NCBI GenBank assembly: GCA_011033025.1
Contig: WFMF01000008.1
Coordinates: 315,001 to 379,000, forward strand
Reading direction: 5' to 3'
DNA length: 64,000 nt
From: Beroe forskalii
Taxonomy: Eukaryota; Ctenophora; Nuda; Beroida; Beroidae
Shown: positions 1 to 64,000 of the stretch, piece by piece
How positions within the stretch are numbered: the stretch's first letter is position 1
Layout of the letters: each line of letters begins with the position of its first letter
Notes under the pieces: model-generated
The model's input: only the letters and a program-made list of their open reading frames with translations
Databases searched by the model: none
Told to the model about the DNA's origin: nothing
Position numbers and translations under genes: made by a program

Positions 1-138
1 ACCATACCAGTAATCCTTGGTTCCTTGAATATTATATTCAGCGATTCCTCAGTTTCGGTTGTCTTGGCATTCATTCAAGAGGTTCGGGTTACATTACTCC
101 TCTTATTGGTTAGAATATAACCCTGTATTTCAATGCAG

Positions 139-1917
139 GTTCGATCTGATATTCCTGATGTTGGATCCACAAGATGAAAGTTTTGATCGTAGATTGGCTA
201 CTCACTTAGTGTCTCTGTACTACAGAACAGGAGCTAGGACCAGAGTGGAAAGCATTGACAGTTCTTACGAGAGGATTATATGAAGTGGAATGAACACAGG
301 TTTTGAGAAGCTTCAGTATCAATATATGGCAAATTTGACGATTGTTTTCTTGAAATCAGCTCCCTTTGTCAATGAGTTTGACTTGATGTAAAGTTAAGTT
401 GATTTGACCCCCTGTGAAGACGCACCCCCTGTATGTCACGCTACTGCACTGTGCGCGGCAATCTGCCCCTTACCACAGCCTAGTGTTGTGTTGACCCAAA
501 CAATCACTTCATCAGGACAGTGAAGTGTTAAGGGACTACATAGCTTACTCCAGAACCTTCATCAACCCCAGGCTATCAGACGAGGCAGGACAGAAACTCA
601 TACAGACTTATGTAGGTAAGAAACAACAGCAAACTTCGGACGATTGCTTATTACTAGCAAATTGGCCTTATCACAATACTTCCAGAAAAAGCATTTGCCA
701 ACAATTTTTTGGCGCGCAACGCGCGTTTCTAATTGAAATTTTCCCACGCTTTGTGGATAAAGGCACTCCCTTCTTCACGAATCAGAAACTTCCGAATAAC
801 ATAACGCTAAACGTTTTATCGCGTTCTCTATTCGTGCTTCTCTGATCTAATTGTTTGTAGATCTGTAACGAGGTTCTACTACTTAACAGGGAACGGATCG
901 TGTAGAGTTAAGGGTTTTGAAATTGACCGGTTTTAGCAGCCTTGTGAAAGTTTCTGTTTATCAAGTATAAAACCTCTGTCCCAGGGATGAGAAAGATTGG
1001 GATGGGTCGTGGAACTGTTACAGCCTATCCCAGACAACTGGAGTCTCTGATCAGGCTGGCTGAGGCTCATGCCAGGATGAGGTTGTCTAACGTTGTCGAG
1101 GAATTGGATGTTGAGGAGGCTACCAGACTGCACAAGGAGGCGCTCAAACAGGCTGCCACCGACCCAAAAACCGGTCAGTTGTACTTATGAGTGATGTGGC
1201 GCGGTATGGTGCATATTTGAAGAAAGGACACGGGTGGTGTGACTTCGAGAAAATAGGAATAATTCTGCAAATTCTGAGTCGCGCAGTGTGTGGATGTACT
1301 GCTAAATCAGTATCACGTACGTACCAATGGTGTTCATGTGGAAATGATCAGAGGGTGTTCCCTCCAAAATTCACACCACATCTCCCCTTTAGGTCAGATC
1401 GACATGGAGATCCTGATGACTGGACTGAGTGCCTCAAGTCGGGCTAAGTGCGCGGAGCTGGGTAAGTTTGTGCTGCAGACTCTACAGAGTGGTGGCCGAG
1501 CCTACAAGATGACGGAGTTGTACGATGCGTGCAAAGAGGGCTACAAGGAGGGATTCACTCAGGTGTGTATATTAACAAGTGAAACGAGCAATTCATACAG
1601 AAATCATCAAATGAGGGGCCGGGAAGACCTTTGAGCACCCCTTGCTCCAAAGAAACCCACTTAGTCAAACTAAGTCATTTGAATCCTAAGGATAATCTTA
1701 TTATTGAAAACATGGCACTTAACATTGATGTTTGAACGAGATGCAATGTGTACAATATTTTGTTTACTTTTCCCTGGTACACTAATTCCTGTCACTTCCC
1801 CGTTCTCATTTCGTTCCTGTGTCTCAGGTTCAGTATGAGATGGTGCTGCGAGATTTACAGGAGGAAAACAAGATAGTTCAGACCAGCAACCGTTACTTCA
1901 GACTCAAAGATTCCTGA
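139..1917 (+). CDS. MCM4: MCM4 replicative helicase subunit, 3' end of gene (last five exons)
   Basis: MCM4 is one of six subunits of the MCM2-7 ring that unwinds DNA at replication origins and forks. Exons: 139 to about 244-259 (donor uncertain), 516-615, 985-1173, 1393-1562 and 1828-1917 (stop TGA 1915-1917). From 516 on, all junctions are GT-AG and phases agree. Exon 1 encodes [19 protein letters not shown], which follows the arginine-finger region of the AAA+ core. Exon 3 encodes the family-typical [20 protein letters not shown] and the [15 protein letters not shown] lid helices. The last two exons encode the C-terminal winged-helix region. Assignment to MCM4 rather than another MCM rests on the exon 2-4 sequence ([28 protein letters not shown]). 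The 5' part lies outside the window. No frame break was seen in these exons. Confidence 0.9.
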
Positions 1918-2157
1918 GATTCCTCTATTTAGTGTTCAGATATCTTGCATTGTCCCTGTAGGCATCGTTGTTTATGTATCTTGGAAGTTGGAGCTTTTTT
2001 TGACCCTGGCAAATTATTTCATGGTCGACAAAATCACGTGTTATGATAGGACTAAAGTTACGGACACTTACCCAAAACTTAGAAAGGTCTAAGGAATCTG
2101 TGAATATTTCGCACAAAATACTGCTGATTTATCTCCAGACTTGTTAGAAATTAAGAC

Positions 2158-2356
2158 AGTCTTGAACTTCTCCGACACCCGGCTAGCCGGTGGTGTCGGA
2201 GAAGCTCAAGACTGCAGTCTTGAGCTTCTCCGACACCACCGGCTAGCCCGTTAGCTGGCCGGCTTGCAGTCAGCCGGTTGGCTAGCCGACTGGCTTGCCA
2301 GTTGGCCGGCCGGCTAGTCGGTGAGCTAGCCGGTGGTGTCGGAGATTTTCAAGACA
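2158..2356. repeat. Foldback repeat rich in GGCTAGCCGG
   Basis: The segment opens with GTCTTGAACTTCTCCGACAC and closes with GGTGTCGGAGATTTTCAAGAC-like sequence, so the ends are inverted repeats. A second, nearly perfect palindrome is centred on CTGCAG near 2212. The interior is a degenerate run of GCTAGCCGG / CCGGCTAG blocks. It lies about 240 bp downstream of the MCM4 stop. It resembles a small foldback or MITE-type element; no coding capacity is seen. Confidence 0.7.
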
Positions 2357-2433
2357 GACGAAATAATAGATGTGAATGCACTGAATTCAATCCTGCGAAA
2401 ATATCAATAGACTAATTCAAAGTTATACCTCCA

Positions 2434-2745
2434 AAAGTAGCCATCAATAAAGGACGTCCGCAATGAGGAGGAGTTTGGCCAAAGCGGAAGTTTGCGGACA
2501 TTGGGGGAGGGGGTGTTAGGCCAAATGTAGACGTCCGCAGTTTATGGAAATTTTGGTCAATTTGACGCGTATTTTACTAGAAAATTGTGACATTTCGGGC
2601 CCAAAGCTATGACCATAAGATTTTCAAGAAAAATGCGGACGTCTGAGGGAGGGAGGGGTTTATAACATGCGGACGTTTGCGAAAAGAGGGAGGGGTCCAA
2701 AATGCCGAAATTTTGCGGACGTCCTTATGGATGGCCCCTAAATTG
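2434..2745. repeat. Short element with terminal inverted repeats (GGACGTCCGC)
   Basis: CCATCAATAAAGGACGTCCGC on the left is answered by GCGGACGTCCTTATGGATGG on the right, about 310 bp apart. The inside has further copies of the TGCGGACGTCC motif in both directions. There is no ORF. This is the structure of a MITE or a short tandem-inverted element. AT-rich DNA from about 2760 to 3055 that follows shows nothing recognisable. Confidence 0.6.
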
Positions 2746-3058
2746 TATCATATCCTTAACCTTATTTAATTATCTTAATTTAAATGTAGTTGGACATTTT
2801 AATTTTTATTGGATTTTTAATTGATATTTACATGAAATAATTTAATGTTTTCCATGCCTTTTGACGTTGCCACTATGTGGTTACTGGTTGACAGTACTTC
2901 AATACTTGATGTTACGCATGTGTAGATTACTTGAAAAGGATAACAATTTCCAATTGACCTGTTTAACCATTTCATATTTAATGAATAATTCAATATTTAT
3001 TATATCCTTTTCGCAAGTTTTTTGTCCTGATTTGTTATTGCTAAACTTATCATGGTGT

Positions 3059-3575
3059 CTCGACCTTTTCGAGCGTGGCGTTTAAGCCGCACATGAGGAG
3101 TACTTTTTGCATGCAAATGTACTTTCTTTTGGTGCTTTTGTATGTCGACCTTTTGAGTCGCAGCGTATTACGCCGCACTTGGGTGCTTTTTTTAATGCGC
3201 GTTATATGTTATATTGAAGGTACTTTGCGTGCTGTCACGCGCAGTAAAAAAGCACCCAGGCGCGGCGTAATACGCCGCGCCTCAAAGTAAGACACCTCGG
3301 TATGCTTACCATCATAGAAAGTGCATTAGCGCGCAAAAAGGCAGAACTTATGCGCGGCGTAATAGTAATACGTCGAGTTTGAAAAGGTCGAGACCACTCT
3401 TTTAGTTTTCTCCCTGGTGTCACGACCAATCGAGACTGGTGTATTAGTGTTACGCCGCGCTTGGGTACTTTTTGGCGCGAAAAAAGTACCCAGGCGCGGC
3501 GTAACACTACGGTAAAGTGCAAAAATTAAAGGAGCCCAATGGGCTTTTTTACCCAAGCGCGGCGTAATACACCAG
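3059..3575. repeat. Nested foldback elements with CGCGGCGTAATACGCCGCG-type stems
   Basis: CTCGACCTTTTCGAG near 3059 is inverted at 3379-3391 (AAAAGGTCGAGAC). A second pair, GACTGGTGTATTA and TAATACACCAGTC, bounds 3438-3575. Within it, GTGTTACGCCGCGCTTGGGT and its complement form a hairpin with arms of about 27 bp at 3450-3510. Part of this element (3385-3443) recurs in inverted orientation at 11687-11735, immediately inside the left arm of the large inverted repeat. Confidence 0.65.
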
Positions 3576-3589
3576 TCTTTGTCCTACGT

Positions 3590-3651
3590 TGTAGGACCTA
3601 TTTTGCGCGCGCAAGCGCGCGTGTTCAGAGAACACGCAAAATAGGTCCTAG
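3590..3651. repeat. Hairpin TAGGACCTATTTTGCG / complement
   Basis: TAGGACCTATTTTGCG is followed by an alternating CG-rich loop and then by its reverse complement CGCAAAATAGGTCCTA. It sits just outside the outer end of the left inverted-repeat arm. Confidence 0.65.
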
Positions 3652-4239
3652 CAACTTGGTAAGTGTCACGTGATCAACCAACTTTGTCACGTGCGCGATA
3701 ATCAGTCACAAGCTAGTCACATGCGAGTAATTATCGCGCGCGGCCCGCGCATTGACAAATGATGACAGAGATGTTATTGGTAATGAAAAAAACGCAATTT
3801 TTCCAACTAAAATTGAAACGAGTGCTGCAGCAGCACTTAGGGCAATCTGATGAACAGTGAGACAGTGCACATGGTGTTGACATAGCCAGCAGGATTCAGA
3901 CACCCGGATCATCCAGTTACTGTTATCGGAATCAGGAGCTTGGCATCATGAGCAGCACAGCGGTGAGTGGCATCAAGGTCACAACGGCAAGAGATCGAAC
4001 CCACTCTTGATATTGGGTTCATGCCGTCAAGACGTCAGTAGAATGCAATGTTGACATTGCCAGAAGGCTGCAGGGTGACAATGCGATAAGTCGAGAGGGA
4101 TCAACCACCATGATGCTTGTATGTACCGCCAGTCGTCTGTCTAGTCCTGTAAATAATTTGCTGGTCACAAGATAAGGAGGGAGCGTTATGCATGGGAAAT
4201 GCATGGGATTGGAATTAATTAGAGAAAACCAGGTGACCG

Positions 4240-4450
4240 GTAAATCCTAGAGTATTAGGTGAAGAAATCTAATTTCATATACTCAAAAACTGAATTATGA
4301 TCGAATACCTAACAAATCACTATATGTACCTTATTCACCAGTCAGCTCATGACTTGACAGTTGACTGGACTGTGATATTGGCAAAGACGAGTGAGACAGT
4401 GCGTTAACATAGCCAGCAGGGTTCTGACACCCGGTCTTTGGAAGGCAGAT
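4240..4450 (+). repeat. Internal direct repeat, copy 1 (partner 10190-10445)
   Basis: The order ACCAGGTGACC..., CCTAACAAATCACTATAT, CCTTATTCACCAGTC, AGTTGACTGGACTG, GACGAGTGAGACAGTG, CATAGCCAGCAGGGTT and CACCCGG occurs here and again at 10190-10445 in the same orientation. A third partial copy (CATAGCCAGCAGGATTC to CACCCGGAT) lies at 3890-3910. The repeated block is about 200 bp and brackets most of the arm. Confidence 0.7.
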
Positions 4451-5054
4451 AGATTGGCGGGGACTCTGATCTGATCGGAATCTGCTCCGGCTCACCTATA
4501 ACCTTCCCGAAGAAACGCAGCAGCTGTGTCACAAACTTGGATGTGCCTGAGGAAAGAAAATAATTAGAAACATATAATTACATCAAGAGGTGTATAAATG
4601 TACAGCAGAGTGTATAATAATATTGGTATAATTGTGCAGAAAAACACACACGGAAATGTATCACCATGAATCCCTTATTCACCAGGTCTTCTCATCAATT
4701 CTCACAGTATACACAAAGTATAAACATTCTAAAGCATAGAATACACTCTTACACATTGAATAAAGCTAGAATTAATAAATGCGCTGCACTGCTAAATGCT
4801 CACAATAAAACTCTATATAACTTTTTTGTCCCAAATTTGCTAGTAATAAGGTGTTGTTGCAGTTCTGTCCCATTTCAATAATATTGACAGGCAAAACTTA
4901 ACAGAGGGACGGCAGAGAATCGGTTCCTCGTCAATAAAATTGGATGGCAGCTACTCCGCGCTGGTTTTATGCTATGCTCTGAAGATATGCTAACTATGGT
5001 TTTTGACTTTTTGACCTCGGTTAACGACTGGTTTTAAACAGGTTTTAATATCGG

Positions 5055-7357
5055 CTTAGAGAGCAAGTTAAAACGTTTAAATGATACGATAAACTTTAAA
5101 TCAGGAGCTTTCGAAAATCATGTGATTATCGTCGTCAGCTGAAGATGGAAGGTGAGAGGATGCTTATAATTCATAATTAGTACAGTCAAATCCTAATTTT
5201 TTCAGGAACAAATTCTACACCAAGCGATTTTGACTGTTTTCTATAGTTTTTTGCCCAAAAAATCGATCTAGCAACTTTCCAAGACTTTCCAGGGTGGGGA
5301 AAGTGCCGAAAAATCGATTTTTAGTTGAGGCGCAGCCGACTGACCTGTGAAAAATCATAACTTGACCCAGGAAGGTCGTAGAGACTTCGTTTTAGGCTTA
5401 AAAGAAGCGCAATGGCCATGTTTATATACGTCTTGTTAATAAACATATGCCCTTAAATGCTCAGGGACAGAGTTATGGGCGAAAAACTGTTTTTTGGGCA
5501 CCCGCAAGACATTGTGGAAGCGATTTTTGTATCTCGGCCCAGGAAGGTCGTAAAGACTTCGATTTGGGCTTAAAAGAAGCGCAATGACCATGTTTATATA
5601 CGACTTGTTAATGAACATATGCTCTAAAATACTGAGGAACCGAGTTATGGGCGAAAAACTGATTTTTTGAGCACCCGCGAGACATTGTGGAGCGATTTTT
5701 GTATCTCGGCCTAGGCAGGTCGTTAGAGACTTCATTTAGGGCTGAAAAGAAGCGCAATGGCCATGTTTATATAGAACTTGTTAATAAAAATGTGCCCTAA
5801 AATGCTCAGGAACAGAGTTATGAGCGAAAAACTGTTTTTGGGCACATGTAAGAAATTGTAGAAGCGATTTTTGTATCTCAATTCTCAGCCCATGAAAGAC
5901 GTAGAGACTCCGCTTTGGGCTTAAAAGAAGCGCAATTTCATTGTTTATATACGCCCTAGACATTTGCCCTAGAATGATGAGGAACCGAGTTATGGGCGAA
6001 AAACTGAATTTTTGGGCAAATGTGAGATATTGCTGAAGCGATTTAGGTATCTTGGCCCAAGAGTCTTGAGTAGAGATTTCATTGTGGGCTGTAAATACGT
6101 GCAATGGGCATGTGTATTATATACTACTTGTTATACTACTAGGTATGTACTAAAATGCTCTAGAACAAATTCATGTAATTGTAGTTTTCTTCTGAGTTGA
6201 GGCAATTTTCCTGGGCTCAGCCTAGGAAGGTCATTGAAACTTATTAAAATAATACAAAAGCCATGTTTATAAACAGACTTGTATAGATTTGATAAACTTA
6301 TATGGGGCTCCCTACTAAGGCAAGCACAATTTTCTAATCACAGCTTTGCCCCAAGAAGGGCTTAAAACTTAAAAAGAACGGCAACTGTGTAGACTGTTAG
6401 GGCTAATGTAAAGATGATGATTGATGATTCATTGATGACACCTAGCTCTACGACCTGTATGTGTGGCAATACCTAAAACTTAGTCCATACTGCTTTGCTG
6501 AACTAGGATATAAAATTGCTTCAGCCATGTCTAATGTCTGATGAGTCATGGCCGATATTGACCAAACATCAGGTTTTTGCTAATAATCTGAGGTCTACAA
6601 TGAAATCTACAAGCCTCTTGGGCAGAGATGCAGAAATAGCATTGGCCATGTCTTATAATGCCCAAAACATCAGTTTTTCGCCCATAACTTTGTTCTGGAG
6701 CATTTGAGGACATATTTTTATAAACATATGTCCTCAAATGCTCCAGAACAAAGTTATGAGCGAAAAACTGATGTTTTGGACACAAATTCACATGTCGTAC
6801 AAATCCAAAATCAAGCTTCAATGACCTTTCTGGGCCAAGATTGCTTCCACAATGCCTTGCAGTTTTTCGCCCATAACTCGGTTCCTCAGTATTTTAGAGC
6901 ATATGTTCATTAACAAGTCGTATATAAACATGGTCATTGCGCTTCTTTTAAGCTCAAATCGAAGTCTTTACGACCTTCCTGGGCCGATATACAAAAATCG
7001 CTTCCACAATGTCTCGCAGGTGCCCAAAAAATCAGTTTTTCGCCCATAACTCGGTTTCTCAGCATTTTAGGGCATATGTTTATTAACAAGTCGTATATAA
7101 ACATGGTCATTGCGCTTCTTTTAAGCCTAAAACGAAGTCTCTACGACCTTCCTGGGTCAGGTTATGATTTTTCACAGGTCAGTCGGCTGCGCCTCAACTA
7201 AAAATCGATTTTTCGGCACTTTCCCCACCCTGGAAAGTCTTGGAAAGTTGCTAGATCGATTTTTTGGGCAAAAAACTATAGAAAACAGTCAAAATCGCTT
7301 GGTGTAGAATTTGTTCCGATTTTGGGTTATTTTCGGCCAGATTTTACTGTACTAAAT
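5055..7357. mobile_element. 2.3-kb foldback insertion in the left arm
   Basis: The right arm reads CAGGTTTTAATATCGGGTTT without interruption (reverse complement near 61045-61070). In the left arm the same sequence is split after TTAATATCGG at 5054, and TTAATATCGG recurs at 7358-7367, so a direct repeat of about 10 bp flanks the insert. The insert folds on itself: roughly 5173-5400 is inverted at 7130-7355 (GGAACAAATTCTACACCAAG and its complement). The interior is several degenerate tandem blocks of about 250-300 bp in both orientations (TCGCCCATAACTCGGTTCCT, CATGGTCATTGCGCTTCTTT). No transposase was found. The 9-10 bp duplication and long inverted ends fit a nonautonomous foldback or Mutator-like element; class is inference. 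Confidence 0.75.
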
Positions 7358-8084
7358 TTAATATCGGGTTTCTCATGACAGGTCTTACTTTAGAAATTTT
7401 TAAAATGGGGTACCACTTCTCAGGTTCCGTCATCATCTCTGCGATGAGTTTGAGCCGCTTTTAAGTAATAAAGATTATACATATACTTTTAGTAGGTAGG
7501 TTTACACAAGACACGCCCTGTACTCCTGTACACAACAACTCAACAAGCACATATTACCTTATATGGCTGGCAATAAGCAAATTGCTTGCGTACTCATTAC
7601 AATGAGGATTGAAGCCTATAACTCCGCTGTTTTTTAAAGAAATCTTGATCAAACTTTCACAATATTACGGGCAACATGTGACTTATATGATCCTGGAGAG
7701 CTGGAGTAGCTTACATTTTTGAATTTCAGAAACGGAGATATTGGTCAAAAACCGCTTTTCGTGCCGAAGTGCATAATTCTGACATTTTTTGAGCTACACA
7801 TTTTTTTGATTTGATTCAAATCCCCGGAGGGGCACCACTAAGGGCTTTGAAACTTTATTGCAATATACGGAAATCCATAATTGCAAAATATCAAAACAAT
7901 GTGTATAAAAACTTAAAAGGTGTCGCAAAAACGTCATTAAATTTTAAATCAATACACCTAAACACATACATCATGTTATAAGCATTTTTTCAAATTTCGG
8001 AAAGATCATCCCACAAACTAAACCGTAGGTACGAAACTGTATAATGTACCTTATTGGCCCTTATGTAACCGGCCCTTAATACTT

Positions 8085-8410
8085 TAATAAGAACAAAAAC
8101 GACTTTGAGATTTTTGTCCAAAGGGCCGGTTAATTAAAGTGGGGCCGGTCAAATTAAAGGCCCTGGTTAATTTAGGTCAAATGAAACTTCTATGACTCGG
8201 AACGTTAATTCATAATGTACGATCATGACGTCATTTCAAAATGTACGATCATAATATTAGTCTGGCAACCACTGGAGAAAAATTTTTGTCCAATGGGACG
8301 GTTAGAATGGTTCAAAATGATTCGATTTTTGTCCATAGGGCCGGTTAAAAAAAGGCCGGTGAAGAAAAAGGCCGATTTAATTAAGGCCAATAAGGTATGT
8401 GGTAAAAGGG
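8085..8410. repeat. GGCCGGTTAA-type repeats
   Basis: Repeated GGGCCGGTTA / GGCCGGTC motifs alternate with TTTTTGTCCA-type strings in both orientations. The block is present in mirrored form in the right arm at about 60030-60380. No gene is recognised. Confidence 0.5.
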
Positions 8411-8429
8411 TCACAAGAGTTGTGAATTT

Positions 8430-8940
8430 TGTCCAATGGATCCATTGGATCCATCAATTCCAATGGACATCCATTCCATTGACATCCATTGACCATGATG
8501 TTCATCAGTAAAATTGTCCAATGGTGTTCAATGGATCCATTTTTGATTTTTGATGTTCAATGGACGCGTTCAATGGATCCAATGGATGTTCAATGGATCC
8601 ATCTGAGTGGATCCAATGGACACAATCACCAAACATAGTTTGGTGGATGGACATCAGTCTGGTATTTTCGTTCCAATGGATCCATTTTGTCCATTGGACA
8701 CAATGGATCCAATGGACACAATTTGCAATGGATCCAATTGGACATGTCCAATGGTGTTCAATGGACACATTGGATCCAATGGACGCAATGGATCCATTGA
8801 ACATCAAAAGTGGATCCAATGAACACCTGCATTGGTAATTTTACCTACCGATGAACATCATGTTCAATGGATGTCCATTGGATAATGCCCAAATATGGAC
8901 GTTTATTGGACATGATGGATCCATTGGACAAGATTCACAA
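8430..8940. repeat. Palindromic GGATCC minisatellite, left copy
   Basis: The block is built from ATCCATTGGATCCAATGGA-like units of variable length (TCCAATGGAC, ATGTTCAATGG, GGATCCATT). Because the unit is almost its own complement, both strands stay open and give Met-Asp-Pro / His-Trp-Ile repetitive translations. These are not treated as genes. The mirrored copy is at about 59505-60010. Confidence 0.85.
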
Positions 8941-10544
8941 CTCTTGTGACACTTTTACCCTGTACCTATGTAGTATGATTTATAGTACTGAATCATACAA
9001 TACACTTGTTATACAGCTATACAGTACAATCACAAGCCAATTTATAAAGATTTATTTTTCTCTACCAATACGCAGTACGCACGATACCCAACACGCAGAC
9101 GGGGGGCTGTAATTACTGTCACCATGTGCATGTTTTTCAAAAATGTTGTAAAAAAAGGGGGCTTTCTGACAAAAATAGTGTGATTCTGGGAAAACCTTTC
9201 TCGAAGCTTTCAGATTTTTTGCTTGATAACTGTAGAATTCTAACTGGAAATTATTGTCGAAGACGACTCGGTTGATGCAAGACCGATAGAGGTAAGGCTG
9301 AACAGTTCCGACACTGCAAGAAATTCTGGGAAACTTGATCCGAGCAAACGTGAGGTTTTTAGGACATATATAACGTACGCTTTCAAGCCCTTAGTGGTGC
9401 CTCACCATGGTTTTATCAACTTAGGCTATGACATGTTAAGTGCTATGAGTATTGAGAACCTAAAATTTTGAAAACTCACATGTTAGCGGAGCCTTTTCTT
9501 CATCTTGAGAAGCCGTATTTTTTGCTGGCAGCCTGCGGAGACAGCCTCATGTCGCATAACATCGCAATTGCGTTACCGAAAAGAAATTGAAATTACTTTT
9601 CAATCGCTGTTCTGAAAAAAAGGAGCATTACACTCAAATATTTTAACTACACTGTAACACAGATAGGAAATTACATAAAACACGCTCGTGAAGTCTCTAA
9701 ATTGATTGAAATAAAAATCGGTACCTCACGCACACATATTCATTTATTGCTTGAAAATATCATTTAAATGCCTTAACCGGCATTGAAGGTTTAATTTACC
9801 TTGCAACTGAACGATGCTATTAATCCCATGATGTCCATATGATCTTGATGCTCGTATAACTGTAGTCGGTATTCTCGTTTTAGAGTTGCAACTTCACGGA
9901 GCACTTTAGCGAAGTTCAAAGTACATACTCGAAGAGCACTGAAAAGGTAAACCTGTCATAGCTGGATTTAAGTTGCAACAATAAGTATTGGCCGACTACT
10001 TAGTCGCTCTTGATTTCAAGTCAAAGACTACGTCATTCAATAACTAGTTGGTAACACACCAACCTTTCCTTCAGGTCCTCAGTTTCAGTTTGTTCAACCT
10101 CAGTGTCAGCATCATGCAGCAGTAGGGCGTGTGCAGTGGTACATCAATGGCATACTCGGAGTAGAAAACCATGTGACCTGTAAAATCGTAGAGAGTATAA
10201 GTATAAGAGTATAAGGCGAAGAGTCGGTATCATATTTGTACTTTTGGCGTTCAAAAACTCAGAAACTGAATTATGTGATCGAATACCTAACAAATCACTA
10301 TATAATACGTACCTTATTCACCAGTCTGAGTTAGCTCATGACAGTTGACTGGACTGCGATATTGGACTATTGGAAAAGACGAGTGAGACAGTGAGTTGAC
10401 ATAGCCAGTAGGGTTCAGGCACCCGGAAATCGGAATCAGGAGCTTGGCATCAAGGTGAAGATCTAGATCTTGCTGGCATCAAAATGATCATGAGATCATG
10501 ATTCCGGCATCAGAGTAAGCTTGATATCAGCATCATCACAATGA

Positions 10545-11225
10545 GGCATGATCGGGATCCCGACAACAGGGTGAGTATTATCCCGGCATCAGAATGAGTT
10601 TCATCCCGGCATCAGAGTGAGTATTATCCCGGCATCAGAGTGAGTATTATCCCGGCATCAGGGTGAGTAGTATCCCGGCATCAGGGTGAGTAGTATCCCG
10701 GCATCAGAGTGAGTAGTATCCCGGCATCAGGGTGAGTAGTATCCCGGCATCAGAATGAGTTTCATCCCGGCATCAGAGTGAGTATTATCCCGGCATTAGA
10801 GTGAGTATTATCCCGGCATTAGAGTGAGTATTATCCCGGCATCAGAATGAGTTTCATCCCGGCATCAGAGTGAGTATTATCCCGGCATCAGAGTGAGTAT
10901 TATCCCGGCATCAGGGTGAGTAGTATCCCGGCATCAGGGTGAGTAGTATCCCGGCATCAGGGTGAGTAGTATCCCGGCGTCAGAGTGAGTATTATCCCGG
11001 CATCAGAGTGAGTATTATCCCGGCATCAGGGTGAGTAGTATCCCGGCATCAGAGTGAGTTTCATCCCGGCATTAGGGTGAGTATTATCCCGGCATTAGGG
11101 TGAGTAATATCCCGGCATCAGAGTGAGTATTATCCCGGCATCAGAGTGAGTAATATCCCGGCATCAGAGCTGTGAGTATTATCCCGGCATCAGAGTGAGT
11201 AATATCCCGGCATCAGTGTTAGCAT
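10545..11225. repeat. 23-bp minisatellite, left copy (about 29 units by length)
   Basis: The unit is ATCCCGGCATCAGAGTGAGT plus three bases, 23 bp, repeated head to tail with point variants (AGAGTGAG / AGGGTGAG; GTATT / GTAGT / TTTC). Higher-order patterns of several units recur. There are no unique spacers. The mirrored array at 57000-57905 is longer. Confidence 0.95.
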
Positions 11226-11686
11226 CATCGCCGGCAGGACACCAATTAGTACAGTGACATCAATTAGATCATCCCATTACATTTATTTAGCGAATTAGAT
11301 AAACTGATTGACAACAGGGTTCCGGTCATCGACAAAATTACAATGCAAGCGACAAGCCGACAAGCACAATAATTTATAGGAATGTACAACGACTCACCAT
11401 TTTCCTCTGAGAAGCCTCATGCTTTTGGGCATGTTAAGGCATGTCCAATATTTGCAAAGTTATTCTAGCTTGAGTGGATCCATTGAGAATGCGCGGCGTA
11501 AACTTCTAAGAATTCTGCGCGTCGCAGGCAATTATTTCCGAACATGGTTTTAATCACTTAATCGGGGCGTAAAAAATGCGCCCCGACTTTTTGGCGGGAA
11601 TACCAAAAGTGTGTGGCCCTGTTTGTGACTTTTCGAAGAAAAGGCGCGCGCGCGCGCGAACAAACAGGGACACATTGCATGTGGCA

Positions 11687-11735
11687 AACCAGTCTCGATT
11701 GGTCGTGATACCAGGGAAAAAAATTTAAAAAAAGG
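11687..11735 (-). repeat. Inverted fragment of the 3385-3443 foldback
   Basis: ACCAGTCTCGATTGGTCGTG followed by ACCAGGGA and GGTGGTCTCG is the reverse complement of 3385-3443. It abuts the inner end of the left arm exactly, so both ends of that arm are close to pieces of the same repeat family. Confidence 0.7.
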
Positions 11736-11746
11736 TGGTCTCGTTC

Positions 11747-11931
11747 CTAAGCCCGCATAGGTGTGTACGCGCCGCGCGCTTCCCTACGGGACACACTGCT
11801 GGGGAAGCGATCCAAACAAGGATATACGTGTTTAGCTTGCTAAACACGTGTATCCCTGTGTGGCTCGCGCGGCGCGCTTCCCCAGTGTGTCCCGTAGGGA
11901 AGCGCGCGTACACACACCTATGCGGGCTTAG
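11747..11931. repeat. 185-bp near-perfect palindrome
   Basis: CCTAAGCCCGCATAGGTGTG at the left end is answered by its complement at the right end. The arms are about 85-90 bp and meet at GTTTAGCTTGCTAAAC near 11837. The arms contain GCGCGCTTCCCTACGGGACA and AAGGATATACGTG. Partial copies follow at about 12035-12075, 12085-12190 and 12215-12270. The motif ACGTATATCC next to GCTAAACACG also occurs at 56490-56530, next to the inner end of the right arm. Confidence 0.85.
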
Positions 11932-12565
11932 GAAGTGTTTAGCAAAACGTCCATCGACAACACGACCCTCCAAACTTCCAAGTGTTGACTGTTGAGCGCC
12001 ATTGAATTTTATATTGTGATAAGCGAAATCCATTTTAAGCCCGCATAGGTGACCCAATCCCGATCCCATTGTCTGACAAGTGACCCTTCCTAAGCCCGCA
12101 TAGGTGTGTGTACGCGCCGCGCGCTTCCCTGTGCTGGGGAAGCGCGCTGCGCGAGCTTGTCAGGCGTTGCCTGACCCCCTCGCGCGAGCCACACAGGGAT
12201 ATACGTGTTTAGCAAAAGTGACCCATAGGTGTGTGTACGCGCCGCGCAACGCAAACAGGGATAAACGTGTTTAGTAAAAGACCGTCCATTCCATAGTTTG
12301 GTAATTGCTGCATGTTTAAGTTCCCCTATTATCAGGGGCGTCGAGAAACCAGCTTCAACATCATTTCATTTTTTAGAAACAAATACGAAATAAAAAGCGC
12401 GCGCACTTTTCCGGACTCCGAATTGACTCACGATACTGCGCGGCGTTTGACTCGTAAAATCGAGCGCTACAATTTGGTATATAAGAACTCTCTCACGCGT
12501 TAGAGGCTCGGCAGGTGTTGTTTAGACTAGAGACACTTTAGGCTATAACACAATTTCTTCGCCGA

Positions 12566-12769
12566 ATGTTTTGCTATGAGTCAAGTTTAAATGGTTTTAC
12601 AAACCTAAACGTGCATCGCCCGATGGATGCAATATTGACGATGATAAAACGCTATAACTTGTTGAGAGTTAGCTCATTTTATCAACCCGATCCACAGTAT
12701 CTTTCAACGAAACAACAAAATGGTTTTACTGAGTCTATGAGAAGCCAACTAGTCGAATGGATGTTTGGT
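12566..12769 (+). CDS. Cyclin-box-like first exon, remainder not found
   Basis: Translation from the ATG at 12566 gives a short N-terminus followed by PDPQYLSTKQQNGF and TESMRSQLVEWMFG. This resembles the start of the cyclin N-terminal box of A/B-type cyclins, where an ITEGMR-type turn is followed by a conserved ILVDWLVEV helix. A good donor (GTAAGT) follows at about 12770. I searched by eye to about 14400 for the next cyclin-box segment (the NYLDRFL region) and did not find it, so this may be a fragment or a pseudogene. The similarity is short and from memory. Confidence 0.4.
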
Positions 12770-12979
12770 GTAAGTATAATATTAACCATGTAAATTTTCA
12801 ATTTTATATCTTGAATCATGAATTCAATCGATCGATTAGACCAGTGATGTGTTGTAATTGTCATTATTTTTCTTCGTTTCTCTTCATTTCTTCATATCTT
12901 TCTTCATTTCTTAATATCTTTCTTCTTTCCTACCATCTTCTGAAATCGCTGCCAGTGAATGATATTTTCTTTTTTATTT

Positions 12980-14400
12980 AGATTCCCGCTGCAGGGACTG
13001 ACTACTTCAGTGAACCTGTTACAATTTCCCAATTTCTGATCATTATAGAATCATGCATTACTAACTTAGACGTCCATGCCATAGATTTAAACTTTCAAAA
13101 GGATTTCTTCATTAATTCCACCATTTTCTTTACTCTTACTTATCATTTGAAACGTTGATACGTCATCGTTTCACGGGGAGAATTCAATAAAAATGGATGA
13201 TTGTGGGATGCTATTTTCATTTTCCATAAACCTCTTCACACAACCTCTACAAATATCGCTGACTTGATGAATCACTACTCTTTCCCAACTTCTATATATT
13301 CGTTGATGTGGATGTGTCATGACAAGCTGTCATTTCATGGGTTTCAATATGCTGGTCATCTAACAACCAGCTGGTGATGTGGTACCAAGAGCTGACCTGT
13401 AGATGTATCCATGCTAATTTGTAGGATCACCCAACTAGATTTGCACATGCATTATATCCGTGTTCAGATAGACATTTAAATACACTGCACCATCCAAATC
13501 ATTCACATGTACGTCATTGACAAACCTGAGTCTCGATCTAAAAACGTATATTCATTATTACTTTTGAATTCGAATGTCAGATCTCACAATTTTCCTCGTT
13601 CTGATATACCGAAGGGTGTTTCCTTCTAAAACCACCACCCCTTTTTTTCTCATTAAAACCATTTCACAGTGTAGTAGAATGTAATCAGAGTCTTGTCTGT
13701 GGTGGTAGGTCACGGGGGGTCTCGGAAATATTCTACTGATACCTCGTCAAGTTATATTTCTGTGCGATTAGGTTTCCATGTTTAATTCTCCACAGAAAAG
13801 GATACACGCGATTAAAGCGGGCAGCATTGAAGAGACACCTTACATCCCATTCATGAGGACTAAGAACATTGAAGGATGATTACAACATGAGAGCACGGAT
13901 ATAACAACCGTTGTTACATCACTATTGCATTTCTTTTAATTGTATTCAATTATATTTAAGCATGATCTACTGCGTTAGTGCGTTAGAAGCAAGATGATAC
14001 AGAAGATCATACTGCAAACACTTGACTTATGTTGAAACTTCGGAATTGGGCGCTAAAAGCGTGAGAAAATCAAAAGTTACTTCCATCGTACCGCTGGCAT
14101 ATTCTACATCTTTCGACCATGTGGAATTTGGCTTTCAAATTTTGAAATTTGAAATGCACAAGAGCGAGTCTTGTTCAGACGTTTATGTAAACTTAATTGA
14201 TTTCTTTTCAGAAAACCCTCATCTTAGTGAAATTAGTTCCATTATTAATGTTCAAAACACTGAATTTGTTCAAGCAAGTTCTGTTTAATAAAAGGTCATT
14301 GTTGTTCTTGGATGAAAACAAAAGACTAGAAGAGAATAAAATACAAGATAAGAAAAATTGTGAACTGATGGATTAAGTTAGCAGGCATGCTCGCCAGGTT
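12980..14400. other. No gene recognised; two short coding-like stretches
   Basis: Mostly AT-rich DNA. An acceptor-like site at about 13792 precedes an open stretch beginning KRIHAIKAGSIEETP and ending at a TGA near 13879. An 88-codon open frame at 14022-14288 (+) resembles nothing known to me. Neither can be linked to the cyclin-like exon. Confidence 0.3.
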
Positions 14401-15500
14401 GTGGTGGATATTATAACACCTCAACAAAAGCGTGGACGATTTGTACAGTATTGAGAGGCCGGAAAGCTGAAGACTTCAGGAGCAGATAAAAGTCCCTCAT
14501 CACTACGCATGACGGAAAGGACGAAGTCCTCATCACTAGATTCGACGAAGACAACAAAAAGTCCCACTTCGCCATACCTGATGGAGATGACGAAATTCCC
14601 ATTTCATAACACCTGATGTAGAAGGCTATATGCAGTGTAAATGCATTAAGCATAAGAATTTAAATCATTTTCTATCATTGTTGATATCAATTCTTAAACT
14701 TTTAAGTCGTCGAACAGTTTCCATACGTACAACAGAGCACAGAATATAGGGTGAAATATGGTGAAATAGCATTTGATGCGCCACAGAGGAAAAACCTAAT
14801 TGTAAGAATACTGTAATAAAGTAATAAGTTTACTTTCGGATCAAATGTGTCCAGCAAAATTAAAAGGACTGAACAGCTATGCTCATAGTAACGGTGATGA
14901 GCAGCGTAGCACCATTTCTCCATGGAAGCACGGAGAACCTTTACACCATCGCATTTGCGTTACTATTAATTCATTATATTCAATAATTAAAGTTAGAAAC
15001 CAAATGGGTCATAACATTACAGCAGATATTCCAAAGAAATATTGAAATTAGCTACACGCAATTATCTTCACGCAATAAGTTCAAAACGGGCAGCGTTGAA
15101 GGCAGTAACTTGGTTACGGGTGTGATTCCGCCACCTGGAACTGAAGACGGAGGAGACCGGAGCCTTCCTGCTGCAGGATGCCACCACACAAAACATTGTG
15201 TTAAGAGAAATGGAAAAAACAAAGCTCTACTACCATGGAAAGCTTGAAGCAATAAAGTATAAACCCATCGCATTTCAGGATCAGCCTAGAGGGGTTAAAA
15301 CACCTCATTTGGTTACGAGGTGTGACTCCGCCACCTGGAACTGAAGACGGGGGAGACCGGAGTCTTACTGCTGCAGGATGCCACCACAGAAAAAAGAGAA
15401 GAAGGAGAGAAATATCCAAGAACAGTACATTACATTCCAACGTTAATGTCTCGGAGGAGAACATTAATAAGTACATCACAATTACATTCCAACACCAAAT

Positions 15501-16370
15501 GAGGTAATTACCTCGAAACCCTCACCTCCAGTCCCCAGAAAAGATTCATCAGAGCCCACCAGTGGCTCCACTCCCGATGTCTCGCAGCATCCCCCTCCCC
15601 TCGTCTCCATCGGAACCGCCCCTGCTCTGACCCACCCTCGACCTTCAATTTCGGTTACCTTGGCGTCAAGTTCCACCCAGAACCTAACTCCAGCTCTAGA
15701 TGCCCAGCTGCTTCCCCATCGGAACCATCCCCTCCTTCACCAAGGCAATTTCCTCGTATCCTCCTCCACCATTCTTCTCGCCAAGTATGGTGTTGTCAAC
15801 CTCTTCCCCTAGCTCTCCCCTCCTTCCAACACAGCTCCGATCCAGCCCGCTCAGAGCCCTTCTCCACCCCCTCCAAAACAGCCGGTGATGATCACGAGGA
15901 CCATCAAATCTCCACCTCCACCACCTCCTCCCCAGCCATCACAACTCCTCCTCCTCCTACCCTCCCCTCAAGCATTGACTATGAGGCTCTTCTGCGGTCG
16001 GCGGATGGGACCGCCCCAGAATCCACATTCCCTCCAACTGAGGGTATCATCACGGAATTTTTCCATGATGATTGATGAGCGGTTCCAAGAATTCAAGAAT
16101 TCAAGAATTCAAGGAGAGAGCCTTCCTACTCCACAACTCGTCCACTCCCTACCGTGCGTTTCTCCTTGATCTTCGGGACGCCGTGAACACATTCGTACGG
16201 GCCCAAGAAACGGCTCTGAAGGACTTCACAGCCGTTCAGAGGCGTAACCTCCGTTTCACGCCCTACCTCAAGGCTGTTACAGTGCCCCGCCATCAATTGC
16301 TGGCACCGGAGACACCGCTCCACGGCTCTTGCAATCAGGAGTCGTGGGAAATTGATCACCCCAGTTGACA
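15501..16370 (+). pseudogene. Degenerate Pro/Ser/Thr-rich coding stretch, unrecognised
   Basis: This stretch is much more C-rich than its surroundings. One frame reads from about 15501 as a Pro/Ser/Thr-rich chain to a TAG near 15812. The next frame continues from about 15808 (PLALPSFQHSSDPARSEPFS, later SSIDYEALLRSADGT) to a stop near 16075. A third frame from about 16130 continues with LLDLRDAVNTFVRAQE and LKDFTAVQRRNLRF to 16368. An imperfect 10-bp repeat, CAAGAATT, occurs at a frame break. I infer a decayed exon of an unknown protein; the antisense frames are less likely. Confidence 0.35.
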
Positions 16371-17684
16371 AACGATTTGATCAACTATTCAGTCTTCAGC
16401 TCGGCCCATCTTTTCCTCGCCCTGCGTAGCTCATCATATCGTTCATTTATGTTTATTAATATCTAAAAATCCTGATAATCGGAAAATGGTATCATTTTTT
16501 ATAAGATAAATTTTATAACCCATAAAAAACATTTTTTTACAGCAAAATTTGAATTGGAGTTAAGTGCAGAGTTAACGGTGATGACGGAACCATTACACCA
16601 TGAAAGCACGGATAACCTTCGTAACATCACTTATAGCATTATTTTTCATTTATCAACATTTCACAGAAAAACTTGGAAGACAGCTGTAACGTCCACAGTA
16701 ACGGTGATGAACATGAACACCATAAAAGCAAACCACGGATAACCTTCATTACATCACTATTCCATTATCATTTATTCATTGTATTTGATGATAAAAAGTG
16801 TCCCAACGGGACTTTGTGGTACTGTTACAGAAGCTATTCCATAGAAATAGCTGGTATGAACGCAATTGCTTTAAGTCCAGAGCTCAGAAGACGAGTAGAC
16901 AGCTTAGAATATCCACAAGACCTTTCAGGACAATGCTGAAACAAAGAGCTCCAGTCCATACTGGATAGCAGAAAGTCGGAACAAAGGTTTCTCTACAATG
17001 AGTGGGAGCGCATACCCCAAGAACGCATACAGGCAGAAGCAGCCTTCGACCGCGACAGAGGAAAGACGCCCCCAAAGAACCTTCATTACATAACTATAGC
17101 ATTAATATTTATTGTATTCAATATTTGAGGAGTAACCCAGCTGGCCTATATATTATGTAACAGTACCTAGAATTAATAGAATGATAGATTGCTAAAGGTA
17201 CATAGGGCCTGAGGAAAATAGCAGCAGTGAAATAGTTGAAGTCTGAGAATACGTCTAAGGGACTTGCGCCTGCAAGGCTGGCCAGGCCTTAAGATTTACT
17301 GATTTAGATGAAGTAGTTTTTTATAATATTCTGATCATTTATTGCCGTCCATCAATTTTCATTGTCAGTGTAATTGTCATGCATATTTACGGGCGGAATG
17401 CCTTCGTCCATTTACCAGAATTTTTCAAAATAAACTTTATAAACCATTTTTACACCATGAAAGCACGTATAACGTTTAAAAAAGTGTAAAATCACTACAG
17501 TGTAAAATCACTGGCACTGAGGACGGAGGAGACCGGAGTCTTCCTGGTGGAGGATGGCACAACGAAAACAGCGCTAAGAGGGTGGTGGGGAAAAAACGAG
17601 AGCCAAATTCCCAATGGAAGATATCAAAAGTCTCTTACAATTAATAGAAAGATTCATGAAAGCACATCAGCGCCAGACTGCAGA

Positions 17685-17726
17685 GGGGTTGAAACACACC
17701 TACTTTATCGTAGGTCGCTCTTCCCA
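17685..17726 (+). other. Conserved stem-loop, copy 1
   Basis: The inner stem ACCTAC / GTAGGT encloses the loop TTTATC. The outer stem (GGGTTGA with TCTTCCC) is partly disrupted in this copy. Three other copies lie downstream. Confidence 0.45.
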
Positions 17727-17847
17727 TGAAATATAATACTGTATTGAGTTGTTTCAATGCCACACTCGATGATTGCCGACTGGATGGATTTGCCACAATC
17801 ATGACCCAAAACGACGTTGATGGAGATGACATAGGATGATCAACCGA

Positions 17848-17889
17848 GGGGTTGAAATGCACCTAAGTAACTGTAGGTCGCTCAACCCA
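17848..17889 (+). other. Conserved stem-loop, copy 2
   Basis: The outer stem GGGTTGA / TCAACCC is intact. The inner stem has one mismatch (ACCTAA with GTAGGT) and the loop is GTAACT. Confidence 0.45.
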
Positions 17890-18346
17890 GAGCAAAAACT
17901 AAAATACTGTTAAAATGTGATGTTTCCTGGTGCAAGATGGTTTCCTGGCGTAAGATCGCACAACACACAACTTTGTTGAGAGAGAGATGGTGAGGAAGGA
18001 CTTCCAAAACCGAGAACCAAATTACCAATAGAAGACATTGAAGCTCTCCTACTATGGAGAGCTTGATAAAAGCACAACAGATCTTTTAAGTCGCCCTTCC
18101 CATAAAATAAAATACTGTTTCATAAGAATTCTTAGATATCAAACACTGGTTCAAGGGATGGACTGGATTCAATGCACAAAACTACGGTGATGTTTACATG
18201 ACACAACCATGACACCATGAAAGCACGGAGGACCGTTGTGAAATCATCATAGCATTATTATTAAGTGCGGGCGCAGAGGCGGTATGAACCGCGATAATAT
18301 GTACCGACTGGTTAAGACATGAGAAATGACGATCAACTTCCAGAGA

Positions 18347-18387
18347 GGGGTTGAAACGCACCTACGTAACTGTAGGTCGCTCAACCC
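18347..18387 (+). other. Conserved stem-loop, copy 3 (best paired)
   Basis: GGGTTGA / TCAACCC forms the outer stem and ACCTAC / GTAGGT the inner stem, with loop GTAACT and the short joiners AACGC and CGC. Confidence 0.5.
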
Positions 18388-18992
18388 AGTGCGAAAGTTC
18401 AAAGACTGTTTAAATGTGACGTTTCCTGGCGTAAGACGGCACCACACGAAACAAAAGAGGGATGGTGGGAAACGACTCTCAAAACCCTGAGTCAAACTAT
18501 GAACGACTTGGTCCTTGGAGGGTCCAGGCCCTCTGGATCCACCTTCGAATGTCTATGAGATCGTATGTCAGGTACCAAGTTCCTTATGCCGATCACCGGA
18601 ACGACCCCGATTAGGTCAGCCCAATATGTGAGTCTGTCAAGTCTAGGGCAGAGATCAAGATGAAAAAACAACATCGTTATGCTATTCCAAGGCAACCTTT
18701 CTCTAAACCCCAAAGATCACATATATTTAGCCTATAGGCTCAATATGTGATCTTGGTTTCATGGTGACCGGTGTTGCGGATTTGGGACAAGATAAAGATG
18801 CCAAAGACTGGTTTGAAAATCCCCACAAACCAGGGAGTAGAGGTAAGAGCCCTACAAAATCTAATGGGTTGACTAATAATAATCAGCAATCAAGACGCAA
18901 GATTAGCACCCTAGATTTAATGCTGTTGACAGACACAACTTCAAAGCTCTACAACCTTTGGACGAGCATCAAGACCAGAGGCAGAGTGATAT

Positions 18993-19033
18993 GGGTTGAT
19001 GCGCACCTATGATACTGTAGATCGCTCTAACCC
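18993..19033 (+). other. Conserved stem-loop, copy 4
   Basis: The outer pairing GGGTT / AACCC is kept, with insertions near the joiner. The inner stem is reduced to CTA / TAG around TGATACTG. It is the most diverged of the four copies. Confidence 0.4.
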
Positions 19034-19562
19034 GAGCAAGAACTTAAATACTGTGTTGGGGTTGTTTTATAAGAACTGAACAATGAACATGTTACCTGGT
19101 CGGCTCTATTGGTTGTATGACCAAATGACCAAAAGAAACAAAAGACCTTAAATTCGTAACACGTGAAAATATGGATGACTGAACAGTTACACAGTACACA
19201 CAAGTGACACAGTTGCGTGTCGCAGTAAGTACATCAGAACATCCTGAATTCACGATTGGAGTCATGAAGTTATTAGTGTTTAAATTTTAACAACCGCGAA
19301 ATAAATCGATATCAAAATATCTCGTGATTTGAAGTTTCTATATTATAGTTATTGAACTGGAAATATTGATATTTCAGAGTTATCAATTTGAGATAATATA
19401 TCTGCGCGGATAGCAGTGAGTAAGTGAAGTGTATTGTTGGCCAGTGAGTAACAGTGTCACGAACTAAAGGAACTAAGTGTCATTATTCTGTGTTGGACCT
19501 TGTAGTGTATACTCATACCTAACCTTGAATTATTTGTTAGATCCGGACAAGGGTGTTTCACA

Positions 19563-19942
19563 TGTTTAACATTAATTCACTAGCTCAATATACCATTTTT
19601 TGTATGTTATCAAAAAATCCAAAGCGAAAAAGACCAGATAGCAGTGCTTCAAAGTCTAAAGACGCATGCGTGGCAACAGATTTTCAAGCTACCATCACAG
19701 CAAAAGTAAAGTTTGTCTGCACAAGAATCAGAGACAGGTCAAGAATACTTCGAGTTCAGTGATCACAATGGTCACAACATTCAGGAATGCCGGTCAGTGA
19801 AGAGATTTCGCGCAAACAGACGAGGGGAAAGTACTGAGGAGGATCATTGTTTCATTAGTATTACTCAAAGCAACGGTGATAAACATGAAGACGGTATAAA
19901 CCTTGCAAAAAATCTGATGTATGCCCAATTCCAATGTGGAAC
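19563..19942 (+). CDS. Possible first exon of an unrecognised gene (frame broken)
   Basis: From the ATG at 19563 (or 19596) a frame gives a basic N-terminus, MLSKNPKRKRPDSSASKSKD, to about 19710. The neighbouring frame then runs from about 19713 with ESETGQEYFEFSDHNGHN and on to YAQFQCGTG, followed by a donor-like GTAAGC at about 19944. The two halves read like one exon with a one-base frame break. No domain is recognised. Sequence from 19970 to about 21090 shows no further gene. Confidence 0.3.
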
Positions 19943-21714
19943 AGGTAAGCCACTCAGCGAACCTCAATAGTTAATATCAATTAAAATATTTTAAAATACA
20001 GAAGATATATTCAACCTCATATCTCACAATAATCACAGGATTACGATAACAGAAGTTAAGTCGTCTTTTATTCCGGAGAATTTTCTGAATAACTACCTAT
20101 ATCAATAATTATTTAAGTCTTAAGATAGTTTGAAAGAAGCAGTAGGTGTCATTTCGACCACCTACCGCCACGAGGTGGGACATGAGCACCCGGGTCAGAA
20201 ACTTTCCAAATCAAGGGATAATAATACTCACAGCATTGTGAATCGTTTCCAGCAAGTGGCGGGCACATACTAAATTCATATCGAGCAAATTGAAAAGCAC
20301 TCAGGCCGCGTAATAAATGATTCATTTGAGGTAAGTCAAACATTAATTATATGAATAAAACGAAGTGCAAGGGCTATAAAAAGTGCGTCATAATTTTCGG
20401 AAATTTAATTTTCTTGCAGTAAGCTAAGTAGATTGTTAAATCCGGAGGTCATAGACCCAAGAGGATGGCCAGCAAACTGGGCTGCATTTATCATATTTCA
20501 TATTTAAACAAACATTTCAAGTGCCAAAGTGCCTGAATACTCCATCTGGCCACAAAAAGTGAAGATCAAGGGATCGTATTCACAACCAGCCTTATTACAG
20601 AAGTATAGCAATAAAATATTCCCAGAATTCCAACAATAACACTGCAATTTGCGAAGATTCAAAAATGTGATGAGAACACATTTTTTTCGTCTGAAACGTG
20701 ATCTAAACAATAATCTAAATAATGGAATGCTACCTTGCAGAAACTGTCCCGGCTAAGGTCTCTTGATAGAAACATTGAGTGAATGAACTTAGTCTCAACA
20801 GCAATCTGTGGTACACTTGATCCCGATGAAGACCAGCTTACAAGACCCCCCAGATGGGACATCGGAAGGAGACAGACAGTGTTATATAGCAAAGCCTTTT
20901 AAGACTTCGAATTCATCAAAAATCTGAGAAACTCGAAACAGATGATATTGGACGGGACTTTTGCATCCTGGCTAAAATCTGGATAAATTTCCCCTCAGAT
21001 GATCGGACAAGTCTATATTCTGCTAGAGAGAGTAGAATATGTTCTTGAAGTCATCGATACACTCATCTCGGTATTCTTATAGCATTTGATACATTCATTT
21101 AGGCAGCAGTATGTCTCTCTTGTTTTACACTGGGCTACATTCTTTCTTAGTTCGTATATAAATATTTTCTACACGATAATCATTATTTGCATTTAGAGAT
21201 AAGGATTTTGCAGGGAATTTCTCTTTTTTCCGTTATTATCTCCTTTAATGGTAGTCTTTTAGAAGTTTATCAATAGCAGGTTGAGTCAGGAAAGCCCGGC
21301 AGAGGACACACCCGTGATGAAGAGCAGGTCTATAGTTACTTTGGGAGAACAGCATACTTCATGAAGAAGACGAATAGTACAGAATGAGGCCCAGCCTCAG
21401 GATGAGCTTGGGCAAGATGGTGTTGAACAAGAATTACAATACCATTGAAGGAACCCCTGCCAGTTATGAAGATTACATAATAAGGGCCAAGGAGGACCTA
21501 CAAGAGAGCCTGGAATGGAGCATACCTCGAAAAAATATTTTTTTGCATGTATCCTGAGTTTGAAATCACAAAACTGCATATTTTTTGCCTAGGCAATTTC
21601 TGATTTCATATACCTACAACAAATTAAATTATTCACAGTTTCACGTCATCAAATTTCAAAATTTCCTCTCAGTAGCATCCTAAAAGCTCCCTGCATGGGT
21701 TGTTTTCTAATAAG

Positions 21715-22045
21715 TGGAGCAGGGGCCTGGGGGCGGCAGCCCCCAGAAGCCAGACGTTTTCTATAAATAAATTTGCCGCCTCAATAGGATTTTAACTCTT
21801 AATTCTGTCCTGTTAGTTGAGTCCATTGATAACATGTGAAGCAGGGGTCTGGGGGCAGCAGCCCCCAGAAGCCAGATGCTTTCTATGAATAAAATTGTCG
21901 CCTCAATAGGATTTTAACTCTTAATTCTGTCCTGTAAGTTGAGTCGATTGATAAAATGTGAAGCAGGGGTCTGGGGGCGGCAGCCCCCAGAAGCCAGACG
22001 TTTTCTATAAATAAAATTGTCGCCTCAATAGGATTATATAACTCT
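21715..22045. repeat. Tandem repeat, unit about 120 bp, about 2.7 copies
   Basis: Each unit contains GAAGCAGGGGTCTGGGGGCG, GCAGCCCCCAGAAGCCAGA, and GCCTCAATAGGATTTTAACT. It separates the 5' block of the first array copy from its coding block. Confidence 0.8.
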
Positions 22046-22443
22046 TATTTCTTTATTTCAGCGTAATTTCAGATCAAGGTACCTTAGTAAATGAAATGTA
22101 GTTACAATTTCTACAGAGATGAATATTAAATCCAGAAGATTGGGATTTGGGGGCAATTTAATATTATGCTTAAAATCGTAATTTTGTTCAACGTACAATT
22201 TCTATGAATACAATTACTATTTTTTAATACAAATGAGATTTGAAACATGCATAATTGAAACATGCATAATTTTCATTTCAGTGCTTAAAACATGCACTTT
22301 CATTTTCACAGCTACTGACAAGAAACAAGAATCCCTTGATATGGAAAATCGATAAACACAAAAAAGGCACAATTTTATTTTTAAAAATGCACATTCGTTT
22401 CTAAAATAAAGACAGAACTCAAGTAATTTTATGCATTTTTGTC

Positions 22444-23110
22444 TTGGGAGTTGGAAAAATCTCAAAACTGCATATTTTGAAAAGGATTTTGCATGTATCT
22501 AGGATGGCCAGGATTAAGTTTTTTCGTGGCATGGAATGGAGGGCACAGAGTGCCTTGGTCGCCTTGGAACGATCGGACTGTGAGGCAGTCACACTTCCGT
22601 CCTTCAGACCCGTTACAGGCGGGGTGAACGTGTTTGCAGAGTGTCCCAGGGTGGCCGACTCAACCAAAAATCATCTTGACGCAGCAGTAGATGAATTTTG
22701 TAGGACGAGGGACTCAGAGGTACTACTGAGAAGAATGGTCAGGCTAGCGGACAGATACCAAATTGTATTCGTCTGATACGTAATCTAAACAAAAATCTAT
22801 CAGGTCCGGATAGAAAAACTGAGCGAATTTAATGCATTATTCATTGGATTGTGCCACGCAATATTCTGGTGGTTATTTAGAGGCACTGCTGAGTAGAATG
22901 GTCAGGCTGGCGGACAGGTACCTGAGGGTAATGAAGAACATGCTGAAGCGAAGGAAGGAACGGGGTGAATACAAGCATGCCAGGGAGTATCGCTTCGTGG
23001 GATACGCCAATATCGCTTCCTTCAAGCAGCGATTTGATTCTGCACTTGTTAGGGTGAAGGTACTCCACGACAGTGCGATTTGCAAAAAATTATATTCGTC
23101 TGATACGTAA
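22444..23110 (+). pseudogene. Array family, coding-block copy 1 (rearranged)
   Basis: The first half (22530-22776) encodes ERSDCEAVTLPSFRPVTGGV, NVFAECPRVADST and FCRTRDSEVLLRRMVRLADR. It then breaks into a partly duplicated second half (22880-23110) with RMVRLADRYLRVMKNMLKRR and YANIASFKQRFDSALVRVKV. The junction looks like a partial internal duplication, because MVRLADRY occurs on both sides. Function unknown. Confidence 0.5.
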
Positions 23111-24351
23111 TCTAAACAAAAAATCTAAATCATGGAATGCTACCTTGCGGAAACTGCCTTGGCTCATGTCTCTTGATAGAAACACTGAGTGAATTTAATG
23201 CATTAGTCATTGCATTGTGCCACGAAATCTGGTGGTTATTTGTAAAGATGAATCTATGTCATTGTACACGAACTTCAATCTTAATTTTAAAGTTTTAAGT
23301 TCAACTGATCACCAATGAATCTAAATCAGGTACAGAAATCAATCTGTATGGATAAAAACTTTATTAAAAACCCATAACATAACATACAACAACCAACTAG
23401 ACACATACTAACAGTATGATGATACTGGTATTTGGATTAAGAACTGTTGACTGGAGTTGAGATAGATGAGAAGCTAAGATGAGAGACGCAGAGGACACGA
23501 ACGTGATAAAGAGCAGGTCTATAGTTACTTTGGGAGAACAGCATACTTCACGAGAAAGACAGAATAGTACAGAATGAGGCCCAGCCTCAGGATGAATGGG
23601 GCAAGATGGTGTTGAACAAGAATTACAATGTAACCATTGAAGGGGCAACTGCAATTGAAAGAGAGAACTGTAATAGATAATAATGAACTTAGTCTCAACA
23701 GCTATCTGTGATACACTTGATCCCGATGAAGTCCAGCGACCAGCTTACATGACCCCCCCCCCCCCCCAGATGGGACACCGCAAGGAGACAGTGCTATATC
23801 TCAAAGCTTAGGACCTCGGAGTCATCAAAAATCTGAGAAAATCGAAAACAGCTTATAATGGACGGGACTTTTGCATCCTCAGATGATCTGATAGAAACAA
23901 CAAATTGATAAGGCAGCTCAGTGTATATATTGACACCGGGAGAATTACCAGCAATATCACTCCTAAGTCCTCTTCTAGAAAACCAAACAAAAAATACGTA
24001 GATTTTAGAATTCATACTATTTAGGACTCTTTTCTAATGTTCAGTGGGCAATACAGTGGTACATACTCCTACCCCTCCTAGACGGAGTACTAGGGAAAGG
24101 AGAGCCCCTGATAGATATAGTCACCAAGTCAACCAAAACCCCCATGATGATAGAGGGTCATTAGGGCGTAGTATATCACAATACGTTATGACAATATGAC
24201 CATTTCAATGGGGTATCGCCCCTTTCAGAATCCTATTTGCACCGAAATCATTGAATTAAACTAGCTTTAGCGATAGATTGGTGTACTAGTGACTAACTAT
24301 TAGCTTATAGTCACATATCCTAGGTTACATATAAACCTATTCCCATTTCAG

Positions 24352-24859
24352 ATGGAGTACCGTGGAGTAGTCATATGCCCCAGAACCCCTGCCAGTTATG
24401 AAGATTACATAAAGGCCAAGGAAGACCTACAAGAGAGCCTGGAACGGAGGGCACAGAGTGCTTTGGAACGACCGGACAGTGACACTCCCGTCCTTCAGAC
24501 CCGTTACAGGCGGGGTGAACGTGTTTGCCGAATGCCCCAGGTTGGCTGACTCGACAAAAAATCATCTTGACGCAGCAGTAGGTGAGTTTTTTAGAACTAG
24601 GGATATAGAGGTACTACTGAGTAGAGTGGTCAGGCTGGGGGACAGATACCTGAGGGTACTGAAGAAAATGCTGAAGCGAAGGAAGGAAAGGGGTGAATAC
24701 AAGCATGCTAGGGATTATTGCTTGCTGCGATACGCCAATATCGCTTCCTTCAAGCAGCGATTTGATTCTGCACTTTTTAGGGTGAAGGTACTCCATGACA
24801 GTGCGATTTGCAAAGAATCAAAAATGAAAAAAAAGACACTGTATTCGTCTGATACGTGA
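24352..24859 (+). pseudogene. Array family, coding-block copy 2
   Basis: This copy shows the likely true exon start: an acceptor TTTCAG precedes ATG at 24352, giving MEYRGVVICPRTPASYEDYI. About 14 bases are missing near 24470 compared with other copies, which shifts the frame; the rest reads on in the next frame from 24458 (NVFAECPRLADSTKNH, VRLGDRYLRVLKKMLKRRKE). It is probably nonfunctional. Its 3' exons follow near 25000 and 25420, the first with small deletions. Confidence 0.5.
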
Positions 24860-26963
24860 TCTAAACAAAAATTAAAATCATGGAATGCTACCTTGCGGAA
24901 ACTGTCCCAGCTCAGGTCTCTAATCTTGGTAGAAACGCTGAGTGAATTTAATACATTATTCATGGCATTGTTATTCATAATGATGACTGTATCACAGTAT
25001 GGAACGCCAGGAACCCAGAAACGCCACTAACTTCCTGGTGCAACTTGGATGAAGTTCCGTTTGGGTTTAAAACCGGTGTTTATCTCCTCCCACCCAATTT
25101 CCCAAAGAGCTGTTAAAAGGAACCAGATTCATCTCATCGCTAGAGGGTGCACTAAGTAAGTCATCTATACGAATCATTAATCTCAATTAAACACTTATAG
25201 GCTATATAAGCCTACAACTAAGCACGTGTACATTCCCTTGAACTGAAGAGATTTCTCTAAATCGAAAAAAAAACCTTCGTAAAGTAATTGGGGGACATCC
25301 ACTATGCCACACCCTGACACCGATACCCAGAAGCTGAAATCGCCCAATAACTGCATATTAGATTAATCACATCATTAACACCACTGGGTCACTCACTAAC
25401 CTAACAAATTCCTTTTTCAGAGAAGATAATCAATACTGACAATCTCGAACTGTCAATTCTATGCCCAATCCTAAAGAAAGCCTCTTGGTTATTTATTGAG
25501 ATGAATCTATGTCATTGATTGTACACGAACTTGAATCTTAGTTATAAGTTCAACTCATTGGAGAAAAGTGGACTAAAGATTCCAAATCAGGTACAGAAAT
25601 CAATCTGTAAGGATTGAAACTTCATTAAAACCTCCATTACATAACTTACAACAACCAACTAGACACATAGTAACAGTATGATGATACTGGTATTAGGATT
25701 AAAGAACTGATGACTGGAGAAGTTAAGATGAGGGACGCTAAAGGTTGAGCAGTTGATAGCAGGCGCCACTTAAGGTTAATAAGATAAGGTGGAGGAAGAG
25801 CTCTTAGTAATAACCTTCCAGCCGTGGTGGCCAACAAGACCCGGCAGAGGACACACACGTGATCAAGAGGAGGTTATGATCCAGTTTTCACGAGACCAAA
25901 CCGTGTATGATGAGGCTGAGCATGAGGCCCAACCTCAGGATGAGCATGGTAAGGATGGTATAGAGCAAGAATTACAATACCATCAGGGTGCAAGGCAAGA
26001 ACCCCAGATGGCAGATTGATCAGAAAAACATCGAGCAAAAGTTCCAAGCGTAGAGAAATTGAGATGAGAAGCTGAGATAAGAAGTTGATGGGAATAGTTG
26101 AGAGGAGACTTCAGAGATGGAGCAGTTGTGAGGAGACGCTAAGCGATTCGAAGTTGGGGACAGACGCCAAATGTTAATAAGTTGCGGTGAAGGAATAGAA
26201 AGACCCTCCACTCCTCCGGCTGTGGCCGACAAGGCCCGGCAGATGATGAAGGACAGGTCTATAGTTACTTGGGGAGAACAACAGTCACGAAGTATGATGA
26301 TCTCAGACAAGATGGAGTTGAACAAGAATTACAATGTAACCATTGAAGGGGCAACTGTAATTGGGAGATAGAACCGTAATAATGAACTTAGTCTCAGCAG
26401 TAATCTGTGATACACTTGATCCCTATGAAAACCAGCTTACAAGAACCCCCCTCGATGGGACACCGAAAGGAGACAGACAGTGTTATATCTCAAAGCCTTT
26501 TAAGACTTCGAATTCATCAAAAATCTGAGAAACTCGAAACAGATGATAATGGACGGGACTTTTGCATCCTGGCAAAAATCTAGTTAAACTTCCCCTATCA
26601 GATGATATGACTAGTGTATATTCTGCTAGAAAGAGAAGAATATGTTCTTAAAGTCATCGATACACTCATCTCAGTATTCTTATAGCATTTGATACATTCA
26701 TTTAAGCAGCAGTATGTCTCTCTTGTTTTACATTCGTTTTACATTTTTCTACACGATAATTATTATTTGCATTTAGAGATAAGGATTTTGCAGGGAATTG
26801 CCATTTTACCGCTATTATCTCCTTTTATGGTAGTCTTTTAGAAGTTAATCAATAGCAGGTTTAGTCAGGAAAGCCCGGCAGAGGACACACACGTGATAAA
26901 GAGCAGGTCTATAGTTACTTTGGGAGAACAGCATACTTCACGAGGAATACAGAATAGTACAGA

Positions 26964-28183
26964 ATGAGGCCCAGCCTCAGGATGAGTTTGGGCAAGATGG
27001 TGTTGAACAAGAATTACAATACCATTGAAGGAACCCCTGCCAGTTATGAAGATTACATAAAGGCCAAGGAAGACCTACAAGAGAGCCTGGAACGGAGGGC
27101 ACAGAGTGCCTTGGTCGCCTTGGAACGATCGGAGTGGGAAGCAGTGACATTCCCGTCCTTCAGACCCGTTACAGGCGGGGTAAACGTCTTTGCCGAATGC
27201 CCAAGGTTGGCTGACTCGACAAAAAATCATCTTGACGCAGCAGTAGATGAGTTTTGTAGGACGAGGGATATAGAGGCACTGCTGAGTAGAATGGTCATGC
27301 TGGCTAATAGGTACCTGAAGGTGTTGAAGAAGATGCTGAAGCGAAGCAAGGAACGGGGTGAATACAAGCATGCCAGGGAGTATCGCTTCGTGCGATACGC
27401 CAATATCGCGTCCTTCAAGCAGCGATTTGATTCTGCACTTGTTAGGGTGAAGGTACTCCATGACAGTTCGATTTGCAAAGAATCAAAAATGAAAAAAAGA
27501 CACTGTATTCGTCTGATACGTAATCTAAACAATAATCTAAATCATGGAATGCTACCTATCGGAAACTGCCCCAGCTAAGATCTCTAATGTTGGTAGAAAC
27601 GCTGAGTGAATTTAATACATTATTCATGGCATTGTTATTCATAATGATGACTGTATCACAGTATGGAACGCCAGGAACCCAGACACGCCACTAACTTCCT
27701 GGTGCAACTTGGATGAAGTTCCGTTTGGGTTTAAACCGGTGTTTATCTCCCTCCCACTCCAATTTCCCAAAGAGCTGTTAAAAGGAACCAGATTCATCTC
27801 ATCGCTAGAGGGTGCACTAAGTAAGTCATCTATACGAATCATTAATCTCAAACAAACACTTATAGGCTATATAAGCCCATCAACTAAGCACGTGTAAATT
27901 CCCTTGAACTGAAGAGATTTCTCTAAATCGAAAAAAAACCTTCGTAAAGTAATTGGGGGACATCTACTATGCCACACCCTGACACCGATACCCAGAAGCT
28001 GAAATCGCCCAATAACTGCATATTAGATTAATCACATCATTTACACCACTGGGTCACTCACTAACCTAACAAACTTCTTTTTCAGAGAAGATAATCAATA
28101 CTGACAATCTCGAACTGTCAATTCTATGCCCAATCCTAAAGAAAGCCTCTTTGTTATTTATTGAGATGAATCAACGTCATTGA
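26964..28183 (+). CDS. Array family, most complete copy (copy 3): unrecognised three-exon gene
   Basis: The long exon is open for 204 codons from 26964: NKNYNTIEGTPASYEDYIKA, then EWEAVTFPSFRPVTGGVNVF, CPRLADSTKNHLDAAVDEFC, a basic helix YLKVLKKMLKRSKERGEYKH and YANIASFKQRFDSALVRVKV. An exon at 27662-27820 (after CACAG, before GTAAGT) gives WNARNPDTPLTSWCNLDEVP, then FGFKPVFISLPLQFPKELLK. The last exon, 28086-28183, gives KIINTDNLELSILCPILKKA and stops at TGA 28181. The joins are in phase if the first exon ends near 27518 before GTAATC. The predicted protein is about 280 residues, basic, with no signal peptide, membrane segment or domain I know. The true start is probably in an upstream exon. 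Confidence 0.4.
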
Positions 28184-29273
28184 TTGTACACGAACTTGAA
28201 TCTTAGTTATAAGTTCAACTCATTGGAGAAAAGTGGACTAATGATTTCAAATCAGGTACAGAAATCAATCTGTAAGGATTGAAACTTTATTAAAACCCCC
28301 ATTACATAACATACAACAACCAACTAGACACAAATTAACAGTATAATGATTCAAGACTTGGAGGAACAACAAAAGTTGAGATCTGAGAAGCTGACTAGCT
28401 GAGATGAGAAGTTGATAGGAATAGTTGAGAAAAGACGTCAGAGATGAGGTAGTAGAGAGGAGACGCTAAATGTTAAGTTGAGAGGAGACGCCAAATGTTG
28501 ATGAGTTGCTGTGGATGAAGAGCTCTTAATTAAAGGCTGTGGCCAAAAAGACCCGGCAGAGGACACACACGTGATGAAGAGGAGGTTATGATTCTTTCAG
28601 AGAACAGCATAGTTCCCGAGGAAGACAGAATCTACGAAATGAGGCTGAGCATGAGGCCCAACCTCAGGATGAGCATGGTAAGGATGGTATGGAGCAAGAA
28701 CTGCAAAGCTATCAAGGTGCAAGGCAAGAAGCGCAGATGGCAGATTGATCAGAACATCATCGAGCAAAAGTTCCAAGCGTAGAGAAATTGAGATGAGAAG
28801 CTGAGATAAGAAGTTGATGGGAATAGTTGAGAGGAGACTTCAGAGATGGAGAAGTTGTGAGGAGACGCTAAGCGATTCGAAGTTGGGAACAGACGCCAAA
28901 TGTTAATAAGTTGCGGTGAAGGAAGAGCTCTTAATAAAAGACACTCCACTCCTCCGGCTGTGGCCGACAAGGCCCGGCAGATGATGAAGGACAGGTCTAT
29001 AGTTACTTGGGGAGAACAACAGTCACGAGGTATGATGATCTCAGACAAGATGGAGTTGAACAGATGATATGACTAGTGTATATTCTGCTAGAAAGGGTAG
29101 GATATGTTCTTGAAGTTATCGATACACTCATCTCAGTATTCTTTATAGCTTTTGATACATTTATTTAGGCAGCAGTATGTCTCTCTTGTTTTACATTCGT
29201 TTTACATTTTTCTACACGATAATTATTATTTGCATTAAGAGATAAGGATTTTCCAGGGAATTGCTATTTTATC

Positions 29274-30188
29274 TAGGGTTTCCAATATCGGTAGCAATTT
29301 TTTAACGGCGATAATCGATAACTTTTTGTGAATTATCGGCGATACCGATAATTAACGGCGATAAATTTACATCAGTTTTAGACATCAATTTATTTCAATT
29401 TTCCTCAATCTATGAATTCGCAAACATTAATTCAGCCACTTTGCTACGTATAGTGGCTGGCGAGCTGTGCGCTAGGAACTTCTTTTCCCTCATAGCACCC
29501 TTAATGAAACTGGTCGTTGCTATCTGGTTGAAAGATAATTCGTCAACAGCTGCAAGGGCAGCATACATTTCTTCTTTGCATTTTTCTCAGCATATGATAC
29601 GATTAACTTTTGCTGAGTTTTTGGCCGCTTTGCTTTAGACTTTGCCATCTCGGCCTGTGGACGATCAATATTGTGCTTTGCTTTGAGATGATACCACAAA
29701 CTAGAATAACTGCTCATCGAAGGTGCGCCAGATTAAGACTTCGTACACTGCTTGCAGACCACTTCCTCCCCCTCTTTTGTAAAGAACTGTCATGATATGC
29801 TGTGGCTTTATATGTTAAATACAAATTGAAGTATCAATCAATACAACGGAGACTCGGAGTAGAACGTGAGTCGAAGGTCAAACGTTTAAAAGAGTTCAGA
29901 AAAATCTAAAAATTAAACTAAGCTTGGGTGTATTTTGTTTTGATAGTCATGAGACACAAGGCCGTGAAAAATGCTACAAATTGTTATTCAAACTGGCCCG
30001 TTGCTTTTGAATTAGTAAAAACCGTGAAATTAACTGGTTTTTACTTTATTTGAGTTAAATAATATGGTTTCAAAAATATTCAATTTTATCGGTTTATCGG
30101 CACAAAATTATCGCCGATAACCGATAACTGATTTTGGTCCAATTATCGCCGATAATTTTATCGGCGATATTATCGGTTGGAAACCCTA
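29274..30188 (-). mobile_element. Nonautonomous hAT-type transposon (915 bp) with BED-finger remnant
   Basis: The ends are perfect inverted repeats, TAGGGTTTCC and GGAAACCCTA, followed inside by repeated TATCGGCGATAA-type motifs in both orientations. The flanks ATTTTATC (29266-29273) and ATTTTTAC (30189-30196) are an imperfect 8-bp duplication. Two other array copies (near 26805 and 35505) show the uninterrupted site. On the minus strand, 29717-29520 encodes SSLWYHLKAKHNI, like the C-terminal half of a BED zinc finger. Frames down to about 29415 read FNQIATTSFIKGAMREKKF, like the start of a hAT transposase. The catalytic core is absent, so movement would need an autonomous relative. Confidence 0.8.
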
Positions 30189-30344
30189 ATTTTTACCGTT
30201 ATTATCTCCTCTTATTGTAGTATTATTTATCTATAGCAGGTTTAGTCAGGATAGCCCGGCAGAGGACACACCCGGGATGAAGAGCAGGTCTATAGTTACT
30301 TTGGGAGAACAGCATACTTCACGAGGAAGACAGAATAGTACAGA

Positions 30345-30808
30345 ATGAGGCCCAGCCTCAGGATGAGCTTGGGCAAGATGGTGTTGAACAAGAATTACAA
30401 TACCATTGAAGGAACCCCTGCCAGTTATGAAGATTACATAATAAGGGCCAAGGAGGACCTACAAGAAAGCCTGGAACGGAGGGCACAGAGTGCCTTGGTC
30501 GCTTGGAACAACCGGAGTGGGAAGCAGTGACACTCCAGTCCTTGAGACCCGTTACAGGCGGGGTGAACGTGTTTGCGGAGTGCCCCAGGGTGGCTGACTC
30601 CACCAAGACTCGGCTGGACTCAGCAGTCAAAGAGTTCTGTGAGACGAGGGACTCAGAGGCACTGCTGAGGAGGGTGGCCAGGCTGGGGAACAGATATTTG
30701 CGAGTGCTGAAGAAAATGCTGAAGCGGAGGAAGGAGCGGGGTGAATATCGCTTCCTGCATCCAAATCAGGTACAGAAATCAATCTTTAAGGAATTAAAAC
30801 TTTACTAA
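30345..30808 (+). pseudogene. Array family, coding-block copy 4
   Basis: The block opens NKNYNTIEGTPASYEDYI, then breaks frame near 30505 by loss of about one base (LVAWNN against LVALER). The next frame continues EWEAVTLQSLRPVTGGVNVF, RVADSTKTRLDSAVKEFC and VARLGNRYLRVLKKMLKRRK. The tail after GEYRFLHPNQ runs straight into the 3'-end module, so the C-terminal part is missing. It shares the TKTRLDSAVKEFCETRDSEA variant with copy 6, so these two form a subfamily. Confidence 0.5.
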
Positions 30809-31375
30809 AACCCCCATAACATAACATACAACAACCAACTAGACACATAGTAACAGTATGATGATACTGGTATTAGGATTAAAGAACTGATGACTGGAGA
30901 AGTTAAGATGAGGGACGCTAAAGGTTGAGCAGTTGATAGCAGGCGCCACTTAAGGTTAATAAGATGAGGTGGAGGAAGAGCTCTTAATAATAACCCTCCA
31001 GAAGAGGTGGCCGACAAGGCCCGGCAGAGGACACGTACTTAATGAAGAGGAAGTTATGATCCAGTTTTCACGAGACCAAACCGTGTATGATGACGCTGAG
31101 CATGAGGCCCAGCCTCAGGATGAGCTTGGTAAGGATGGTATGGAGCAAGAATTAATTACAAAACTATCAGGGCCAGGGTGTAAGGTTAGAACCCCAGATG
31201 GAAGATTGATCAGAACATCATCGAGTAAAAGTTCTAAGCGTAGAATACATAGACTCTAAACTCTCTATATAGAGAGTCCGGCGTATCAAAGCATAGAGTA
31301 AGCGACACTGTCCCGAGTACACAGTGTAGACACTTTAAAGAAGCAAGAAAAGTCCTTTTAAAACAGAAGCAGCAG

Positions 31376-32330
31376 TAGATGAATTCTTAGAACTAGGGAT
31401 ATAGAGGTACTACTGAGGAGAATGGTAAAGTTGGCTGATAGGTACCTGAGGTAATGAAGAAGATGCTGAAGCGAAGCAAGGAACGGGGTGAATACAAGCA
31501 TGCCAGGGAGTATCGCTTCGTGGGATACGCCAATATCGCTTCCTTCAAGCAGCGATTTGATTCTGCAATTATTAGGGTGAAGGTACTCCATGACAGTGCG
31601 ATTTGCAAAGAATCAAAAATGAAAAAAAAGACACTGTATTCGTCTGATACGTGATCTAAACAAAAATTAAAATCATGGAATGCTACCTTGCGGTAACTGT
31701 CCCGGCTCAGGTCTCTTATCTTGGTAGAAACGCTGAGTGAATTTAATACATTATTCATGGCATTGTTATTCATAATGATGACTGTATCACAGTATGGAAC
31801 GCCAGGAACCCAGACACGCCACAAACTTCCTGGTGCAACTTGGATGAAGTTCCGTTTGGGTTTAAACCGGTGTTTATCTCCCTCCCACTCCAATTTCCCA
31901 AAGAGCTGTTAAAAGGAACCAGATTCATCTCATCGCTAGAGGGTGCACTAAGTAAGTCATCTATACGAATCATTAATCTCAAACAAACACTTATAGGCTA
32001 TATAAGCCCATCAACTAAGCACGTGTATATTGCCTTGAACTGAAGAGATTTCTCTAAATCGAAAAAAAAACCTTCGTAAAGTAATTGAGTAATTGGGGGA
32101 CATCCACTATGCCACACCCTGACACCGATACCCAGAAGCTGAAATCGCCCAATAACTGCATATTAGATTAATCACATCATTAACACCACTGGGTCACTCA
32201 CTAACCTAACAAACTTCTTTTTCAGAGAAGATAATCAATACTGACAATCTCGAACTGTCAATTCTATGCCCAATCCTAAAGAAAGCCTCTTGGTTATTTA
32301 TTGAGATGAATCTATGTCATTATTTCTACC
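31376..32330 (+). pseudogene. Array family, copy 5 (5' truncated, 3' exons intact)
   Basis: The block starts abruptly inside the family sequence at about 31376 (AAVDEF region), with a one-base loss near 31452, then KKMLKRSKERGEYKHAREYR and SFKQRFDSAIIRVKV. The 3' exons follow at about 31799-31957 and 32227-32327, with the same acceptor, donor and stop arrangement as copy 3. Upstream, 31240-31370 carries a short AT-rich hairpin region (CTCTATATAGAGAG). Confidence 0.45.
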
Positions 32331-33038
32331 CGAACTTGAATCTTAGTTATACGTTCAACTCATTGGAGACAAGTGGACCAATGAGTCCAAATCAGGTACA
32401 GAAATCAATCTGTAAGGATTAAAACTTTATTAAAACCTCCATTACATAACATACAACAACCAACTAGACACAAATTAACAGTATAATGATTCAAGACTTG
32501 GAGGAACAACAAAAGTTGAGATCTGAGAAGCTGAGATGAGAAGTTGATAGGAATAGTTGAGAAGAGACGTCAGAGATGGGATAGTAGAGAGGAGACGTTA
32601 AATGTTAAGTTGAGAGGAGACAAAATAGGTTTCTGTAGCCGCGGTGGAGGAAGAGCTCTTAATAATTGACCCACCAGAAGCGGTGGCCGACAAGGCCCGG
32701 TAGAGGACACACACGTGATGAAGAGGAAGTTGTGATTCTTTCAGAGAACAGCATAGTTCACAAGGAAGACAGAATCTACGAAATGAGGCTGAGCATGAGG
32801 CCCAACCTCAGGATGAGCATGGTAAGGATGGTATAGAGCAAGAATTACAATACCATCAGGGTGTAGGGTAAGAACCCCAGATGGAAGATTGATCAGAACA
32901 TCATCGAGTAAAAGTTCTAAGCGTAGATTACATAGACTCTAAAATCTAAGTTCACTATATAGAGAGTCCGGCGTCTCAGTCAATATAGCATAGAGTTCAG
33001 GACACCAGCGAAATTATAATGATGAGCCCAGCCTCAGG

Positions 33039-33470
33039 ATGAGCTTGGGCAAGATGGTGTTGAACAAGAATTACAATACCATTGAAGAAACCCCTGCCAG
33101 TTATGAAGATTACATAAGGGCCAAGGAGGAACTAGAAGAAAGCCTGGAACGGAGGGCACAGAATGCTTTGGTCGCCTTGGAACGACCGGAGTGGGAAGCA
33201 GTGACACTCCTGTCCTTCAGACCCGTTACAGGCGGGGTAAACGTGTTTGCGGAGTGTCCCAGGTTGGCGGACTCGACCAAGACTCGGCTGGACTCAGCAG
33301 TCAAGGAGTTCTGTGAGACGAGGGACTCAGAGGCACTGCTGAGGAGGGTGGCCAGGCTGGGGAACAGATATTTGCGAGTGCTGAAGAAAATGCTGAAGCG
33401 GAGGAAGGAGCGGGGTGAATATCGCTTCCTGCATCCAAATCAGGTACAGAAATCAATCTTTATGGACTAA
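33039..33470 (+). CDS. Array family, coding-block copy 6 (open, C-terminus replaced)
   Basis: A continuous 143-codon frame reads KNYNTIEETPASYEDYIRAK, then LERRAQNALVALERPEWEAV, NVFAECPRLADSTKTRLDSA and YLRVLKKMLKRRKERGEYRF. It then joins the 3'-end module after LHPNQ, as in copy 4. It has no frame break, but it lacks the YANIASFKQRF segment and the two 3' exons. Whether it is expressed cannot be told. Confidence 0.4.
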   Translation: MSLGKMVLNKNYNTIEETPASYEDYIRAKEELEESLERRAQNALVALERPEWEAVTLLSFRPVTGGVNVFAECPRLADSTKTRLDSAVKEFCETRDSEALLRRVARLGNRYLRVLKKMLKRRKERGEYRFLHPNQVQKSIFMD

Positions 33471-33839
33471 AACTTTACTAAAACCCCCATAACATAACAT
33501 ACAACAAATCAACTAGATACATAGTAACAGTATGATGATACTGGTATTAGGATTAAAGAACTGATGACTGGAGAAGTTAAGATGAGGGACGCTAAAGGTT
33601 GAGCAGTTGATAGCAGGCGCCACTTAAGGTTAATAAGATGAGGTGAAGGAAGACCTCTCAATAATAACCCTCCAGAAGAGGTGGCCAACAAGGCCCGGCA
33701 GAGGACACACACGTCATGAAGAGGAAGTTATGATCCAGTTTTCACGAGACCAAACCGTGTATGATGAGGCTGAGCATGAGGTCCAGCCTCAGGATGAGCA
33801 TGGTAAGGATGGTATAGAGCAAGAATTCGTAAAGTAATT

Positions 33840-34062
33840 GGGGGACATCCACTATGCCACACCCTGACACCGATACCCAGAAGCTGAAATCGCCCAATAA
33901 CTGCATATTAGATTAATCACATCATTAACACCACAGGGTCACTCACTAACCTAACAAACTTCTTTTTCAGAGAAGATAATCAATACTGACAATCTCGAAC
34001 TGTCAATTCTATGCCCAATCCTAAAGAAAGCCTCTTGGTTATTTATTGAGATGAATCTATGT
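33840..34062 (+). pseudogene. Array family, isolated final exon
   Basis: After a junction near 33829, where a block (b) copy is fused to intron sequence (AAAGTAATTGGGGGACATC), the acceptor TTTTTCAG precedes KIINTDNLELSILCPILKKA and a stop, exactly as in the complete copies. The preceding coding exons are absent. Confidence 0.5.
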
Positions 34063-35673
34063 CATTGATTGTACACGAACTTGAATCTTAGTTATAAGTT
34101 CAACTCATTGGAGAAAAGTGGACTAATGATTCCAAATCAGGTACAGAAATTAATCTGTAAGGATTAAAACTTTATTTAAACCTTCATTACATAACATACA
34201 ACAACCAACTAGACACAAATTAACAGTATAATGATTCAAGACTTGGAGGAACAACAAAAGTTGAGATCTGAGAAGTTGATAGGAATAGTTGAGAAGAGAC
34301 GTCATAGATGGGGTAGTAGAGAGGAGACGCTACCTAAATGTTAAGTTGAGAGGAGACGAAATACTGAGATAGGTTTCTGTAGCCGCGGTGTAGGAAGAGC
34401 TCTTAACAATAAACCCTCCAGCCGTGGTGGCCGACAAGGCTCGGCAGAGGACACGTACTTGATGAAGAGGAGGTTATGATTCTTTCAGAGACCAGCAATC
34501 ACGAGGAAGAGAGAACCGGTTATGATGAGGCTGAGCATGAGGCCCAACCTCAGGATGAGCATGGTAAGGATGGTATGGAGCAAGAATTACAATACTATCA
34601 GGGTGTAAGGTAAGAACCCCACATGGCAGATTGATCAGAACATCATCGAGTAAAAGTTCCAAACGTAGAGAAATTGAGATGAGAAGCTGAGATAAGAAGT
34701 TGATGGGAATAGTTGAGAGGAGACTTCAGAGATGGAGCAGTTGTGAGGAGACGCTAAGCGATTCGAAGTTGGGAACAGAAGCCAAATGTTAATTAGTTGC
34801 GGTGAAGGAAGAGCTCTTAATAAAAGACCCTCCACTCCTCCGGCTGTGGCCGACAAGGCCCGGCAGAAGATGAAGGACAGGTCTATAGTTCTAGTTACCC
34901 GCCCTACTCCAAATCACAGCGCTCGCTACAAGGGCATTAAGCGACCTAGGAGACCAGCAGTCACGAGGAAGATAGAACTGTTGTATGATCTCAGACAAGA
35001 TGGAGTTGAACAAGAATTACAATGTAACCATTGAAGGGGCAACTGTAATTGGGAGATAGAACCGTAATAATGAACTTAGTCTCAGCAGTAATCTGTGGTA
35101 CACTTTAGATCCGGATGAAAACCAGCTTACAAGACCCCCGAGATGGGACACCGAAAGGAGACAGACAATTTTATACCTCAAAACAAAAGACTTCGAAGTC
35201 ATCAAAAATCTGAGGAGCATGAAAACAGCTAACAATGGACGAATCTTTTGCATCCTGGCAAAAATCTGGATTAACTTCCCCTCAGATGATCTGACTAGTG
35301 TATATTCTGCTAGAAAGGGTCAGATATGTTCTTGAAGTTATCGATACACTAATCTCAGTATTCGTATAGCTTTTGATAAATTCATCTAGGCAGCAGTATG
35401 TCTCCCTTGTTTTACACTCGGCTGCATTCTTTCTTAGTTCGTATATATATTTTCTACACGATAATCATTATTTGCATTTAGAGATAAGGATTTTCCAGGG
35501 AATTGCTATTTTTACCGTTATTATCTCCTATTATGGTAGTCTTTTAGAAGTTTATCTATAGCAGGTTTAGTCAGGAGAGCCCGGCAGAGGACACACCCGT
35601 GATAAAGAGCAGGTCTATACCTAGTTACTTTGGGAGAACAGCATACTTCACGAGGAAGACAGAATAGTACAGA

Positions 35674-36210
35674 ATGAGGCCCAGCCTCAGGATGAGCTTG
35701 GGCAAGATGGTGTTGAACAAGAATTACAATACCATTGAAGGAACCCCTGCCAGTTATGATGAATACATAAGGGCCAAGGAGGACCTACAAGAGAGCCTGA
35801 AATGGAGGGCACAGAGTGCCTTGGTCGCTTGGAACGCCCGGAGTGAGAGGCAGTGACACTCCCGTCCTTCAGACCCGTTACAGGCGGGGTAAACGTCTTC
35901 GCCGAATGCCCCAGGTTGGCGGACTCGACAAAAAATCATCTTGACGCAGCAGTAGATGAGTTTTGTAGAACGAGGGACATAGAGGTACTACTAAGTAGAA
36001 TGGTCAGGCTGGGGACAGATACCTGAAGGTGTCGAAGAAGATGCTGAAGCGAAGGAAGCAACGGGGTGAATACAAGCATGCCAGGGAGTATTGCTTCGTG
36101 CGATACACCAATATCGCTTCCTTCAAGCAGCGATTTGATTCTACACTTGTTAGGGTGAAGGTACTCCATGACAGTGTGATTTGCAAAGAATCAAAAATTT
36201 AAAAAAAACA
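35674..36210 (+). pseudogene. Array family, coding-block copy 7
   Basis: The block begins KNYNTIEGTPASYDEYIRAK and breaks frame near 35835 and again near 36010 (a G missing from RLGDRY). It then continues KQRFDSTLVRVKVLHDS on to 36200. The 3' exons are absent; a 3'-end module follows at about 36445. Confidence 0.5.
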
Positions 36211-36689
36211 AAAAACAAATTATATTTGTCTGATAAGTAATCTAAACAAAAATCTAAATCATGGAATGCTACCTTGCGGGAAATGCCCCGGCTCATGTCT
36301 CTTGGTAAAAACGCTGAGTGAATTTAATGCATTATTATTTGCATTGTGCCACAAAATATTCTGGTGGCTATTTATCAAGATGAATCTATGTCATTGATTG
36401 TACACGAACTTGAATATTTATTTTAAGATTACCAATGAATCAAATCAGGTACAGAAATCAATCGTATGGATTAAAACTTTAAAACATAACATACAACAAC
36501 CAACTAGATGCACAGTAACAGTATGATTATTCAGTATTTGGATAAGGAACTGTTGACTGGAGAAGTTAAGATAGATGAGAAGCTAAGATGAGAGACGCTA
36601 AAGGTTGAGCAGTTGATAGCAGACGCAACTCAAGGTTAATAAGATGAGGTGGAGGAAGAGCTTTAACAAAAGACATGAAGTAGTGGTGT

Positions 36690-37880
36690 GCCCCCGTACC
36701 CCAGCCAGCAATGAGGACTACATCAAAGCCAAGGAGGATCTGGAGGAGCGCCTGGGGAGGAGGGCACAATGTGCCCTGGTTACGCTGGAGTTTCCGGAGT
36801 GATTTGATTGGAGTGGGAAGCAGTTACGCTTCCCACATTCAGACCCGTTACAGGCAGGGTAAACGTGTTTGCGGAGTGTCCCAGGTTGGCGGACTCAACA
36901 AAAAATCATCTTGACGCAGCAGTAGTAGATGATTTTTGTAGAACTAGGGATATAGAGCCTAGAGGCCCTGCTGAGTAGGGTGGCCAGGCTGGGGGACAGG
37001 TACCTGAGGGTAATGAAGAACATGCTGAAGCGAAGGAACGGGGTCAATACAAGCATGCCAGGGAGTATCGCTTCGTGGGATACGCATATACTGCTTCCTT
37101 CAAGCAGCGATTTGATTCTACACTTGTTAGGGTGAAGGTACTCCACGACAGTGCGACTTGCAAAGAATCAAAAATGAAAAAAAGACACTGTATTCGTCTG
37201 ATACGTGATCTATATAATAATCTAAATCATGGAATGCTATCTATCGGAAACTGCCCCAGCTAAGGTCTCTAATGTTGGTAGAAACGCTGAGTGAATTTAA
37301 TACATTATTCATGGCATTGTTATTCATAATGATGACTATATCACAGTATGGAACGCCAGGAACACAGACACGCCACTAACTTCCTGGTGCAACTTGGATG
37401 AAGTTCCGTTTGGGTTTAAACCGGTGTTTATCTCCCTCCCACTCCAATTTCCCAAAGAGCTGTTAAAAGGAACCAGATTCATCTCATCGCTAGAGGGTGC
37501 ACTAAGCAAGTCATCTATACGAATCATTAATCTCAAACAAACACTTATAGGCTATATAAGGCTATCAACTATTAGTTGATTCAACTAAGCACGTGTACAT
37601 TCCCTTGAACTGAAGAGATTTCTCTAAATCGAAAAAGTAATTGGGGGACATCCACTATGCCACACCCTGACACCGATACCCAGAAGCTGAAATCGCCCAA
37701 TAACTGCATATTAGATTAATCACATCATTAACACCACTGGGTCACTCACTAACCTAACAAATTCCTTTTTCAGAGAAGATAATCAATACGGACAATCTCG
37801 AACTGTCAATTCTATGCCCAATCCTAAAGAAAGCCTCTTGGTTATTTATTGAGATGAATCCATGTCATTGATTGTACACG
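36690..37880 (+). pseudogene. Array family, copy 8, with 3' exons
   Basis: This copy has the alternative exon start (VVVCPRTPASNEDYIKAKED) and the most different N-terminal block (EERLGRRAQCALVTLEFPE). Small insertions near 36800 and 36950 and a 9-12 base loss near 37035 break it. The C-terminal part (FKQRFDSTLVRVKVLHDSAT) and both 3' exons (about 37350-37506 and 37776-37876) are readable. Confidence 0.5.
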
Positions 37881-38704
37881 AACTTGAATCTTAGTTATAA
37901 GTTCAACTCATTGGAGAAAAGTGGACTAATGATTCAAAATCAGGTACAGAAATCAATCTGAAAGGATTAAAACTTCATTAAAACCTCCATTACATAACAT
38001 ACAACAACCAACTAGACACAAATTAACAGTATAATAGTATAATGATTCAAGGACTTGGAGGAACAACAAAAGTTGAGACCTGAGAAGCTGACTAGCTGAG
38101 ATGAGAAGTTGATAGGAATAGTTGAGAAGAGACGTCATAGATGGGGTAGTAGAGAGGAGACGCTAAATGTTAAGTTGAGAGGAGACAAAATAGGTTTCTG
38201 TAGCCGCGGTGGAGGAAGAGCTCTTAATAATAACCCTCCAGCCGTGGTGGCCGACAAGGCCCGGCAGAGGACACACACGTAATCAAGAGGAAGTTATGAT
38301 CCTTCCAGAGACCAGCATTCACGAGGAAGAGAGAACCGGTTATGATGAGGCTGAGCATGAGGCCCAACCTCAGGATGAGCAATGAGCATGGTAAGGATGG
38401 TATAGAGCAAGAATTAATTACAATACTATCAGGGTGCTAGATAAGAACCCCAGATGGCTAGATTGATCAGAACATCATCGAGTAAAAGTTCCATAGCGTA
38501 GAATACATAGACTCTAAATTCTCTATTGATATAGAGAGTACGGCGTCTCAGCCAATATAGCATAGAGTAAGGGACGCCAGCAAAATAATGGTGAGCCGTT
38601 GCCCAGTCCCAAGCACACTTACTTCCATGTAAACAGAGGATTGTCGGAACCTAAAAAAGGAGTGAAGGAAAATCTCCTTTTATTTAAAGAACAAAGTGAA
38701 AAAA

Positions 38705-38802
38705 AAGCACGAACAGGGCAAGGTGAGCACGAACAGGGCAAGGTGAGCACGAACAGGGCAAGGTGAGCACGAACAGGGCAAGGTGAGCACGAACAGGGCA
38801 AG
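38705..38802. repeat. 20-bp tandem repeat, about five units
   Basis: GAACAGGGCAAGGTGAGCAC is repeated head to tail about five times with no differences between complete units. This indicates a recent expansion just beyond the gene array. Confidence 0.95.
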
Positions 38803-38829
38803 TTTAAAGAAGTCCCAAGACAAAGTGTA

Positions 38830-40690
38830 TTTTTAAAGAAGTAAGAAAAGTCATTTTAAAACAGAAGTCTCAAGCGTGCTACCAAACACAGCCTAACAAT
38901 CAACAATTAAGGAAAAGATTAGGGGCAAGTATGATCACTTGACTACAGATGAATATCCGAAGTACATAATAGACCCAATTAAATTTTATACACATTATAA
39001 ATCAGTCCATAACAATCACCTTGTTAAGATTTGTTATATATTATTGATAATATACAATGTATTGCGATAATAACCAGTACCTATACTTTTATAGCTTCCT
39101 ATAGTATAGGTACTGAATATAGAGTTTTACTGAAACACAATAAGATTTCTTTATTTCTTCAAGAACCTGAACAATCAATTGTCCAATTGACAAGCTGAGC
39201 TAATTCCTCAGCAAGGGATACTTCCATAACAGTTTCGTAGAATAAGCATACAGCAACAAGTAATAATTTAAATTTTTTTCAAACTGATACTTCAACATTC
39301 TTGTAATGACAAATTACACGCAATCCAAGAAAGATGTATTTAAGATTCGGGTCAGGGTATTCAAGAAAGATTAAGGAAGGGACTGATGAACCATCAATCT
39401 GACTAAACCTCTTATTAACAGTTACACTTGATCTATAATATATGTTTGCCTCTAACTCTCAACTTAATAACTAGAATGTTATCAAAATTATCTAATATAT
39501 TTATATCTAGGCACTTATCTCGCATCCAATCTGCAGGAGGTTGATATTATGGGGCCATTCCGCTCAGTCCAGCGCACCAGCAAGCCTTATCTTTAAGCTG
39601 AAAAGGGTCAAATGTCAATAAGAATGACATAGGAGAGGACGCTGTCCATGGTTTTTTCACTTCTCGCGTTTACAGTAAAGTCTTGTAGAATACTTAACTA
39701 GATAATCCTTAATTCCTTAATCGGACGAGAATGATAAAACTGAATGGTAAAATAATTATACCTGTCAAATTCTGGATCAGAAGAGTTCTGACTTTCTGAC
39801 TCTTGACAAAATTTCGATGATCAGTCATCAGCTATTGGAAATACGGTTTTAGGGGTCAAAAAATCTCATTGGTAACTGTAAAAATAGAAATGAAAAGTAG
39901 CACTTGAAGGATATAAAAGTTTTTCTGCGTCAAAAAGGCAAAACAAATCGGTGCCCTATCGCTACATCCAGGCCATATTTCATAATCATTTCGGTCAGAG
40001 AAAATACAAGAAGCATCAATATAAAATAAATTATTTACATTATTACAAATCCGACGTTTGACAACAAAATCAGCAATCAAAATAACATAATCAAACATCT
40101 TCCAATTTCATATATCAGGATAAAAGTCAATCTTCGCAGTTTTTACATGACGTCATATTCGCGAATCACAATGGAAATTTAATTCTATGAAAAGTAGACG
40201 GTAGAGATAAGGTCACCATCACAAAACTGACACTACAATTAAGTGATTTAACTGGAATAAAAGCAATTTCAAGGAACTATGATTGACAGCGATGACTTTC
40301 AAGCTAGCAAATCTTATTGAACAAAAATTTCGATATCTATCAATATGAAACCAAATTTGTAGCTTTGTTCATAACTAGTTTCAATGAAATTTTTGAATCT
40401 AGAATATTAGCTTCATTGTACAGAATGAAACTATATAAGCACTCAATTAGACGAAATTACTTTTTCACTATTATATTCGATCAAATTTAAGATGAATCGA
40501 GAATTAGATTATTTTGATGTCTCATTGTTTAAACTCTGATTCCCATAACACAATCAAATGAAATTACTAAGACAGCTTACCATGTTTAACAGACCGATCA
40601 CATATATTGTACGTAGCCAATTTATTCCCTCGCCAATAAAACACCCTTATTTCCGACCCTCATTAATAATACCTAATCAAGTTCATCAGT
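38830..40690. other. Intergenic, no gene seen
   Basis: AT-rich DNA between the array and the 3' end of raptor. The only structure noted is an imperfect palindrome around 39078-39115 (AGTACCTATAC ... GTATAGGTACT). TTTATT at 40621-40626 is a minus-strand AATAAA that may be the raptor polyadenylation signal, about 135 bp past its stop. Confidence 0.5.
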
Positions 40691-40757
40691 GTAAGTTTTG
40701 CGGTCATATTTTGATGATAACGTAAAGTACACGCCCAATATCAACTTATCCCCGGAT

Positions 40758-42992
40758 TCAGTACCTATTGGAGGGCTGGGAGGACTTGCCGTACACCGTC
40801 ACGAAGTTGTCGAAGGTAGCTGCCACCAGCTTGTACTCGAAGGGATGGAAAGCGAGGGAGATACTGGAATTCACTTTCTGACCCATGAAACCCTCGTGGA
40901 ACTTGATGTCGTTCAGCTTGTCTCCCCATGTGTTCCAGATCCTTGGAAATATCGGGGGATTATATATTGAAATTAATACTGTAATGAAGTTGATAAGGAA
41001 ATAACGGAGGATGATATTGAAACATTATTAAATACTGTTATGCAGTTGATAAGAATTGGTTATTTTACGGCACGAAATCTTGAATGGTGTCCACAAAACA
41101 CGGCTACCGAAACTCAATGCGAGGAAAACCCCCATATCATCTACCTGATGCCCTGATCGTGGGACCCACAAGCCATAACGGGAGCGAAGTTGTGGAAAGC
41201 CACGGTCTTGAGGTTGTTGCTGACCACGCTAAGAGTTTTGGGAGCCTCGTGAGTTAGGGGCTGGTACCGGTCTCTTCCTCCTAGTCCTACATCAACTGAA
41301 GGGGGAAGCAGTGACGAAATTTGTCCAGGTAACTTGATGCTAATCAAAGCTAGAAAACGAACGATTCGGAAGGCTGCATTTATTGCACAGCTTATTCAAC
41401 ACAATCTTGATTATCTCGTTTGTCGGAACTCCTGAAATTAAGAAACCTTTCGATTTTCTGAGATCCCAGAAGCACATCTCTCCTGAGTTATGTGACGTGC
41501 AGATGATCTTGTTGTCATTCTTAGGTTTGATGTGAACGTTTACCACGGCCGAGGGTTTGTCCATCATCGCGTCTCCGAACTTCTGCACAATCCTGAAAGG
41601 GTTAAAATTTATCAGAATTTAAAATTATTTCCTTGCGTTTGAATTATAATATCAGGGATAACTAACATAAAATTCTTGTGAAAACACTTGACTGTACAGT
41701 TGAAAATTGAGGTAAACTTGGAAGACTTTTGAAGAAAGAAAAGTTTTTAAGAAAGAAGCCGACTCACTGGCTGAGAGGGGGAAGTCTGAGATCGAAGAGT
41801 TTGCACATTCCATCCCTGAAACCAGCAAGAAGCAAGTGTTCCTGCTGCTCATACGAATGTAAACTCCTGAAATTTCAGAAGTTCTGTCAATAACACAAGA
41901 ATTTAATAATTCTTTGAGAATAGTGATGGAATAGAATAGATCGGAATATTCATTGCATTGGTCCACATTTTGAGTTGCTATACTCGACGCACGAGAATAG
42001 AAATATCAATAACAATATTTATTCCATTATTCGAAACTTTAGTCACAACTTGACAGATTCAAACCAATTTAACGTTGCTATGACAACAGAATCAAGCCAA
42101 TTTAACGTTGCTATGACCACTACAACTGTACCTGTCGAATGTTGTCATGGCAGTGAGGGGCGTCATGCCGTCTGCCTGTGTCTGTATGTCCGGGAACCTG
42201 GTTTCCCGGAGGAGATCCCAACTTACGATCCTCTTCATCTGTCCGCTGATCAGCAGGAATGTGATGTGTCGCAACCTTAGAACAGTTCATGTCTAAAAAC
42301 GGCATTTTAATGAAAATGTGAGATATGTCGCATACTATAGATGAAGTGCAACGACAAAAACGTCGAACATTGACAACTTAAAAGTATTTAAGTTGGATGC
42401 ATGCTCTAATATTGATCTAATCCCTAAGCCAACGCAACATTTTGCAGAACCTTCAACTCACTTTTGCTTATAGTCTCGTTGAACGCTTTGAAGGTCGTAG
42501 CAAGACTGGAAGTCTCAGGATCCTCGAAGTTGCGCCAGACGAAGACCTCTGACTCGAGGTTGACGGTGGCGAGGAAGGCCCGTTTGTGGGGGTTGATGAG
42601 GATGGAGTCCCGCGTGTAACTCCGCATGTTACAGCACTCGAAGTGGTGGAGCGTCTCCCGAGACTCGTAGTTTATCACACTGCGGAGAGGGTAGAAATTA
42701 TTCAGTAATTGTCATGAACTCGAGAAACAGTTCTTCATTACGACATGTTCATATATTCAATCAGGCAATAGTTGAGTGAGTCCCATCCCAATAAATGTTG
42801 GATTGCGAGCAGACTGGTTCTCATATGAAGAGATAATATTTGAGTTTTGAAAAAGGCGTATTTACCTGCAATAAGCATCATCTATCACGTAAATACACGA
42901 GAGAACAGGATGGAAGTTAACTTTAATCGGCCTCGAGTTTTTGGGTGTTTTGTGTCTGGCAGCGTATATCTGGGTGTCAATCGTCTCGAAAC
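40758..42992 (-). other. RPTOR: Raptor exons 19-25: C-terminal WD40 propeller
   Basis: Exon 19 begins the propeller (IKVNFHPVLSCIYVIDD). Exon 20 has ATVNLESEVFVWRNFED. Exon 21 has RHITFLLISGQMKRIVSWDL. Exon 22 has LLLAGFRDGMCKLFDLRLPP. Exon 23 has IICTSHNSGEMCFWDLRKSK. Exon 24 has LKTVAFHNFAPVMACGSHD. Exon 25 has FMGQKVNSSISLAFHPFEYK and ends VYGKSSQPSNRY. The GFMGQ and AFHP signatures near the C-terminus are typical of raptor. Confidence 0.88.
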
Positions 42993-45900
42993 CTGAAACA
43001 TTGAAAGCTCAAAATACAAGTAATGGCCCTTTTCACTCCTTACGATAAGCCAAAAGAAATGCTATTGCACTCAAGCCACTCACAACCTTGGCCCATGATT
43101 ATTTGACCGCAACAGGCGTGAGCATGCAAATAAATTCCCGACTCCCGCTCCTACGACCCCAGGTATAAATAGAAATATAAATATTATTTAACAGTCTGAT
43201 ATACAAAAATATGCTAGAAATATGCACAAACCTCTCTTCTCGAGTTCGGCTCGAGCCTTCTTCTTTCTGTCCATGTGTTTCCTATCTCGTATCTGGTTCT
43301 CCAAGAAGATGTCAGAGTTCGGATCAGATTCCTGGCAAGGGTTTTCAGAACGTTATTCAGTGGTGTTCCCACTTTTAAATCTTTATTATATTATTATTGT
43401 TTTGGCCATGAAATGGACCAACAATCCCAACTCATCATGCACTCATCATAGCGATAGCAATTTCAAAACCAGCACGCAATCAAGCAATTTCCTTGCAACA
43501 ATTGCTCGATTTCTTGAAAAAGAAAACCATTTTATTTGCACAAAGTATGTTAGTATAAGCAACCTGATCACGTGCTAAGAGGGGTTTAGCAAAACTAGCT
43601 TCGCACCAGTCAGGAAACTCTGTGGACACCAGCAGGTTCGTGTTTTCCTCCAAAACTGTCGGAGGTCGTTCCTCTTCGTACTCGTCAGACTTTGAGAAGG
43701 GTTATTAGAGTTGAAATAGGACGACATAGAACGTTACTCATGTGTCGTGAACACATTATAAAATGGTTTAATGGATCCACATGGAACAGATGCAGAATCA
43801 AATTTCTATCTTTTATTTCCAATTTCAAGACATGTCAAACTGTCTGTTTGACAAGATGTTAAACTAAACAAACCTTTGGTCCCTTTCCGAACATAGTCCT
43901 CTTGGAGCTATACTGCGGGTAGTGACAGACCATGTGACTGGTTTGGGGTGAGAACTGGATCACCGGAGATTGCCTGGATTCAGGGGACGATTCACTCCTG
44001 GAATAGAGAGGTTTTCATTAAGTTTACTCAATTGTAAGACTAAAAGGTGAAATAAAAATAGTTTGAACGCTCCATCAGCAATGTTATTCAGAAATTACTA
44101 AGAGCACAATACGTTGGTTATCCGGAATCCGGATCCCAGAGGAATAACATGGGGAATATGGGAATTAAATTCCGGAATGTGGATAATAACTCACGTTCCG
44201 AAGACTGTCTCTGAGCTTTTCCGAGTGGCTGACCGGGGGAGTCTCCGTTCGATGAACGCTACCACGACAACAGCAAGTTCTCTGACTCCAGCCGCAGGAT
44301 CGTGCTCCAGCCCTTTCAGACACTGGAAATAGAGTCTAACGGTGACAGTTCGAACTGCAGTTTCGTGTGCGCGGCGTAAAGACATAAAAAGTAACATTTT
44401 GTGCGCCGCGGAAACTTACGCACACAAAACTGCAGATCGAAGTGTTCGACTATAAAATGGATATATGGAGTTAAGAGGGTGATTATAAACTTTTAAAGCA
44501 CATTTTGATGGAAAAAGTACGATCTCAACCTTAATACCGCATTACCAAACCACCGTATCAATTAACTAATTAAATTCTCTCAAGATTCTACACACAGCTT
44601 ACGCACCTGTTTTATAACTGATACGTACTAAGTGATATTAATTTGCGAAATTAGTTACACTACAAGATTAAGCCTTTTCCTCCTGCCTTGAAAAATCGAG
44701 TAATAACTTAACAAGGTAAGAGAAAAACAAATATCGTAGGACGCTACATTCCGTTAAGGGGTCATTTAATTTAACTGTCACAATAGCGTTTTGACTTCCA
44801 TCTTATGAACTCTGAGAAAATGCTCAATTAAACTGCCATGCCATCGCCTGAAAGATGCTTACCCTCCAGGCTTCCACGAACTTATTGCCTGCTGTGAGGC
44901 GGCTCTGAGGCGACAGCAGAGTGTTCTTTAGGATCAGATTCTTCCGGGATCTGATGCTGTCCGAGCCAGGAGACGTGGCAGCTGATGGGAATTATAGAAT
45001 CAGCGGGAGATGAGACAAGGTGGATATTGTGTAATAGGGAATCAAGCGAGAATAAACTGGGAAAGAGGCAAGCACACTGCTGCTTAGGCTCTATTACAAT
45101 AATCAAATTTCATCAATTTGACCGTTAAATCGAAGGTAACTCTACATGATATGCCCCAAAGTAAAACCCATCCTATTACCAATAGAATCGTCCTCCTCGC
45201 CGGTTGAAGTCCGGATCTGCCGGGCGGCGAAGTCCTCAGCCACTGTACAGGCGGCGCTGATGAACCGCTGCTCGTACTGCTGCACGTACCGGGAGAGCGC
45301 CACTACAACTTCCTGCCGGCGTGACAAGAGGGAGTTTAGAGGGAGTGGAAAGAGGGAGTTCAGAGGGAGTTCAGAGAATGTGAAAAGTTTAACCTATTGA
45401 AGCGCCACTACAACTTCCTGCCGGCGTGGAACCAGGGAGTTCAGAGGATGTGAAAAGTTTAACCTATTCAAACATGGTGTAATTTTGAAAAGAGACCTGT
45501 TTTAAACATTTTTTGAGTGCTTTTATCATCTATTTTCCGGAGGTTTGACCTTCTGAGTCAGTCGGTACCGTGAACCCCCATAATAGTACCTCCACGGCAC
45601 GCCTCTGAATCTTGTAGCTTTGAAAGGCAATCATCATATTGCCGGCACCATTGTTCAAAATTTAAATGAGCGACAAAATTTAGCTTAATTCATCTTTCTA
45701 TCTTTTTGAGGATAATAAATTATGCACGGATAATAATACACCAATATTGATGAAGTTTTTTAAAAAAATATACTTGGTCATGGCTTGTCGGTGCAGGTCT
45801 GTTTTAGTATATCATTATTTTCAGTAATTCAGCCGAAAATCAATTCAAGAAGTCATGTGACGAGAAACCAACCCAATCATATCCATTGTTGTTACTGATT

Positions 45901-48900
45901 CTTATTAATATTTAAGGTGGTCATCAGATGTGAACAATGAAAAAATTTCATAATTTATTAACCGTTCTGGAAGTCTAATTGTTCCACCAAGCAATAGGTT
46001 ACTCTAAGGACCATCCCGTATAATTTATTTCATTGTTTGGTACTGATCTTTCGACATTAATATTCTCAAGCTTTGAATTTTGCAAAGGACGCACGAATCT
46101 GCGATAAAGGCTTTGTTCTCTGGTCTTATAAAACTTGATTGACGCAGATTAAAAGAGGAAAGATTTAGATTTGATTGAAACGCGGCTTGTTTTTAAAGTT
46201 TCTTCCATGCTCTCGTCGCAGCTTGCGATAGAAAAATTTAGGGAAAACTTTGACTCTAGGTTACAATTGAAGAAAAATAGATTATAGAATATTTTCCTAT
46301 GTTATTAGTCAACTCATGAGACAAACTGACTCTATCTCTTTTTATAACTTACTTCCTTAGTATCGAAGTTTCTGAGCATCCTTTTCAATACCAGGAGTCC
46401 AGACATTCAAGAGAAGCCAGATGATTATTTTCTGTCACCTTATTCTTTTATTTGGTATCTGTCAACATGGAATTACTTATAAAACCTTTACTCCGCCTAT
46501 GGAACAACGAGCTTATTCCATTGGGGTGCTAGACTTTAACGGATGGGAATACACAGATTGCCAACTGGTTGTGGTTAAAGGCTTCCTTAAAGAACAATGC
46601 ACAATCGACAACCATAGCTACTTCAAATGTATTTTCTCCGATGGCTTTTATCGGATTGGTAAAACGTCTTGCGAAGAAGTGATCTTCACACACACGTGTG
46701 CTGGCGATGTTGGTTTTTATCAAGTGTGTGGCCACAGGAAAAAGTGTAGATACAACAAAGAGACGCCTGTAGGAATGCCATCAGCTGCTCCTGGTGTGTG
46801 CGGGGATTTTCTTTGTGTGGATAACCCTGAAAATGTGCTCATCTCAACTAACATAGAAGAAACTTACAGCGAGATGTCACATAATTTCTTGTACAATGAG
46901 ATGTGGCTGGACAACAGGTGTGATGGAATTGATAACTGTCAGAACACAATAAATGGAGTTCCTGTTGATGAGTATAACTGCCAAAATAGAATTTCAACTG
47001 ATGCCGGAATCCTATTTTATTGTGTGGGTGAAAGAGGCAACTCAGTTCCCAAGAACAGAGTTTGTGATAAGGGTTGTCTTTGTAATAAATGCTCTGACGA
47101 AGCTGTATGCCACAATATGATAGTCGGAATTTTTTGTGAATCATGGGATTTACCGCGAGACTACATTGAGCCACAAAATATCTGTGATGGAATTCGTGAT
47201 TGTTCTTCAGGAAAGGATGAACACGATTGTGATACAGGGCTGTGGTGTTTGGGCACAATAAACCGAGTGGATACCGTCCGACGTCCACTCAATAAGAGAA
47301 TGATGTGTTCTAATCCTGTTGGAAGAAACAGGTGGGACTTTTGTTTCGATGGTCGAGATCAAATGAACTGTACTGGCTCGAAGATCAGTCCTTGACATGC
47401 AATGTCGGTGGGTATCCTACGACTATCTCTGAGTTTGTGATATGCAAGGATCCGGTCCCTTTGTGACGATGGTCTTGACACCATGTGCCTGCAGATGTCT
47501 CAAGAGTGTTTCCTGCATAAGCACAAGTTGTGTGACGGTGTCCCTGACTGCCTTGAGGGGGTGGATGAGCTAGATTATTTTTGTGGAACTCCAGCTGAAA
47601 TTAACTGCACCCGTAAACTGTCACATGATTCCATAGAGAAAGCATTCCCGCTTTCCTGGGTGATGGATGGGGTTATGGACTGTCGTAATGGAATAGATGA
47701 AGATTCCTCCAAGTGGAAACCACTTTGTGCAGTAGGGTCTTTGAATTTATTCCAATTCAAAGAATTCCACACAGCTTACAACTGCAGCTCCAGTGTTCAG
47801 CTAAAATGCCCAAATCATATCGATAAAACGTTGGACCTGAAATATGCATGCAGTGGCACGTCCAATTGTGACTTTGATTTATGTGCTTCATCTCGGCGCT
47901 ATTCAGTTTCTGTAACAGTTGACCTAAATGGGATGTTGTCAAAAGGAATGTTTTACTGTCATCCTGGACTAAAAAGCTTTGAGAGAGTTCTTGGTTCTTG
48001 CAAAGAAATGGCAGTAGAAAAAGGTGCTAAGATTTTTGGTGAAGTACTCACACATGTGATCCTTTCCCCTGAATACGCAAGCACTACTGACTGCACAAAT
48101 GTATTTGGGCTTGCAGTATGTGTATATGACATGTACAGGACAGTGCAAGCACCAGAATGCAACCTGTCCTATTTCAAACCTGTCTCCATCTTCTTGTTTA
48201 AACCAATTCCTAGAAACTCGGGTCAAGTCCCTCGCCGAGGACTATCGACTAGCTCTGTTGTTCTTGCAACGAAACGATTCATTCAGCCAGAAAGTTTTCG
48301 GGTGTTCCAATCACCAATGTATTTCATGGAGCAAGGTCTGTGATTTGAAAAATGATTGTGGTGACTGGTCAGATGAGTCTAACTGTGGTAACAGTTTTCA
48401 GTGTTTGAATTCAGGTGAATACATCCCTCTGTCAAGATTATGCAATGGGGTCTTTGATTGCTTTGATGGAAGTGATGAGTGCAATGACCATTGCGATAGT
48501 CAGACTAAAATATTCCGACATGTTGCTTACTTCCATATAGCATACGTTTTTGGAGTTCTTGCCACTGTCCTGAACATCATTGTCATCATACATGGAATTA
48601 TGAAACTCATGAAAACAAAATCAAGGAAAAGGGCGAATCAACCAAAGTTTGATCCTTCTTGTGTCTTTCGGTGACTTTCTCCAGGGTTTGTTCTTTTGAG
48701 TCTGGCTTTAGTTGAACAGTTCGTAAACCGTACCACATGCATCACTCAGTATGATTGGACAACCAGCACATATTGCAATATCCTAGGGCCTTTTCCACTG
48801 TTGGTTCATTGATTTCACTCTATTCTATGAGTATTTTAAGCTTGATTCGTGTTACTGGCATCAGGGCAGGGTTTGTAAACCCAAGAGATCCATCGACAAA

Positions 48901-51900
48901 GTTCAATGTTTTACTTGGCTTAGGCATCGTTGCAATTATCAGTTTCACTGCTTTACTGGCCTCAGCCCCACTCGTGCCTTTTCTGGATAATTATTTTGTT
49001 CGAAATTTAAATTATGGAGATAATCCACTTTTTCTCGGAGCGATTGGCAAACAGAAGCATGTTACTATACTTAAAACTTATTATGGCAGGCTTAGAAATT
49101 TGTATTTTTCCTGGAAAGAGATCAAACAACTTACAGATGAAATGTTTGTAAATGGTATTGTAGAAAGGCAGAATTTAGGGTTCTATGGAAGCAATGGGTT
49201 TTGTCTCTTCAATTATTTTGTAAGAGAAGACAACCCTCAAAAGTGGTTCTCGGGGGCGGTTCTCGCTGGCAACCTCGTTTGTGTAATCATTATCTTGGTT
49301 TCATATGGAATAGTTTTCAGTGCCACTGCCAAAAGTTCTGCCTTGGCTGGTCCAACGAATAATGCTCAAATCAAACGGAACGCGAAAGCACAGAGGAAGA
49401 TTGCTGTGCTGATATCAACAGATGTGATAGCGTGGATACCGTTTATTTTGATATGCATTATCAATTATTTCAGACTGGTTGATGCCTCTCAGTGGTATTC
49501 TATCTTCAGTATCGTGATCCTTCCGTGTAACTCGGTTACAAATCCATTTGGTATCTATGATGAGGTTATCTTGAACTTTTTCAAGGGGGTGTTAAAAACC
49601 TGTCACTGCAAGCTTTCATGCTTAATCCAAGCTTTGAGGCGTAAAACTGCTAGGGTTAGTGATAAGGGTTAACCAAATTCATGCCATATAGAAGTCACCA
49701 ACGAAATTTGAAATAGAGGAAGGTTTAGAGAGCAAGTTAAAACGTTAAATGATACGATAAACTTTAAATCAGGAGCTTTCGAAAATCATGTGATTATCGT
49801 CGTCAGCTGCAAGGTTGCTGCAACGCTATTGGCAAAATTGAGGACTAAGGAATAAATCATGTTTGAAAACTGAATGAGCTGACCCTATTTTATGTTGGTC
49901 GAAGACTGGTTAGACATTGCAATTCGTGCTGAACTATTTTGAGCCAATATTATCCCTTATCATTTTTACAATACGGAGAAAAGAACTGAGGACTGCTTCC
50001 CTTGCTGAATTTCAAAATGTTTTAAGGGAGCTTTATCTCTGTTCATGCTAGTTACATTAGGTTTATTATTGATTGTAGGAACCTATTTTATGCCATTGCA
50101 TATGGCATATATTGTTTAATGACTCTTGAGAATGATACTAATTGCAAGTTATATGAATTTTGAAGTCTGTAAAATTATTTTAGCGAAGTTTTTGATTTTT
50201 CTTCGTTTAAAAAATCCGCCCTCACCTTATGGACGATTGAAAATGGGCGATTTCATATCAAAATAAACGAAATTTTCAAAACGCGCCAATAATTCTGACA
50301 TCCTACTATTATAGACTAATGCGCGCGGCAGCAAACTAAAATTGTTCGCAAATTTATATTTGTGCGCGCAAAACGAGGCCTTTAAAAATACTCCGCGCCT
50401 TCCAAAAAAACACAAAAAAGTGAAACCTGATCTCGGAAAGATAAAAGTTGCCACTTTGGGACATGTGGTTCCGAAAATAGCAAATTGAAATTCAAGGACG
50501 GAAATAAATTCCCACTGCCGTTCTCACCTTTCTTACAACAATGGAACCATCACCACAGGCTTTGAGGAGAGCGTTGGCTATCTTGTGTTCGATGGTTTCG
50601 CCGTGTTCACTTTCCTTCCTTCGCGTGTTTAGGAAGGTACCAAGTGCGTATACGGCACACGTTCGAGTCTTAAAGAAGCGAAGACGTTTAAAATCTATCT
50701 GCAAACCCTGTATATTCAAAATAATTGTAAAATCGAGGATAATTCTTTTTTTCAGATCACCGATTTTGTTTGTGTGACTACAGGGTGAATGACAAATTGT
50801 AAAATATAGTTTATTGATTGGCTAAATGCCTAAATATGGCACCTTTTCAAATTCTTTCTCGTAATCTATAGCCTCCTTCTTACCTCAGGATTAGGGTGCT
50901 CCAGCAACCTAATAACATGATTATCGATGGTATTTGCCCGTACTGCCGCCCACAGAGCCTTCTCGTTCCTGTCCCAGAGGTAGGCCAGACACAGCACAGC
51001 ACAGTTCTGCAGTTTACTTGACTTCTTGATGGTGTCAGGATTAGACATGTCCATCAGACAGTCATCTAGCTCCTTGATGATATTCTCTCCAAGGAGTATC
51101 TCCTGAGGGAAATGCTAGTTATTGGGGAGGGCTGATATTTTTCAGTGGAAAGATTATATATTGTACGTCCATACGTTTAAAAAAGAACACTTTTTCTCCA
51201 CTTTTTAATAAGAAGCGTTCTCTTACCTGATTTTTCTGAGAATTTTTTGCGAGTATAGACAAACAGAAGCACGCCATTGCCCGAGTTTGCAGCCTCATCT
51301 CTGGATCATTTAGCATGTTAACAAAGAACCCCCTGCAGTCAGCGTACTGCAGAACATTGTTTGCTGTCGAGGGTCTTCTGTCTGTAGCTAGGATCTGAAA
51401 TAAATGTCGAGATAAATTGATTAACTTGTGAGAAAAAGCTTAAATCTGGCCATGAGTTGTAGATAAAATGATTGACATGCGAAAAAGAGCTAAAATCTGG
51501 CCTTGTACCATATATTGGCGTGAATGCTTACGATTCACTGACTGGCCGTTAACAAAATGGGAAGTTGAAACAATGCTAATGTAATTTCTGGTTGTTCATT
51601 TCACGATTCAACACTCAAATGCGATGACCCACCTCAGCCCATGTTAAGACCCACCTTAGCCCATATTAGGACCCACCTTAGCCCATATGAGGACCATGAT
51701 GTACTTGTAGGGTGTGTAATCACGGGAAGGGGAAGTTATGAGTTGCTTGATATACGGCAGAATGCCCACGTCAATAAACTTCTGGACAGCGTAAGGACCC
51801 CGGTCAAGGAACTTCCCAACTAACTCCAGGGTTTCTTCTCGGTACTGGGCACTCATCAACATCTGAAAACATGGGTGTCAGAGTGGTGTGGATTCAAAAT

Positions 51901-54900
51901 GGAGTGGTTTCAAGGTTAACTGGCGTCAGAGTTGTGTCAAGGTGAACTGGTGTCAACAAGATGAACAGCTTCGGGGAAATAAGTTTCAATGTGTCAATAT
52001 AAGCTGGTGTCAGTGAGGAGCCGAGGAAAACAGATAAAAGATTAAACTTAATATCATTACATCAATATGTGGCATATAAAATTATGCGAAAATTGTCAAT
52101 TTATAGTTTGCTTCTGTATGATTTGGAATTTTCAAATAAAAACTTCCACCCTACCTGAAGCAGCACCGGAAGTTGCCTCGAATCTACTGGCTGATCACTC
52201 CCGCTCTGAATGAGATTCACTTTGAATTCGGTGAGCTGGTCGAAGAAGAAGGTGCTGATCTGCCCATGGAAGGAGGGCCGGGCAGGACGGACCATGCGGA
52301 AGGAAAGCTCCGACATGATGCTGTCTAGAGCCAGATCCCACGACCTCCACAAGGGGTGCCCTGGAAATGATAAGGGGATGAAATCACCTTATCAAGAGCT
52401 CAATTTCAATAAATACGATCTGTGTATAAAGAGATTGATTAGATTAATGCAAAACAAAGCTTTACCTAGAGATGAAGCTTATCAATTGTCGAATTGTGCT
52501 ACCTTCATTTCGTAGAACACGCGATACTACTAAAGACATGGGTTAAGGGACAATTGACCCCCCAACATTCAAGATATGAAGGTAACCATACCTATAGTAC
52601 AACAAAGCGCAGAACCAGCAAGCGATGGTTTAGGTATGATGGCAGATATGCTAAGTATAACTATAGCAACAAAATACACTGCATAGTACCAGCTAGGGAG
52701 GGCAGGTGAGGGTGAGAGACCGGGGCAGTGTTGTACTTCCTCATCACTCTGTCAGCAAGGATGTGGCCTCGGAAGAGCAGAGACACGGGCTTACAGTTCC
52801 TGAACAGGTCCTTGAAGCGAGGGTAGGACGGTTCAATCTGCCAGGCTAGTGTGTCCAGGACAGCTGTTAGGACCCAGTCTAACTCTCCTGGAAGAGGGAG
52901 ACGGTACGAGATGAGTTCAGAGGAGAGTTCAGTGTTGGACTAGTGCCATTTAAAGGAAGGTTGGAGTTTTTAACCACAGATGTGTGACTACAGTTACACA
53001 GTTATTCATCATTTATGTGTTTACTGCTCATGCCTACGCGTGACGCATAATTTTATAAGTATGTTAATAATGTATGACTTTGAGTCATAAATTCATTTCC
53101 CTGCACTCCACCTACCTGCCATTGTGTTTCTCTGAGCGAACATGCCCGGTATTTTGTCCAGGTACTCAATACAATCCAGTATCCGGATGTTGTTGATTTT
53201 CTGCTGGTGAAACCAGAAGTGGAGGGCTGTTCGCACAGTGGTGGTGAGACACGAAGTGTACAAGTCAGCAGGTAACTCGGGGTTTTGTGGCAGTGTCTGG
53301 GGGGCAGAGACGTTAGATCTGTGGGGAACTACAGAGCATCAACACAGTGTTAATTGAGCTGAAGATTGAGCTGAAGATGATAATATTCGGAGATTTGTTC
53401 ACGTTAGAATTTTAGAAACCCAAAATCGTGTCATGGTCATTCTCCAATCTCTGTGGCTGCTGGAAGAAAGCCAAAATTTCTTTTCACATCTTGTTACACA
53501 TTACCGAACTAGTTAGAATAAAAGTCAAAAGAATGTTTTAATAAACAGTAAATAAATTGTCATTGAGGTGTCTAAATACGGATTATTTTGTAACCTGATG
53601 GCTGGAGCACGCAGCAAGATGCAGACAGTCCTCCTCGAACCTTGGCTCAGGGGTGTCCGCCCCACTTCGCTTCCAAATGTCTTTCTTTTCTCGGGCTATC
53701 TCGTTAAACCGCTCAACAATCAGACCTGTTATCGAAATTAAGGGATTATCAATGGAGTGAAAATTATATTATTTTCGAAGAGACATTCTCATATATTTGG
53801 CTATACTATTGGTTTAATGATACAACTTTCTGTATTGATAACTAGAAATAATATTTTGTAAAATCTACACACCAGCGTGGTCACAGTCCCAGATGTAGAT
53901 AGCAGGGGATTCCAATCTGTCCATCAAGGTAGCGAGGGGCATCACTATGTAATGCTTTATGGAGGCATTCACCACCCAAATGTTCTTCCCATTCTCAGAG
54001 CTAGCATGGTTACAGGGCATCGCACCATGTCCATTGTAGTAGAAGATGATGCGAGATCCTTTCCCCACATTCTTTCCGAACTTGGTCGCAAGCACTGTAC
54101 ACCTTGGTCGGACTGCAATCCATTTCGACCTGAAAAAAAGACCTGAATGATCCAAAATAGTTGTTATATATTACCAACTTCTCGAATACTAGCCAACAAT
54201 TACTGTACTGATTTGAAATATTTGAAAAATTATGTTGTGCTGAAACAGTGCTGTTTTGTTGATATATCAACAAATCAAAATGATAAAATTTGAAACAGGG
54301 AGAGATTGGATTAGAAAAGGTGAACTTACCCTAATGGGACCACTGTTATTCCTGTCATTGTACCGACTTGGCTTCTTTGGTTGAGGTAGAATAGTAGAGA
54401 ATTGTCTCCTCAGGTTCTCTTTTATTTTGTCTTTTGCTTTGTTCCAGTCGAGCTGTGTTGGGTCTGCAAAAAAATCTATCATTAACATAGCTCATGTTTG
54501 AAAGTGAAACAAAAGAGAAACCATGGGGGAATTTCACAGTCCCAATTTTCCCAATCCCAGTTTACTTTTTTGAGTTTGGGACTGGTTTTGGGGTTATTGG
54601 GACAATAAAGAAATGGGAAACCACAAAAATCTAAGTCGTTCCTAATGCAATTCTTTATTCAAATGAATTTTTACTATTTTGCTTGAAATTTCATACTAAT
54701 AAGCACTATACTAAGTATTCTTTACCACAGAAACCTATGGTAGGTTAGAGAAGATGGTAGTTTAATTAATGCAGCAAAGTTGCTGCTATGTCATTAACAT
54801 TGCAACTTTTACATTTTAGAACAGACTTGAAAAAACATTGCAGCAGTGGTTGTGATGTTAAGAATCCTAAACTGCTCCTTGATAAAACACAGCCAAATCC

Positions 54901-55773
54901 TTAAGTTATTGACTTTTGAAAAATAGCAGTTTTTCAGGGCAATTCTGTTTTGTCTGGTACATTTCCATTATCTCCCATTTGTCCTGGCTCTGTTGCCCTG
55001 ATAGTCACATTTTTCTCTGTCCCATTTGTCCCAAATGCTGGAACATTTGTTCCAATTGTCCCTTACACAATTCTTTTGAGTCCCAGTTTCCCCTGCCCCA
55101 ATTGTTCCATCCCAATTTGCTTTTTCTTGAGTGAGGGACAATAGGGGTTGGCACCCTCACCATGAATTTAATGAATCCAATCCTGATACAACACCAATGT
55201 GATTTCTGATAATAAATTGAAGATGATACTCACCAACCCATGTTTCCTTCACAGCACAGGGCTCCAGTTTCTTTTTCTCAGGAGGATTTATCCCTATCAC
55301 AGATATTGTAATGATCACAGCTCCACTTGTGCGTATCTGCTTAACAGATAAAACAGAACAATTAGCTATGTCAGATCCAAAAATTATCAATGGAAACATC
55401 AAGACCTTGGCAATTGATTTCAAATTTTGATTATAAATTGACTTTGGCTTTTTCTATTTGACTTTTGATTATTTTTGAATTAAAAAAGAAATCTTTCTTC
55501 AAGACATCAATCTGCTAGACTTTTGAACATTGAAGCATCACTTCTCGCCTTCTCAAACCCCCCATTTGGGGATAAGCACCGCGGTGGAGGCACAAAATAT
55601 GCAGGTACAAACTCATAATTTAAAATAAGACAATAATAAAACTACCAGCTTACCTTGGTTTCATCTCCTTGACTGATGATAGATTTATTACCAATGATTT
55701 CTTCCTTGTGAATTGGATCATTGAAAACAATTCGTATTTTTCTCTCACCCTCATCATCATAAACAGAATCCAT
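40758..55773 (-). CDS. RPTOR: Raptor, regulatory-associated protein of mTOR (complete, 25 exons)
   Basis: Raptor is the mTORC1 scaffold that binds substrate TOS motifs and helps place the kinase at lysosomes. Exons, transcript order: 55773-55654, 55336-55234, 54463-54330, 54129-53873, 53725-53595, 53296-53116, 52887-52690, 52360-52155, 51862-51677, 51394-51227, 51102-50884, 50668-50528, 45312-45180, 44981-44863, 44322-44195, 43997-43874, 43689-43564, 43331-43232, 42992-42866, 42679-42458, 42275-42132, 41866-41768, 41592-41447, 41295-41145, 40941-40758 (stop TGA). All introns are GT-AG. The exon 7 donor is weak. The exon 20 donor was chosen by phase; a stronger GTGAGT four bases downstream of that exon end would break the frame. 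The sum is 1281 codons plus stop after discounting one extra base in exon 4, close to human raptor (1335). ATG 55773 gives MDSVYDDEGERK; an acceptor-like site just upstream allows a 5' UTR exon. Confidence 0.93.
43232..45312 (-). other. RPTOR: Raptor exons 13-18: end of helical region and linker
   Basis: Exon 13 (EVVVALSRYVQQYEQRF) matches the family's ELVVALSHLVVQYES. Exon 14 is a Ser/Arg-rich linker ending FVEAWR. Exon 15 (CLKGLEHDPAAGVRELAVVV) is the last helical repeat. Exons 16-18 are low-complexity linker with SKRTMFGKGPK, FPDWCEASFAKPLL and a basic helix NQIRDRKHMDRKKKARAELE. The linker is shorter than in vertebrates. Confidence 0.85.
45294..45428 (-). repeat. Local duplication of the exon 13 acceptor region
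   Basis: GCGCCACTACAACTTCCTGC plus CGGCGTG occurs at about 45297-45323 and again at about 45402-45428. Both copies are followed by GGGAGTTCAGAG and TGTGAAAAGTTTAACCTATT-type sequence. The unit is about 106 bp and duplicates the 5' end of raptor exon 13 with its acceptor. Confidence 0.85.
46421..49672 (+). pseudogene. LDLa-repeat leucine-rich-receptor-type (LGR/RXFP-like) GPCR, frameshifted, nested in raptor intron 12
   Basis: ATG 46421 starts a signal peptide (MIIFCHLILLFGICQ). The cysteine-rich ectodomain holds several LDL-receptor class A modules, for example CDGIRDCSSGKDEHDC, CDGVPDCLEGVDE and CDLKNDCGDWSDESNC. No leucine-rich repeats were seen. TM1 is near 48520-48600 and TM3 near 48790-48860 (SLYSMSILSLIRVTG). 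TM4 is about 48900-48990 and TM5 about 49255-49320. TM6 is AVLISTDVIAWIPFILICI and TM7 has LPCNSVTNPFGIYDE, the LGR-type NPxxY region. The frame is interrupted near 47380, 47445, 48150-48230, 48665, 48690 and 48785, each by what looks like a one-base indel, mostly at short homopolymers. No internal intron is evident. AATAAA lies at 49851. It is either a young pseudogene or a locus with sequence errors; the ligand is unknown. Confidence 0.75.
49725..49812 (+). repeat. 90-bp repeat shared with 5056-5145
   Basis: TTAGAGAGCAAGTTAAAACG through AATCATGTGATTATCGTCGT and CAGCTG matches 5056-5145 almost base for base. At the other site it abuts the left end of the foldback insertion; here it stands alone about 50 bp after the GPCR stop. 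Confidence 0.85.
50528..51862 (-). other. RPTOR: Raptor exons 9-12: armadillo/HEAT region
   Basis: Exon 9 encodes LELVGKFLDRGPYAVQKFID and VLIWAK, corresponding to the family's GRFLDLGPWAV and VFIWAK. Exon 10 has NMLNDPEMRLQTRAMACFCL. Exon 11 has NCAVLCLAYLWD and LLEHPNPE. Exon 12 has TCAVYALGTFLNTRRKE and GDGSIVVRK. These are the helical repeats that contact the mTOR HEAT domain. All four exons start and end in phase 0. Confidence 0.88.
51640..51700 (-). repeat. Tandem repeat of about 22 bp covering the exon 9 donor of raptor
   Basis: On the minus strand the exon end TATGGGCTAAG and its donor GTGGGT are repeated three times with small changes (TATGGGCTAAGGTGGGTC, TATGGGCTAAGGTGGGTC, CATGGGCTGAGGTGGGTC). 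The first copy in transcript order is taken as the real donor because it keeps phase and family length; using a later one would insert an in-frame TAA. Confidence 0.75.
52155..55773 (-). other. RPTOR: Raptor exons 1-8: N-terminal caspase-like (RNC) domain
   Basis: Exon 2 matches the conserved RNC strand (GAVIITISVIGINPPEKKKL). Exon 4 has YYNGHG and the segment ending IYIWDCDHAG, which corresponds to the family's YNGHG and YDCSNAG motifs. Exon 5 gives GLIVERFNEIA and LHLAACSSHQ. Exon 6 gives LPADLYTSCLTTTVRTALHF. Exon 7 gives GELDWVLTAVLDTLAW. Exon 8 gives WRSWDLALD and FFFDQLTEFKV. Spacing agrees with animal raptor, but the loop after NGHG is longer and unlike the usual VPRPT. The domain is known to guide TOS-motif substrates. 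Exon 4 contains one apparent frame break. Confidence 0.88.
54531..55150. other. Raptor intron 2 with TGTCCCAATT-type inverted repeats
   Basis: CAGTCCCAATTTTCCCAATC at 54537 and a GGGACTGG / GGGACAAT block near 54580 are echoed in 54950-55140 by TTGTCCC, CCAATTGTCCC and GTCCCAGTTTCCCC. The segment may be a degraded insertion; nothing coding is seen. Confidence 0.4.
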
Positions 55774-55859
55774 GATACCTACACAGAAATTGGAATGAGG
55801 GTTAATTGGAATGAGGGTTAATAATAAATAGTGATAAATAATGATAATAATAAACAATG

Positions 55860-56529
55860 ATAATAATCCAAATTAAGTAGAGTCCAATAGGCAGGCACAT
55901 CCTACATGAATGATGCATCTTCATCATCATTGCTATGAGTCATAGCTATAAGTTAGATTCTAGGAAATTTTCTGAAAATTGGAATCTTTTTTGCTTGAAT
56001 TAGCTATTAAACACAATAGGACATTGATCAAATATGTTTTATAACCTTATTTTCTTTTTCACATAGTGTGGGATAGAACAAGGTATGAAATGGTATTAAT
56101 CACAAATCTCTAAGCCATTGGTTTACATTAAAAACATGCCTTCGAACACTCATGTCCATTAATCATTAACATATTGAAACATTTCATAGTGGGGGCCTCA
56201 AATGTGACTGTAGCACTGAAGATGTTCTGAAAGTACTTAGCTATTTCAACAATCAGCTCTTCTGCCTCATTAAAGTGTTGTGATACCAAGCAATTTATTC
56301 AAATCGAAAATCTCTAAGGAGAGTCAAATATTATAAAAAGTCATAGACCAAGAAAGCACCAAACATTTATAATGAGTGGTGTATCGCAATTACCTAGCAA
56401 TTGATAGTGACACAGAATTTCATTAAATTAAATTCATAGTTAAATTCAATTATAAATTTTCAAAGAATTAATTTTCTGATCGTATTGCTAATCACGTATA
56501 TCCCTGTTTGTTGCTAAACACGTATATCC
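55860..56529. other. Upstream of raptor, no feature recognised
   Basis: AT-rich DNA between the first recognised raptor exon and the inner end of the right arm. It should hold the raptor promoter, but I see no clear TATA box or other element. At 56490-56530 a short ACGTATATCC repeat with GCTAAACACG leads into the arm. Confidence 0.4.
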
Positions 56530-56999
56530 TTGCCACATGCTATGTGTCCCTGTTTGTTTGCGCGCGCGCGCGCCTTTTCTTCGAAAAGTCACAAACAGGG
56601 CCACACACTTTTGGTATTCCCGCCAAAAAGTCGGGGCGCATTTTTTACGCCCCGATTAAGTGATTAAAACCATGTTCGGAAATAATTGCCTGCGACGCGC
56701 ATACCTCAGCAGAATTCTAAGAAGTTTACGCCGCGCATTCTCAAGGAATCCACTCAAGCTAGAATAACTTTGCAAATATTGGACATGCCTAAACATGCCC
56801 AAAGCATGAGGCTTCTCAGAGGAAAATGGTGAGTCGTTGTACATTCCTATAATATATTGTGCTTGTCGCTTGCATTGTAATTTTGTCGATGACCGGAACC
56901 CTGTTGTCAATCAGTTTATCTAATTCGCTAAATAAATGTAATGGGATGATCTAATTGATGTCACTGTACTAATTGGTGTCCTGCCGGCGATGATGCTAA

Positions 57000-57905
57000 C
57001 ACTGATGCTGGGATATTACTCACTCTGATGCCGGGATAATACTCACTCTGATGCCGGGATATTACTCACTCTAATGCCGGGATAATACTCACCCTAATGC
57101 CCCGGGATGAAACTCACTCTGATGCCGGGATACTACTCACCCTGATGCCGGGATAATACTCACTCTGATGCCGGGATAGTACTCACTGATCTGATGCCGG
57201 GATAATGCTCACTCTGATGCCGGGATAATACTCACTCTGATGCCGGGATAATGCTCACCCTAATGCCGGGATAATATTCACCCTAATGCCGGGATGAAAC
57301 TCACTCTGATGCCGGGATAATACTCACTCTGATGCCGGGATAGTAGTCACTGATCTGATGCCGGGATACTACTCACCCTGATGCCGGGATAATACTCACT
57401 CTGACGCCGAGATAATACTCACTCTGATGCCGGGATGAAACTCATTCTGATGCCGGGATAATACTCACTGATCTGATGCCGGGATACTACTCACCCTGAT
57501 GCCGGGATAATATTCACTCTTATGCCGGGATAATACTCACTCTGACGCCGGGATGAAACTCTGATGCCGGGATACTACTCACCCTGATGCCGGGATACTA
57601 CTCACCCTGATGCCGGGATACTACTCACCCTGATGCCGGGATAATACTCACTCTGATGCCGGGATACCGGATAATACTCACTCTGATGCCGGGATGAAAC
57701 TCATTCTGATGCCGGGATACTACTCACCCTGATGCCGGGATACTACTCACTCTGATGCCGGGATACTACTCACCCTGATGCCGGGATACTACTCACCCTG
57801 ATGCCGGGATAATACTCACTCTGATGCCGGGATAATACTCACTCTGATGCCGGGATGAAACTCATTCTGATGCCGGGATAATACTCACCCTGATGTCGGG
57901 ATCCC
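57000..57905. repeat. 23-bp minisatellite, right copy (about 39 units by length)
   Basis: GCCGGGATAATACTCACTCT-type units, the complement of the left array. Irregular units (for example an extra CCGGATA near 57665, and CACTGATCTGATGCC variants) and a different order of variants show independent expansion or contraction after the arms formed. Confidence 0.95.
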
Positions 57906-59504
57906 GATCATACTCATTGTGATGCTGATATCAAGCTTACTTTGATGCCGGAATCATGATCTCATGATCATTTTGATGCCAGCAAGATCTAGATCTTCAC
58001 CTTGATGCCAAGCTCCTGATTCCGATTTCCGGGTGCCTGAACCCTACTGGCTATGTCAACTCACTGTCTCACTCGTCTTTTCCAATAGTCCAATATCGCA
58101 GTCCAGTCAACTGTCATGAGCTAACTCAGACTGGTGAATAAGGTACGTATTATATAGTGATTTGTTAGGTATTCGATCACATAATTCAGTTTCTGAGTTT
58201 TTGAACGCCAAAAGTACAAATATGATACCGACTCTTCACCTTATATTCTTATACTTATACTCTCTACGATTTTACAGGTCACATAGTTTTCTACTCCGAG
58301 TATGCCATTGATGTACCACTGCACACGCCCTACTGCTGCATGATGCTGACACTGAGGTTGAACAAACTGAAACTGAGGACCTGAAGGAAAGGTTGGTGTG
58401 TTACCAACTAGTTATTGAATGACGTAGTCTTTGACTTGAAATCAAGAGCGACTAAGTAGTCGGCCAATACTTATTGTTGCAACTTAAATCCAGCTATGAC
58501 AGGTTTACCTTTTCAGTGCTCTTCGAGTATGTACTTTGAACTTCGCTAAAGTGCTCCGTGAAGTTGCAACTCTAAAACGAGAATACCGACTACAGTTATA
58601 CGAGCATCAAGATCATATGGACATCATGGGATTAATAGCATCGTTCAGTTGCAAGGTAAATTAAACCTTCAATGCCGGTTAAGGCATTTAAATGATATCT
58701 TCAAATTTTCAAGCAATAAATGAATATGTGTGCGTGAGGTACCGATTTTTATTTCAATCAATTTAGAGACTTCACGAGCGTGTTTTATGTAATTTCCTAT
58801 CTGTGTTACAGTGTAGTTCATATATTTTTGTCAGTCACCTTGAAGCCATCTCCCCCTGAAATCTAAATCTTATAAATCCCCTTTTGGCCACTTATAAACC
58901 CCATAATTTCCAAAAAATGGCCATCCCCTAATTTTCCTGAACATTGTCGACTGAATAAATGTTCAAACCCAAGGATTTGATGACAGGAAAATATGGGTAT
59001 TGGGCAGCTACTTGAGACGTTCAAAAATTAACGTTCAAAAATTAACAGCGTAGTGTCGTGTACAACACGCATTAATATTAATAACGTGTTACTCTTCAGT
59101 CTCTTAGACGGGGGACAGTTATTTAACACCCTCCCCGTTAAAAGAAATTTGAAAATTTTGAAAAATAAACAAATGAATCAAACTGAAAATTCATATCTTT
59201 TGTTAGAATTCTACAGTTATCAAGCAAAAAATCTGAAAGCTTCGAGAAAGGTTTTCCCAGAATCACACTATTTTTGTCAGAAAGCCCCCTTTTTTACAAC
59301 ATTTTTGAAAAACATGCACATGGTGACAGTAATTACAGCCCCCCGTCTGCGTGTTGGGTATCGTGCGTATTGGTAGAGAAAAATAAATCTTTATAAATTG
59401 GATTGTGATTGTACTGTATAGCTGTATAACTAGTGTACTGTTTGATTCAGTACTATAATTCATACTACATAGGTACAGGGTAAAAGTGTCACAAGAGTTG
59501 TGAA

Positions 59505-60010
59505 TCTTGTCCAATGGATCCAATGGATCCATCATGTCCAATAAACGTCCATTGGGCATTATCCAATGGACATCCATTGAACATGATGTTCATCGGTAGG
59601 TAAAATTTCCAATGCAGGTGTTCAATGGATCCATTGGATCCACTTTTGATGTTCAATGGATCCATTGCGTCCATTGGATCCAATGTGTCCATTGAACACC
59701 ATTGGACATGTCCAATTGGATCCATTGCAAATTGTGTCCATTGGATCCATTGTGTCCAATGGACAAAATGGATCCATTGGAACGAAAATACCAGACTGAT
59801 GTCCATCCACCAAACTATGTTTGGTGATTGTGTCCATTGGATCAACTCAGATGGATCCATTGGATCCATTGAACGCGTCCATTGAACATCAAAAATCAAA
59901 AATGGATCCATTGAACACCATTGGACAATTTTACTGATGAACATCATGATCAATGGATGTCAATGGAATGGATGTCCATTGGAATTGATGGATCCAATGG
60001 ATCCATTGGA
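59505..60010. repeat. Palindromic GGATCC minisatellite, right copy
   Basis: Mirror of 8430-8940 with a few unit gains and losses (for example GGATCAACTCAG for GGATCCACTCAG). Both strands are open for 70-150 codons owing to the palindromic unit; not treated as coding. Confidence 0.85.
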
Positions 60011-62446
60011 CAGAATTCACAACTCTTGTGACCCTTTTACCACATACCTTATTGGCCTTAATTAAATCGGCCTTTTTCTTCACCGGCCTTTTTTTAACCG
60101 GCCCTATGGACAAAAATCGAATCATTTTGAACCATTCTAACCGGCCCATTGGACAAAAATTTTTCTCCAGTGGTTGCCAGACTAATATTATGATCGTACA
60201 TTTTGAAATGACGTCATGATCGTACATTATGAATTAACGTTCCGAGTCATAGAAGTTTCATTTGACCTAAATTAACCAGGGCCTTTAATTTGACCGGCCC
60301 CACTTTAATTAACCGGCCCTTTGGACAAAAATCTCAAAGTCGTTTTTGTTCTTATTAAAGTATTAAGGGCCGGTTACATAAGGGCCAATAAGGTACATTA
60401 TACAGTTTCGTACCTACGGTTTAGTTTGTGGGATGATCTTTCCGAAATTTGAAAAAATGCTTATAACATGATGTATGTGTTTAGGTGTATTGATTTAAAA
60501 TTTAATGACGTTTTTGCGACACCTTTTAAGTTTTTATACACATTGTTTTGATATTTTGCAATTATGGATTTCCGTATATTGCAATAAAGTTTCAAAGCCC
60601 TTAGTGGTGCCCATCCGGGGATTTGAATCAAATCAAAAAAATGTCAGAATTATGCGCTTCGGCACGAAAAGCGGTTTTTGACCAATATCTCCGTTTCTGA
60701 AATTCAAAAATGTAAGCTACTCCAGCTCTCCAGGATCATATAAGTCACATGTTGCCCGTAATATTGTGAAAGTTTGATCAAGATTTCTTTAAAAAACAGC
60801 GGAGTTATAGGCTTCAATCCTCATTGTAATGAGTACGCAAGCATTTTGCTTATTGCCAGCCATATAAGGTAATATGTGCTTGTTGAGTTGTTGTGTACAG
60901 GAGTACAGGGCGTGTCTTGTGTAAACCTACCTACTAAAAGTATATGTATAATCTTTATTACTTAAAAGCGGCTCAAACTCATCGCAGAGATGATGACGGA
61001 ACCTGAGAAGTGGTACCCCATTTTAAAAATTTCTAAAGTAAGACCTGTCATGAGAAACCCGATATTAAAACCTGTTTAAAACCCGTCGTTAACCGAGGTC
61101 AAAAAGTCAAAAACCATAGTTAGCATATCTTCAGAGCATAGCATAAAACCAGCGCGGAGTAGCTGCCATCCAATTTTATTGACGAGGAACCGATTCTCTG
61201 CCGTCCCTCTGTTAAGTTTTGCCTGTCAATATTATTGAAATGGGACAGAACTGCAACAACACCTTATTACTAGCAAATTTGGGACAAAAAGTTATATAGA
61301 GTTTTATTGTGAGCATTTAGCAGTGCAGCGCATTTATTAATTCTAGCTTTATTCAATGTGTAAGAGTGTGTATTCTATGCTTTAGAATGTTTATACTTTG
61401 TGTATACTGTGAGAATTGATGAGAAGACCTGGTGAATAAGGGATTCATGGTGATACATTTCCGTGTGTGTTTTTCTGCACAATTATACCAATATTATTAT
61501 ACACTCTGTTGTACATTTATACACCTCTTGATGTAATTATATGTTTCTAATTATTTTCTTTCCTCAGGCACATCCAAGTTTGTGACACAGCTGCTGCGTT
61601 TCTTCGGGAAGGTTATAGGTGAGCCGGAGCAGATTCCGATCAGATCAGAGTCCCCGCCAATCTATCTGCCTTCCAAAGACCGGGTGTCAGAACCCTGCTG
61701 GCTATGTTAACGCACTGTCTCACTCGTCTTTGCCAATATCACAGTCCAGTCAACTGTCAAGTCATGAGCTGACTGGTGAATAAGGTACATATAGTGATTT
61801 GTTAGGTATTCGATCATAATTCAGTTTTTGAGTATATGAAATTAGATTTCTTCACCTAATACTCTAGGATTTACCGGTCACCTGGTTTTCTCTAATTAAT
61901 TCCAATCCCATGCATTTCCCATGCATAACGCTCCCTCCTTATCTTGTGACCAGCAAATTATTTACAGGACTAGACAGACGACTGGCGGTACATACAAGCA
62001 TCATGGTGGTTGATCCCTCTCGACTTATCGCATTGTCACCCTGCAGCCTTCTGGCAATGTCAACATTGCATTCTACTGACGTCTTGACGGCATGAACCCA
62101 ATATCAAGAGTGGGTTCGATCTCTTGCCGTTGTGACCTTGATGCCACTCACCGCTGTGCTGCTCATGATGCCAAGCTCCTGATTCCGATAACAGTAACTG
62201 GATGATCCGGGTGTCTGAATCCTGCTGGCTATGTCAACACCATGTGCACTGTCTCACTGTTCATCAGATTGCCCTAAGTGCTGCTGCAGCACTCGTTTCA
62301 ATTTTAGTTGGAAAAATTGCGTTTTTTTCATTACCAATAACATCTCTGTCATCATTTGTCAATGCGCGGGCCGCGCGCGATAATTACTCGCATGTGACTA
62401 GCTTGTGACTGATTATCGCGCACGTGACAAAGTTGGTTGATCACGT

Positions 62447-64000
62447 CGTCGCGCGTTAATTCCTTTGCTTTGATGGATTTCTATTCTCCCATCCCTAGCG
62501 CGCAACACTTGGAAGTTTGGACACGAAAGATTTTTATAGTTACAAGAATGAGAATATTCCATTTAATTCTTCACTGTTACTAATAAATCTTTGTCTGACG
62601 TCGTCAGACCGCGAGGGGGTCAGGCAACGCCTGACAAATAAATCTCAGTTGGTATGGTTGCAATCAGCTGAGATCAAATCAGACTTGCCAGCTTAATTGG
62701 TGATATATTGTGAGATTAGGATTTGCTTCTACATTAAAACAACAATATTCAATAAATGAATCCACGCAAGTAAGTATAACACCAATTTTAAATTATTTGA
62801 TTGAAGACTTGTGGCCTTGTTCGTCTGCATGAACTACTCAGTCTAAGACTGCCTTTCTGTCTTGCGCCCATGATATCTTCTGGCTGTTGGTGGCAAGTGG
62901 TTCTACCAACTCAAGGATGCCTCTGTCCTACTGTCCACAGAAGTATCTTCAACTGCCATTGGCCTGGTAGACTTTTTTTAACTTTCCCCTTGTCTCCCTT
63001 ACAACTCTGATGAGTTGGTTTTTGGCTCCAGCCCTCATACAGGATCAAGTCCACTGAATAAACCTACACTACAATCCTTTTCTCTGGGCAGTATGGGACA
63101 CTCAGTTGCTGCCTTGTAATGTTGTAGTACCTATAGTGACTTCCTCCACTGACCTACTTGCTGTAACCTTGCTCTCCCAGCTATTCATCCTCACACTTTG
63201 AACTTCAGCTGTACAGATAATCTGTTTACTTGATAGAACATATCTAAGGTTAGTATTTAAATCAGATTATTAAACCATATCCAAAACATGAACATTGATA
63301 CAGACAGGGGTGTAGCCAAATTTTTGAAAAGTTGGCGAGTTACATAAGAACCTATTGCTTTTTTATATTGCTTAGCTAAGAGCTTTTGAATCATAAAAAA
63401 CTTTTCGTATTGTCTGCCCACAAAAGGGGAGGCTGCCATCTGTGTCTCCTTCCCTTAGTTTAGCACCTGGATGCAAATCGTTATGTGTGGATCTATGCTA
63501 ACAGTTGATGACCTGTCCAAACTCTGTTGCATGGGCCTCCGTAGCAAGCAATCAATTTTTAGCATGAAATTTCCACTCTGTCCAAGGAGAGGAAATCTTG
63601 AAGAAATAATTTTTCCCTATTTAGAAAATATTAGATATCAATACATGTGCTGTGAAAGTTTGTAATTGAAATGGACTGAATTGGCTCATTGGTTTAAATG
63701 ATTTGATGTATGCATATTAGTTATATAACTTCAAAACATTTACCATACTGCCAAAACCTATACATATAGTAGGTACCTAACTTTATTGTATTGCCAATAT
63801 CCTCTTCATATTGCTCTTTTGCTTTAAGTTTTACCCTGTACCTGTACCTGTACCATGCTGATCTAGATCCATGCTAGCAATAGATCCATCATTATTTCAA
63901 AGTCGTCAATTTTTCAGGTCCAAAAAGTAAGCTAGCACAAGTGTATCTCTGTCCTTCTCTTTACTACCAAAGTACCTACCAATTCTCCTCGTATACAACA
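62447..64000. other. Right flank, no gene recognised
   Basis: Short open frames only, none with recognisable similarity. A block near 62606-62636 (GAGGGGGTCAGGCAACGCCT) is the reverse complement of sequence at about 12147-12180, inside the spacer. The rest looks like intron or intergenic DNA. Confidence 0.4.

Follow-up and report, generated by a model that had tools for sequence, protein, structure and literature searches.

A local array of decayed fragments in Beroe forskalii very probably derived from ORF3 of Ty3/gypsy-type LTR retrotransposons

The window analysed here is a stretch of 64,000 nucleotides from contig WFMF01000008.1 of the ctenophore Beroe forskalii. Nine fragments of one coding block were aligned between 22.5 and 37.2 kb of this window, together with one extra scrap of 70 bp. 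A preliminary description of this DNA had reported about eight copies of the block and read them as a multi-exon gene family of the host. The block does recur and the motifs quoted for it are present, but eight intact copies were not found. The fragments, named after the retrotransposon ORF3 that is described below, and the repeats joined to them are as follows:

21451..21520, + strand: 5' scrap of ORF3, 70 bp, with PASYEDYI
22528..22758, + strand: short, open fragment from the middle of ORF3
22877..23074, + strand: short, open 3' fragment of ORF3
24039..24799, + strand: retrotransposon fragment with a pol end, an acceptor-like ...TTTCAG/ATG and a frameshifted ORF3 (ORF3 part from 24,352)
26845..27030, + strand: local module that immediately precedes the ORF3 block and is fused to it (repeat family D6)
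27031..27467, + strand: open ORF3 copy that has lost its C-terminus, inside the open frame 26,958-27,578
27616..27897, + strand: local repeat, the "3' exon" of the preliminary description
30412..30747, + strand: truncated ORF3 copy with one -1 frameshift; C691-like type in codons 72-112
31366..31597, + strand: 3' part of ORF3 with two -1 frameshifts
33088..33421, + strand: open ORF3 copy that ends after GEYR; C691-like type in codons 72-112
35741..36175, + strand: ORF3 copy with two -1 frameshifts and stops
36696..37152, + strand: ORF3 copy with indels and one stop; its first part is of a third, diverged type

Frameshifts were found in five of the nine fragments (24.4, 30.4, 31.4, 35.7 and 36.7 kb), with stops as well in those at 35.7 and 36.7 kb. 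No fragment in the window reaches the conserved C-terminus of ORF3, and none is full length. The repeat families D1 and D7 of the array have seven members each. Another cluster of ORF3 pieces lies 60 kb upstream of the array.

Elsewhere in this genome, the same block is found in an LTR retrotransposon copy of 11.3 kb on contig C691. Its LTRs, which are 99.7% identical across 1,644 bp, have the ends TG...CA, and ATAG on both outer sides forms a 4-bp target duplication. The genes are arranged as gag, PR-RT-RH-IN, ORF3 (179 aa) and ORF4 (129 aa, small, with a coiled coil), followed by the 3' LTR. The pol frame is stop-free over 1,643 aa, with Pfam matches to protease (PF13975, 5e-8), RVT_1 (1.6e-18), RNase H (2e-22) and Integrase_H2C2 (5e-13), and to rve (2e-7) just below its cut-off. 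The gag gene gave no Pfam gag match and was assigned from its position and a zinc-knuckle-like motif seen by eye. The element is apparently young and is structurally complete; it is of Ty3/gypsy type by its domain order, which speaks against copia only.

A blastn comparison (E 1e-6) shows that this element matches the array at the pol end and ORF3 only, and that LTRs, gag and most of pol are absent from the array. The fragment at 24,039-24,799 spans the pol end and ORF3 with 79.5% identity to the C691 element (L029:5441-6220) over 790 columns, has the acceptor-like site in common with it and carries two indels within ORF3. The copy at 27,031-27,467 shows no indel or stop relative to the C691 ORF3 (79.7% nucleotide identity), and is the only array copy that runs from TPAS to LHD without either. 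At C247, C1112 and C436, too, a relative of ORF3 follows the end of a pol gene. Elsewhere in the genome the matches were to repeats only, an outcome that the preliminary description had itself named as evidence against its proposal. It is almost certain that the repeated block is the ORF3 of a Ty3/gypsy-type LTR retrotransposon and of retrotransposon origin. The open frames, the repetition of the block and an overall dN/dS below 1 would suit a host multi-exon gene family; with a pol remnant attached to the block, ORF3 behind pol in the intact element, five frameshifted copies, none full length, and a "3' exon" that lacks a codon-position signal (see below), such a family is extremely unlikely, and the copies instead are truncated or carry frameshifts and are joined to local repeats.

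The conserved 3' exons of that proposal fared no better, as judged from the one examined, at 27,616-27,897. This frame is a local repeat with four copies (the others from about 24.95, 31.75 and 37.30 kb) that are 96-99% identical to each other, with a stop in one copy and indels in two. The variable sites are spread 4/5/4 over the three codon positions, so that no codon-position signal is seen, and no match was found outside contig C913. Because the copies are so similar, the openness of all four amounts to about one observation. The module at 26,845-27,030 has relatives near 21.3, 23.5, 30.2 and 35.6 kb, and its part from 26,875 to 27,030 also gave no match outside C913. In general the array modules match C913 only; one exception is dispersed repeat DNA at about 26.61-26.87 kb, and another is a stretch of 82 bp that occurs on C628 too. 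A protein search with the acidic motif encoded in the flanking modules gave 17 matches, all on C913. When the 27.0 kb copy was compared with those at 30.4 and 33.1 kb, the block was 70-80% identical between types, whereas the flanks of the same pairs were 88-100% identical. The array is mosaic, made up of diverged ORF3 types joined to DNA that is specific to this locus; its module order is mixed and it was shaped by exchange between copies, as had been proposed. It is highly probable that the locus as a whole is a local array of decayed ORF3 fragments around inserted retrotransposon 3' ends. Such 3' ends (pol end and ORF3) of Ty3/gypsy-type elements would have inserted at 21-38.5 kb, and the array would then have grown locally around them by unequal exchange and gene conversion, which would give the present truncated, partly frameshifted and mosaic ORF3 fragments joined to locus-specific repeat DNA.

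Of 12 comparisons with the C691 ORF3, made for nine pieces of the window and three of the cluster that lies 60 kb upstream, 11 gave a dN/dS of 0.11-0.37; dS was saturated in the remaining one, and the scrap of 70 bp was too short for a score. The block had rightly been called coding and poor in stops: it descends from a real ORF, which is why the array frames are open. Within the array, dN/dS was below 1 in most pairs, and whole-block values for pairs of the same type were 0.30 (27.0 vs 24.4 kb), 0.39 (27.0 vs 35.7 kb) and 0.36 (30.4 vs 33.1 kb). Several of these pairs were significant in single segments, among them 27.0 vs 24.4 kb (p=0.004) and 27.0 vs 35.7 kb (p=0.006), both in codons 72-112. 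In contrast, codons 112-147 were compatible with neutrality in all eight array pairs, at the low power that one to three synonymous differences per pair allow. The 36.7 kb copy has a dS of 2.0 in codons 8-72 relative to the 27.0 kb copy. The low dN/dS of the array copies is at least partly inherited from their source types, and since same-type pairs have values below 1 and significant segments, there may be some constraint within the array itself. On a rival reading, the 27.0 kb copy, and perhaps the 33.1 kb copy, would be domesticated host genes for a truncated ORF3 with a new, module-derived N-terminus, whose product perhaps interferes with the element. The 27.0 kb copy has an open frame of 206 aa with an in-frame ATG at 26,964, and the 33.1 kb copy has the same fusion; a comparison of these copies gives a dS higher than dN, at p=0.003 for codons 8-72 and 8e-5 for codons 72-112. 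However, in codons 72-112 their dS of 1.0 reflects a type switch that predates the array, because the upstream flank is 98% identical; the conserved C-terminus is missing from both copies, and the frame of the fusion peptide differs from that of the acidic motif in other modules. Domestication is improbable. The state of the array fits ordinary decay.

The non-envelope ORF3/ORF4 pair, rather than the array, is the interesting part of these results. CAG/ATG stands at the ORF3 start in all three elements examined, and in all four examined for ORF4 the ATG follows an AG at a distance of 4-7 bases. Our first reading, that ORF3 and ORF4 might be two exons of one protein, was dropped; two separate ORFs are favoured because ORF3 similarity extends to the stop in C691 and C1112 (after FRNIELTI and FRDMERTL) and because of this position of the ORF4 ATG. 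All four ORF3-less pol copies examined (one on C814, three on C481) fall within the same pol clade, and ORF3 is therefore not needed by all elements. ORF3 is basic and all-helical by prediction, with a conserved basic helix. As the preliminary description had stated, no known domain was recognised: ORF3 had no Pfam or PDB match above cut-off, and searches with PHROGs and with Foldseek (PDB and BFVD) turned up nothing convincing, with no fold match below E 0.001. The best PDB profile match of ORF3 (E 0.0015, 50 residues of the 61-residue chain DBL6) and a PHROG match of ORF4 (E 2e-4, a family of unknown function) were taken as coincidences of helical sequence. A scan of IMG/VR with alignment A1 gave 98 pattern matches and no relatives, and a comparison with gag reached a best E of 0.98, which led us to reject ORF3 as a gag copy. 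In envelope-bearing gypsy elements, the envelope gene has the same position and an acceptor site before its ATG. ORF3, which lies between pol and the 3' LTR behind an acceptor-like site, could by that token be a derived envelope gene with cell entry as its present or past job, but neither ORF3 nor ORF4 of the C691 copy has a membrane segment (best 19-residue Kyte-Doolittle means 0.67 and 0.58), and we regard this origin as very unlikely.

In live elements, ORF3 and ORF4 would be made from separately spliced subgenomic mRNAs, as their sequences suggest. The conserved basic helix, rather than any fold match, points to a possible RNA-binding role for ORF3. We tentatively propose that the two are non-envelope accessory proteins that may bind the element RNA and regulate its export or use, by analogy with CERV in Cer1. 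More speculatively, and with considerable doubt, this could be a Ty3-type ctenophore lineage with two separately spliced non-envelope regulatory genes, a putative RNA-binding ORF3 and a coiled-coil partner ORF4, forming a "complex" retroelement with Rev-like control of genomic RNA; if so, such control evolved near the animal base independently of complex retroviruses and Cer1. A role is known for few of the accessory genes in animal LTR retrotransposons, and an unrelated pair would help to gauge the frequency with which regulatory proteins arise anew in retroelements. The supposed host gene family is replaced by a testable object, a gypsy-type element with two non-envelope accessory ORFs, and the locus illustrates that locally amplified element fragments can mimic a gene family, including a low dN/dS that comes at least partly from the source elements.

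A search of titles and the beginnings of abstracts, covering few subscription journals, found no account of accessory ORFs in gypsy elements of ctenophores. The nearest analogue of the pair, likened by description, is CERV of the C. elegans Ty3/gypsy element Cer1, which is reported to be made from a spliced mRNA and to be required for genomic RNA export (PMC10309623). Like CERV, ORF3 and ORF4 sit between pol and the 3' LTR; unlike CERV, described there as one 517-aa protein from a five-exon mRNA with the first three exons in the gag frame, they form a pair of short ORFs (179 and 129 aa), each apparently with its own acceptor and ATG. In bdelloid rotifer LTR elements (PMC5408684), the ORF3s are envelope-like or encode a GDSL esterase or DEDDy nuclease; as there, the extra ORF3 occurs in some branches of a clade and is absent from others, whereas our ORF3 has no Pfam match above cut-off. 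The Drosophila MDG1 group likewise has two small accessory ORFs in gypsy-type elements. According to the study of that group (PMC11952523), sORF1, with a potential helix-turn-helix, is found in a subnuclear compartment, sORF2 is transmembrane and fusogen-like, and the two lie upstream of gag in most elements, with no splicing evidence; unlike these, ORF3 and ORF4 lie behind pol with an acceptor-like AG before each ATG, and the C691 pair is without a membrane segment.

The recurring coding block is present in the window (C913:315,001-379,000): nine fragments of it span 22,528 to 37,152, five of them frameshifted, and a further 70-bp scrap lies at 21,451. Three more pieces form a second cluster on the same contig, ~60 kb upstream of the window (C913:253.8-256.4 kb). 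When the genome (216 Mb, 1,134 contigs) was searched, the frame at 27.0 kb gave 30 matches, and two diverged relatives gave 21 and 13. On contigs C691, C247 and C1112 the block lies directly behind a pol-type frame, and on C436 it follows a 168-aa frame carrying the same pol end. At C691 an entire element lies in minus-strand orientation, ~11.3 kb long from its coordinates. Its LTRs (L037:2547-4189 and L029:2926-4567) are 99.7% identical across 1,644 bp; both start with TG and end with CA, and ATAG flanks both outer ends. Its gag-like frame (497 aa) contains a motif that by eye resembles a zinc knuckle, and its stop-free pol frame of 1,643 aa has aspartic protease, RT, RNase H and integrase domains arranged as in Ty3/gypsy elements, after which come a 179-aa ORF3, which is the block, and a 129-aa coiled-coil ORF4. 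These results show that the block originates from a gypsy-type element. With a 611-bp part of the LTR as query, 21 matches were obtained: both C691 LTRs, two at 91-92% on C641, and otherwise partial ones; on this count the element family is small.

Searching with 300 aa of pol yielded 93 matches, of which ten (two partial) reach at least 64% identity. For seven of these the region behind pol was inspected: the ORF3 carriers C691, C247 and C1112, one of two matches on C814 and three of four on C481; the remaining three are the second C814, the fourth C481 and a C381 match. ORF3 was absent behind the one C814 and three C481 pols in the 2.0-2.5 kb read (one stretch with 100 N). Pieces resembling the C691 LTR start ~0.7-0.8 kb behind all three C481 pol matches, which leaves scant space for ORF3. 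Because the C814 and C481 pols are closer to C691 (70-81% identity) than those of C247 and C1112 (64-65%), loss of ORF3 in C814 and C481 seems likelier than original absence.

Compared with the C691 element, the window contains the pol end with ORF3 at 24,039-24,799 and eight pieces of ORF3 alone, and the conserved ORF3 C-terminus is missing from all nine. The C691 gag, ORF4 and LTR had no match in the array, and a 97-bp match at 54.5 kb is sequence from outside the element. Unit flanks are mostly 82-100% identical pairwise. Between the 27.0 kb copy and those at 30.4 and 33.1 kb, the flanks are 88-100% identical, whereas identity in the block is only 70-80%. Over codons 72-112, C691 is close to the copies at 30.4 and 33.1 kb (dS 0.36-0.41), and the 27.0 kb copy is at dS 0.9-1.0 from all three; in codons 8-72, these three array copies are mutually within dS 0.24, and dS between the 36.7 and 27.0 kb copies reaches 2.0. 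The array thus combines ORF3 types through exchange, at least two and probably three.

One array unit carries a ~0.9-kb insertion (29,271-30,190, an alignment gap), whose ends read by eye as TAGGGTTTCCAA and TTGGAAACCCTA; it is probably a DNA transposon. Pieces at 14,626-20,290 are 70-93% identical to C913:249-254 kb, adjoining the second ORF3 cluster; with the array, they form a local segmental duplication. Immediately 3′ of the array, a short tandem repeat with the 20-base unit GAGCACGAACAGGGCAAGGT was seen by eye at 38,709-38,800.

The preliminary description also placed conserved 3′ exons behind block copies. The frame at 27,616-27,897 and its three relatives (96-99% identity) do not behave as a conserved coding exon: variable sites number 4, 5 and 4 by codon position, one copy has a stop and two have indels. 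Among the matches listed, this frame has none beyond C913, and the other array modules are likewise confined to C913, except for an 82-bp stretch matched on C628 and a dispersed repeat. The latter (26,612-26,874, ~263 bp) has 71-87% identical relatives on at least 13 other contigs.

Across ORF3 types dN/dS is low, as expected because the types diverged within working elements. No dS excess was seen over codons 112-147 in any of eight array pairs (p 0.11-0.79), but with only 1-3 synonymous differences per pair this supports neutrality weakly. The 22.9 kb piece gave dN/dS of 0.53-0.92 in five window pairs. Same-type pairs gave 0.30-0.39 over the whole block (27.0 with 24.4, 27.0 with 35.7, 24.4 with 35.7, and 30.4 with 33.1 kb), even though frameshifts, with or without stops, disrupt two of the copies involved. 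The same-type values argue against a simple dead array; they would be explained either by conversion that drew on several source types or by a degree of constraint inside the array.

Two other features of the window are as follows.
495-845: frame matching the MCM AAA-lid domain (E 4.8e-7)
48,060-49,672: adjacent frames, matching LDL-receptor class A repeats and a rhodopsin-type 7TM domain
The first is part of an MCM helicase gene; the second is probably a single LDLR-GPCR gene. The mitochondrial COX1 of this genome is strongly divergent; read with AGR as arginine and TGA as tryptophan, it has arginine at conserved sites. The organism is probably a ctenophore.

ORF3 opens at a CAG/ATG junction (CAG|ATG) in C691, C247 and C1112, and the ORF4 ATG lies 4-7 bases past an AG in the four copies compared (C691, C211, C247 and C1112). 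The C691 ORF3 is 33% identical to that of C247 and 28% to that of C1112, and with the latter the similarity extends as far as the stop. The C247 copy is decayed, since it has a premature stop within ORF3 and another within ORF4. No membrane segment was found in ORF3 or ORF4 of C691. AlphaFold, given eight window sequences, predicted four long helices for a window ORF3 copy (mean pLDDT 73, pTM 0.62), and Foldseek found nothing below E 0.001 for this predicted fold, all 121 matches from PDB and 116 from BFVD being weak. We infer an accessory role for ORF3 and ORF4. By position and kind they most resemble CERV, an ORF of the C. elegans Ty3/gypsy element Cer1 that is needed for genomic RNA export (PMC10309623).
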